Shown here: in pieces, positions 1 to 64,000 of the stretch
Position numbering within the stretch: the first letter of the stretch is position 1
Layout: each line of letters begins with the position of its first letter
Source: Siniperca chuatsi
Lineage: Eukaryota > Chordata > Actinopteri > Centrarchiformes > Sinipercidae
Direction: 5' to 3'
Length of the DNA stretch: 64,000 bases
NCBI RefSeq assembly: GCF_020085105.1
Contig: NC_058051.1
Coordinates: forward strand, 23,811,455 to 23,875,454
Program-made: the position numbers and the translations under genes
The notes under the pieces: generated by a model
Database searches by the model: none
Seen by the model: the letters and a program-made list of their open reading frames with translations, nothing else
Told to the model about the DNA's origin: nothing

Positions 1-905
1 GTATAATAATACACAAGTCAATGCTGTACCAGTATTTCTCCAGATGACGCAGAGCATGCCGCACCAATGCATGGCTTTGAAGGCAGAAATGGAGCTTGTT
101 TAAAGGTTTCCATACTGTCTGAATAAAGTAGCTATTTAATTTCAGAATTGCAAAAAAAATATCTATTTTTTAAATGTTTTATTTATTTATTCATTATAAG
201 TTTTTATAATGTGCTACTGTATCTTTACTTGGCCATTATAAGTTTATTATTCATATTTAAATGAAATAATATTCAATTGAATCATAGTAATATAGCCTAA
301 CCCCACAAACACCCCTGAGTGCTTCTTCTATCACTACAAGCCACTAAACTTACAGATGCTCATTTATCTTTGAATATGGACAGAGAACCTCGATGTCATG
401 TTTCAGGTTTTTCAAAAGACTAATAAAAGATAGCACCTGTGAGAAACAGACTCTCTTTAAAAACTGGGCTTTGAGTTCAGCTTTGTGCCACTAACATTTG
501 GCTTGGAAAAAGCAGCAGAGTGGGACCTCTGCCCCTCGCAGCAGCAGTCACACACTCACCACGCCTCCTTCAGTCATGCTGCGCGGTCAGCTGCTGTTAC
601 TAAATTGTAGATTTACAGTTTGTATGAATTGGACTTTCTCGTTTTAAGTAGGCGAATGTGAGGATGCGAGATAATGTCTGCTGAAGCGTTAGCTAGCTAG
701 AGGTTTCTGTAGATCGTTTGTTTTGAACACCATCAGCGGGCGACCTCTGCTCGTGTTACTCAACTGCTTGTGTAACACATGCATGTTGGCTGGTAACGTG
801 TTTGCCACACCAAAGTCAAGTAACAAGGTATAGTGCTTTCTTAGCTATATATCACTATAGCTAGTTAGTTAGTTGCCTATTTAGTTATTAGCAAGTTCAC
901 CGTTG
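1..905. other. 5' flank, no gene recognised
   Basis: AT-rich sequence to about 480, then a less AT-rich stretch (about 520-800) that probably holds the promoter and 5' UTR of the gene starting at 906. I see no TATA box and no coding region here. Confidence 0.4.
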
Positions 906-2946
906 ATGTTTTCCAAAGTGAGAATATGTTTGGTGTCGGGTTTGACCAGATTGCCCAGTTGTGTAAATTCAAGGATGGCAATAAAAGTGACACCTGCCCT
1001 CTGCAGACACCAGCATCGGACCTTCAGCTCTGAGTCTGCAGATGTCAAGGTAAGCCTCTTTACAGTCTACACATAAACGCTTTCTGACTGTTTAAATGGC
1101 TAATTGACTTAATAACATAACTGCAGCAGCGTTGGTAGATAACTTAGTTAACGTTACTGTAGGCAAAGTCGGTTGGATATTTTCTCTCTAAGGTGTGCGT
1201 TGGCGTAATTCAGATGGTATGGTTTTAGGCATGATGAGAGGGGCATGATAGTAGTTTTTTATCTGCTGCACTTAACAATTAACGCATTCCATCAGTTAGC
1301 CAAACTAACGTTACAGTTGGACGTTGAACGGTTAACGCGCCCTGCCAAGTCGGTGTTTTGTAGTTTGTACGTTCGGCCATAGATGTTTGCTAGAGACAGA
1401 ACACCACTCTGTCGTTATATTCACACCACAAACAGGGTGGTAACGTTACGTCTGCCTGTAGGAAAACACTAACGGATTGCGTGCAGTCACGTTCAGTGTT
1501 GACGTTTATGACGAGTCGATTTGTCAACGTTTTATGTGCTCGCGCATTTTCAGAGTTAGCAGCTAAGCTAGGTAGCAGTTGAGCACCAGGCTTGTCTTAC
1601 AGGGGGTCCCATTACCACTTTTCCAGACAACCACTGCTCTATCTAAGGACAATAAATAATACTGTGTAAACTGTACACCACAGCTCAACAAAATGTTAAA
1701 ATGGAATGAGAGCTGAAATTAGATATATTATAAACATACTGTAAGAGATATATTGTTTACACAAACCAAATTAAAACTTTTAGAAATTACAAGACTCAAG
1801 AAAAAGAAATGAATGAAAGATTTGAGTAAATGAAAATTACAACCCTCTGTTTCCCCAAGGGATTACCTGTGCAAAAGAATGACATTTTATCAATGCTCAC
1901 TTAATATTTTACTTGGAAGACTGCAAATAAGAAGTGCTATTGGTGGTAATTATGAAAGCCCATTTCTCCAGGAAAATTAAAACGTTCTGCATGATAAAAA
2001 AAAGTCAAAGTTATAAAATCAAAATGAGACTTGAGTCAAAATTATCGCTACCAATGCCAAGTCAAAATTATGACTTACTATCTCATAATTTTGACTTAAG
2101 TCTCATTTTAATCTCATAATGTTTGACTTAGTGCATCATAACTATGACTCAATAAATCACAGTTTGGATTTAGTATCTCATAATTCTTTGACTAAACTAG
2201 ACTATTTTTTTCATGCTCAATTAGGATCCTAATAATTACCAAACATAATTATCATTATGCATTAAAAATCTGCATAATATTTAGCTGGAAATCTCTTTCC
2301 TCCCCTATGAGTCATTTTGCTCTTGCGGCACTTGAATGAGTAAAATATCGCGGGTTGAAACAGAAAATTGAAGACAGCAGTGCTGTTATCATCTGTTCCC
2401 TGCTCTGTTTCAGGTCCTGTATGATGGGCTTTGTCCCATATGTGTGACGGAGATCCGGTTCCTCCAGTTTCTGCAGAGAAACAATCCTGGGAAAGTAGAT
2501 TTTATCGATATTTCCAAGCCAGGATATGATGGAGCGAAATACAAGGACATCAGTTACGAGATGGCCATGGAGGAAATGCATGTGATTGATGAGAAAGATG
2601 AGGTAAACTTACATTCCACTGACTTTACTAGGACTGTAATATTCTGTATGTCAAATTTCCATTTTGGAAGATTTTTGCAGATTGTAAAAGATGCAAGTAT
2701 TATATTAGTGTTATATAATATGCAAGTCGGTTACTTCCTGTGTATTGGCAGGTTCACCGTGGGGTCCCAGCATTTGCAGTCATGTACAGTGCAGTGGGCC
2801 TTGGCTGGTTGGGTCGCTTCATGATATGGCCACCTGTGAGACCATTTATGGACGAGTCTTATGCCATCTTTGCCAGGAACCGCTTAAAGTGGACCGGACG
2901 TGGGGAGGAGTGCACCACAGGACGCTGTGAAAAGAAAACACACTGA
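906..2946 (+). CDS. DCC/DUF393 family thiol-disulfide oxidoreductase-like protein
   Basis: Three coding exons, 906-1049, 2414-2602 and 2752-2946, all joined in phase 0 with GT-AG introns, give 175 aa. Exon 1 encodes a 48-aa leader rich in Arg, Lys and Ser with almost no acidic residues before its end, as in a mitochondrial targeting sequence. Exon 2 opens directly into the family signature YDGLCPIC, a CxxC pair that is the presumed redox centre, followed by EIRFL. Exon 3 carries the typical GVPAFAVMYSAVGLG segment and the FARNRL block before a Cys-containing tail (EECTTGRCEKK). Proteins of this family (Pfam DUF393, 'DCC' after an Asp-Cys-Cys motif) occur in bacteria, plants and animals; biochemical function is poorly defined. 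The start at 906 is chosen as the first ATG in the open exon upstream of a good donor (AAG|gtaagc). An ATTAAA at about 3113 may be the polyadenylation signal. Confidence 0.8.
2000..2205. repeat. AT-rich palindromic repeat in intron 1
   Basis: Degenerate repeats of a 'caaaattatgactta / tctcataattttgactta' type unit. The segments at about 2018-2044 and 2084-2110 are near-perfect inverted copies (27-bp arms), so the stretch could fold into a hairpin. This looks like a small AT-rich MITE or satellite fragment within intron 1 of the DUF393 gene. Confidence 0.55.
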
Positions 2947-5900
2947 CTCTTGACCACAGAAAAAATATAGAATGTTTAACAAGTTATTTGATTGTGAAGA
3001 TGACCTGGATAAATACCACATGGTTTGTCCTGTTTAACCATTGGTTTATTATGAACCTCTCTGGAAAAGTTTCAAGACTGTTCTTAGCTGAAGGGAAATA
3101 TTGTCTGCTTGATTAAACGTGTATGTTGTGAAGTCATCATTTGATGCACAATTTTACTTACTTACTTACTAAGACTGTATGATTAAACATACTCCAGTTA
3201 GTTCAGTTAAAGTGATGAAAACATCTACTAAAAGTTATCAAAAAATGATGACAGTAATAGAGATGTTGATATTGCAAGATAAAATCAAAAACAAGGTCCT
3301 CCAATCTACTGGAAATGCCCTGAATATTAAAAATTGATGCATAATGTTAAGCGTCACATTAGCATCCAACTAGGGTACATAGGTTATTTTAAGAAACTGC
3401 TCACTCTGGCTAACAACAGTTTCTCAGGAATTTTGTGTTCAATAATTCATGCTTGTATTCTCATCATGTAGAACTCTGAGCTTTGTAACTCAGTCTGATT
3501 CTGTTTCTTCTAACAACACACACTGGTAAGATGACAGATGAGTAGACAAAAGAAACTTGGATACCAAAAATAACATTAAGTCTAACCATAAGAGCCTTAC
3601 TGCAAAACGACAAAGAGAGTGATGGTGTACTGTATATAAGACTGTCATACTATGATCAATATATAATACAGAGAATATCGCTGAAGCAAAATGCAGTCAA
3701 GTTCCTGTCGAAAACACGTCTCAGATTGAGGTTCATTCAAAAGCAGATAGAGACCCAAACTGTCGCTGCCACTAGATGTCATTGTAAGTCTCTAAAATAA
3801 TATCAGCTGTGAGAGTGAAATGGTTCCTTAGGAATTGTGTTGTATGGCAGTCATGATTATTGACCAGATCATGATTGACCTCATTCATTCTTTACAGTTT
3901 CTTCTTTAGAAGGCTAACCGATAAATAATAATAACTTTATTTTATTAGATATAAACAGAAATGATGAGTTCAGTAGATTCTTTCTGATAGAACTGGGTGA
4001 AATCAATATTTAGTGTGTCTGACAATAAAACTCAGTGATATTTTTCATTTGAATTACTCTTTGTAATTTCTGTGTGCGGGGCGGACAGAAACAGACACAC
4101 AAAAAGTTTTTAATCTTACAGGAGTATCAATAAAATACTTATTGGGAATCTATATACAAGTACAAGGGAAGACAGCAAAGGTTAGGGAATAAAGTGGTAA
4201 CAACTGTGTTTAAGAGTGATGTTAAAATAAATTACACTTAAGTATTTTTTATTTCAAGGTACCTATTTAATAATTACAGGGTATGGTTATGTTTTTACTG
4301 GGGTAACAGTGTTGGTATATAAGTGAAATTATTTCTATTATAATTTATTTATATAGTTATTTTAAATAATTACATAGCTATAACTAAAATGAGATAGTTT
4401 TATAGGTTATGTAAAATGAAATAAACTGTTTTATTGTTCACCTGCTTTTCATTGTAATGGCAGTATAGTTACAGAGTATGTGGATTGTAAAATGAAGTAG
4501 TCCCTTGCCATATTTACAATATTATTACACAGTAGTTACAGGGCATATTAAAGTTTATTATCAAGGTTCTTGTTTTTTTTTTTAAACTAAGTTTAAGTGC
4601 TTTTTCATGACATAGCTGGACATACTGTATATGCTAGGTCTGCTGGTACCCTGTTTGTACCTTGTAATTACTCAGTATATACTGGGTAATTTAAAAAGTA
4701 CTTACGGTGTAATTTAGTTCTAGGTCCCCCCCAAAGGCAAATTTGTTCTTGTTCTTCTTCTCGTACTTCTTCACTTGTATGTATATGTACAGTATTTCCG
4801 TGGTACCCCATATGTACAAAATATTTACACTGTAAATTGTGGGCTGTAATCTAAAGCATAACCACATTTTATTATATCTGCTAACTATTACAGACTTGTA
4901 AGTGTGTTGTATCACATGTTGTGGCCTGAGCACAGTTTCTAAGAATTACAGAGCTGGTGACCAGTTTCACAGCCCGGTCTGTTTTTGTAGGGAGGTGTGT
5001 GTTGTGTTGTGCAGCGACGTAAGAAGCAGCTAACATCAGCTAACTGAGACCCTTAAGATATCTCCCCCTCCCTAATTTTAGATGTCCAGTCACGCAGTCA
5101 ACACATGGGACAACACATGACTTTTAGCCTGTGTGGTCTTACAAAGCAGTGGTCATGCTTGCCCACCCCCCAGCCCAGCGCAACCAATGAGATTAAAGTA
5201 CTGTGAGAGAAGGGTTGAATTAAGTATCAAAACACAGTAGAAATAGTGCTTCTGACAGTTTGTCAAAAGTGGTGTAGTGAATTTCAAAGAACAGAAAATT
5301 GGTTGAAGAGGAATTGTGAAGACAGAAAAACTAGGTGTTTCAGGTAAATCTTCAGTGAATACTTTCATCAGACATTTTCTGTCAAGGTTAGAGTAGCTAT
5401 AAGGTACTTTGGTTCATGACCTTTCCCCCACAAAAACAACCATAGTAGATGTTTGACTATTGCATTGCTGTTTGTCTTTCTCTTTGTGAAGGCACCACAG
5501 TAAGTGTTAATGAATGCATTATATTTTACATAGTAATAAAGTACACTCTTATTTGCTAAGGATATGAGAGCAACTACAGGCAAAGCTTTCTTGTGCTCTC
5601 AAATTTCGATGTCACATTGCAGCTATAGATCTATTGGCAGAATGTAAAGCGTTATTTTCAGGCCATGTAGAGTGACATATTTGCTTTGAGGTTTCATGGT
5701 GCATTTATGAGGGGACACAGTACTAGAAAAACAGGAGAAGTGCCAGGCTGTTGTGGAACATAACACTCTCCGTTAATAGTTACCTGTTTATATAAGTGAC
5801 AATGTGCCTCTGCTCTGAACAGACATGCAGCTGAGATATCGATATACCAGATGTACCTGATGCATGGACACTTTTGTTCCTATCTGAAGTTTGTCCTTAG

Positions 5901-6025
5901 TGTTTTGCAAGGTAATTCATTGTTGAAATTGTATGTTTTGTATAAATGATTGGATTTAAGTTATTATAAATTGCATGTAGTTTTGTTCGTTTAAAAAAAA
6001 AAAAGACATTTATAATAGACATTTT
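2947..6025. other. Intergenic, no gene recognised
   Basis: About 3 kb between the DUF393 gene and pnpla8. Short open frames are present, but none shows a recognisable domain, and AT-rich sequence dominates. The 5' non-coding exon of pnpla8 is likely somewhere in here (a less AT-rich patch lies around 4960-5110), but I cannot place it. Confidence 0.4.
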
Positions 6026-6818
6026 TAGCCATGCTAGCAGCTTGGCTGTTGGGATGGCAATGTTGGTCGGTCTGTCTGTCAGTCAGTTGGTCGAGCCACA
6101 ACTTTGGTCCAGACTGAAATAAGTCAACAGCTATTGGATGGATTGCCATGAAATTTTGTACAGACATTCATGGGCCCCAGAGAATAAATCCTGCTGACTT
6201 TGGTGATCCCTGACTCTTCCTCTAGGGCCACCAGCAAGTCAACGTTTTCACTTATTCAGTGAAATATCTCTACATCTACTTGATGGATTGGCACAAAATT
6301 TTGTACAGACTTTTTGTTTTAAATTTTCAAATTGTCCAATAGATTAGTTTTGACCAAACACCAATAACATTCCCATCAGCCTCAACGGTATTTTGTTTAG
6401 TGATAATCAGAAAATATTAAGCATGCTAACACACTAAGCTACAATGGTGAACATGGTAAACATTATTCTTGTTGAACATACATTTTATCTTTCTCCATTT
6501 TAGTTGTTTTTCAAAGAATTATGAAATTGAATAATAATCTTAAAGGGGAGACAAAAACTTACCACCTGTTTTTAATTTTCTTCTTTAAAAAAACTAACTT
6601 AAATGAGATTTCTTTATTCAATTTGCATTTTCTTTTGTTCATTTCGTTAAACATAAACTTATTTAACTTCAATATTCTTCATGGTTTATTTTGGTTGACT
6701 TCTAATTTAATTTTATTTTATTTTTTCAGTGTCACTGTGAGCATGTTAGTATGTTAGCATTAAGCTCAAAGCACCACTGTGCCAAAATACAGCCAGAGAA
6801 CTGCTAGCATGGCTGTAG
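6026..6818. mobile_element. MITE copy 1, AGCCATGCTAGCAG terminal inverted repeats
   Basis: The element opens with TAGCCATGCTAGCAG at 6026 and closes with CTGCTAGCATGGCT ending at about 6814, which are inverted copies of each other. Its interior (for example 'tggattgccatgaaattttgtacagacattcatgg') is shared with the copies at 11614 and 14256. No transposase is encoded, so this is a non-autonomous DNA element of a kind common in percomorph fish. An AT-rich insertion makes this copy longer than the other two. Confidence 0.8.
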
Positions 6819-6857
6819 AGTCTTGTTCTAATCTGTTTGTTTTGTGTATTTTCCTAG

Positions 6858-6948
6858 ATTCCTGTTGAAAATGCTGCTACGGCCTAAATCAATACAAGCT
6901 CAAGAGTGATTTTTGGACTTGACTGCTGCTCACAACATCACGTCAAAT
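6858..6948 (+). other. pnpla8: Probable 5' UTR part of pnpla8 first coding exon
   Basis: A pyrimidine-rich tract ending in 'ttttcctag' (ag at 6856-6857) could be the acceptor of the exon that holds the start codon. The stretch to 6948 contains stops and would be untranslated. Confidence 0.45.
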
Positions 6949-9900
6949 ATGGGTCGCTACCTCAGCACCAACTCGTGTTCAAGTTCTGTGAACAAGACTT
7001 TGAGGTCATACTGCAAAATTAGGTACCTAATGAGCCTTCTCAGAAAGTACCCTCGTCTAGCTAAAGCACCACTCCGCCTGGACCTCCACCGATATTCACT
7101 GCTGTCACCTCCTCATCCTTCTCGATTTACCAGAAAAGCTACTTTTAATATTTTAAGCCACAGTGATACAGGCTCTAGCTCTTACCACTGCTTCAGAGAT
7201 TTTACCAAAGAAGTGAAACACCTCCAGGTTGTCCGTTTTTACTCATCCTCCAATAGGAATACATTCAAAGCTGAAGCTCCGATTGGGATCTTTGAGGAGG
7301 CTCAGAACAGTTTTAATTTGAGTTCACTGGGAGGACGCCTTGGTCATTCATTTAATCGACTGTCCAGACACATTAACATTTATTTCAAGAGAAAGGACAT
7401 TGTACCTCTAACTGAAAATGCCGGACTTGTTGTCACAACTCCAGAATATCTTGGAAGGTCACAGAGGCGTAGTCAAAGTCAACGGGCTAGAGAGCGAAAT
7501 ATATCAGAGGGCAAAGATACAACGCAGACCTTGAAATGCAAAGACAAACAGCAGAGTTCAGGAACAAGTCCTTTAACACAAGGAAATTCTGGACTGCAAC
7601 TATTTCACATCAGTTCTTTGGCAACAACATTTGGTGAGAGTTACAATTACGTTGCCAATCACATTAATTCAGTCTTCTCTAGCGGTTTCATGAAAGTTCA
7701 AATGCAGGAGAATTTGGAAACCATGTCTTCCACCAAAGGGACAAACAGGAGGCAGAAGAGGAGAAAAATGCAAAACACTTGCATTATAAACTCGCAAGAA
7801 GCTGAAATAGCTCGAGTAAAATCGGGTGCTGATACGGTAACAGTGGAACCTGACAATATCTCTAGCAGCTGGGATGAGGGCTACCTTCACTTTGCAAGAC
7901 ACATCAATAAATACTTTGGTGCCAAAGATACAAATGAAGTTGACCAAGATCAGAATAGGAGAGAACAACTTCCTGTGGAAAAGAATAGCACTTACAAAAA
8001 ACACTTTTCAACACAGTCTACCTCACTAACTCAAGGTGCCAAGTCACAGCTGAAGCAAGAAGAACTTATTACCTCTCAAACAGGAGGCCTTTTCCACAGC
8101 AGCCATAATACCACTAACTTTGGGGAGAACTATTTCCAAATGTCTGCTCACATCAATCAGTATTTCAAGGGTCAAAGTGGATTTAATGAAGACATTGATA
8201 GAAATACCCTAATGGAGATGGACCCTGGATCTTCTACCTCTAAGAGACTGAAGACTGTATCCCTTATGGACTGCCTTCGCCACCCCACAAGTGCCATCCC
8301 TGACTTGCTGGGTGCTTATCTAAAACTGGGCCCCTTGACCCAGACTGGTAAGACCAAACCTGCCATGACTTCACCAGAGGCAATATTGAATAAAAAGGTG
8401 AGTCGAGGTTACGTGTTCAGGGATGTCACATTGATCAAGAGTATGAGAAACTGAAAATATAAAACAAAACGGGTCTAGAAATCTACAGTGTGTCCCTTTT
8501 TATAGCATGAGCTGACTTGTCTTATCTCATCAATTTGCCTAATCTCATTCTCCAAGTTGGTACAGCATTGCTATTCAAAATGTATTAAGATTTTAATTTT
8601 AACTATTGCTCAAGGTCACCTACACGTTGTAAAAACATTGCTGGTACTGTTACAGAAGCTAAAACAAATCACCTTAAATCAAACTGTTATTCAAATGTTT
8701 GTAATTACTTTCTGGTTGTATGTTCTCAGCTTGTCTTGAGTCCGAGGAAGGCAGAGGAAATGACACGAGGGTTGATCAGCAGTCTGGCACAGGCTTCATC
8801 TCCTGAAGCTCTGACTGCATGCGTGGAGGCACTCAATGAACATCTTATCCGTTACCCATCATGCAAGGCTTTAATGTGGCAGGTCTGTTTTGAAGTGAAA
8901 CAAATCACATTTGCAAAAGTTTAACAAACTGATATGACCTCAGTGAATTCTTAAAGACATTTCCGTTTACAGGAGAAAACTGCAGTCATATTGTTGAGAC
9001 AGCGACGAACCTACAGAGATAACCAGGTGCTTCAGAGCACCTTAAGAGAAACCTTGGCTCTAATTGGCTACATGGATCCAGTGAAAGGTCGTGGCATCAG
9101 AGTGCTTTCAATTGATGGTGGTGGCACAAGGTAACTATAGAAAAATGTATGTAGTGCATGCTGTACACAGAACTAGAAATGCAACTTATTTTCTGGGTTA
9201 ATCAATTAGTTGTTTTGTCCATAAAACAAAAACCCAAAGATATATAGTTTACTATCATATAAGACAAAGAAAAGTAGCAAACCCTCACATCTGAAAAACT
9301 GGAAAGAGGGAATGTTTGACATTTTTGCTTGAAAAATGACTCAAAGGATTAATCGATTATCAGAACAGTTGCTGATTAATTTTCTCATTGTATTGATTTA
9401 ACGATTTATCAACTAATTGTTTCAGCTCAACCCAGAACCCTGTTTAACATGGTCTCTGTCCTGTGTTCTGTATTCATTTACATATGTTAATAGTGTAAAT
9501 GATATGTTTATTCTTCTTCATTTAATCAATATTTCGCCTTTGCCTTTTCCAGAGGTGTTGTGCCTTTGCAGGTGTTAAAGCTACTGGAAGCTGAGACAGG
9601 CAAGAAGATCTACCAGCTGTTTGACTACATCTGCGGAGTGAGCACAGGTAACAAACAACAGAACTGAGAGTTATTAAAAAATAACAACATAAGGTATTCT
9701 CAACAACATCTCGATGCTTCTATAATCTATAATTTTGTGTCTCACTTGTGTGTCTCTGCATGTGTTTATTAAAGGTGCCGTTCTAGCCTTCATGCTGGGT
9801 CTGGTCCATTTTTCTCTAGAGGAGTGTGCTGACATGTATCGTCGTTTTGGCTCTGAAGTGTTTCGGCAGAACCCGCTGGTTGGCACCATGAAGATGGGCT

Positions 9901-11421
9901 GGAGTCACTCTTACTATAACACTGAGACCTGGGAGACAATACTACGGTATGCACAGAATAGATTCTAACAACGCTATAACAGTGCTCTGGTGAACTGTAG
10001 TGAATTCTCAACATGTTAATAAGACAGAAATACAATCTGATCTGACTGAATTTTCTGATCTTATCCTGTTTAGAGAAAAGCTGGGAAATAGAGTACTTGT
10101 TAAAACGGCCAGAGATGGGTTGAGTCCCAAGGTAAGAATACTGCAATCACCATGGTAACTGATTTTATGAATTTTTACAAAATCACCATGAGGCTCATAG
10201 CATTGATAAAATACTCTGATGAGGCTACAGCTGCTAAAGTAGAGCCCCTTACTGTGATCAGAATGCAATTAGCACCATTTTTTTGTGGGTATTGTTGGTA
10301 TCTGCTCAGGTTTCAGCAGTCAGCGCAGTGGTAAACTGGGGTACCAGTCCAAAGGCCTTCGTCTTCCGCAACTACAACCACAAACCAGGCTCTCTCAGCC
10401 GCTACGCAGGAGGCTCAGGCTGCCAGATGTGGCAGGCAGTGCGAGCATCATCAGCTGCCCCAGGATACTTCCAGGAGTTTACCTTACAAAGTGACATCCA
10501 CCAGGTTGGAAACTTTTCTGCATTTAAGGTTTTCTGTGGAATCATAATTATGTTACTAAAGACAGTGGAACAGAAAAGCAAGATCCTCCCCAGCATTAAT
10601 AGATTTTTCTTTAGATCTTCGCCATGGCTAAGAGAAAAATTGTAAAACCCTCTCCCCCAATAACTCAAAATACGGTAGAGAATTAGTACAATTACTTTGC
10701 CTTTAATTGTTTAAAGTGCATAAAGAATTTAAGATGGTGTAACACAATTACATGTTAATGTAATAATTTTTACACAGCTACCAATTACTAAAATTATCAA
10801 AGGATTGTTGTCCTCTGCATATGGCCTTTTTTCAAGTTAACTGCAATAGAAAAATTCGAATCAGTCTCTGTGTTTTGGCTCACACACATGGCTTAGAGTG
10901 GGTTGGAATTGAACAAAATACTTGTCCTGTACATTTTTAGATTTATTTCTGTTTCTTTGAAGGATGGGGGAATTATCATGAACAATCCCTGTGCCTTGGC
11001 TGTCCATGAGAGCCGTCTATTGTGGCCCAACCAGCCCTTCCAGTGTGTGCTGTCCCTTGGCACCGGTCGCTATGATAACGCTAAGAGGGGACCTGCCACC
11101 TCCACCAGCCTCAGGGCCAAAATCAGCAACCTGATCAGCAGTGCAACTGACACTGAAGGGGTCCACACCCTTTTGGATGATCTGCTGGCTCCAGACGTGT
11201 ACTTCCGTTTCAACCCCATGTTGAGTGCTGTGGTGTCCCTGGACGAGAGCCGGCCTTGGGCCCTGGACCAGCTGCAGAGAGACACCCAGAACTATCTGGA
11301 GAGAAACCGGCCCAAACTGGCCAGGCTCTGTTTGGTGCTTGGGGCAGAGCGCTCAGCTGTTAGCAGAACTAAGGACTGGATGAGTGAGAGGGCCTGGGAG
11401 ATGAAGCAGAGATGGGTGTGA
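6949..11421 (+). CDS. pnpla8: Calcium-independent phospholipase A2-gamma (patatin-like phospholipase 8)
   Basis: Eight coding exons: 6949-8397, 8730-8882, 8973-9130, 9553-9647, 9775-9946, 10074-10131, 10310-10504 and 10963-11421. Phases agree, giving 912 aa. The C-terminal half is a patatin lipase domain: the glycine-rich oxyanion loop DGGGTRG at 582-588, the nucleophile serine in GVSTG (Ser617) and the catalytic Asp761 in DGG, the latter starting the last exon. PNPLA8 releases fatty acids from membrane phospholipids, including cardiolipin, in mitochondria and peroxisomes. The 483-aa first exon is low in known domains but carries four copies of an HIN-x-x-F motif (see findings). The protein is longer than the ~780-aa human form, entirely through this N-terminal region. 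The N terminus is Ser/Arg/Lys rich, fitting mitochondrial import. The start is the first ATG in the exon; a TTG-initiated extension has no support. No frameshift or missing catalytic residue is seen. Confidence 0.95.
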
Positions 11422-11613
11422 GTAGGTACAATATAAGGCATATCTACACATAGATGTATACCCAGTGCAGATGCACAGATATACAGGCTGTGGACAAAAT
11501 AACAGAAACACCTTAAAGTGCAACAACCTTGATGTAAAAAACGCTTTGGTAAAATGTGTAATTTGTTTGTTGTTGAGACCTTAAAGGTATCACTTCAACT
11601 TAGTGGTCATTTT

Positions 11614-12205
11614 TAGCCATGCTAGCGGCGTGGAGCTATGGATGGCAATGTCAGCTTGTCAGTTGGTCCACCACTTTGGTCCAGAATGATTTATCCATGA
11701 AATTTTGTACAAACATTCATGGTCCCCAGAGGATGAAGCTCATTGAATGTGATGATCCACTGACTTTTCCTGTAGCACCACCATGAGGTTGACATTTGTG
11801 ATTTTGAGTGAAATGTCACATCAACTATGGATGGAGTACCCTGAAACTTGGTGTAGACATTCATACCCCTCTCAGGATGAATTGTAATAACTTTGGTGAT
11901 CCCTTAACTTTTAATCCAATGCCACCATCACGTCACAATTTTAATTTGTCCAATACTTTGGTTTATGACCAAATACCTCACATTCCCATCAGCCTTTGTT
12001 TTATTTCGTGTTTTATGCTAATTAGCAAATGTTATTATTTACACTAAACTAAGATGGTGAACATGGTAAACATTATACCTGCTAAACATAAGCATGTTGG
12101 CATTGTTAGTGTGAGCAGGTTAGCATACTCTTCTTTGCAATTAGCTCAAAGCATTGCTGTGTCTAAGTACAGTCTTACAGAGCCACTAGTGCGACTATAG
12201 ACTTT
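11614..12205. mobile_element. MITE copy 2, AGCCATGCTAGC family
   Basis: Second copy of the element at 6026, starting TAGCCATGCTAGCGGCG. The 3' terminal repeat is eroded (about 12180-12200). It lies 190 bp past the pnpla8 stop, so it may form part of that gene's 3' UTR. Confidence 0.75.
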
Positions 12206-14255
12206 TACGGCATGTCTACACAGGAGGCATTTAATACACGCACGTATTTTTACACCTCAAGTCCATTTTCTTCTGTTTTACACCCGTAACTACAATAATT
12301 GTGTGTTGGGCTCTCAGTGCTGCTTTCGTTCAGGCTGTAATTGCAATAGCAAAGAGAACCACAGTTTTCTGTCTTTGGCATCGTGAAACTTGCCCCCTTG
12401 CCAAAATATGTGATTTGTAGTGTTTGCTGCTAAACTCACAATTACAAAGCCAGCTACGTAGGTGAGTTGTATTAAGTTATGTACTGATCAGCAGAATTCA
12501 TCAGCTTTAGAGGAGGTTGAACAATCACCATTTTTAGAAGTGATTTTTCAAGTCAATATAAGACTACATCCAGGGAAAAAAGAATTCAAATAGTTTCTGC
12601 TGAGCTTCATCAAATTCGTCAAGGCTACTGCATCACAAGGTGTTTCTGCTGTTTTGTCCACTTCCTGTTATACATGTACTGTATGCCAGATCAATCTGAT
12701 GTTGTCAACATGCCTCACTTACATATAGCATTTGATTTTGACATTCATGAAATAAGCACTTTATTAAAAAAAGCTTTGTGTAATGTGCACGTGACATAAT
12801 TCACAATCCAATTATTATCCAATTATTACTGTCTTTCAAAATGTTGCACTTCTCAGCGTTGTTGACTGTAATATAAGCTCTAAATCATACTTTCAGGTGG
12901 CATTACAGCTAATGTAGTATATTATTGTGCTATGGGCATTTGAGGATTTGTTTTCAATAAATTCATATTTATGAAGACTTTTCCTTGTCATTATAAACAT
13001 TTTTCCTTTACTGTACACATAAAACTACCACCACTTTTCGTCTACCCAATAAATATATCACCCTGGTCTTGACAAATGATGTAAGACTTTATCAATGAGG
13101 GAGAAGCCATCCAATCACTTGAATGTGACGGGTTAAATCCCCCCATGTGTCTGGAAGCTGTGCGCTCCCTGTCCACAACAGACTGACTTTGTTCCAGACA
13201 GAAACGCTTTGTGTGAGAGAGTGTGCGTTCGTGCCAGCCACAGTGAAGATACAAGGTCAGTAACCCACCCCCCACCTAACACACTAAAAAATCAACAACA
13301 CAAAAAAATACAACAAATTATTGGATTTCTTAAGCAAGCTGTAGTTGACTGATGTTAGATAAGAACTGGATGACACCTAAACCTAATACACCAACTAGTG
13401 CATGACATGTCAGTTCTGTTTTATTCTCCCATCATAGTGGAGATGACGTTATATTTATGTGTGGATTTCACAATGGATTTATTATAATAGGCTCTCAGGC
13501 CGTTTGCCAGGCGTGTGACCCAGACTCGGGACAGCCGTCCTGATGAGCCACATGAGCCTCTGTTATTTTACCTGACACTTGCTTTAAGGTGATAGAGTGA
13601 CAAATAACACTAAAATCAGATGCTGCTGCTGGAAAGGTGAAGCTCACGGTGAAGATGATGTTGTGAATCTACTGTGACAGAAGATGAGAAGAAAGTAGGA
13701 GTCTGCTTTAACTGCCACAACGGGGAAAAGAGGACCAAGGAGCAGGGAAAACACTTAAACTACACTCAAAGGTAGGACCCCTAACATTCACCAATTATAC
13801 TTTGTTTAGCAAATTCTGAATATTAGTTTTGGGTTTTAAAGTACACAGTATTAGAGCACATTATTAAGACACTTTAGAGTAGCATAGAGTGTATCACCAT
13901 GTGAAGGAGTGCTTTAGTCCTTGTAGCTGTCGTTCAAGGCAGCTATCAATGGAAGTCAAGGTTTTAATGATGTCACAGTCTGAGTTGAGAAGTGGGATGG
14001 GTCTACAACTGCATCAGCAGATTTGTATGAGAGTGAACACAAACAATGTTCAGCTCTCACACCTGCCATTGAGATGACTGGCATGAATTTGCATCGCTTT
14101 GTATGTGTCAATGTTTCAGTGACAAATGTGATGTGCATTTGAATTTATGAACAATTTATCTTACTATATAAATTATTATTAAGTAACTTAAAGTATACTA
14201 TGATGTTGCATATTTATAGCATTGAATATTCATGTGTCGCTGTCTGTTTATATTT
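12206..14255. other. Intergenic, possible pnpla8 3' end and nfasc 5' UTR
   Basis: An AATAAA near 12956 could end a long pnpla8 transcript. The stretch around 13600-13771 is purine-rich, lacks a long frame and ends in AAAG|gtagga, so it could be a non-coding first exon of the downstream adhesion gene. No coding region is recognisable. Confidence 0.3.
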
Positions 14256-14866
14256 TAGCCATGCCAACAGTGTGGCTCTATGGATAGCAATGTCGGTCTG
14301 TCGACTGGTCCACTACTTTGGTCCAGACTGAAATATCTCAACAACTATTTAATGGATTGCCATGAAATTTTGTATAGATTTCCGTAGTCCCCAGATGATG
14401 AATTCTACCGACTTTGGCGATCTCCTGACTTTTCCTCTAGTGCCACCATGAGGTTGACATTTGTGATTTTGAGTGAAATGTCACCTATTGGGTGAATTGC
14501 CATGAAATCTGGTTCAGACATTAATTTTCCCCTCAGGATCAATTGTAATAACTTGCTGATCCCTTAACTTTTCCTCTAGCACCACAACCACATTAAAATT
14601 TTAATTTGTCCAGTACTTTGGTTTATAACCAAAAACCTGCAAGTGGCATCAGCCTCAGCTGTACTTTGTGTTTAGTGGTAATTGGCAAATGTTAGCATGC
14701 TAACACGCAAAACTAAAATGGTGAACATGGTAAACAATATACCTGCTGAAAACAACAGCATGTTAATATTGTTATTGTGAGTATGTTAGCATGTTGACAT
14801 TAGCATATAGCTCAAAGCACCGCTGAGTGTAAGTACAGCCTCACAGTGCTGCTAGCATGGCAATAG
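14256..14866. mobile_element. MITE copy 3, AGCCATGCTAGC family
   Basis: Third copy of the 6026 element, most like copy 2 in length. It starts TAGCCATGCCAACAG at 14256 and ends GCTGCTAGCATGGC at about 14861. It contains the internal 'ttagcatgctaacacgc' palindrome typical of the family. Confidence 0.78.
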
Positions 14867-16815
14867 ACTCTTATTCTTGTTACAGGATGCTTTTGAGAAA
14901 ATGTATTGTTGCTGTTCAGCTACCTCACCAATAAGTCAGAATCACAGTTTTGTGAGACAATAATGTTTTGATTGCACAGTGGTGATGACTTAATGTAGCA
15001 CAGTGTCCTGCTCAACAGGAGTTTCTCTCTGGCCTCTTCTTCTGCTCTCCCTGATGCAGTGACGTCAAAGTGCAAATGATAGGTGCTCTGAGTCTGAACA
15101 GGCAGCTTGTGCGGTTGAACTCTCCCTCCCACATGCCATCTGCTCGTATCCGAGCCCTGGGCACACGTGCCAAAGGAGACCCGTGAGCATAGAGACCTTC
15201 TTGTCGTCACTGAGCTGGCTCTGTCCGCCTCTCTGCCTCTGCTCTTCACTGTGCAATCTGGTGCATGGCACTGATCACAACTCACTGCCAGGCCTGCTTC
15301 AGTCCAATGTATAGGGAAAAACACCCATTCTGAGAGCCAAGAAGCTCAACATACCCCTTCTGCTTTTGTTTTCTGTGTGAGCCATGTCAAGATGTGTTTC
15401 AGTTGTGAACATGGAGGAGGTGCTCAGGGCCAGAAGATGCAGAGCATAAAAATCTTAATTACAAGTTTAACTTCACCTTGTTTTACACCCCCACCATCAC
15501 CACCAAGCTATTGTTTAGCCCAGTCAGTGCTGGTTTGTAAATGCAGCCCTGCGTGGATTCCTGAAAGCCTACATAGGTCAGGACTCTGTCGACAGCCGTG
15601 AGATGGCTTTTGTTTAACACAAATACAGCTCCTAGACTGTCTCTAGAAAGAAAACTGCTCCTTCCCTCCGTAGGATTTTCTCCACTGAATGGTAATGACC
15701 TTTTCCTACTCTGAGGATATCAATGGCTGAGTGTAGAAAAATCTGTTTCATAAAAAAGAGGATAAGTTCTAATTGGTATTGTGGAAAACTGAAAATACAG
15801 GAGGTGTGTGGAGGGAGTTTAAGATGTATTATTTCATATCACAGAAGGTTAACAGTGAAAAGTAACAGTCAAAATGTTATTGAGAATGTTGGATATTTCC
15901 ATCCTGTGTCAGGGCTATTGTGCTGCAGTCATGTGACTTAAGATTTGCCACATGTAAAATTCATATGAGAGAAACAAAAATTGCTTTCATACTCTGTTCC
16001 CCGGTTCTCTCCAGTCAACAATAAAGCCCACATTTTGATGTCATCAAAACCAGCAAGAATGCAAATTGTACAGAATATGGCTTGTTTTGTGCTTTCATTT
16101 GGCCCCACCAAACTGATTTCACTCACACTGGACCAGGTCAAAGCAAATATTATTCAGCTATGAGAGAGAATAATCAGGCTCAAGAAAAATATGCAATTAC
16201 GTCCACAACTGTTGGTGTAATAAATCCAAACATTAATTTTATTTCTGGGAACTTCTTGGACTGTGTTTGATGGAGATGGATTGTTCAGAATTATAAGAGC
16301 CTAGTCAGAACAGTGAAGTGAAGTGGGGGATAAGTAGGTGGTGTATGGAGCGCATTCATTATTCATGAGATGGGTGGGCAGAGCATAAGTGGCAGTGACA
16401 GACAGAAACTCTATTAGTGAAGTGCATCAACTCCTCTAGGGTTCTTGACCTGATATTTGAAGGACTGATGCATTTAATTGCTATACTGCACAAACAAGAA
16501 TAATTTGTGGAGAAAAGTCATTGGAATTATTGATGCATTGGGGAAGCCACAAAGATGGGGAGGAGAGAACCCTGAGTTGACTTTACATGTGAAAGGTAGG
16601 TACTGACAACTTTTTGTTCTGATCATACTAACATGACTCGTGGTTCATATTTAGAGCAATAACATGACAAAAAGAAGCATCTAATGAAACACTTTCCTGT
16701 TTCTTTCTGTACATATACTTTACTACAATTTACTGCTGTCAGACACAGTTTAATAATGATAAACTATTTTGTTAGAGAATCTGATACGGCAATGTCATCT
16801 AAGTAGTGGAGATGT
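14867..16815. other. Upstream region of nfasc, no coding region recognised
   Basis: Only short frames without recognisable domains. A stretch ending at about 16595 in GTGAAAG|gtaggt resembles a donor and may be a further 5' UTR exon, but this rests on the splice site alone. Confidence 0.3.
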
Positions 16816-17611
16816 CAGTGGTAGAAATAACTACATTTACTCAAGCATTGTACTTTTGTACAATTTTGAGGTACTTGTATTTTCATTTGATGCCACTTTA
16901 CACTCTACTGCGCTACATTTCACATTTTTTACTTTTTATGGCCCAGCATTTGACATGGCCCTGACAGCTATAGTAACTTTTCAGATAAAAAATGTTCATA
17001 AAAATATTGGAAAATCTGTATTATGTAAATATACTGTTTATATTTTACATTAAACCAGTTGTTCCCAACATTTTTGGCTTGTGGACCCTTACTTATGGCC
17101 CCTGTGTCAAATGTTTCATAAGTCTATGAGTTATTAGCAAATTTACCTATAAGTGAAAGAGGTAAAATTATCAAATATTTTACGAAAAAAGTAAAGATTA
17201 GAGGAAAGTCAAAAAAATTAATACAACTTTATTTAGCAGAACTTCTTCTTTCCTCTCCCATTAATAATCTCAGATGTATCTTGTGACCCTTTGGAGGGGT
17301 CCGACCCCTATGTTGGGAACCACTGGATTAAACTACCTAACTGTATATAAAGTTGTTAAAACCAGCTCCACCTCAACCAGCTACGACAGTAAAAAGCTGC
17401 TTAAACTTTAATGCATCAGTAATAATAATCTAAGGATTTAATATATAATAAAACAACACTCACATGGGCCATTTTTACTTTTGATGCTTAAAGTACATTC
17501 TGCTAATAATATTTATGTACTTTTACTTTAGTAGGATTTTGAATGAAGGCCACAATTTTTAAATTATGGTATAACTACTTTTAACGCATCTGAGTACTTT
17601 TTCCACCACTG
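16816..17611. mobile_element. hAT-like MITE with CAGTGGT ends and 8-bp target duplication
   Basis: Begins CAGTGGTAGAAATAAC and ends TTTCCACCACTG, inverted ends of a family also seen at 19771. Flanks are ggagatgt (16808-16815) and tgagatgt (17612-17619), an 8-bp duplication with one mismatch, as expected for hAT elements. The interior matches 'gaggtacttgta' and 'tgccacttta' of the other copies. A second element is nested at 17056. Confidence 0.75.
17056..17325. mobile_element. Nested hAT-like MITE, CAGTGGTTCCCAAC type ends
   Basis: Begins CAGTTGTTCCCAACATTTTT and ends ATGTTGGGAACCACTG, an inverted pair. It is flanked by cattaaac (17048-17055) and gattaaac (17326-17333), an 8-bp duplication with one mismatch. 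It has inserted into the older element spanning 16816-17611. Confidence 0.75.
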
Positions 17612-17788
17612 TGAGATGTTCAGTAAAATCTGCAGTAAGAAGTTTCCTCTACAGTAATTTGGTCTGGATTTTAACTGCATGACATGAATGTATTGTACAG
17701 TAGATGTCTACTATTCTGTTCTATTCTTCAATTTGAGAACAGGAGAATTGGTGAATAAAAGTGTTGCTGGATTCCATGCACTGCAAAC

Positions 17789-20700
17789 ATGGGGACACTG
17801 GTCGAACCAGTGCTGCTGCTACTTTTATGGCAGAGTGTTTGGGCTTTGGACATCCCTTTGGAAAGTGAGTCAGTAACTGAACTTGAGTGTTGTAATTTAG
17901 GATATGTATTGTCTTATCACATTTTCACAGTTCCTAATATACTAAGTTGATTTATTTCTCTGCCTGCAGTCAGGCAGCCCCCAACCATCATAAAGCAGTC
18001 AATGAAGGAGCATATTGTTGACCCCAAAGAAACCATGGTCATAGAATGTGAAGCGAAAGGAAACCCCCATCCCATGTAAGAGCTGATGCAGCCCAGTCAA
18101 CAGTTTTGTTAAAACTGCAATAATCTGCAAAAAAAAAACTCACAGTTTTTTCTGTCTTCCTTTACACTTTTTGCTCAATCATGAAGTTTCTCATGGAGGC
18201 GTAATGGGAAGTATTACAATGTGGCACGTGACCCTCAAGCATCGATGCGCAGGCGCTCAGGGACACTGGACATCTATGCCTGGAACAATCCAGAACAGTA
18301 TGAGGCAGAATATCAGTGCATTGCCTCCAATGAGTATGGATCTGCATACTCCAACAAGATCAGACTACGACTATACAGTAAGATCAGAATTGGGACTATT
18401 AGAGAATCAACTATTATTGTTTATATCCACGATTGCTGTACCACTGACAGGAGACCTACGTGACACACTGTATATGGACATTACTTTGGAATGAAATGCC
18501 ACTAACAAAATTTTTCAACTATTATTCCAAAATATACAGTATATTATATTTTCTATACAATATGTTGTGTAGTAATTTGAAACATACCACATGTATATAT
18601 ATATTTTCATTTTTTTTTAAAAGGCTAAATAATTTAATAAAACAGCTGGGTAGTGTAGTTTTTAGCAAACGTTAGGAGGAGTAAATAGTGCATTTGTTCG
18701 CTATTTTCAGCCGTGGATTTGATGTTAGTGACGGCAAGACAACATCAGGAGGGACTGGCTCAAAATAAACGACTGTGTTAATGAACTAATGTTCATCATA
18801 ATGAAGGAACATGTCTCTCAGTGCAACAGTATGGTTTATTGATGTGTTTTTAATAGTTTTTGGACAGCAATGGAGCTCTATGGCACAGAGGAATAAACTA
18901 TATCAGGCTTTAGCTACACAGGCAATACATGTTAGTAGGATCAGTTAATTGCTGGTTTTGGTTTTTTCACAAGATTTGTTGATAATAAGAAAAATATGGA
19001 GTATCACCAGACTTGTCCTTTAAGATAATATACTTATATCTTTTAGTTGATAAATTTTTTTTTGCAAACCAAATCAGTAATTAATATGGGGCTCAACATC
19101 AACATCAAAGTTTGTTGCTGTTCAGATTAAATTAATGCATCATCAAACAACAAAACCTGACTTTGCTGCTCAGTGGAGACATGCATACCTCTGTGTTTGT
19201 GTAGGAGCTCCTGTGTGGCCGAGGGAGATTCTGGAGCCTGTGGTGATCAGCGCTGGCTTTCCTCTGGTCCTGTCCTGTGACCCTCCACCTGGCCCGCCTA
19301 AACCTGAAACCTACTGGATGTCCAGCTGTGAGTGTCTCTCTCTAGAGTTACATCTCAGTTACATAAAAGTTTGGATCAATATGCCTCAACAAAGAGGTAT
19401 TTCAAGAATTCTAGCTGTTAAAATATATCTCTTGTGAACTGACTTAATTTGGAACACCATGTCTCATTTCAGGCTCATATGCGAGACCTTTCAACTGGCC
19501 CATTCAGACAGCTTTCCCCACCATGCAGCCTGTGCGGCAGGACCGCAGAGTATCCATGGGAGTAAACGGAGATCTGTACTTCTCTAATGTCCTGTTCAAC
19601 GACTCTGCTGCTGATTACTGCTGTAATGCCCGTTTCCCCTACAAAAATGTCATCCAGCAGAAGATGCCCGTGGTTGTCAAAGTGCTTACAAGTGAGCATG
19701 ATTGTGTGTTCACAGTTCCCGTTGTCTAGTCTTTAGCCTAAATCTGATCTTTTTGGTCACTTGGAACCTGCGGTGGTGGATAGTAACTAAGTACATTTAC
19801 TCAAGTACTGAACTTACGTACAATTCTGAGGTACTTGTACTTTACTTGAGTATTTCCATTTTATGCCACTTTATAATTTTACTCCACTACATTTCAAAGG
19901 GAAATATTGTACTTTTTACTTCACTACATTTATTTGATACCTTCAGTTACTAGTATATTTGCAGATTCAGATTAATAATATAAAATATAATTAACAAATA
20001 AATTATGATTGATAAAGATAAGACTTTATTGATCCCTTGGTGGACTTCACAAGCTATGCAGCAGTATATGTAGTAAAAAAAAATAAGCCCAACCTTTACC
20101 AGCTGTAACATTAAAGTAATGTACATATTAATATTAATGCATTAATGCAAGTGTCCCTGTAAATCCTGTATTTTGTATAATGTCTCAGTTGTTTGTGCTA
20201 TTTATGCACAGACGGTGACCTCCTTGAGGTCACCTATCTATCTAATTCAATAGTATAATACACATTATTCTGAAATGGGTCATTCTGCACAATGAGTACT
20301 CTTACTTTTTGAACTTTAAGTATATTTTGATGCTAATACTTTTGTAGTTTTACTTAAGTAACATTTTGAATGCAGGATTTTTACTTGTAAGAGAGTATTT
20401 CTATTATACATCTATTGCTACTTTTACTTAAGCAAAAGATGTGAGTACTTCTTCCACCACTGGTAACCTTTTCTAACCAAATGGATACACTAATAACAAT
20501 AATTTATAATGTCTCCCTGTGGTTTTGTGATTACAATACTTACAGACTGGACCGTTTTGTTTTATTTCAGACCCTATAAAGACTCATTTGCTCCAACTAA
20601 CCTTACTAATTGTGGTGTGTGCTCTGCGTCAGCTGTCCTTACTTATTTTCTGAGTTAACTTGCACTGTTGTCTTGTGTTGTACCATGCTCAGACATGATT

Positions 20701-22920
20701 TGCGAATGCCTCAAGCATGTGTGACAGGTTTGTTCTGGTTTGTTTCCTCTGTAGCTCGTACAGTGGCCGAGGCTGCCCCCACCTGGCTGTCTCCCACAGG
20801 CTCATCCAGCTCCATACTAGTTCTGCAAGGGGAAGAACTGCTCCTGGAGTGTATTGCTGCAGGAATGTGAGTATGAACTCAAGATCAGGAGATTTACTGT
20901 AACTGTTTTTATAGTATATTCAGTGCTACTGTTTAGCCACAAAAAGTTATGTGTGTATATTCTATTGAGTATAATTTTGACTTTGATTTCATGAAAGTCG
21001 TCCTGTGTAAAGCCTTTTTTATCATCATCAAGGCCAACTCCTCGTATTACGTGGACCAAGGACGATGAGGACCTGGTGGTGATGTCACGCATGAAGGTAA
21101 AGAACTTCAACAAGATGATTCAAATCCCAAAGGCGTCTTTCGATGATGCGGGTAAATACGTCTGCGCTGCTACCAACAAGATCGGATACATTGAGCACAC
21201 AATTACTGTCAGGGTCAAAGGTGAGAGACACTTTCAGAAACATGTTGTCTTTTCTTACTGCACAACAATGTGGAAACAACTAACATACTTGTATTTGACA
21301 GCGGCTCCATTCTGGTTGGAGAAGCCAGCTGATTTGGTTTTGGCCCCTGAGGAAAATGGACGCTTGGTATGTCGTTCTGATGGGGTTCCTCGTCCCACAG
21401 TCAGCTGGTTCATCAATGGGGAACCAATTGAAAGTAAGTTTTTGAGGTCATGCCTACTAGCTGTAAAAGTATGTCTAGATAATATCAACCTTTGCTGTAT
21501 TTTTCCTTTTTTGTGTTTCTTTTTCCCAGCTGCTACACCGCAGCCTAACAGACAGGTGTCAGGAGACACGCTGACTTTACGCAGCGTGACCACTGCAAAC
21601 AATGCCGTCTACCAGTGCAATGCTTCCAATCAATATGGGTACTTATTGGCCAATGCTTTTGTCAACGTGCTACGTAAGTTACCACTCTGTCATCCATGAC
21701 ATTTTACAGTGTAAAATGTTGTTTTTCAGTCATGACCCAGCCATGAGTTGTGAATGTGATTTTGAATGGCTTGCCAAGGGGTCACCAATTAAAAAAAACA
21801 AAACAACAAGGTATATTTTAAGCATTCTTCACCTTTTAGTCTATACACTCAAATACATGTTCATTGTCATTGCATCTGTAAAAGTTGCTTCACTGCTGCA
21901 CCATTGTTTCACCATTGTCATAAAAATTGTGAGGATCTTATGGAAATGTTTTGAAATTTAATTTTAAAATACATTTTGGGAACCCTGTACTGTATATGCA
22001 TTTAATAACATAAAACACATGTATATACAATATAAGAGGATTTAGAAAAGTGGTGTTTACTTACAAACAAAAGTGAAAAAGCAAGAGCTAATCCATGCTT
22101 TATTTTTCTATCACATTAAATATGCCTGACTAAAAAGGCAACAAAGCAACAAAAAAAAAACAACTCAGCTAATCCAAAAACTGTTATAACTCTTGCAGAA
22201 ATGAATGTGTTCATGTATGACCCTATCACTAAGAAGCTGACTGAAGAAATACTGCATGTTTTCAGGGCCTTAATAGAAACTGTTTAAAAAATATTTTTCT
22301 GTAAACAACAAACACTAACAATAAGATATTAACATATTTCCAGAGCAGCTGGAGTGATTGGATAATTGCACATTTTTAGCCAGAGGCAAATGCCTGTTTT
22401 TGGGGACATAAAGATTTTGGCCATTATGTACTAACATAATACACAGGGAGGAATCCATGAAGGAAGAGATGCTACCTTCTCCACGGGCAGTAACCTCAGT
22501 ACACCATAAAGTAATGATGCCAAAAGATATATTTTATATTTTGAGTAAAGAGCAACTCTTTCTTTTGCTCCACCATCACAATTGTTCTTTCTCCATCCAC
22601 CTACACACACAGCGGTCAGTGAGAGGCATTTGGGAACTAAGAAATCAGTAACTATACTAGACACACAATGGGCAACACAGATTAAGGGAAAGAGGGTACA
22701 CCAAGAATATAAACTAAACATTTCATTATTAATTATCAATGTTTCTCTAGATGCAACACCACGTATTCTCGGGCCCAGGAATGAACTCATCAAGGTGACA
22801 GAGAACAGTCATACCTTCTTACACTGCCGCTACTTTGGTTCTCCAGTGCCTGAATTGCGATGGTAAGAACATGCTGTTTGACATTTTAATGCAAAAAGTG
22901 AGTTCAGACATCAGCTCACA

Positions 22921-22957
<37 letters not shown>

Positions 22958-25900
22958 GGTCTGCTCACACAGGTCCAAATATGGACAGGGGAATCTTGAA
23001 GGAAATCGTTTTAAGACCCACAGTAACGGGACTCTGGAGATAAAACGCATACGGATAGAGGACCAGGGAACTTACCTGTGTATAGTCAGCAACATCGCAG
23101 GAAGAGATGAGAGTCAAGTCCGAATAGAGGTCAAAGGTGAGGGTCACACTATCTTTGAGTTAGCAATAACATTTTATACAAACACTTTTTGATTGTGTGA
23201 TCTGTCATGCTTTTTCATCCATTCTTCTCAGAGCCCACTTTAATTGTCACAAGACCACAGAGCATGAAAGTCATACGTGGAAGCGATGTGCGCTTCGAGT
23301 GTGTCGTAAAAGCAGATGTCACTACTCCTGTCACAACCACCTGGATGAAAGACAAAAAGCTGGTCACTCTTGGCTGGAGGTATGTTTTTTATGAATGAAT
23401 TCTATAGAGATATGCACTGTAAATACAAACTATTTTTAATTAAAGTTTTAGTGTGAACCAATGAGTGTCTTGATCTCACCAGTTTTACTCACTTATATGC
23501 AATCCTCAGAATCTCACTGGATGAATCAAATCTGGTCATCACTAATGTAAACAGAGGCGATGAGGGCAATTATACCTGTGTCATCAAGAGTGAACTGGAC
23601 CAGAAGTCTGCCTCAGCTCACCTAATGGTGATGGGTATGACACGTTTAAAATAAAAACATTTCATCAACCATATGGCATGTTAGGCTTTTTAATCGGTCA
23701 TGTATTTTTGTGTGCAGACCGTCCAGATCCTCCCACTAACTTGGAGTTGTCAGATCCATATGAACGTAGTGTAAGACTCAGTTGGGTCCCTGGAGACAGC
23801 AACCACAACCCTATTACAGGTAAGAGCCATTCAACTAAATAAACTCACAAAAATAAAAACATTTTGTAAATGTTTTGACATTTTTGGCTATATTTCTCCA
23901 TTTACTGGTTTACAGAGTACTTAGTGCAGTATGATGATGATGACTGGTTGCCTGGAAAGTGGAGAAACCTATCAACATACTCAGGGAACCTCAACTCTGT
24001 CATTCTGCATCTTACACCTTTCACCTATTACGAGTTCCGGGTCATCGCTATCAATGAAATCGGAATGAGTCGCCCTAGTCGTCCATCAATGCGCTTCCAG
24101 AGCAGCGGTGCACGTGGGTTTAAAATACATACCTGTTGTCAGATACAGATTATAAACTAGCAAACAGCCATATGTGTAACACATTTTTAAGGAACTGTTC
24201 GACATTTTGGGAAACATGCTAATCGGTTTTCCTGTTAGTTAGATGAGAAGATCGATACCACACTTGTGTGTGTAATTAGCTATCAGCCAGGAGACGGTTA
24301 GCTTAGCTTAGCATAAAGACTCAAAGCAGGGGGAAAGAGCTAGCCTGGCTCTAGTTTTTATGCTAAGGTATGCTAACATCTCCAGGCTGTAGCTTCATAT
24401 GCAACTGATGATGATGACATGAGAGTGGTATCAATCTTTTTATCCAACTCTTTGCAAGAAAGTGAATAAGTGTCTTTCCTGAAATGCTGAACCGCCTTTA
24501 AAGCTAATGATGCACTGCATTGGTTTTCCTGTACAGCCCCAGATGTCATCCCAAAAAACGTAAAGGGTGTGGGTACATGGAGGAATAACATGGAGATCAG
24601 CTGGGAGGTAATAGGATTTAACCCATCAAAAACTTAACACTTTTTATATTTATCTTGACTATTGCATATTAAAATTTTTACCACAATGACATTAAACTAT
24701 GCTGGTGACTGGAAACCATGCTTTCAGCCACTGACCTACAGAGAGTGGAACGGGCCCCACCTGAAGTATCTGGTGTGGTGGAAAAGGAGAGATTCCCGAG
24801 AGGAGTGGAAGAATGCAACCACTAAATGGCTGAAATACTATATCTACGATACAGATACCTTCACTCCTTATGAGATCAAAGTCCAGGCTGTCAATGACTT
24901 TGGGCTGGGTCCAGAGTCTCCTGTTGTCATTGGTTACTCTGGGGAAGACCGTAAGTACATAAATCCACTGCATTATAATATGTAAATCAGTAACAATGGG
25001 AGGAAAAACTAACATAAAGTGTCTTCCATGTAAAGTAAAATCTATTTGGTAGCTTACACGCTCAAATCTTCAGGGTAGGTGTGCTCCACTGCTCAGGACA
25101 TCTTGATACACTTTCAGTAAAAAACAAGTATAACTTGCAAAGGAACACTTTAGAATGATGTGTATGCAACATAGACTTAATTCTATGAGCTGATATTTTG
25201 GCAACAGTAAGTATGCTTCCAGCAGCCTGTTTCCATGGGCATTTAGATACACCAGAAATTTTAAAAGTCGAGAAAAAAGGCTTTTAATTACATCATCTCA
25301 TTGCACCCTCTTTTCTGCAATGGTTTAATATCACCCAACCGGAAAATTAACGCCAACAAATGTTTATCTCAATGAGTCCAACTCCTACTATTCGCCTAAC
25401 AGTAGTGGAGGGAAGCTTGCATTAATTCGCATTTTCTTTTGCCGATGTGCAAATTAATAAATTAATAAAATGTATTTAAAATTTGGATGGAAACTTAGCT
25501 AATGTCTCCACAGTTTAAAGGAAAAGCATGACAAGTCTCATTATCTAATGCAATTACTTTCCTTGAATTGTCTAATTAGGTTGGGGGGGGGGGGTTGCCT
25601 CATTTTCCTATTGTCTGGAGAGAGAAAATATCTATTAATAAAAAATGTTGCCCTTATTTACAGTATACTCTCTCATAGCTCAGGTGAACCATGTTAATGT
25701 TTAGCTCTATAATGTTTATCTATCTTATCTAATATATTTATATATTTAGGAAAACATTAGTATGATGTTTTATCTTTTTTCTATTATCGTATTGCTTTTT
25801 CTGCATATCCAAAAAGGGTGATGTTTACCTTAGAAAATGATATATATACAATATTGCAGAACTAAATGATTTTTTTTTATTTTGTATGGATTGTTTTATT

Positions 25901-28900
25901 AGAATGGATTATACACTTACAGAAGATTTCAAACATACAGTTAACCCAGGGGCTATAAATATGATTATGAATGTTGTGCTTTCCCCTTCAAGCTCTGAAG
26001 AAGGCACACTGTTTCCACAACATCAGCTCATGGAATAAAGTTTACTTATACTTGTCATTCTAAAATGCTCCTGCTTTCTATGAAAAGTATTCTACTTGTT
26101 TCCCACCTAAAGTGTCTTAGTAAGGTGTTAGTCCACCACGAGCCACCAGAGCAGCTTCAATGCAAGTGTCTGGAACTCTACTCGTGGGACGAACATAATT
26201 TATCCAAAATATATTCCCACATTTAGAATCAGAATTAGAAATCAGAATCAGAAATACTTTATTGATCCCCGAGGGGAGCAACAGCAACAGGCAGCATGCA
26301 CTTGAAGAAGTGCGCATGCATTTAGTATTTTGATGATGGTGGTGGAGAGCCTTGTCTAGTATGTTGGTCCAAAATCCCCCATAAGTGTTCAATTTGGTTG
26401 AGATCTGTTGACTTCTGACCTGTATGGAAGCATCTGATTCTATATTTCTCCACTAATTTAGTCAGGTTTTTTAATTCTTTACCCATCTGTGCGTTACTCC
26501 CTACTTTTTAATAAGGAGTAGATCTGTGGGTTGTCTTCAGTAGGTTATTTGTTACTGACTGTGAACGCACCTCTTCTTGTTTTTACATCTTGGGGCCTTT
26601 CCATCACCTCTCGTTATGTTAATTGATAGGAAAGACAATCTCTATTTCCCCCAGGTCCCTTAACTGCACCCCTGAACCTGAGGGTGTCTGACATTGAGAG
26701 CACTGAGGTGACTGTGCACTGGGACCCAGTGACACGCAACTCTATTATGGGAGAACTGAAAGAATACAAGGTGTGTCTATTGTGAATTCAATATTGGATA
26801 ATGAACTTGCATTTATGTTAATAGACAATAGATACTGAGGACATACTGTACTTCATTGGGAGAGTCCACTGGTGTTACTGACAATCAAAAGATCATAATG
26901 AGCTAGAAAAAAAAGAGTTTCAGTTGGTGTAATAGTGTGGAAAGTAGTCTTAAGTGTTCATGTCTTGGTTTGTGGCGACTGTAAGGTAAGGGTTGGACTA
27001 AGGTCTAGCTAATGATTATATCGTTGACAGATGAGGAGAACACACAAATTACATTTTTTTTAATGAGTGTTACCAAACTGTCATCTAATGCACACCTGGT
27101 AGAGAGATGCATCAGGAAACGAAATAATGTGAAAAAAAAGGTTGAATTCCCACTCACTGTGAGCAATGAGTTTAATAATGCTTCATCAAACATCTCATTC
27201 AGAAACGACAACATATTTATACTAAAGACCAAAACCCAATCAAAAATTAATAAAACGAGCCAAATACCAAACTCATGAGCCCATTATCACATCGATAATT
27301 GATAAAAACATCCTTAAAATGAGACAATGTCAAAATCCACAGAATACAAATGAAAATAGAAAAATAAGAAATAGAAAGATGTTTTAAGAGATAAGATGGT
27401 AAAATAAGTTATAATCAACAAGAAAAGGATATTTGTGATAATTGGCTCAGGTGTTTGAGATTTGGCTCCCCTGTTGACTGGTTGTTACAGCATGTAGCTT
27501 TAGTATAAAAGTGTGTATAAAGGTTTCTTGACCGAAACATTGCAACTCTAACAAACTCAGTGCTGACAGTGTTACTTGACAATTGAGACAAACTTTTGAA
27601 GTTACTCGACAACCACTTTATTGCCGATGGCCATGTTCACACTTCATGCACAACGACAAAAACAGCACATCCTGCTTCTTCTAAATAAGATCTCCTACTT
27701 CCTCCCAATACATGATAACATGTATACTGTCATACAATATAACGCAACCAGTTCAAAAATATACGCATAAGAATACATATGTATGAATGTATATTAATAC
27801 CTGGAACTTAACAGTGCGCGACAGTGTGCAGGAATTCAACCTTTTTTTGAAAAACTGTTACTAAAGATAACAATCCAATGGTTGCAGCAGAATCCAAATG
27901 CTGGGTGTGTTGCCTCTCATCTCTCAGGTCTACTACTGGAGGGACAGCAGCCAGCTGAGGTGGCTGAGGGTCAACAGAGCGATGAAGTCTAAAGCATTTC
28001 CAGACAATGGTCCAGAGCCCTCTGGGGTCCTCACTGGGCTCATCCCCTATAGCAACTACAAGATGTATATAGTGGTGGCAAACAATCGATATGAAGGGCC
28101 GCCCAGTAATAATATACACTTCTCAACACCTGAAGGAGGTAAGAAAATTCACTAATTTATCATCCAAGGAACACGAGAACATCGGTGTCCTCTACCACGC
28201 ACGAGTAAATCACAAATTCATGTTTATTTCCAAAGCACATGTGTGCTGTCTCCTGCTGTGTTTTTGTCTGTAGTACCATCTGCTCCCAGATCCTTCAGGA
28301 TCCAACAGCGACATCTGGACAGTATTTATGTCGACTGGGACCTGCCAGCAGAACCCAATGGTATCATTACCGGATATTCCCTCAAGTACCAGACAGGTAT
28401 GCCAACCCAACATCTGAAACACTGTCAAATACCTCTGGAGATTTTTCTGCCTTCCCAGACTACTCTCTCAAAGCATATTGGAGTATTCTGCTGTCCTCCT
28501 AGGAGAAACAGCAAAGCTTTAACAACAGAAAAGGAAACGATTTATTTCACTAAAGCTGGCAAAGGTTTCCACATGACACTTAAGTCCACATCCCAGTAGC
28601 ACATGATAGCGCACTTAAATATGCACTCAAAGGCCAAATACCACTGAAGTATGTTCTCGAGAGGGTAATGAACACTTGTGAAGGCACTCACCGATCAAGT
28701 ATGGTACTTAATAGCTCAGTCGTGTGCACTCTACCAGCATCAAGAGTCCTGAGCACTGAAATTTCCACTCTCCCCACAGTGAATGCCACCAGGGGAGAGG
28801 AGCTGCAAATTGAAGAGTTCCCTCCAAATGTAACAAGTTTCTCAGTCCGGCGATACGACCGCTACACTCGATACAGATTCTCTGTGGCAGCACGAACTCG

Positions 28901-30951
28901 GGTCGGGATAGGGGAATGGCATACGGAGGAGTCACTCCACTACACCACTGAAAGTAATTTACTACTTGCTACATGCATCAACATAGCTGGTGGTCTCCTA
29001 AATAAACACTTTGAAGTGCTGAATGGATGTTGACTTTGATGATGTGTGTACTTGTTGTGTGTTTGTCTCAGTTTATGCTCAGGACCAGGTGGACATCTCC
29101 ACTCAGGGCTGGTTCATCGGGATTATGTGTGCTGTGGCTCTCATCGTGCTCATCCTACTCGTAGTCTGCTTCATCAAGAGGAGCCGGGGGGGGAAATACC
29201 CAGGTACAGTGGTGATTCCTCATATTCTATGATGTCCAAAATCACCACTCTGTATCTCTTATAAACAGCATAGCTTGTTTTAATTTCAGTACGGGAGAAA
29301 AAAGACATTTCACTGGAGCCGGTGGATGACAAAGATCAGGAGGGATCATTTGACTACCGGTAAGAATTACAGCAGACAGCTGGTGGAAAATAAACAAATA
29401 AGAAAAACACACTCACTGCAAATTTTACTGCTACCACCAGAGAAAAAGACAATTATGGCACAGCTTATCATCACGTTTTCAGGCTGTACTGTCTAATCTG
29501 CCTAACTGTTTTACAAAATCCTATTTCAGGTTTCCAAGGTGTGTTACATCATGTACTAGTATTTATGTAATGGCATGGTAATAATACTCAACACTGAATA
29601 GATCATAATGTTTCCCATAATATTGTACAGCACTATCATTGTTGAAAACTCTAACTACAGTAGATGTGTATTTACATCCATTTGCTCTGTAGCTGTGCAT
29701 TAGAATTCTTTTTGGTAAATTAAAGCTCCCCCGTGGAGTTATCTTGTAAACAAACACCTTATGTTTACAGTATTCTTGAGGCCTGACAAACGTGTTGAGC
29801 CCATTTCCTTGCTTCTTTAAAAAATGATCAAAGTCAATGTTTTTAATATTTTAAATCACTCATAGTTTAGATCCATGTTTGCTAGCTGGCAGTCTTCTTC
29901 ACTGCCTTTCCTGGAACATTGCTATGTGTCTTTGCGTGTTACCGCCACCTACATCAATCAGTGGAAGATCAGAAAACAGGAGGCAGAAATGAAATGAATG
30001 AAATCACGTCACATGCCCGCACGTGCATAATATGACCAAAATGGGGACCCACTCATAAAAACATTGCTCCATAGCACTACAAGTGGTCAAAAACTCCACA
30101 GGGTGTCTTTAATTTTGATTGAATTTTAGCATGATGCTGCACAGGTACAAATCAAATCTGGTTACAGTATTTATAACCTAATTTATGATAACTTTTTGAT
30201 CATACTTTAATTATTTTCTGTTTTTTCTTCTATTTACTCTACCTAAACCTTTATTCCCCCCAAACTTCAACCCTGTTCTTTTCCCACTGAACCACTCAAG
30301 GTCTCTTGAAAGGTATGAAAAGACTAAATATTGACACATTGACACTTAAACTGTACAATCCTGCATGGGTTGTTATTTATTCATTTGTTTATACAGTATG
30401 TAACTGACAGAAGTTTGGAGCTATAAATAGTATATTCAATAGAGTACTGGAACTGTTATAAGCATTTTATGAATGGATGGATCAATGAAATGTGACAGAA
30501 TCATCTATACTGTCATACAAATGATGGTCTCAAACAAACTCTCTTCATATTTTAGGATAGCACGTGTCTCCACTCTGCCTTACCCCAGGCGGTATGTACA
30601 TGTACAATCTGAATGTATTGATACATCAGGTTGAGTTTTATCCTCCATCCTTTCTGTCGTCTAGTGCTGATATAACGTACCTCTAATATCAAGTTTTTAT
30701 TTTTTGCATTATTTTGTAGAGAGGAGGAAAGAGGGCTTCAAAGAGGCCAGCCGTCTATGGAGGCAATGATGAAGCGATCAGACAGTGACGACAGTCTGGT
30801 GGACTATGGTGAAGGAGGAGAGATACCATTCAACGAGGACGGCTCGTTCATTGGCCAGTACACAGGAACCAGGAGAGATGTCAGGGACTTGGACTTTGGT
30901 GGAAGTCTGGAGCTCCATTCTCCAATGAATACCATCTACTCCCTGGCATAA
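17789..30951 (+). CDS. nfasc: Neurofascin-type L1-family cell adhesion molecule
   Basis: 26 coding exons: 17789-17864, 17970-18075, 18187-18377, 19205-19327, 19473-19691, 20755-20866, 21033-21220, 21302-21433, 21530-21673, 22751-22862, 22973-23136, 23232-23379, 23510-23634, 23718-23819, 23916-24113, 24537-24607, 24728-24950, 26655-26770, 27928-28138, 28274-28396, 28780-28953, 29072-29203, 29290-29359, 30301-30312, 30556-30591, 30720-30951. Phases agree; total 1179 aa. Order: signal peptide (~1-19), six Ig domains (~26-614), four FN3 domains (~615-1020), one membrane helix (~1033-1056), cytoplasmic tail with [13 protein letters not shown] and the ankyrin-binding FIGQY (1146-1150), ending YSLA. 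Features such as [38 protein letters not shown] and the YSLA end match neurofascin better than NrCAM. Neurofascin clusters ankyrin and Na+ channels at axon initial segments and nodes. The fifth FN3 and mucin-like segment of some isoforms are absent. The a/b paralog cannot be decided. Confidence 0.93.
19771..20462. mobile_element. hAT-like MITE in nfasc intron with embedded retroelement tail
   Basis: Begins CGGTGGTGGATAGTAAC and ends GTACTTCTTCCACCACTG. Same family as 16816. The flanks ggaacctg and gtaacctt are a weak 8-bp duplication (6 of 8). In the middle (about 20014-20140) lies a 'aagactttattgatccc' fragment of retroelement origin, also present at the same place in the related copy near 50.1 kb. 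Confidence 0.65.
22921..22954. repeat. (GT)n microsatellite next to an nfasc splice acceptor
   Basis: An almost pure GT run that ends 18 bp before the AG acceptor of the exon starting at 22973. It takes the place of a normal polypyrimidine tract. Confidence 0.95.
24184..24500. repeat. Foldback interspersed repeat in nfasc intron
   Basis: Contains the fish repeat core 'gcttagcataaagac'. 'gaagatcgataccac' near its start and 'gtggtatcaatcttt' near its end are an inverted pair, so the element can fold on itself. A related copy lies at about 32120-32450. Confidence 0.6.
25228..25495. mobile_element. Short MITE, GTTTCCATCC/ATTTGGATGGAAAC ends
   Basis: Starts GTTTCCATGGGCATTT and ends ATTTGGATGGAAAC, imperfect inverted ends shared with the longer copy at 41345-41902. 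It lies in the large intron between exons ending at 24950 and starting at 26655. Confidence 0.5.
25583..25594. repeat. Poly-G run of 12
   Basis: Twelve consecutive G residues on the + strand inside an nfasc intron. Length calls at such a homopolymer are unreliable. Confidence 0.9.
26105..26420. mobile_element. Interspersed DNA-element fragment with nested retroelement tail
   Basis: A common fish repeat ('ggtgttagtccaccacgagc' to 'gtgttcaatttggttgagat') is interrupted at about 26226-26300 by a 'gaatcagaaatactttattg' fragment, the 3' tail seen again at 33070. It is a nested insertion inside an nfasc intron. Confidence 0.55.
30301..30312 (+). other. nfasc: RSLE 12-nt micro-exon of nfasc
   Basis: The 12 bases GTCTCTTGAAAG are flanked by ag| and |gtatga. 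Entering and leaving in phase 2, they complete Arg and add Ser-Leu-Glu after FDYR, giving Tyr-Arg-Ser-Leu-Glu. L1-family genes are known to carry this neuron-specific cassette, which makes a tyrosine sorting signal (YRSL) for clathrin adaptor AP-2. Skipping it keeps the frame. Confidence 0.82.
30556..30591 (+). other. nfasc: 36-nt in-frame cassette exon in the nfasc tail
   Basis: Flanked by tttag| and |gtatgt, phase 2 to phase 2. It encodes about 12 residues ([11 protein letters not shown] plus a split Arg). I do not recognise it in mammalian neurofascin. It can be skipped without a frameshift, so it is probably alternatively spliced. It is the least certain exon of the model. Confidence 0.55.
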
Positions 30952-32119
30952 AACTCAAAATTCAAACTGTCTTCCTGACTTCAACTCAACTATTTGTCAT
31001 GTGATTTTACCATGCTTGTACCCGCCACCTTGAATTAAGAACTTGTGGTGCTTTTGGTTTGTCTGCAGGAGGGAACAGCTGGAACCAGAGGTGCTGTTAC
31101 CCTCTGCGTCCTTGCAGGTAAAGCAACTTTAATGCATTTAAAGAAGAAAATGGTGGAATAGTTGGGACAATACTAGAGATGAGATGCTTATTCATCTGAT
31201 GAAAAGCAAGCTTTACCGTTTGTGTTTCATATTGCATATTCCTGTAAATAAAAACGCTGCGTGTTTGTGCATATGCATACGCATGAGTACATGTACGTGT
31301 TCAATTATCCTGTCAGTGCAGAGAGGCTGCACATCAGAGGAGACAGAAGTGGATCAGTTTATCATGTTGATAAAAGCAGTTGCAAGGACCAACTTAACTA
31401 CTGTTATTGCATCTTTTTCTTTCAGCTAATTCCAATAATGAGATTTGTGTTATTTTTGTATGATGGCTGTTTGAAATAAGGGCTGCATACCATACTTTCA
31501 CGATCAGGGGAACCACAATGTAATCCCTGAACTTCGATTGCTTCCTCTTTGTTGTACACACTAGTATTGAAGGTTCAATGTGAAAGTATAAAAGTGTTGT
31601 TGGTGATAAGTGAAGGATAATAAAATATCTCCAGGGACTAATGATTCATCTGCACAGTGAGTTTGCGAAATGTGATCTGATGGGAGGCAAGAGATTAAAC
31701 CATTTGGGGAATCCGCAAGTAGCCATGAATCAGCTGTAAAATCAGAAATTGCTCATGTTTCTCTACAAACTTGTCTCCCCATTTTACCCACTACGGAGAC
31801 AGAAATCATTCATTTTGATGTAACAGCTTTAGTGTATTTGACCTCTAACATCATCTGTGTATTACCACAGTTATGTCCTAAATGTAAATAAAGTGGAAAT
31901 ATTTATTCCTAGCATGTTTGATAGGACTCTGAATGTTGAATTCAGCTGCTCTGTTTCCGAATTTTAAAGGGGGTGGTTTATTATTCTTTGAATATAATTC
32001 TTAGAATTAGTTTTAACCGTTTGCAGGTGTCTGGGTTTAAGCCATCTGGAGAGTTTAAACAATGTGTTTGAATCACAGAATAGTGTACTTCATTTGCTTT
32101 AAAAACTTAAAGTTAAAGT

Positions 32120-32450
32120 TCTTAAAGGTAAAGTTCAACACTCCAGGAAATTCACTTGTTTGCTTTCTTGAGTTGAGAAGATTGATACCACTATCATGTC
32201 TATACACTATAGCTACACCAGCAGCCGGCTAACTTAGCTTAGCATAAAGACTGGAAACAGGGGGAAATTCTGTCCAAAGGTAACACTACAACTACTAGGT
32301 AAAACTACCTACCAGCGCTTCTAAACCTCATTAATTAACACGTTATATGGTCCTGTTTTCCCCTGTTCCCAGTCTTTGTGCTAAGTTTAAATGGCTGCTG
32401 GCTGTAGCTTTGTAATTACAGAGTTACTTTTGTGTCCTTATTATGCAATC
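32120..32450. repeat. Foldback interspersed repeat, second copy
   Basis: Carries 'gcttagcataaagactgg', 'aaacagggggaaa' and the closing 'ggctgctggctgtagcttt' of the family seen at 24184. Its two ends are inverted relative to each other. Confidence 0.6.
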
Positions 32451-33069
32451 AAAAAATAGGTTTGAGAGCAAAACTATCAACACTCACAAATGTGTGATTA
32501 AAAATGTCATCCAAAAGTTTTGTTTGCAAATCCAAAAGTTTCAAAATCAATGTAATAGCATAGTAAAATTATCTTATATAATAGCAAGCATGCTGTTTTT
32601 GAACTGGTGCATGTAGATTGCTTCAGTTTTTGACTGTGGTTAAATGAGCCGTGGTTTGTGAAAACCCGGTCAAGCCAGTGGCCGTTTGGATTTTGATTCA
32701 CATCTATTCATGCAGTTGAATAGACGCCAAACATTTGCTGGTTCTAGCTTCTCAAATGCAAGCATTTACTGCTTTTCTTTGTCAATTATAATAGGAAATA
32801 TCTTTGGGTTTTGGACTGTTGATCTGATAAAACAACCAATTGGAAGACGTTACTTTGGGCTGTGAGAAATAATGATGGGCATTTTTTCACAATTGTCTGA
32901 CATTTCATGGACAAACCAATCGATTAATTGAGAAAATAATCAGCAGATTACTTGGTAATGAAAATAATTGTTACTTGTAGCCCTAATGTATTTGAAGTTT
33001 TAGATCGGTCTAAAAAGTCTGAAAAGGCCAACAGTGACCGACCCCAAGACAAGTTCAACTCAAATTCAA

Positions 33070-33620
33070 CACAAGTCAGAATCAGAAATCAGAATCAGAA
33101 ATACTTAATTGATCCCCGAGGGGAAACTCTTTTGTTACAGCTGCTCACTATCACATCAATGCACAGAGGAAGAGAAGTACTAAGCAAATCAAAATAATAC
33201 ACTATAATACAGCTAAGATAAATTAAGTACAAAGTGGATATAAGTATAAAAGCTAAAATAAGTGCAAGTACAAAAGTGGATTTACAGGTTGATAAGTATG
33301 TACAGTATAATACAATGTAATAATGTATGTAATAAGTAATAGTGCAATAATGAGTACTGTCAAATTAAGTGTAGCAGATTAGCCAGATTATTAGATGGTG
33401 GATTTTGCATAGCAGTAATATAAATATCAATAAATAGGGAATATTAAACAGAAAACAGAGCATATTGCACAGGAGTATTAAACAGAGAATATTGCACAAT
33501 ATTTCAAGCGATGTTAGAGGGAGGAGTTAAAGAGTTTGATGGCCACAGGCAGGAATGACTTCCTGTGGTGCTCTGTGATACATTTGGGATGAGTCTTTCG
33601 CTGAATCCACGACAGAAGAA
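33070..33620 (-). mobile_element. 3' end of a non-LTR retrotransposon (LINE)
   Basis: On the minus strand a short frame ends HHRKSFLPVAIKLFNSSL and a stop (about 33513-33600), the usual C terminus of a fish LINE reverse-transcriptase polyprotein. The non-coding tail then runs to 'cctcggggatcaattaagta' at 33090-33120. The copy is truncated 5' and inactive. Confidence 0.65.
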
Positions 33621-34023
33621 GTTTTCTACAACCTTGCTTATAACACAAGCAAATGCTGTAAGCAGCAGGACATGCAACCACCAAAGGGAGTGTACTTTAG
33701 AAGTTTTGTGTTGGTCCATGGTTCGTACCATGGAAACCATTTTAATCCTTAAGTTATATAATATACAGTGCATCATTTCATACATTTATCAAGGCCATCT
33801 TATCTGCATGAATTGGCCAGCTGTCCGTATCTGAATGACTTTACATTGGCAAGTTTACATAACCTCAAGTGCTTTGAATCAGGCAATAAAAACAGATTTA
33901 ATCACCAGTCATCTTCTGACAGCTCATTGCAGTCTAATATGACCAGTTTAACAATTACCCTCTCTTGAAGCATCCATCACACCTCACTAGACATGCAGCC
34001 TTTGTCCCTCTCTTATCTACGTC

Positions 34024-34030
34024 TATAAAA
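34024..34030 (+). promoter_or_regulatory. TATA box of the first chitinase gene
   Basis: TATAAAA, about 260 bp before the start codon. A short non-coding first exon would follow and end at GAAGAG|gtaagt (donor at 34080), joined to the acceptor at 34252-34253. Placement fits a TATA-driven gene with one 5' UTR intron. Confidence 0.6.
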
Positions 34031-34891
34031 GGGACTTACAGGTGGATCATAGGCATGTCCAGCCAATCACCTGGGAAGAGGTAAGTCATCAGCATACAGA
34101 GGTTTTAGTAGCCTACATTTTACAAGAATAAATGTTATGTGCAGCATTAGGCTACTACCTATAGTACAACCTGTAGAATCAGTTGCAATTTGCAAAAACT
34201 ATAATGCAATCTTATAAAGATTCGTAACACACAACATTTTTTTTTTGTTGCAGATCAGTCTGAGGAAAAGGCTCAGCTGATACAACATGGCTCAACTAAC
34301 AATCTTGGCTGGTAAGTTACATTCTTTCAGTTGTTAATTCATTCAGAGGCAGTGATCTCATGCAAAAAATGACATCAAATTTCAATTTTTTTAGGACTGT
34401 CCCTTTTGATGTATCTTCAGATAGGTAAGCATCCAGTATTTAACTTCTTTATGTCATTTGCTTTTTAACCCCATGACCTAGAATAGAAACTTAATTATAA
34501 TAATTTCTCTCCTCTCCAAAAATGTCTTCTACCAAACTGGTGTGCTACTTCACCAACTGGTCCCAGTATAGACCAGGTGTTGGCAAATATCTGCCTGCCA
34601 ATGTAGACCCCAACCTCTGCACACACCTGATCTACGCCTTTTCAATAATCAGCCCTTCTAACGAGCTGGCACCCTATGAGTGGAATGATGATGTTCTCTA
34701 TAAATCCTTTAATGAACTCAAGAATAGGTGAGTTGTTCCTGCCTGTAGAATCAATCAATTGCAGGTCTTCGTCACCGTCATTTTAAAACAACTAATCACA
34801 TCAGCAGTCGAGATGAAGTTGGATGTTTTAGTGTGATTATTGATTCAAGTGGTATCATTCAGTTTTCCATATAAGAAGATTTGATTTGATT

Positions 34892-35350
34892 AACTGCAGT
34901 GGAATCTAACTAAGTACATTTAGTTACTGTCCTGTGAAAACCATGTATCTCCAAAACGGCAGCTTTTCAGCTTTGTGGCAGTGCAATTTTCATATTATTG
35001 GTGCATTTTTAAATAGTTTGATTAGCTTAACAACTTAATTTTATCCTTTACATTTATTTTTTCTAATCCTTACTTCTTTCACTTACTCTAATTACCATTA
35101 GTGTACATTAGCCTAATAGCACATCATCTAGAGTATGCCACCCCCATATTTCACTGCACATATTGAAAATAAGAGTATGTGACAAATAAATCTTTGAATC
35201 TTCAATCCACTGCACTACATTTCAGAGGCAAATATAATACTTTTCACTCCACTATTTTCATCTCGCAGCTATCTGTATAGTTACTAGTTACTTTGCAGAT
35301 TAACATTTTACATACAAAAGCTATGCTCAACTTTGAAATTTGCACAGTAT
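34892..35350. repeat. Degraded hAT-like MITE fragment in chitinase pseudogene intron
   Basis: 'cagtggaatctaactaagta' at about 34900 and 'ccactgcactacatttcaga' near 35206 match the internal sequence of the CAGTGGTGG family. The right end is not recognisable and foreign sequence splits it. Confidence 0.5.
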
Positions 35351-36379
35351 ATAAAGGCCCAAAGTAAATAAATACGTATGTTCCAAACTTAAAAGAAAGG
35401 GTTTTGAGGGGACATGAGTAAAAAAAAAGACAAAAACTGTATGTAGTTTTATCATTAAATAAATTTTAAAAAGTGGAAGAAAAAAGAAAAAGATGCACTA
35501 ATTAATTGTAAATCCACATGTTTTTGCATATTTCTTGCACAGAAACCCCCGGCTGAAGACTCTGTTGGCTGTTGGTGGGTGGAACTTTGGACACACAAGA
35601 CACACAATTTAATACATCACAAAATTGAACTCAGATTGAATTAATACAAGCCCAGCATAAAGAAAAAGATGTTTCACATGAATCATGTTGAGGATGTAGT
35701 ATAATTTTCTTCCATTTCTACAGATTTGCACTTTCCTCCAAGGAGGCAGTCTTCACTGGATTGATGAGCAAATGGTGCCCTATGCCATTAAAGGAAATGC
35801 GTGGGTTGGGTTTGATAACAGACAGAGCTTTGAAATCAAGGTAATAAATAACATATTACCCTTCATATCTATGTTTATGGAGATAATAAACAAGATAAAA
35901 GTAGCTTATCTCTATCACTACTTGCCAGCTATAAGTATCTTTGCTTTCCTTCCTGTTTTTAATACCTCAGATTGAGCAGAAGGTCTCACTCTAACTTGAA
36001 ACTTTGCATTTCAGCAAACCAGTGTTGGAAATCCAACCCAGGTGTACAAATCAAAAAGACATCAAAGATAGAAAATATTATCTAATTCTTACATGATAGA
36101 GCCACCAAACTTCGCATATGTGTTGGATCAGAAATTATGTGATTTGGTTGTACTCTACATTACCACTGCTGCCTATATTGCCGATATATCACAGAATTTT
36201 TATCCTCGTAGTTGTTTGCAATGTGACACATGAATTATGGTAATAATACAGTTAAGTTACACATAAATGGAGGAAAGCATTTTCTGGCATGAGACAGTGC
36301 AGAAAAAACTTACAGGTGCTGGATCAAAAACAAACTGAAGGAAAAGGTCAGACAAAGGTCAGACTGTGCTGATACCTTA

Positions 36380-36421
36380 ATCTAACAGAGAAACGTTTCA
36401 GTCTAACAGATCTTCATCAGA
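36380..36421 (-). ncRNA. Hammerhead-ribozyme-like motif
   Basis: On the minus strand the core CTGATGA is followed by a short AGATCT-GTT-AGACT stem-loop and then GAAACGTTTC. These are the two conserved hammerhead core boxes (CUGAUGA, GAAA) around a small stem II. Penelope-like elements are known to carry such motifs. No element body is evident here. Confidence 0.4.
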
Positions 36422-36453
36422 ATTTGTCAAATAAACATCACAAAGCAGAGCAA

Positions 36454-36456
<3 letters not shown>

Positions 36457-36491
<35 letters not shown>
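36457..36491. repeat. (AT)n microsatellite
   Basis: About 17 uninterrupted AT units next to the hammerhead-like motif. Confidence 0.95.
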
Positions 36492-36494
<3 letters not shown>

Positions 36495-36703
36495 TAGACA
36501 CAAACACATTCATCACTCAGGTGGCTGCATGCGATCTGCATGATTGCAGCAGAGCTGGATAACACTGTCAGATACTTCCCATCGAGGGGACAAAACATGC
36601 CTTTAAGGAAAAGAATTAAGAATAAATATATAATCTATATTCATCTATGAGACTCATTATGTTCTTGTATTATGATGTTTATTATGATGTTTATCTGACA
36701 ATG

Positions 36704-36740
36704 CCTGACAAAGATCTCTTTTAGTTCGAAATGTTTTGTC
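36704..36740 (+). ncRNA. Degenerate hammerhead-like motif
   Basis: CTGACAAAGATCTCTTTTAG followed by TTCGAAATGTTTTGTC. It resembles CUGANGA...GAAA with substitutions and lies in opposite orientation to the better motif at 36380. Confidence 0.25.
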
Positions 36741-37086
36741 TTTTGTCTTTTATATTCTGACATGAGGCTATGCTAGACCATTCAGGGACCCCACAGTGCG
36801 TTGGGCCACATTTGGTCCTGTTGAATAGTGTCAGCATCACAAATGTTTAAACAACAGAAATAACGCAGACATAATTTCACCTTCAACTGGACTGTAACTA
36901 AAATCTTCAACTCTTTGGATGTAGAACGTCTCCCAAATTGGCTAGGACTCAAGTCTCTGTATTTCCTATTTATGTTTGGGGGTTCTTTGATATGATCAGA
37001 CACTTTTGCACTCTGTGAATAAAACCAAAAATGTTTTTTTTCTCATTCAATTCAGCTTAAATACTTGAGAAAGGTCTTGGAATGTG

Positions 37087-38348
37087 TATAGAACAATGTG
37101 ATGGTGTAGTCCCTCATTCGTCCAGGAGTGTTCCATCTCGGTTCTTTGTGAAAATCAAGAAACAAGACTTGGAAGCGTTCTCAGAGCATATCAATACGGT
37201 GGACCCCAACATCAAGTTCACGCGTGAGGATGCAAAAGAGAACCGCTTGGCCTTTCTTGATTGTTCTACTCTCAGAGGAGAGGACGGAAAGCTCCAGATA
37301 GAAGTGTACAGGAAACCAACACATACGGATCAATACCTGCTCTTTGACTCACACCATCCACTACAGCACAAGCTGGGTGTAATCCGGACATTACAACACA
37401 GAGCCAAAGAAGTGCCCACAGGCTCAGAGGGTAAGAAGAAAGAGGAAAGGCATGTCCAGAATGCACTCTCAGCCTGTGGTTATCCTACTTGGGCTATCAA
37501 CAAAGTTAAAAGAGCCAAAAACAGGACAAAAGTGTAACTGAACCGAGAAGGAACGGTGTCTCCATTCCTTATGTATCTGGACTGTCTGAAAACTACAAAG
37601 GATCTTTAGACAGCACGATGTTCCTGTCTTCTTTAAACCAGGCAACACTTTAAGACAGAAACTCGTTCACCCTAAGGACAAGTTACCCACACAAAAACAG
37701 AGCAATGTTGTCTATTCCATTCAGTGCAGTGAGGAAAACTGCAAAGAACGGTACATAGGCGAAACCAAACAGCCACTTCACAAAAGACTTTATCAGCACA
37801 GACGACACGCTAACTCAGGATTACAGAGCGCCGTGCATTTGCGTTTAAAAGCTACAAACCACACATTTGAAGACAGCGAGGTGAAGATTCTTAGTAGAGA
37901 GAAGAGTTGGTTTGAACGGGGCGTCAAGGAAGCCATTTTTGTGAAGAAAGAGAACCCCTCTTTGAACAGAAATGGTGGTCTGAGATTTAATCTGCCCAAA
38001 GTCTATCAGAGTGTATTATCACCTTGGTCACGCCTATCACATGCTAATCAGGCACTTAACAGTGATGAAGTAGATGCAGCCAGAAAACAATAGGCCTGAT
38101 TACTGATCACTGGGCCATCTTGAAACTATTAGGTCAGTTTCAGGTGAAACTAGCTATTAACAGATACTCAGGCAGATTCCCTCCTGAGGGCAGGGCTTAT
38201 GTAACTCAGATTAGCTTAAATTTCCAGTTCCCGTCCAATTTTTTCTCAATTGAGAATGACTTCCGGATGGGAGCCGAAACGTCTTGATTCTGAAAACAGT
38301 GTCCAGATGACTACGACTGAAACCTTTTCTACGATATAGAACAATGTG
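37087..38348 (+). mobile_element. Internally deleted Penelope-like retroelement with 14-bp target duplication
   Basis: The element (37101-38334) is bounded by perfect copies of TATAGAACAATGTG at 37087-37100 and 38335-38348. Inside are a reverse-transcriptase C-terminal piece (37133-37537, with IEVYRKPTHTDQYLLFDS and HPLQHKLGVIRTL) and, in another frame, a GIY-YIG endonuclease domain (about 37673-38093; VVYSIQC, RYIGETKQPLHKRLYQHR). The RT palm is absent and the frame is broken after 37537, so it is dead. The combination of Penelope-type RT and GIY-YIG domain is diagnostic. The first ~30 bp are shared with the miniature element at 48126, so the missing part is internal rather than a simple 5' truncation. 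It sits in an intron of the chitinase pseudogene. Confidence 0.85.
38263..38283 (+). ncRNA. Hammerhead-like core in Penelope 3' region
   Basis: CCGGATGGGAGCCGAAACGTC: a GGATG/GAAAC-GTC pair like the degenerate hammerhead cores at the ends of fish Penelope elements. The CUGAUGA box is altered at two positions, so activity is doubtful. Confidence 0.3.
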
Positions 38349-38937
38349 TTACACTTGTACCAGTTATATGTATTAAAACAACAAAACTTCCCATCCCATA
38401 GGCACAGTATCTGAAAGATAACAAATTTGGAGGAGCCTTCATCTGGTCACTAGATCTGGATGATTTTTCTGGACAGTTCTGTGGACAGGGAAACTATCCC
38501 CTCATTAGTTACCTGCACACTCTCCTGAATTCAGGTAAATAGAAATTAGACCTCAACTCTGCACAGCATGTAAAAGTTTCATTATCTCCACTAACAATTA
38601 AAATCTTCCTTCCATAATCTCTTGAATTTAAATATGTTTTATCTTGCTAGATCTTCCACCTCCCCCTCCTGTAACCACACTTCCACCAGTGAGCACAACC
38701 CGTCCCAGCCTAGCCGACACCACAACTGCTACCAATGCTACTACAACTACCACTGCCACAATTACCACAGCTGTTGTTTCTGGAAGTGATTTCTGTGCTG
38801 GGAAGAATGACGGCCTCTACATAAATGACAAGGACAGCAACTCCTTTTATCAGTGCGTCCACAGACACACATACCTCCAGAGATGTCCAGTTAATCTTGT
38901 TTTCAGTGACTGATGCAAGTGCTGCGACTGGCCTTAA

Positions 38938-39970
38938 AGAAATGTCTTCTTCATGAAACAAAATAGTGTGTTTTATTTTTAAAATGTTTTGTTTAATGTT
39001 AATAATTTCATTTGTATATACTATTCAAATGAATAAAAAGTCTAAATATATATTTTGTACATGATTCTGACATGAAACACAAAATGATGACGTCACAAAA
39101 ATAAGACAAGACTGCACAACACAACGCTCAACTTATATTACTTATGTGGAGCATATTAGGGATTCTTTTTTTAAATAAATGTTCTCCAAGTCTTGTGGGA
39201 AAAAAAATCTAGACAAGATTTTGTTACTACATTAGTCTACTTTCTACTATGCTATACATTCAGACTCACTATAGGCTTTTATATGCCTGTCCGGCTTGAT
39301 GTTTGTAAGAGGATTCATTTAACAGGACATTGACCCTGAATTGAAGCTATGCCAGCACTGTCTGAAGTCCAAAGAAGCAAGAGAAGTGCTGATGTTCCCC
39401 AGTCATCTGACCTCAAAGCCACTAAACATCTCTGGGAATGTTAGAAAATGGAAAAGGCAAAACACACTGTACATAACACCACAAGACAATGTCTGGGATG
39501 TTTTAAGAATGCTGGAATACTATAGATTGACAGCTTTTGAAACATTTGTAGAATTGATGCCACTCAAAGTGCAAGATGCATGGTTAATGTGTCAGACAGA
39601 CCAAATATTGAGAAACTATCAGTGACAGAATGAGTTTTAAGCAACAGACTGTGTAGCTTACAAAGGGTCACAGGTTGTTTAATATTATACAGTCTAAGGA
39701 GACCCTGTGTTTTCTGCATGTGTCCAGAAAGATTTCGTATCAACTGAGTATGTCAAGTTGTGAAGTTTTCTTTGTGAGGTCAAATGTCTTTTACCAGCTT
39801 CTGTTATTTGACCTACTTGGATGAAGCACCAGCTCCATGTCCTAACCTTCGGTTCAGACAATTTTTTCCCAGTTAATGATTATCATGGTTTGCGTATTCT
39901 TTCATCAGCAAAAGAAAGCTAGAGCAAGTGCTCTATTTTTGACAAGGCAAGAGCTCATCCAAGCACAACC
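38938..39970. other. Intergenic between chitinase copies 1 and 2
   Basis: Contains the AATAAA at 39032 for the pseudogene. A 94-codon frame at 39341-39625 has no recognisable domain. The promoter of the next gene should lie just before 39971; there is no clear TATA box. Confidence 0.4.
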
Positions 39971-42900
39971 ATGAGCAAGCTAATTCTAATTGCAGGTGAG
40001 GCACAATGAAAGGCATGAAACGGTTTCTTAAAATCTGTTTTTAACTAATATTTACTAACTAAATCTGTAACTTTGAAGGTCTCTGTCTTTCCCTTGGCAA
40101 TTTGGGTGAGTTCACAAGTTATATTAATGATTAATACTGAACAGTCTTAGTAGCAACTGAACACAGTCTATATTGTTAAATATCTAGTCAATGATTATTC
40201 CTCAAAGATTAATGAAAACTATTTCTGTTCTTCCATGTTTAGTCTCATCCTCCAGACTGGTGTGTTATTTCACTAACTGGTCCCAATACCGACCTAGCAA
40301 TGGGAAGTTTATGCCTCTAAATATTGATCCAAACCTGTGTACCCACCTGATCTATGCCTTTTCTGGTATTAATGAGGCTAATGAGTTAGTCACCATAGAA
40401 TGGAACGATGACGACCTCTACACATCCTTTAATGGGCTCAAACAGAGGTCAGTCCAGAATTTTCTAGCAGTATCTCTTGTAAAATGTTATGAAAAATAAT
40501 CATAGCTGGCAACTAAAATTGTACATTCCCACAGGAATCCAAATTTAAAAACACTGTTGGCAGTCGGAGGCTGGACCTTTGGAACACAAAAGTGAGATAT
40601 TTAGCACAAAACAATCAATAAAGATCAATGTAATGTATGTATGTCTTCTTGAGAGCATTTTTCTTTCCCCAAAATGCTACCCAGATTCACTACAATGGTG
40701 TCAACACAAGCCAACAGAAATACATTTATCCAGTCTTCTATCAAACTACTGAGAAAATATGGTTTTGATGGACTAGACCTGGACTGGGAATACCCCGCTG
40801 CAAGAGGAAGTCCTCTCGAGGACAAGCAGAGATTCACAGTGTTATGCAAGGTCAGATCCATAATTATTGTTCTGGAGTTCAACTGATGTTTAACATAAAC
40901 CATTAGGTGATTTTCCTATGATTCTGTGGTGTACAGGAACTCCTAGAAGCCTATGAGGCTGAGGGAACTGCAACTGGTAGGTCCAGATTAATGATCTCTG
41001 CTGCTGTGGCTGCTGGGAAAGGAACCATTGATGCTGGTTTTGAAATTGCAGAGATGGCAAAGTACACCAAATTGTTACTCCCCACATTATTCCGATGATT
41101 AGCTGTCATAATGTTTTGGTGAACTTGCACTAACATGCATTTTATCAGGTACCTGGACTTTATTAATGTGATGACATACGACTTTCATGGCTCCTGGGAG
41201 AGTGTGACAGGACATCACAGCCCCTTATACAAGGGATCCAAAGACACTGGGGACCATGTTTACTTAAATACTGTGAGTACAGGGATTCATTTTTTAGCTG
41301 CATCATCTAATGCCAACTCACTCTTTGTTTCTTGCTCAGTAAGTGCATTTCCATCCACCTGTTTTTATGCAGATTTTCAATTTAAGAATTAAATTAAGAA
41401 ACCCAAGTGGAATTTTTTTTTAAAGTTCAAATATTGGAAAAAAATTTCTACGCTTGGCTGAGGTGGAAAGGTTGGTGTTTGATACATGCAAAATGCGACA
41501 GAAACAGAATTAGCAAATTAATCATGACTTGCAAGAAGCATGTGACTTAAACGTCTGAAGTTTCCGCTCCACTGGAGAGACGAAAAATAGCAGCAGATGA
41601 AAACATCAGATCTGTGAGGAGCAATGAGGAGATGGTAACATTTCTCAAATTAATACATGAAACAAACATAAATGGCATATTTCCATCAGGTTTTCCACAT
41701 GGTTTTCCTTCATTTGAGGTTTGACTGGCGTTCTCTTCTCCTGCAATGGTTTAATGGCATTCGACTGGAGAATTGGTGCCACCAACTGTTTATCTCTTTA
41801 TATTCGCAAAAAAGTCATGGATGGAAACACGCGTCAATTGGCATTTTATTTTGCTGATTTCTGGAAATTCTGTTAAAATTTGCATTACATTTGGATGGAA
41901 ACGTGACTTCTGTCTATCTCTTTTTATTCACTTTTCAGGACTTTGCCATGAGGTATTGGCGGGACAAGGGAACACCTGTAGAAAAGCTAAATATGGGCTT
42001 TGCTACATACGGGAGAACATTTCAACTGTCTACTCAATCCAGTCAGGTTGGAGCACCAGCCAGTGGTCCCGCTGCTGCTGGTGTTTTTACACGGGAGGCC
42101 GGCTTCTGGTCTTATTATGAGGTTTCATTGACGATTCATTGAATTGATCTATCTTTTATAGTCTATATTACTGATAAAAAGATGAAGTTATTTTATTATG
42201 AAGCCATCACACAGAGCTTCAATACATTGGTTTTCATTTTCTTTTCAGATTTGCACTTTTCTTCAAGGGGCCAGTGTCCACTTGATTGAGGACCAGAAAG
42301 TTCCATATGCCGTCAAACAAAATGAGTGGGTTGGATATGACAACAAAGAAAGTTTTGAGACTAAGGTAGTCATGTGTTTCTATAAAAATGTTGCTCAATT
42401 CTTTTGCCAGATACCACATGTACAAAGTCAAGTTAAAATACAGTGTTAAAGTACATACAAGTGTTGCTATCGTTGTTTATTCAGGTGCGTTACCTAAATG
42501 GCAGCAGATTTGGAGGCGCTTTCGTCTGGGCTCTGGATCTGGATGACTTTAATGGACAGTTCTGTGGACAGGGAAACTACCCTCTCATCAGCTATCTCCG
42601 CTCTCTTTTGGCTTCAGGTAAATAGAATTTATATATTGTTAAAATGTTTTCTTTCATAATTCACACAGCATTAATTAATTTCTTGACTTTTGTCAACTTT
42701 GATTGTACAGAATACTAATATTTCACTATTATTTCTACAGATCTTCCTCCCCTTCCCACTACAGAAACCATTCCAAATCAAGTGACTCTGTCTACAAACA
42801 AAGATTCCACCACACCTAGTTCCAGACCTTCAATCACTACTTCAACCAAAATCCCAGACAACAACTTCTGTGCAACAAAGACCGGTGGGGTTTATGCCAA

Positions 42901-43012
42901 ACCTGATGCCCCAGGTTCCTTTTACAATTGTGCCAATGGCATCACCTGGATCCAAAACTGCCCAGCTAATTTGGTCTTTCGAGATAGCTGCAAATGCTGT
43001 GACTGGCCCTAA
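39971..43012 (+). CDS. chia: Acidic chitinase (GH18 + CBM14), intact copy
   Basis: Eleven exons: 39971-39995, 40079-40105, 40243-40447, 40535-40591, 40685-40850, 40937-41061, 41149-41272, 41939-42121, 42249-42365, 42485-42617, 42741-43012. All phases agree; 477 aa, the usual length of acidic mammalian chitinase. Signal peptide about 1-20, then the GH18 barrel beginning [16 protein letters not shown]. The catalytic motif DGLDLDWE occupies 133-140, with Glu140 as the proton donor at the same number as in human CHIA. Other conserved blocks are [16 protein letters not shown] and [11 protein letters not shown] 43-aa Thr/Ser/Pro linker (388-430) leads to a C-terminal CBM14 chitin-binding domain with six Cys (from 431; ends CKCCDWP). 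A secreted endochitinase, probably of stomach or gut, that cleaves dietary chitin. The intron before exon 8 carries a MITE (41345-41902). Phylogeny would be needed to say which teleost chia paralog this is. Confidence 0.95.
41345..41902. mobile_element. MITE with GTTTCCATCC-type ends in chia intron 7
   Basis: Begins GCATTTCCATCCACCTG and ends ATTTGGATGGAAAC, an inverted pair. It contains 'tggctgaggtggaaaggttg' and 'catgacttgcaagaagcatg', known fish repeat sequence as far as I can judge. Non-coding. A related short copy is at 25228. Confidence 0.6.
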
Positions 43013-43119
43013 AAGCTTGCACGTCATTTTACATTCGACAAGCTCCGATATCTGTAGTCATCAACAGTGAGCAAAAATCATTCTTGTTGATTCACAATTT
43101 TATGACTGTGTTTTGTGTT

Positions 43120-43594
43120 AAAGGGATAGTTTGGGTTTTTTGAAGTGGGGTTGTATGAGGTACTTATCGATAGTCAGTGCATTACCTATAGTAGATGGGG
43201 GTCGGCGCACAGCCAGTTTGGAGAAGCGGGACGCTACGCATACTGCTTTGCAGCGCACGGTATTATGCTGAAGCAGTGCATATGCGTAGGAATATGGAAG
43301 TCCCGCAGTTGAGAAAATGTAGTGCCAAAGGAAAGGGCTGTCTGACAGCACAGTAAAGCAGTGAGAATTTTACTTTTAGAGTGTACACTTATACTGTTAC
43401 AGATTTTTTTAGGTCAAACTTTTTTTGGCGGTTAAAATACACATTACTGTTGATCCCCATTCACAACAATATAGAGCTGAGTGTCTGTGGCAGAGCAGCT
43501 GTCTGCTTCTCCAATCTGGCTGTGCGCCGACCCCCATCTACTGTAGGCAGTACCTCATACAACACCACTTCCAAAAACCCAAACTATCCCTGTA
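43120..43594. mobile_element. Long foldback element
   Basis: The left end (AGGGATAGTTTGGGTTTTTT from 43122) and right end (AAAACCCAAACTATCCCTG to about 43593) are inverted copies. The pairing continues inward through 'tgaggtact' and 'gatgggggtcggcgcacagcc' with its complement at about 43520-43545. Arms are therefore roughly 80-100 bp. No coding capacity. Confidence 0.75.
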
Positions 43595-43889
43595 AGTTCA
43601 TTTAACAGTGGAAATGTAGTACTTGTGAGAAGATGTTTTTTTCATGTGAAACTGATTACCTTAAAATTGTCTGTGAATTCCGATTTGTTTTTCCTAAAGA
43701 CTACTGATTAAACCTTATCTAATGCATTAAACACACAATGGTAATCCTTACAAAAGCATTGACTTCTGGGTGTCTTTCCATTACACTGCAACATAAAATA
43801 TACTCTAATATACACTTTTATACAGTGCCCTGTATAAACACCATAATACATTTTGAGTGCTCTTCTCTAACTAAACAGACTATCCCTCT

Positions 43890-44285
43890 ACACAGGTATT
43901 ACTCAGGCTTTCCTCTATCGCCTTCAATTGTTTCAAAATGCTGCTACTAGGATTATCACCGGTACAAAAATACAAGATCATATAACTCCAATTCTGGCCC
44001 CATTGGCTACCCATTCATTTTCGCATTGATTTTAAAAATGTATTGTTGACCTTCAAGGCTTTACATGACCAGGGACCTAACTATATCAAAGACCTACTAA
44101 CCCCTGATGAGCCTGGGCGCCCTCTTAGATCAGCTGATGGTAGCTTTCTGGTCCTTCCCAGAGCCCGACTGTTTAGTTTTATTTATTTTTATTTTACTAT
44201 TATTGTTTTATTGTATTTTATCCTTTTGTGAAGCACTTTGTAATTTTGTTAATAAAAGCGCTATATAAATAGTTTATTATTATTA
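43890..44285 (+). mobile_element. LINE-2-like retrotransposon 3' end
   Basis: Broken coding remnants include LFQNAATRIITGT, ITPILAPL and, after a frame change, TFKALHDQGPNYIKDLLTP and PGRPLRSADG. These are the usual C-terminal blocks of fish L2/CR1-type polyproteins. An AT-rich tail ends in (TTAT)n at about 44270-44290. Truncated 5' and inactive. Confidence 0.75.
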
Positions 44286-46656
44286 TTATATTCCCACCAA
44301 CCGCAACAACAACTTCAGCAATTCCTACTTTTACATTAACTTAATGCTATTAAGTTTAGGGAATTGATTAATTTTAGAGCATTATACAAAGACACAAAAT
44401 AATAATACATCTGAGGGAAACAAATAATTAAATGTTACAAATTAAATAATTTGAGGAAACGACTTTGTGTACACAGATTACAAATTCAAGAGTATGAAAT
44501 ACTAATGTCTGCACACAAAACATGTCATTATTTGATCTAGTCAGGGTCTTGTCACTTTAATATTCTATGACAATTATGGTAATTACTAGACTACCACTAC
44601 TACTACACTAGTCCCTGTTATGTCTTATCTTGGTTTTACTCATGTTCAGGATATGATATGGAACATAACCTGGTTATTAATATGTATGATTCTAACATTA
44701 TCAGCTTACTGATAATCTGTGCCTTTGACTCCTCCACATCACAGTCTGTAATTTCTGTACTGAGGTGCAGATATTATCCGTATCTATTTCACTTATGGAT
44801 CTCCTGTCCATGTTGTATGATCCAATATTTAGATTAATTATTAGACTATTTCTTCCCTATCATACAACTAACAGTGCACATTTTAGATCTGCATTAAAAT
44901 TTGTGAAATGGTTAGTTGTGTTTTACAGCTGATTTATAACGTTATAAATATAACAATGTTGTTTCCAATAATATTTTGTATCGTGTATAGTATTCTCTTT
45001 AACATCCACACAGAGAGGATGTCAATGTTGATCTGTTGCAGGAAGGCGTGGATGGGATTTAGACAGACTCTCTTATACCCCATCAAGATACTTTTGTTTT
45101 CAACAAACAGCAGCACTTTAGAGGTTTTTCACCTGCAAAATATCACATAAATAGGCGCAAACAACTGCTCTGCTTGCATCATTCACGGCTGCTTGCTGTC
45201 ATGTAATTTATTAATTAGTTTTAACGGTACATAGTGGGGTGATTTTGACTGCTGTCATTCCAGGAGCAAAATCTGGATTTATAGCCTACTCAAAAAAATG
45301 CCTTGATTGGTCCTGATTTCGATCCCCTGGAGTTGAGTTGAGGATGCACTTGTGCACATACAGTATTATCTGTATCTCGGTTATGAACTATCCTGGCGTG
45401 GATCATATTATAATGTTTGGATGGCACTTAAGTAACTTTGTTATTCATACATAGCAAAATAAGCGACAGATAGCAGGTTATATGACTGTGAGAGTCAGCC
45501 CCCAATATAGAGAGTTTGCCCGTCTTCTCTCAGCATCAGGTGTTTAGTGCAGAGGGTTTGTTTCTTGTAACTATGCTCTAATTGGAAGTCAGTGACGGCC
45601 TTTTAAAAGTAGATTGGGCATCTGAAAATAATTACAAAAGATTTCTCCCTCGTCTTTGGTGCCCCTCCAGCTGGTGGTGCCTTAGGTGGCCCTGGATCTA
45701 GTGGTCTTCAATACAACACCAAAGATTTCTTCAAATGAGACTGCAAAGTCTGTCACACCAATGATGTAATTAATTCCAATCAGGAGCAAGGATGTCCTTG
45801 TAAGAAGTTAACCTTTACCATTATGCCCTCATAAGAATGTTGCTTCCCTTTCCCTTCTAAGCTGCCAATTGTCTGAAATATGAGAGCACAAAACTGTTAT
45901 GGATTCAGTCATCTTCACATACATTCGCTTACAAGGCACTGTGTGTGTGTGTCATGCACTTGCCTTGACGTCCCTGATGTTCCTTATAATTTCATCAAAA
46001 GGCGAGGGTGTGGCAACATACATAAATGACATGTTAATTTGGAAAAGGAATGCCCTAAATTATACTCCAGCAAAGGTATGTGCTAAATCACACCCAGTGA
46101 GCAGAATTTCCTGAATTACTACTTGTGATGACAACATATTTTTCCTATTTCTCCCCACGCACATGCTGAACATTCAACACCCTTTTCGGTGTGCCAATAA
46201 TAAAGGCTGGCAAGGAAAGTGAGAGAGAGATAAAGGTAAGCAAAAAGTTTTTAAAAAAAAATAGGCATAACACACAATATTCTTAATGACCACACATCAT
46301 TGTCCCCCAAAGTTCAGTCCCAGCTATGTTGTGTTATAGAGTCAAGTAAAAACAAATTAAATTGATACACTTAGTTCAGCATATACATTTGGTTAGACAG
46401 TTAAATCCTACTCCAACTTTTTAATATTTTTGTCCATGGGCATTTTGTAGCAACACCTACTCAATGTATTCACTTCCTGTAAACTCTACTCTGAATGCTA
46501 TATTCTATTCCTGGTGAATAGAAAATAGGAGACGTGTTGCCCTGGCCAGCTTATGCAGTGTGTTGAGAGTGCAGAGTGTTGTTTGCCTCAAGTTTTGAAA
46601 AATGTATAACCACACATGCGACCGCTTTCAGCTCGCCATTGCCCTGACTCAGTAGG

Positions 46657-47240
46657 CTAGCCCTTTTTACACAGAGATCCCGCAATACTGCCTTAAAGAA
46701 GAGCAGTCATTACGCCTGCTTTGCTTTTTTACACTGACCAAAACAACGCCGGCATAATGCTGCCCCAGTGTGTGATTTAGATAGTGGAAAGTACCCCTTC
46801 AATGTCAGCGGAGCTGATCGTCATAGCGACACAATTCAAGCAGCTGGGAAACAACACATGGGAGCTTTACTTTGGTCTTGAGAAGTTGCAGCCTTTATTC
46901 ACTGACAAACTGTAACCTACACTGTACATTTACTGCCAGACTGCCAGCTTCACTGCTCACTTTTTCCTCTGCACCGCCCTTATTCACCGTCACTCTCTGC
47001 CACTCGCTCTCTCTATTCAACCACACACTCACTACGCACACACGTGTCCCTGTGACTTGAACAAGCAGCAGGGGTGACGTAGTCTTGCTCTCTCTTATAC
47101 TTTACTCTCTCACCTAGATGCGCTCTAAGGTACCAAAATTTGGCACCGATTGATTTAACGTGAATCGTGAATTCGATGTAATTCGGTCGGTACCCTCAAA
47201 AGTACCGAGTTCAGTGCCATACCCTAATTGCCATCCAGTT
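46657..47240. repeat. Probable interspersed repeat sequence
   Basis: 'tagccctttttacacagaga' and 'ccggcataatgctgccccag' resemble sequences recurrent in fish genomes. I recognise them from composition and style only; ends and family are not defined here. Confidence 0.3.
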
Positions 47241-47275
47241 ACACTGCTAGTGTGACTTAAAAGTCAAGTTGTTAA
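47210..47275. repeat. 65-bp direct repeat, copy 1 of 2
   Basis: From 'ttcagtgccataccctaatt' through 'cttaaaagtcaagttgtt' this is identical over about 65 bp to 48935-48999, 1725 bp away. Confidence 0.85.
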
Positions 47276-47382
47276 ATATTTCTCAGGTGGAAGAAAGTCA
47301 TCTTGGTCACTTTGCTTATATGAAAATATGAAATTTGACGTTCATCACCAAAAGTACAGTATCAAAATATACTACAGAGATT

Positions 47383-47510
47383 GGGTGTCCTGGTGGTAGA
47401 GGGTTTTAATATGCTGACCATGTAATCGCAACGTCCCTGGTTCCAGTCTGGACGGAGACCTTTCTCTGTTCTAATTTCCATAAAAAATGACTAAAAAGTA
47501 CCATGGAATT
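47383..47510 (+). repeat. tRNA-derived SINE
   Basis: A tRNA-like head with an A box (TGGTGGTAGAGG, 47391-47402) and a B box (GGTTCCAGTC, 47439-47448) spaced as in a polymerase III promoter, followed by an A-rich body. No full tRNA cloverleaf is preserved. Confidence 0.6.
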
Positions 47511-48111
47511 ATTGCAGTGCTTTTGTACTGGGTGAGTATTTCTATTTTTCTGGTCACTCGGTACGTGTCGAGCTTTACGAAGGCAATTGCAAACAACTGA
47601 CAGCTTACAATATGAAATTATATTATGATTTTAAAAAATCGCTGTTAATAGCCAGCCATTTTGTTGTTCTTGAACTACAGCTTAATCTAGCTTAATATTT
47701 CAAAATCAATAGTTTTAGAGTAATTTGAATGAGTCTCTAGTGCGTATTTATACTGATGACTGCAGGGTTCCCGTATAAGAGTTAAAGAACCTCCTTAACA
47801 GAAAGAAATTTGAACATGGTGATATCATGCTAATTCAATGAATAAAATTTTAATTCAAAGTCAAAAGGGTGAGGTGACCTTGTCATCACTTTGTTATCCT
47901 CACCCTATTTAACTGCCACACCCTGTCAGTCCATTTAAAAGTGCACAGCCAGTCATCCATCAGTCACAGCAGAGAGACGGTATATGCTTCTTTCACCATT
48001 ATCTTTGTAAGTATTCCTTTTACTCTGATTTTATTAAACCACATTTTCACTGTTTTCTTACTTCTTGCTATATATATTGCTATACCTACTCCATCTCTCT
48101 AACTAACTTGC

Positions 48112-48248
48112 TAGCTAAACTAGACGGTGTAGTCCCTCATTCGTCCAGGAGTGTTCTATCGTAGAAAAGGTTTCAGTCGTAGTCTGATTCTGAAAACAGT
48201 GTCCAGATGACTACGACTGAAACCTTTTCTACAATAGCTAAACTAGAC
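48112..48248. mobile_element. 109-bp miniature Penelope-derived foldback element with 14-bp target duplication
   Basis: The element (48126-48234) lies between perfect copies of TAGCTAAACTAGAC at 48112-48125 and 48235-48248. Its first ~30 bp equal the 5' end of the Penelope-like element at 37101, and its last ~47 bp equal that element's 3' end (38286-38332). Between them is an inverted copy of the 3' terminus, so 'tcgtagaaaaggtttcagtc' pairs with 'gactgaaaccttttctacaa' around a ~25-nt loop. It has no coding capacity and must have been mobilised in trans. Confidence 0.85.
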
Positions 48249-48451
48249 ACATTTTAGGGAGGGTGGTTGAACCAGCTGGCACTGTACATACTTTTTCTCG
48301 TTTAAATTTGTTTGTACCTAATGTGATGATTATTGTATGTTGTACCAATTATGTACGTTATGTTAATTTTCAAGTGGTGTTGTTGCATGACACAGGCAAC
48401 TAATTGATCAAACGTGATTGATAATGAACATACAGTAACTAACCTGTTCAG

Positions 48452-48922
48452 TCAGATCAGACTTGATCTGATCAGATCTTCTATGGGATTAAAACACAAT
48501 AAAATATGAGTAATGTGTTATCCAAGCAAGCACTTCACTGACATGTCAGAGCTGTAACAAAGACGGAAGACAATTTACAATGCATCAGTTAGCTCACACG
48601 TCTGGAAATGTTTGCCAAACTAGTTCCTCTTCTGTTCTATACCTACATTTATACATAAGTGTTTAGACTGATACTGTGGATGGCTGCTGAGCACCATGTC
48701 CCCAGATCAGACTTGATCTGATCAAATCTTTAAATTAAAACACACAATAAAAGAAATGAGTAATCAGATATCTAAAAAAGAGCTCAACTGATTATGCAGA
48801 GCTGGAACAATGACTGAAGATAATTTACAATGCAGCAGTTGGCTCATATGTCTGGAAATGTTTGTCAAACTAGTTCTTCTTCCGTGTCTTCCAATTCATA
48901 CTTACATTTATGCATCTGTACT
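48452..48922. repeat. Diverged tandem duplication, unit about 250 bp
   Basis: Two successive blocks begin 'gatcagacttgatctgatca' (48452 and 48705) and share 'caatttacaatgca', 'gtctggaaatgtttg' and 'caaactagttc'. Unit two has small insertions and substitutions. A trailing 'gagcaccatgtcc' also recurs near 49582. Confidence 0.75.
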
Positions 48923-48934
48923 TAGAGTGGGTGG

Positions 48935-48999
48935 TTCAGTGCCATACCCTAATTGCCATCCAGTTACACTGCTAGTGTGACTTAAAAGTCAAGTTGTTG
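48935..48999. repeat. 65-bp direct repeat, copy 2 of 2
   Basis: Identical to 47210-47275. The pair, together with the duplication at 48452-48922, points to recent local duplication in this intergenic region. Confidence 0.85.
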
Positions 49000-49447
49000 T
49001 TATTTTATAAAACACCATATGGTTCATGTTACTGAATGGATGAACCATTGTTGTTCAATTCGATCAGAAACCTCTTTTATGTGCTTTTCCTGCAAAGTTT
49101 ATTTTAAGAAGGTTTTCAACATAGTCAAGTATTTGGCAGGTTTCCAGATTTGCCAGGAATTGTCTTCCGAATGAGGCTGCCAAAATGCACAAGATTTCTA
49201 GTACATCAAACTTGACCTACTGATTATTAAGTAGGTCACATAACTCAATCCTGAAACCTCCAGAATCTCTATATAAACAAAGGAACAGAGGTGGACAACT
49301 TTAGCTGATCAAACCGTTTTTGGTCAGTCTGTCCATTCAGTTAACGCAGTATAGAAACAGAATGCTGTACTGGTCCATATAGGAAAGCAGCAACTGCATT
49401 TCATTCCAGCCAATGCGTGTAAATACACAGTACTGTTTGTCAATCAT

Positions 49448-49565
49448 AATAACAATAATAATAATAATGATAACTTTATTTGTATAGCACCTTTCATACA
49501 TGAAATGCACCTTTGTGCTTTACAGTATGGCATTAAAAACAAAACACAAAAGATACAAAATGTAA
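49448..49565 (-). repeat. Retroelement tail fragment
   Basis: A (TAA)n stretch, then 'tttatttgtatagcaccttt' and 'tgtgctttacag', reading as the reverse complement of a common LINE/SINE 3' tail. No coding part is present. Confidence 0.5.
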
Positions 49566-49924
49566 TAAAAATACTTGGCTACTGAGCACCATGTCCTTTC
49601 CACTCCCTATACTTTTAACATTTGATTACTGTATTGTTACATTCCTATCAAAATGTTGACAACCTAATTATTTTAAATATTATTTTATTGTTTTTTTTAA
49701 ATTACATCAAAGTTAAAACACATTGACTTTGATGTTAAAGTTTTGATTGTTTGTTCTTCAATTATTCCAGATGCTGTTTGATAACTGATTGAATCTTGAA
49801 CCATTACCCTGATAAAGGTAAGCGAAATTATCATGGGTCAAGTAAAGAGAGGATACAGAATATTTTGGAAACAGATGCTTGGTTTTGACTATGTGATGGT
49901 ATAGTTGTGTTTCCCTGCCATTTT

Positions 49925-50405
49925 TCTCACTCTACTTTTTCTCACTCTACTCCACTACATTTAAGAGGGAAATATTGTACTTTTTACTCCACTACATTTA
50001 TCTGATAATTTACTAGTTACTTTGCAGATTCAGATTAATAATACAAAATGTAATCAACAAATAAATGATGATGTATTATTGTAGGTTAAGATAAGACTTT
50101 ATTGATCCCACAGATGGGAAAAAACAAGATACCCAGCAGTAGGCTATACAAAGTACAGTCATTAAAATTAGCTCCACCTTTACCAGCTGCAACATTAAAG
50201 CAATGAACATATTAATACATCAATAATTATAATCCAATAATATGATATACATAATTCTGAAATAGACCATTCTGCATAATGACTACTTTTATTTTTGATA
50301 GCCTACTTTAAGTACTTTTACTTAAGTAAGATTTTGAATGCAGGACTATTACTTCTAACAGAGTATTTCTACAGTGTGGTATAACTACTTTTACTTAGGC
50401 CTAAA
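49925..50405. repeat. hAT-like MITE fragment with embedded retroelement tail
   Basis: Matches the interior of the element at 19771 ('gagggaaatattgtactttt', 'ccactacatttatctgata'), including the embedded 'aagactttattgatccca' fragment at the same place. Terminal CAGTGGTGG sequences are lost. Confidence 0.6.
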
Positions 50406-51026
50406 GGTTGCAACAGCCTGACTCACGCTGGATCTATATCTTAAAATGACAAGATACAAAACACAGTCTCATGACTTTCTGACATTAATTTGATTGACAG
50501 TCTGACATGGGGTTTAAGTTGCAGGTTAAAATTTTCAGTCATATGCTGTTATTTCATTGAACCAAACTTTGTATGGCAAAAAAGTTTTCTTTCTCATTAG
50601 AAAGTAAAAATACCCAATTTTTACTCAATAAGACAGGTTGGATATAAAATAGAATTAATAATAAGCCTGTCACTGTCTAGTCCAGTTTTAATCCATGTTA
50701 TTTTCTGAGTGACATGTCTAAGTCTGACTGCTGGTACAACTTATCAGTTTTCAATTTTGACACCTCAAATGCAGACCTACATTATATTGAAGAAAGGACT
50801 TGACATTGACAGAACAAATACTGAAACATCTTTGAGCTTGTAAATAGTTTTGGTAGTAAACTAGAATTAATTAAAGATGTGCAGTTTTGACTTAAATTTT
50901 TTGTGGCAACAGTTTAATAACAACTCAGAGTGAGATTTGTTTGAAAATCATGTTTATATTTTTTTAGCTGCATATTAAACACGTTTTTCTATTTCTTCTA
51001 TTTCTGCTTATCCACATAGTAACAAC

Positions 51027-54000
51027 ATGTGCAAGCTAACTCTAACAGCAGGTAAGGCATGCTGGTCAAGTAAATGTTTCCTTAAAGAGTATGTTTCACT
51101 TACCTCAAGTGGTATCTAGCCATGCAAATAGTTTTTGCTTTATTTACCCATGTTTTTGTCTCTCAGATTACAGTGAGAATACGGTGAAATTTAATTGAAT
51201 TTGGTTTGTGGCGCTTACGAATGAAAATTTGCATTTAGAAAATTCACTGGCAAGCAGAAACAGCATCTCCATTACTCTGGATAATCTGCACAGTGAGGCC
51301 TGTGGATTATCCAGAATAGTGGGGACAGGGTTTCTGGATAGACACGTTGCTGTTGTACATTTTTCAAATGTAAAACGAAATTCCAATGTATTGGGGTGGC
51401 TTCAGAAATCATAGAGAGCAATATCTCATTAACCTGGACAAATAAAACCAAACCTATCTGTAATGCTAGAGACCAACTAGACATACTAGAAGTGAGTGAG
51501 AAAATCTGTTTCTTTAAATTTTGTGATTTGGGTGAACTGACCTCTTAAGCTTTATTTTTAACCTAATACTGACCACATCTCTCACTTTGAAGGTCTCTGT
51601 TTGATCATCGCCAGTTTGGGTAAGTTTATAACAAATCAACAATCTTACTAACAAATAAATAATGTCTCCAAGTCAACAATTGTTGGTAAACAAGGATCTT
51701 GATATCACTGATGTCTTCAAAAACTAATTAAAACCATCATAATTTTCTTCTATGTCTCAGCCTCTTCCTACAGGCTGGTGTGTTACTATAACAGCTTGGC
51801 TGAAAATAGAGCGGAGGACGGGAGGTTTACTGTGTCAGATATCGATCCAAACCAGTGCACCCATCTGATCTATGCCTTTTCTGACATTAACAACCAACAT
51901 CAGCTGGTCCCCAGCAGTGAAACTGACATACAACGCTATAAGTCCTTTACTAGACTCAAAACCAGGTCAGTGCTTTAGCCTAGAAATATTGTGGAAATTA
52001 TGTTGAATTTTGTGTTTTGTTAATAATAATTACTAAACTTTTATGCTCCCACAGAAATCCACTGCTCAAAACCCTGTTGGCGGTTGGTGGCTTGACATTT
52101 GACACAAAAAAGTAAGTCACTTACAAGAACATTTAGGCCTTTTTTGTGCCAATGCAAAGACAAAGTGTGTAAACAGCACTTCAACATATTGGTATTTTTA
52201 CTATGAAACTTGGTTTGCCCATTCATGCAGTATTTTTGAGCTTTGCACAGCATGCATGGTGCATAATTTCATACAAATGAGGTAGCACAAAGTGAGATTT
52301 GGGTATTTGATTGAATGAATGAGTTAATTTCATGATTCCATCAGCAGACACAAACAAAATATGTGTTATAAATTTTTAGCAACTACATAATAATGTAAAT
52401 ACACACTTAAATATAGTCCAACCAGCAGAAATATTTTTACCCGATACCTTCATTACATTATGTGAAACCAAAAGCTGTTTGCTGCAAAATAATCACACTA
52501 ATATGTGCACATAAAAATGCTCAGTATTCTTGAGATCTGCAAACACCAAATGGATTTGTGGTTGCATTAAAAGTTTTAACTTAGTCTTTTTTAAACATTT
52601 TTTTATTTTGTTAATGTTGATGTTGGCAAATCTAATGCAATCTAAATGCAACCACATTCATCACTAAAAGCCCACAGAAAACAATTTAGCATGCATTTTT
52701 ATTTTACTCCTACTTTTTATACTAATACTTGAAAAAAATGCATTGTAGCCTAATAAAGAGGTCAGTAACTGCATATGATAGGTATGTGGATCATTTTTAT
52801 CATTCATAATTACCAGTGAAAAACATGGTAGCCAGATAATTTGCCTAAGGCTGTATATTTGTCTTTGCACACATGACCTTCTGCTTTGCACTGTGCGCTA
52901 TTAAAACAGAACCCTTAAATGTAGTATCTGGAGTGTCTTCTTGAGAGCACTGTTTTGTTCAAATGTTTACCAGATTCAGTACAATGGTGTCAACACAAAG
53001 CAACAGAACAAACTTCATCCTGTCTGCTATCACACTACTGAGAGCAATTGGGTTTGATGGGCTAAACCTTGACTGGAGGTACCCCAGAGGAGTTAGGAGC
53101 CAACCACAGGACAAGCAGAGATTCACACTACTGTGCAAGGTCAGATCCTGAATTTGCCATACTGTATAAAAATATAAGATTCTATACTTGACTAAGACTG
53201 AACCATGCTTCTGTATTGTATAGGAGCTCAAAGAGGCCTTTGTGGCTGAGGGAACTGCAGCTAACCGTGACAGATTAATCATCACTGCTAGTGTCTCTGC
53301 TGATAAAGAAACAATCAATGCCAGTTATGAAGTCGCACAGATTGCCACGTAAAACGAATTTAATGTAATTCTTGACATCATACCCATGATTAGCTGTCAT
53401 CATGACTTGGTGAACGTGATTTCCTCTGCATTTTACCAGGTACCTGGATTTCATTAATGTGCTGACATTTGACTTTCACGGCCCCTGGGAAAGTGTCACA
53501 GGTCATCACAGCCCCTTATACAGAGGATCCCAAGACACTGGAGACAAAATCTACTCTAACACTGCAAGTACAGGGATTCATATTTCAACCACCAAAACAC
53601 CTTTCTATTTAGAGATGTCTTCTCATCCTAATTGTTTTTTTTTCTCCACATTTTAGGACTCTGCCATGCAGTATTGGCGGGACCAGGGAGCACCTACGCA
53701 AAAGCTAAACCTGGGGTTAGCGGCATATGGGCGAGCTTTTGACCTCTCCTCTGCATCCATTGATGTTGGAGCACCAGCCAGTGGTCCTGGTGAGGAAGGC
53801 TGCTACACCGATGAAGAAGGATTCTGGGCCTTTTATGAGGTAAACTGCAAGCTGTGAATAGAATTAATTTATATCAATAGCCTTAGTATAAGCACATGAC
53901 TTTTATTGCATCTGTTTATGTTAAATAAAATTTAAATGTGACATTTGACCCTTCTTTTCAGACTTGCCTTTATCTTGAAGGGGTTACAACACTGCTGATT

Positions 54001-57000
54001 ACTGATCAGAAAGTTCCATATGCCACCACAGAAAATCAGTGGGTGGGATTTGACAACAAAACCAGCCTTGGTAATAAGGTAATCATCTATTTAATTCAAA
54101 CTATTGCTCAGTAATTATTTTGAAAATGACTGATTGTACACAAATCTGAATAAATAGATATTTGGTTGACATGACTTCAGCTGTTGAAGTGTTTTCTTCT
54201 TCATCCTTTCAGGTCACTTACCTAAAAACTAACAACTTTGGAGGAGCCTTTGTCTGGTCTCTTGACCTAGATGACTTTAATGGAAAGTTCTGTAAACAGG
54301 GCAACTACCCCTTCATCACCCACCTGCATAAACTCCTGGTTCCAGGTAAACAAAGTGAAAAAAGTGTCTATCCTGTCCTTTCATGAGATGGTAGTTTTTA
54401 GTGTGTATTTGATGTAATGTCATCAACATGAATGTAATCACATTTTATTTACTTTATTACTTGCATTATTGTGCAAATGTGTGATCTTTCTAATTAGAAA
54501 TTACAGTAGCCACGTTCAGTGATATTAAAACTTAATGTCATGTTCAAGAGCAATTAACACAATATCTAACTCCTTCTTTTAGGTTTTCCTGGCCTTACCA
54601 CTCCAACTCCCATAACCACCCCCACTAACACCACCGCAACCACGACTCCTGCTACCACAACAACTCCCCCTTCTACAACCATAACAACGTCCACAACAAC
54701 AACCAAAACAGCTCCCGGTGGTATAGCAACAAACCCTGCTACAACAAACACAACAATGCCCACTACCACAATACCTACCACAGCAACAAAAATAGCCCCA
54801 ACCATAACCACAACAACTCCTCCTACAAAAAACACAAGAACTTCCACCACCACAGCTACAAAAACTCCCACTACCACAACCAATACTCCCCCTACAACTA
54901 CCACAACAACTTACCCTACTACAACCACTGCCCCAACCACAGCCACAACTCCCCCTACTACAACAACTCTACCCACCACAACCACAAAAGCTCCCCCTGC
55001 TACAACAAAAAATCCTCCTACCACAACAACAATGCCAACTACCACAACAACTCCCCAAACCAAAACAACTCCCACTACTACTACAACTCCCCCCACCACA
55101 ACCACATCAGCTTCCCAACTACGACAACTCCCCTACCACAATCACACCTCCCTACTACAACTCCCCTACCACAGCCACAACTCCCATCACCACAACTCCC
55201 CATATTACAACCACAACTTCCCCTACCACAATCACAACAACTCCCCTACTACACCACTCACCCTACCACAGCCACAACTCCCCCTACTACAACAACTCTA
55301 CCCACCACAACCACAAAAGCTCCCCCTGCTACAACAAAAAATCCTCCTACCACAACAACAATGCCAACTACCACAACAACTCCCAAACCAAAACAACTCC
55401 CACTACTACTACAACTCCCCACCACAACCACATCAGCTTCCCAACTACGACAACTCCCCTACCACAATCACACCTCCCCTACTACAACTCCCTACCACAG
55501 CCACAACTCCCATCACCACAACTCCCCATATTACAACCACAACTCCCCCTACTACAACCACTCACCCTACCACAGCCACAACTCCCCCTACTACAACAAC
55601 TCTACCCACCACAACCACAAAAGCTCCCCCTGCTACAACAAAAAATCCTCCTACCACAACAACAATGCCAACTACCACAAGAACTCCCCAAACCAAAACA
55701 ACTCCCACTACTACTACAACTCCCCCAACACAACCACATCAGCTTCCCCAACTACGACAACTCCCCCTACCACAATCACACCTCCCCCTACTACAACTCC
55801 CCCTACCACAGCCACAACTCCCATCACCACAACTCCCCATATTACAACCACAACTTCCCCTACCACAATCACAACAAATCCCCCTACTACAACCACTCAC
55901 CCTACCACAGCCACAACTCCCACCACCACAACAACTTTCCCCACCACAACCACAACAGCTCCCCCTACTACAACAACTCATTCTACCACAACTCCCCCTA
56001 CCAAAACCACAACACCACCCACTACCACAACAACTCCTGCTTCCACAACCACAAAAATGCCCCCACCACAACAACTCCCCTACTACAACAACTCCCCCAC
56101 CACAACAACTACAGCTCCCCTTCTACAACAGCTACTTCTACCACAACAATGCCCACTACTACAACCACATCACCCCGACAACGATAACTCCCCTTATTAC
56201 TACAATAACAACACCCTCAACCACCTCCACAACAACTCCCACTACCACAAATCTCCCTACCACAACAGCGGCAAATACTATAACAACTCACCCTACCACA
56301 ACGACCACAATGCCCACTACCACAAATCCCCCTACTACAACCACAACTTCCCCTACCACAACAACTCCCGTAACTACAACTTCTCCCCTTACCACAGCCA
56401 CAACTTCCGCTACCACAACATCTCCCCCTACTACAACCATAACAACTCCCCCTACCAAAACCACAACTCCCACTACCCATACTACAGCCACAACAAGACT
56501 CCCAACTACAACTACAACAACTCACCTTACTACAACTCCCCCCACCACAACCACAACAGCTCCTTCTACCACAACAACAATGCCCACTACTACAACAACT
56601 CCCCCTAACACAACAGCTTCCCTTACAACAACAACTCGCCAAATGACAACAACAATAATTCCCACTACCACAACAACTCCCACAAGCACAACAGTACTCA
56701 CTACCACAACTCCCACTACCACTGCCACAACAACTTCCAATACCATTATAACAACTTCCCCTACTACTACAACTACCCCCACCACAACAGCTTCCCCTAC
56801 TACAACAACTCCTCCTACCACAACAACCATGCCAACCACAAAAACTCCCCCTGCTACTAAAACTCCCTCCACCACAACCACAACAGCTTCCCCTACTACA
56901 ACAACTCCTCCTACCTCAACAACAACTCCCCCTACAACAACCACAACAGCTACCCTTACTACAACAACAATGCCACCTACCACAGCAACAATGCCATCTA

Positions 57001-58511
57001 CCACAACAACTCCCCCAACTACAACGACTCACTCTACCACAACCACAGCACCCGCTAGGACAACTTCTCCTGCCACAACAACTCTCGTAACCACAAAAAC
57101 ACCCCCAACCACAACAACTCCCCTTACTACTACAACTCCCTCTACCACAACCACAAATCCCACTAGGACAACAACATCCCCTGCCACAACAACTCCCGCT
57201 ACCACAACAACACCCCCAACCACAAGAACTCACCCTACTACTACAACTCCCTCAACCACAACCACAAAACCCCCTAGGAAAACAACTTCCCCTACCACAA
57301 CCACAACAGCTCCCCTTACTACAACAACAACTCCTCCTACAAGAACAACAATGCCAACTACCACAACAACTCCCCCTACTACAACGACTCCCTCTACCAC
57401 AACCAAAACACCCCCTAGGACAACAACGTCCCCTGACACAACAACTCCCGCTACCATAACAACAACCCCAACCAAAACAACTCCCCCTACTACTACAACT
57501 CCCTCCACCACAACCACAACAGCTTCCCCTACAACAACTCCTCCTACCACAACAATAACTCCCCCTACCACAACCACAAAAGCTTCCCTTACTACAACAA
57601 CAACTCCTCCTACCGCAACAACGATGCCAACTACAACAACTCACGCTACTACGACAACTCCCTCTACCACAACCACAACTCCTGCTACCACAACAACACC
57701 CCCAACAACAAAAACTCCCCCTACTACTGCAACTCCCCCTACCACAACCACAACAGCTTCCCCTACAACAACAACTCCTCCTACCACAACAACAATGCCA
57801 ACTACCACAACAAATCACCCTACTACGACTCCCTCTACCACAACAACAACTCCCGCTACCACAAAAACACCCCCAACCAAAACAACTCACCCTACCACTA
57901 CAACTCCCTCTATCACAACCAAAACACCCCCTAGGACAACAACTTCCCCTACCACAACCACAACTCCCACTACCACAAGAACATCCCCAACCAAAACAAC
58001 TCACCCTACTGCTATAACTCCCTCTACCACAACCACAACACCCCCTAGGACAAAAAGTTCCCCTACCACAACCACAACTCCCCCTACTACTACAACTCCC
58101 CCAAAACAACCACAACAGCTTCCCCTACAACAACAACTCCTCCTACCTCAACAACAACTCCCCTACCAAAACCACAACAGTTCCCCTTACTACAACTCCT
58201 CCTACCACAACAACAATGCCAACTACCACAACAACTCCCCCTACTACAACGACTCCAACCACAACCACAACAGCTTCCCCTACTACAACTCCTCCTACCT
58301 CAACAACAATGCCAACTACCACAACAACTCCCCCTACTACAACGACTCCCACCACAACCACAAAAGCTTCCCCTACAACAACAAATCCTCCTACCACAAC
58401 AATGCCAACTACCACAACAACTCACCCTATTACGACGACTCCCTCGACCACAACCACAACTCCTGCTACCACAACAACACCCCCAACCACAACAACTCCT
58501 CCTACTACTAA
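51027..58511 (+). CDS. Catalytically dead chitinase-like protein (chi-lectin) with giant mucin-like tail
   Basis: Exons 51027-51051, 51593-51619, 51761-51965, 52055-52111, 52974-53139, 53224-53348, 53440-53563, 53657-53839, 53962-54078, 54213-54345 have exactly the sizes of exons 1-10 of the intact chia gene. Exon 11 starts at 54583. Signal peptide, then a complete GH18 domain (to about 387). The active-site motif reads DGLNLDWR (133-140): Asp136 is Asn and the proton donor Glu140 is Arg. Also changed are CYFTNW to CYYNSL, GGWTFG to GGLTFD and MTYDFHG to LTFDFHG. Hydrolysis should be lost, while [10 protein letters not shown] and the fold remain, as in chitin- or glycan-binding chi-lectins. 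From residue 388 the protein is Thr/Pro repeats, open to a stop at 58509-58511 (1696 aa). That stop exists only in a shifted frame, so the real product is probably longer. Intron 7 uses a GC donor. The architecture resembles oviductin (OVGP1). Confidence 0.85.
51170..51420. repeat. Palindromic sequence in intron 1 of the chi-lectin gene
   Basis: 'ctctggataatctgcacag' (about 51277-51295) and 'ctgtggattatccagaat' (51300-51318) are inverted copies around a short loop. The surrounding sequence looks like a MITE fragment of unknown family. Confidence 0.4.
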
Positions 58512-61500
58512 AACTCCCCCCACCACGACCACAACAGCTTCCACTACAACAACAACTCCTCCTAACACAACAATGCCAACTACCACAACAACTCACCCTA
58601 CTACGACGACTCCCTCTACCACAACCACAACACCTGCTAGGACAACAACTTCCCCTACCAAAACCACAACTCCCCCTACCACAACCACAAAAGCTTCCCT
58701 TACTACAACAACAACTCCTCCTACCGCAACAACGATGCCAACTACAACAACAACTCACGCTACTACGACAACTCCCTCTACCACAACCACAACTCCTGCT
58801 ACCACAACAACACCCCCAACTACAAAAACTCCCCCTACTACTGCAACTCCCCCTACCACAACCACAACCGCTTCCCCTACAACAACAACTCCTCCTACCA
58901 CAACAACAATGCCAACTACCACAACAAATCACCCTACTACGACTCCCTCTACCACAACCAAAACACCCCCTAGAACAACAACTTCCCCTACCACAACCAC
59001 AACTCCCACTACCACAAGAACATCCCCAACCAAAACAACTCAATCTACTGCTACAACTCCCTCTACCACAACCACAACACCCCCTAGGACAACAACTTCC
59101 CCTACCACAACCACAACTCCCACTACCACAACAACACCCTCAACCAAAACAACTCCCCCTACTACAACAACTCCTCCTACCTCAACAACAACTCCCCCTA
59201 CCACAACCACAACAGTTCCCCTTACTACAACTCCTCCTACCACAACAACAATGCCAACTACCACAACAACTCCCGCTACTACAACGATTCCCACCACAAC
59301 CACAACAGCTTCCCCTACTACAACAACTCCTCCTACCTCAACAACAACTCCCCCTACCACTACCACAACAACTTCCCCTACCACAATAACAACTTCTCCT
59401 ACTGCAACCACTGCCCCAGCCACAACCACAACAACTCCCACAACCACAACTCCTCTTTCCACAACAACAATGCCAACTACCACAACAACTCACCTTACTA
59501 CAACAGCTCCCTCTACCACAACCACAACACCCCCTACGACAACAACTTCCCCTACCACAACCACAACTCCCTCTACCACAACCACAACACCCCCTAGGAC
59601 AACAACTTTCTCTACCACAACCACAACTCCCGCTACCACAACCACAACAGCTTCCCCTACTAAAACAACTCCTGCTACCGCAACAACTCCCCCTATGACA
59701 ACCACAACAACTCCCCCTACCACAATAACAACTCCCCCTACTACTGAAACTCCCTCCACCACAACCAAAACAGCTTCCCCTACTACAACAACTCCTCCTA
59801 CCTCAACAACAACTCCCCCTACCACAACCACAACAGCTCCCATTGCTACAACAACTCCTCCTACCACAACAACAATGCCAACTACCACAACAACTCCCCC
59901 TACTACAATTACTCCCTCTACCACAACCACAACACACCCTAGGACAACAACTTCCCCTGCCACAACAACAACTCCTGCTACCACAACAACACCCCCAACC
60001 ACAACTCCTTCTACTACTACAACTCCCCCTACCACAACCACAACACCCACTAGGATAACAACTTACCCTACCACAACCACAACTCCCACTACCACAACAA
60101 CACCCCCAACCACAACAACTCCCCCTACTACTACAACTCCCTCCACCACAACCACAACAGCATCCCCTACTACAACAACTCCTCATACCACAACAATGCC
60201 AACTACCACAACAACTCACCCTACTACTACAACTCCCCCCACAACAACCACAACAGCATCCCCTACAACAACAACTCCCGCTACCACAACAACAATGCAA
60301 ACTACCACAACAACTCACCCTACTACAACAACTCCCTCTACCACGACCACAACTCCCGCTACCACATCAATACCCCCAACCACAACAACTCACCCTACTA
60401 CTACAACTCCCTCTACCACAACCACAACACCCCCTAAGACAACAACTTCCCCGACCACAGCCACAACTCCCGCTACCACAACAACATCCCAAACTACAAC
60501 TCCCCCTACTACTACTACTCCCCCCACCACAACCACAACAGCTTCCCCTACCACAATCACAACTCCCCCTACCACAGCCACAACTCCCGCTACCACAAAA
60601 ACTCCCCATACTACAACCACAACTTCCCCTACCAGAACCACAAAAACTCCCCCTACTACAACTACTCCCCTCCCACATCCACCACATCCCCTAGGACAAC
60701 AAATTCCCCTACCACAACAACAACTCCTGCTACCACAACAACACCCCTAACCACAACAACACCCCCTACTACTACAACTCCCCCCACCACAACCGCTTCC
60801 CCTACTACAACAACTCCTCCTACCACAACAACAATGCCAACTACCACAACAACTCAACCTACTCCAGCAACTCCCTCTACTACAACCACAACTCCCGCTA
60901 CCACAACAACACCCCCAACCACAACAACTCACCCTACTACTACAACTCCCTCTACCACAACCACAACAGCTTCCCCTACTAAAACAACTCCTGCTACCTC
61001 AACAACTCCACCTATGACAACCACAACAACTCCCCCTACCACAATAACAACTCTCCCTACCACAGCCACAACTCCTGCTACCACAACAACTCCCCCTACT
61101 ACTACAACTCCCCCTACCACAACCACAACAGCTTCCCCTACTACAACAACTCCTCCCTCAAGAACAACTCCCCTACCACAAACACAACAACTCCCCTACT
61201 ACAACTACTCCCCCTACCACAGCCACAACTCCCGCCACCACATCAACTCCCCATATTACAACCACATCTTCCCCTACCACAATCACAACAACTCTCCCTA
61301 CAACAACTCATTTTACCACAACAACTCACCCTACTCCAACTACTCCCCCTACCACAGCCACAACAGCTTCCCCTACTACAACAACTCCTCCTGCCTCAAG
61401 AACAACTCCCCCTACGACAACCACAACAGCTCCCCTTACTACAACCACAACTCCTCCTACCACAACAACAATGCCAACTACCACAACAACTCCCCCTACT

Positions 61501-64000
61501 ACTACAACTCCCCCCACCACAACCACAACAGCTTCCCCTATGACAACAACTTCTCCTACCACAACAACTCACCCTACTACAACGACTCCCTCTACCACGA
61601 CCACAACTCCTGCTACCACAACAACACCCCCCCAACCACAACAACTCCCCTACTACAACTACTCCCCTACCACAGCCACAACTCCTGCTACCACAACAAC
61701 ACCCCAACCACAACAACTCCCCTACTACAACTACTCCCCTACCACAGCCACAACACCCCCTAGGACAACAAATTCCCCTACCACAACAACAACTCCTGCT
61801 ACCACAACAACACCCCCTACTACTACAACTCCCCCCACCACAACCGCTTCCCCTACTACAACAACTCCTCCTACCACAACAACAATGCCAACTACCACAA
61901 CAACTCAACCTACTCCAGCAACTCCTCTACTACAACCACAAATCCCGCTACCACAACAACACCCCCAACCACAACAACTCACCCTACTACTACAACTCCC
62001 TCTACCACAACCACAACAGCTTCCCCTATGAAGACAACTTCTCCTACCACAACAACTCACCCTAGTACAACGACTCCCTCTACTACGACCACAACTCCTG
62101 CTACCACAACAACACCCCCAACCACAACAACTCCCCTACTACAACTACTCCCCTACCACAGCCACAACTCCTGCTACCACAACAACACCCCCAACCACAA
62201 CAACTCCCCTACTACAACTCTCCCTACCACAGCCACAACACCCCTAGGGACAACAAATTCCCCTACCACAACAACAACTCCTGCTACCACAACAACAACC
62301 AACTACCACAACAACTCAACCTACTCAGCAACTCCTCTACTACAACCACAACTCCCGCTACCACAACAACACCCCCAACCACAACAACTCACCCTACTAC
62401 TACAACTCCCCCCACCACAACCGCTTCCCCTACTACAACAACTCCTCCTACCACAACAACAATGCCAACTACCACAACAACTCAACCTACTCCAGCAACT
62501 CCTCTACTACAACCACAACTCCCGCTACCACAACAACACCCCCAACCACAACAACTCACCCTACTACTACAACTCCTCTACCACAACCACAACAGCTTCC
62601 CCTATGACAACAACTTCTCCTACCACAACAACTCACCCTACTACAACGACTCCCTCTACCACAACCACAACTCCTGCTACCACAACAACACCCCCAACCA
62701 CAACAACTCCCCCTACTACAACTACTCCCCCTACCACAGCCACAACTCCTGCTACCACAACAACACCCCAACCACAACAACTCCCCCTACTACAACTACT
62801 CCCCCTACCACAGCCACAACTCCTGCTACCACAACAACACCCCCAACCACAACAACTCCCCTACTACAACTACTCCCCCTACCACAGCCACAACACCCCT
62901 AGGACAACAAATTCCCCTACCACAACAACAACTCCTGCTACCACAACAACACCCCCTACTACTACAACTCCCTCTACCACAACCACAACAGCTTCCCTAT
63001 GACAACAACTTCTCCTACCACAACAACTCACCCTACTACAACGACTCCTCTACCACAACCACAACTCCTGCTACCACAACAACACCCCCAACCACAACAA
63101 CTCCCCTACTACAACTACTCCCCTACCACAGCCACAACTCCTGCTACCACAACAACACCCCCAACCACAACAACTCCCTACTACAACTACTCCCCTACCA
63201 CAGCCACAACACCCCTAGGACAACAAATTCCCTACCACAACAACAACTCCTGCTACCACAACAACACCCCTAACCACAACATAACACCCCCTACTACTAC
63301 AACTCCCCACCACAACCGCTTCCCTACTACAACAACTCCTCCTACCACAACAACAATGCCAACTACCACAACAACTCAACCTACTCCAGCAACTCCCTCT
63401 CCTACAACCACAACTCCCGCTACCACAACAACACCCCCAACCACAACAACTCACCCTACTACTACAACTCCCTCTACCACAACCACAACTCCCGCTACCA
63501 CAACCACAACAGCTTCCCCTACTAAAACAACTCCTGCTACCTCAACAACTCCACCTATGACAACCACAACAACTCCCCCTACCACAATAACAACTCTCCC
63601 TACCACAGCCACAACTCCTGCTACCACAACAGCTTCCCCTACTACAACAACTCCTCCTGCCTCAAGAACAACTCCCCCTACGACAACCACAACAGCTCCC
63701 CTTACTACAACCACAACTCCTCCTACCACAACAACAATGCCAACTACCACAACAACTCCCCCTACTACTACAACTCCCCCCACCACAACCACAACAGCTT
63801 CCCCTATGACAACAACTTCTCCTACCACAACAACTCACCCTACTACAACGACTCCCTCTACCACGACCACAACTCCTGCTACCACAACAACACCCCCAAC
63901 CACAACAACTCCCCCTACTACAACTACTCCCCCTACCACAGCCACAACTCCTGCTACCACAACAACACCCCCAACCACAACAACTCCCCTACTACAACTA
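54583..64000 (+). repeat. Giant Thr/Pro mucin-type coding repeat array (single exon, runs off window)
   Basis: 9.4 kb of nearly pure A/C/T sequence on the + strand built from short units such as 'actccccctaccacaacc', encoding [11 protein letters not shown] and [12 protein letters not shown]. Blocks of hundreds of bp recur, with near-identical copies, for example 54990/55319/55623 and about 60957-61080 against 63500-63625. The motif 'atgccaactaccacaac' recurs about twenty times. The Thr/Pro frame moves between the three + frames; long frames cover 54583-58511, 58216-60750, 60834-61763, 61471-62031 and 62028-63002. Dense Thr would be O-glycosylated, as in mucin PTS domains. In both paralogs the same exon has a Thr/Pro linker and then a CBM14 domain, so the array is the expanded linker; a CBM14 may follow outside the window. 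Confidence 0.92.

Follow-up and report, generated by a model that had tools for sequence, protein, structure and literature searches.

The window, the whole 64,000-nt stretch of Siniperca chuatsi DNA analysed here, carries two chitinase-type genes considered in detail, gene B with an intact catalytic motif and gene C, whose last exon runs on beyond the window end; a tandem paralogue of gene C, termed gene D, lies further downstream (Table 1). Positions above 64,000 are window coordinates continued into the downstream chromosome sequence. Between genes C and D the same gene has left two collapsed remnants, and for gene A several exons were not found and a stop lies inside its CBM14, which shows broken copies to be frequent here.

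Table 1. Positions of genes B, C and D and their features, in window coordinates.
Feature	Position	Strand	Length (nt)	Remarks
Gene B	39971..43012	+		Intact catalytic motif, normal architecture
Gene B last exon	42741-43012	+		43-residue T/S/P-containing linker and one CBM14
Gene C exon 1	51027..51051	+	25	Signal-peptide start MCKLTLTA; equal length in genes B and D
Gene C exon 2	51593..51619	+	27	
Gene C exon 3	51761..51965	+	205	GH18 domain begins here
Gene C exon 4	52055..52111	+	57	GGL replaces GGW
Gene C exon 5	52974..53139	+	166	Carries destroyed catalytic motif; identical change in gene D
Gene C exon 6	53224..53348	+	125	
Gene C exon 7	53440..53563	+	124	Followed by GC donor (53564), common to gene D
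Gene C exon 8	53657..53839	+	183	
Gene C exon 9	53962..54078	+	117	
Gene C exon 10	54213..54345	+	133	GH18 domain end, phase 1 donor
Gene C exon 11, in-window part	54583..64000	+		Thr/Pro-rich array; runs on beyond window
Cleanest array stretch	56172..60666	+		2 frame breaks over 4.5 kb; T/P reading elsewhere continuous
Array end	about 71230	+		Read from downstream chromosome
Gene C first CBM14	about 71238-71388	+		Followed by T/P spacer
Gene C second CBM14	about 71583-71738	+		Followed by stop TAG at 71739
Gene D	83243-86889			Tandem paralogue of gene C; dead head and two CBM14s, short linker

The GH18 head of gene C and its paralogues

Once its ten exons are spliced, the head of gene C comprises 387 codons without a stop. 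The Pfam profile Glyco_hydro_18 (PF00704) matches it over its full length (profile positions 1-317 of 317; E 2.5e-89), and its top PDB match is an acidic mammalian chitinase (8fg5; E 2.7e-121); judged from its sequence, the head is a member of the GH18 chitinase family by fold. All ten head-exon lengths are the same in gene B and in gene D, and the three genes also have in common the phase 1 junction 54345/54583, where the acceptor of the last gene C exon (54581-54582) occupies the place homologous to those of genes B and D. The exon 7 donor, GC in genes C and D, is GT in gene B.

Alignment to chitotriosidase revealed that in the DxDxE part of the catalytic motif the first Asp of gene C is changed to Asn and the catalytic Glu to Arg. 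The DxxDxDxE motif with the catalytic Glu, by which active GH18 enzymes are recognized, is absent from both genes C and D and is kept in the intact neighbour, gene B. With the full-length Pfam match, the stop-free head and the replaced catalytic residues, the complete GH18 domain and its destroyed active site, as reported in the preliminary description, are confirmed. The same alignment places Leu at the Trp of CYFTNW and at the Trp of GGW, two cleft positions that we take to contact the sugar by stacking, and shows the Trp of HGSWE, another Trp, and the Tyr and Arg of YGR retained. Glycan binding by the head is possible, but with Leu in place of the two Trp; the CBM14 pair at the other end of the gene, for which chitin binding is predicted, is the better candidate for holding chitin.

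A comparison of the head exons of genes C and D yielded no indels, where 17.1 were expected at the intron rate, and no stops, where 3.8 were expected; on this sequence comparison the gene C head is one that has been kept open since the C/D duplication. The two heads differ with a dN of 0.074 and a dS of 0.119 (ratio 0.62), their differences being nearly equally distributed over the three codon positions (31, 29, 32), so that the head is either weakly constrained or changing fast.

The last exon of gene D consists, in this order, of a 23-residue linker, a CBM14, the segment TTTTPTKVPTG, a second CBM14 and a stop. Bases 2-29 of the last exon are identical in genes C and D, as is the ACAACACCCACTAAAGTA stretch ahead of the first CBM14. 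The linker between head and CBM14 measures about 5,500 residues in gene C. Gene D has a linker of 23 residues and gene B one of 43, and those of five other paralogues reach at most 43-88 residues. Differences between the first gene C CBM14 and gene D fall mainly on the third codon position (7 of 10 and 6 of 9), with a weaker third-position excess for the second CBM14 (8 of 14 and 7 of 13).

The Thr/Pro array and the end of the last exon

The preliminary description had the head passing through the phase 1 junction directly into Thr/Pro repeats, which we could confirm. These repeats span 16.6 kb, 7.2 kb of which lie beyond the window end, and the earlier statement that they fill the remaining 9.4 kb was true but too small; the figure of over 3,000 residues fits the in-window part of an array that totals 5,450 in-phase codons. 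The array, two CBM14 domains and the stop are all contained within a single 17.2-kb exon.

With frame changes allowed, the array codons specify 62.1% T, 19.6% P and 4.4% S (T+P+S+A 91.5%), and no stop occurs in the T/P phase among the 5,450 codons. Position 2 is C in 91.5% of the codons and position 1 is A or C in 90%, with position 3 spread over A, C and T. The phase model reached a log-likelihood per base of -0.905; three dinucleotide resamples gave values between -1.31 and -1.32. The array hence presents, once frame changes are allowed, the long Thr/Ser/Pro-rich tandem repeats characteristic of a mucin PTS domain.

In the sequence as assembled, the frame entered at 54583 is stop-free until 58511 and its longest open run is 1,308 aa, vs 194-366 aa in 20 resamples of dinucleotide-matched random sequence. 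Of the claim that the repeats stay open for 3.9 kb, the lack of stops therefore holds, but the T/P reading proper is unbroken only to 55115, the site of the first frame break. Because further array frames are likewise long and open, openness of the frame is weak evidence for coding, and we dropped it as proof.

The 1,313-aa open stretch of the array matched no Pfam family, and only 1 of the 5,450 array codons encodes Cys. VWD, CysD and cystine-knot domains gave no Pfam match in the head, the open array stretch and the tail, the scan covering the gene up to 58511 and from about 70900 onwards. The proposed gel-forming nature, in the disulfide-linked sense, thus found no support, and a gel-forming mucin was rejected as a candidate for want of supporting domains in the scanned head, open array stretch and CBM14 end.

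Downstream of the array, the CBM14 pair was detected by Pfam in two stretches (E 1.1e-17) lying in an open frame continuous with the upstream T/P reading and separated by a T/P spacer of about 65 residues. Self-comparison of the array shows the two CBM14 units repeating at 89.6%, and the second terminates in CCDYSNK, not CCDWP. Comparing the CBM14 alone with solved structures returned no match at E 0.01.

Frame breaks and the possible translation of the array

As assembled, the array contains 132 inferred frame changes (50-152 depending on the penalty), and the assembled reading frame ends upstream of the CBM14s. Were these breaks real, gene C could be a decaying or truncated gene whose array had expanded as a runaway repeat. 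Its product would then end near 58511, or none would be made, the CBM14s would never be reached, and gene D would carry the function. Besides the halted frame and the number of frame changes, the weakly constrained head (dN/dS 0.62) and the commonness of broken copies at the locus, namely the two collapsed C-D remnants and gene A, speak for this explanation.

We compared near-identical copies within the array, taking 82 windows of 400 nt, 58 of which yielded a partner 150 nt or more in length. After pairs below 94% identity were dropped and duplicates roughly removed, 40 pairs were counted, among which some overlap remains. These contained 167 gaps, all of 1-2 nt and 149 of them in C runs, vs 74 mismatches in 12,943 aligned nt, under tight drop-off limits by which long gaps could be missed. 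The introns of genes C and D, on the other hand, show 29 gaps vs 200 mismatches in 1,965 nt. Since the gap-to-substitution pattern of the array is unlike that of the introns, most of the array frame breaks look like consensus errors.

A CCC lies within 8 nt of 101 of the 132 breaks, compared to 55% of random positions. Exact repeats of at least 200 nt make up a fraction of 0.192 of the array; this rises to 0.35 when C runs are merged, stays at 0.192 with G or T runs merged and is 0.15 with A runs merged. For a concentration of breaks in long repeats the outcome was mixed: breaks per kb were 5.0, 4.7, 9.8, 7.6 and 10.3 over rising C-merged repeat-length classes and 7.3, 4.1, 8.9, 16.4 and 3.3, with no clear trend, over raw classes, and the kilobase richest in breaks (68584-69583, with 29) belongs to the less repetitive part of the array. 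This poor correspondence with repeat length counts against the reading as errors. The T/P/S/A content was 0.87-0.94 in break-rich zones and 0.84-0.92 in break-poor ones under a phase model that itself favours T/P. Where array copies were compared in concordant phase, 34 of their 70 mismatches fell on the third codon position, an excess with p 0.006.

Taken against gene decay are the gaps between near-identical copies, which are of 1-2 nt, fall in C runs, outnumber substitutions more than twofold and differ sharply from intron gaps, together with the stop-free T/P phase over all 5,450 codons, the open reading of both CBM14s beyond the array, a T/P/S/A content as high in break-rich as in break-poor zones, though the phase model favours T/P, and a head free of indels and stops. 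On balance, we consider decay or truncation of gene C unlikely.

Quite improbable, in our estimation, is the removal of most or part of the array by splicing from exon 10 to a cryptic acceptor within the array or where it ends, which would leave a short linker like that of gene D. The C-rich array does hold CAG and AAG trinucleotides that by eye are candidate acceptors, and in genes B and D the same junction leads into short linkers, but the 54581-54582 acceptor occupies the position homologous to theirs and the T/P coding pattern persists through the array.

A predicted chitin-anchored mucin and its relation to known proteins

The exon structure, the dead active site, the uninterrupted exon-sized block ending in CBM14s and the short-linker paralogue with matching flanks can be read from the sequence itself. 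Because gene D has a short linker and the flanks match on both sides of the array, gene C would represent the chitinase-type order of GH18, linker and CBM14 with the linker expanded more than 200-fold. Our favoured reading, to which we assign a probability of roughly 0.6, is that gene C encodes a predicted secreted chitinase-like protein with a dead GH18, a giant Thr/Pro linker and two CBM14s, the linker having arisen by tandem amplification in an already inactive gene. The earlier proposal of an inactive GH18 head joined to a giant mucin-like Thr/Pro domain, the latter in one exon, is supported to this extent. Counting against the favoured reading, besides the interrupted assembled frame and the dN/dS of the head, are the GC donor of exon 7 and the second CBM14, with its weaker third-position excess and its deviating end.

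According to this favoured reading, the short T/P-coding linker of the last exon would have been amplified in tandem after the loss of activity, gene D being the other copy, in which the linker stayed short. The whole exon would be translated, giving the predicted order of signal peptide, dead GH18, Thr/Pro linker of about 5,500 residues, CBM14, Thr/Pro spacer of about 65 residues and CBM14. The Thr residues (62%) would bear O-glycans, resulting in a stiff, hydrated mucin rod that the CBM14 pair, perhaps with the help of the head, may fix on chitin. Such a rod could form a glycan brush or a cross-link on chitin, one candidate site being the chitinous membrane between microbes and mucus in ray-finned fish guts. 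Gene C is thus best read as a predicted secreted, heavily O-glycosylated, chitin-anchored mucin, perhaps located in the gut and perhaps with a role in the gut barrier.

Fish CHIA/CHIO-type chitinases provide the closest comparison. Ten salmon proteins annotated as CHIA have a signal peptide, GH18 and CBM14, as described in the available text of the report (PMC10234404). Gene C shares with this type the signal peptide, GH18, linker and CBM14, the gene-B-like exon structure and the phase 1 junction, including a C-terminal CBM14 that follows the linker in the last exon, and differs from it by the lack of catalytic residues, the two CBM14s and the linker length. Linker elongation as such is known from the sardine stomach chitinases SmeChi-1 and -2 "with a long linker", whose authors ranked these linkers above those of all other fish stomach chitinases known by 2016 (PMC4728518); these are, in contrast to gene C, active enzymes, and the available text of that paper mentions no mucin-scale array. 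Salmon Chia.5 resembles gene C in carrying loss-of-function changes in the catalytic motif of a fish chitinase (PMC10234404), but its chitin-binding domain is truncated, compared to two full CBM14s in gene C, and no giant linker is mentioned for it in the text available. In the open-licence literature, no description of a vertebrate chitinase with a mucin-scale linker was found in titles and abstract openings among the matches listed.

An oviductin-like reproductive glycoprotein, with an inactive chitinase head and a mucin domain that would coat the eggs or the lining of the reproductive tract, is the most remote of the alternatives: OVGP1, compared here by its description in the available part of one paper, likewise joins an inactive GH18 to a mucin-like domain, Ser/Thr-rich in its case, but is a two-domain protein in which a short mucin-like part (158 residues in buffalo; PMC6904773) forms the C-terminus, whereas the Thr/Pro domain of gene C is internal with two CBM14s after it, and the nearest relative identified, a tandem paralogue, has chitinase architecture. 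The oviductin-like architecture of the preliminary description accordingly had to be given up, the array being an internal linker before CBM14s as in chitinases and gene D its short-linker form; a C-terminal mucin of that kind is ruled out by the exon end.

In its parts, gene C resembles proteins of the arthropod peritrophic matrix. Some insect peritrophins and intestinal mucins combine chitin-binding with mucin domains, and they are not known to carry a GH18 head. Like these, gene C has at least two CBM14s and a mucin domain, a likeness of parts from which no common descent is drawn; a chitinous gut lining, the setting of the insect proteins, would be a further common feature if gene C acts in the gut. 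In gene C, however, the mucin would have grown from a chitinase linker, and in a vertebrate. A chordate gel-forming mucin with a chitin-binding domain, Ci-GFM1, is described for Ciona (PMC6109156); in the text available it is built on a VWD-type gel-forming scaffold with disulfide domains, in contrast to gene C, where Pfam detected none in the head, the open array stretch and the CBM14 end.

We see about even odds that a dead vertebrate chitinase has become, through expansion of one linker in one exon, a mucin some 6,000 residues long and anchored to chitin, as a separately arisen counterpart of arthropod peritrophic mucins with its short-linker sister adjoining. If so, mucins could be born by a direct route, in which an enzyme that has lost its activity has its short T/P linker lengthened by tandem repeats, and ray-finned fish would gain a dedicated protein able to anchor O-glycan brushes on chitin, a point relevant to the construction of their reported chitinous gut membranes. 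With the short and the giant copy side by side, both points are testable in one species. Chitinous gut membranes occur in ray-finned fish, according to the available text of the report (PMC6109156), and chitin-synthase-like exons are present in this genome.

The inactive head and the last exon of gene C

Splicing of the ten head exons of gene C (25, 27, 205, 57, 166, 125, 124, 183, 117 and 133 nt) yielded 387 codons, open throughout and with a signal-like start, on which the Pfam family Glyco_hydro_18 covers its full profile (E 2.5e-89). The top match among solved structures was acidic mammalian chitinase, followed by chitotriosidase. All ten exon lengths recur in gene B, a neighbour with an intact motif and one CBM14, and in gene D, a downstream short-linker paralogue; the exon 7 donor is GC in gene C (53564) and gene D (continued coordinate 85447) and GT in gene B. 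Since the chitotriosidase catalytic residues are Asp136, Asp138 and Glu140, as given in the accessible part of PMC6904773, alignment of the ten-residue catalytic motifs places Asn at the first and Arg at the last of these positions in gene C. Furthermore, the head carries Leu in place of the Trp of CYFTNW and of GGW, and retains the Trp of HGSWE and of a ten-residue motif. The rebuilt gene, with its Pfam GH18 domain, altered motif and repeat array, corroborates the claim of the preliminary description that a dead GH18 domain leads into Thr/Pro repeats within 51027-64000.

The window ends within the last exon of gene C. Based on the 718.8-Mb assembly (65 contigs, the window lying on contig 10), the next 39.8 kb downstream were read with the window numbering continued. 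The Thr/Pro array extends to about 71230, and the CBM_14 match at the 3' end of the gene comprises two stretches (E 1.1e-17). The array end, the CBM14s and the stop codon delimit a last exon of ~17.2 kb in the order array, CBM14, T/P spacer, CBM14. Taken with their T/P lead-in, the two CBM14 units are 89.6% identical, on which ground the second may be a copy generated inside the array.

Features of the chitinase-like cluster and its surroundings (window numbering, continued downstream, unless stated)
Feature	Position	Strand	Remark
Gene C	from 51027	+	last exon from 54583
Gene C CBM14 no. 1	about 71238-71388	+	open frame common to array end
Gene C CBM14 no. 2	about 71583-71738	+	open frame common to array end
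Gene C stop TAG	71739	+	end of CBM14 frame
Gene C CBM14 units with T/P lead-in	71067-71394; 71409-71740
Gene D	83243-86889	+	direction of gene C; 11.5 kb downstream of it
Gene B	39971-43012
Gene A	34504-38935
Penelope-like element	about 37061-38093		between gene A exons 9 and 10
Collapsed remnants (L002)	75661-75976; 79120-79536		between genes C and D
Duplicated block	74150-75731; 77628-79190		upstream sides of the remnants
Contig 2 paralogue	32445359-32445526 (contig 2)		L006 5359-5526
PNPLA8-like gene	6910-11421		5' neighbour
NRCAM-like gene	about 18000-31000		5' neighbour

Coding signal and frame breaks in the array

In a three-state phase model the codon pattern was strong along the whole array, with C at position 2 in 91.5% of codons and A, C or T at position 3, and the likelihood per base far exceeded that of three dinucleotide resamples. 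The 5,450 in-phase codons encode 62.1% Thr and 19.6% Pro, with no stop and a single Cys. The model placed 132 phase changes over 16.6 kb, a number that varies from 50 to 152 with the model penalty, and 105 of them are of the type expected from one lost base. These breaks are clustered: 55116-56172 holds 13, the stretch from there to 60666 two, and 60667-70637 the remaining 117; the frame as assembled, followed from the head, meets a stop at 58511.

We consider the majority of these breaks to be errors, with a probability of roughly three in four. Near-identical array copies (40 pairs, 12,943 aligned nt) differ by 74 mismatches versus 167 gaps, every one of the latter one or two bases long and 149 lying within C runs, whereas the introns of genes C and D (1,965 nt aligned) show 200 mismatches and 29 gaps, only six of them that short. 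The array share occupied by exact repeats of ≥200 nt rose from 0.192 to 0.35 once C-run length was ignored; with G or T runs treated in this way it stayed at 0.192, and with A runs it fell to 0.15. This C-run bias arises in part because runs of four or more are far more frequent for C (380) than for A (50). CCC lies within 8 nt of the break in 101 of 132 cases, compared to 55% for random positions. This overall pattern fits homopolymer miscounts left unpolished within a repeat. On the other side, long C-merged repeats carry only about twice the break density of short ones, raw repeat length has no clear relation to it, and the most break-rich kilobase (29 breaks) is among the less repeated ones.

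Paralogues, origin of the array and selection

Gene D shares the dead motif of gene C and has two CBM14s, a linker of 23 residues and the spacer TTTTPTKVPTG. Bases 2-29 of its last exon match gene C, as does the sequence ahead of the first CBM14, which places the array inside a D-like linker. The linker of gene B has 43 residues, and in five further paralogues the open frame ahead of CBM14 spans 43 to 88 residues, an upper bound that may include intron. A genome-wide CBM14 search (29 candidates scored) gave at least 13 matches; each of the 13 listed belongs either to a chitinase locus, on contig 2 or contig 10, or to a remnant between genes C and D. The simplest history suggested by these sequences is that activity was likely lost first, followed by duplication and then by linker growth in gene C. 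Contraction of a long linker in gene D would account for the same pair, but is less probable given that every other linker seen is short.

In both collapsed remnants the exon 1 region is fused straight to CBM14 sequence, the first keeping some T/P sequence in between, and their upstream sides fall within a duplicated block of 96.9% identity. Gene A matches only exons 3, 4, 9 and 10 and the CBM14 exon, has a stop within CBM14 and is apparently a chitinase pseudogene; the element inside it is of GIY-YIG type by eye. The contig 2 paralogue carries the altered motif DGLNLAWEYP, apparently an independent loss. By eye from the ORF list, the 5' neighbours resemble a patatin-type phospholipase and an Ig/FN3 cell-adhesion gene.

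Between the heads of genes C and D, 92 of 1,161 sites are different, in near-equal numbers at the three codon positions (31, 29, 32; dN 0.074, dS 0.119), indicating loose constraint on the protein sequence. No indels were observed versus 17.1 expected at the intron gap rate, and no stops versus 3.8 expected for 92 random changes. Polarised by gene B, the changes comprise 18 N/13 S on the C branch and 27 N/12 S on the D branch, with 22 unpolarised. Mismatches between close array copies fall on the third position in 34 of 70 cases in concordant phase (p 0.006), a further 8 being discordant. Differences from gene D are at third positions in 7/10 and 6/9 cases for the first CBM14 of gene C and in 8/14 and 7/13 for the second.

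Relation to known chitinases and the chitinous gut

In family and exon plan gene C resembles known chitinases, yet its size is very unusual and its role has probably changed. Fish chitinases with a linker and CBM14 (PMC10761930), some with long linkers (PMC4728518), and one inactive family member in salmon (PMC10234404) are described in the available portions of these sources; a mucin-scale linker in a vertebrate chitinase was absent among the literature matches listed. The oviductin-like architecture proposed previously did not hold: OVGP1, as outlined in the excerpt of PMC6904773, has two domains with the mucin-like part C-terminal, whereas the array of gene C precedes two CBM14s, giving it a different form.

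The CBM14 pair would likely serve as chitin anchors, and the array would carry dense O-glycans. Binding by the head may be weakened by the two Trp to Leu replacements, the Trp residues compared in these motifs being presumed sugar contacts. Five weak chitin-synthase-like exon matches were found in the genome, in a family search that also gives matches in 4 of 14 control genomes (4/4 bacterial). EDRWLCTLLL occurs at three loci, one on contig 1 (Chitin_synth_2, E 5e-9) and two on contig 17, and QRRRW at two of these three; the contig 4 match has neither. The naming of these exons leans partly on our taking both strings as chitin synthase motifs. Ray-finned fish guts are reported to contain chitinous membranes that keep microbes apart from mucus (PMC6109156, in part), and in salmon the CHIO and chitin synthase genes, which show expression in the pyloric caeca and the gut, are proposed in the accessible text of PMC10234404 to remodel such structures. 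A chitin-anchored mucin, as predicted for gene C, would suit these membranes.
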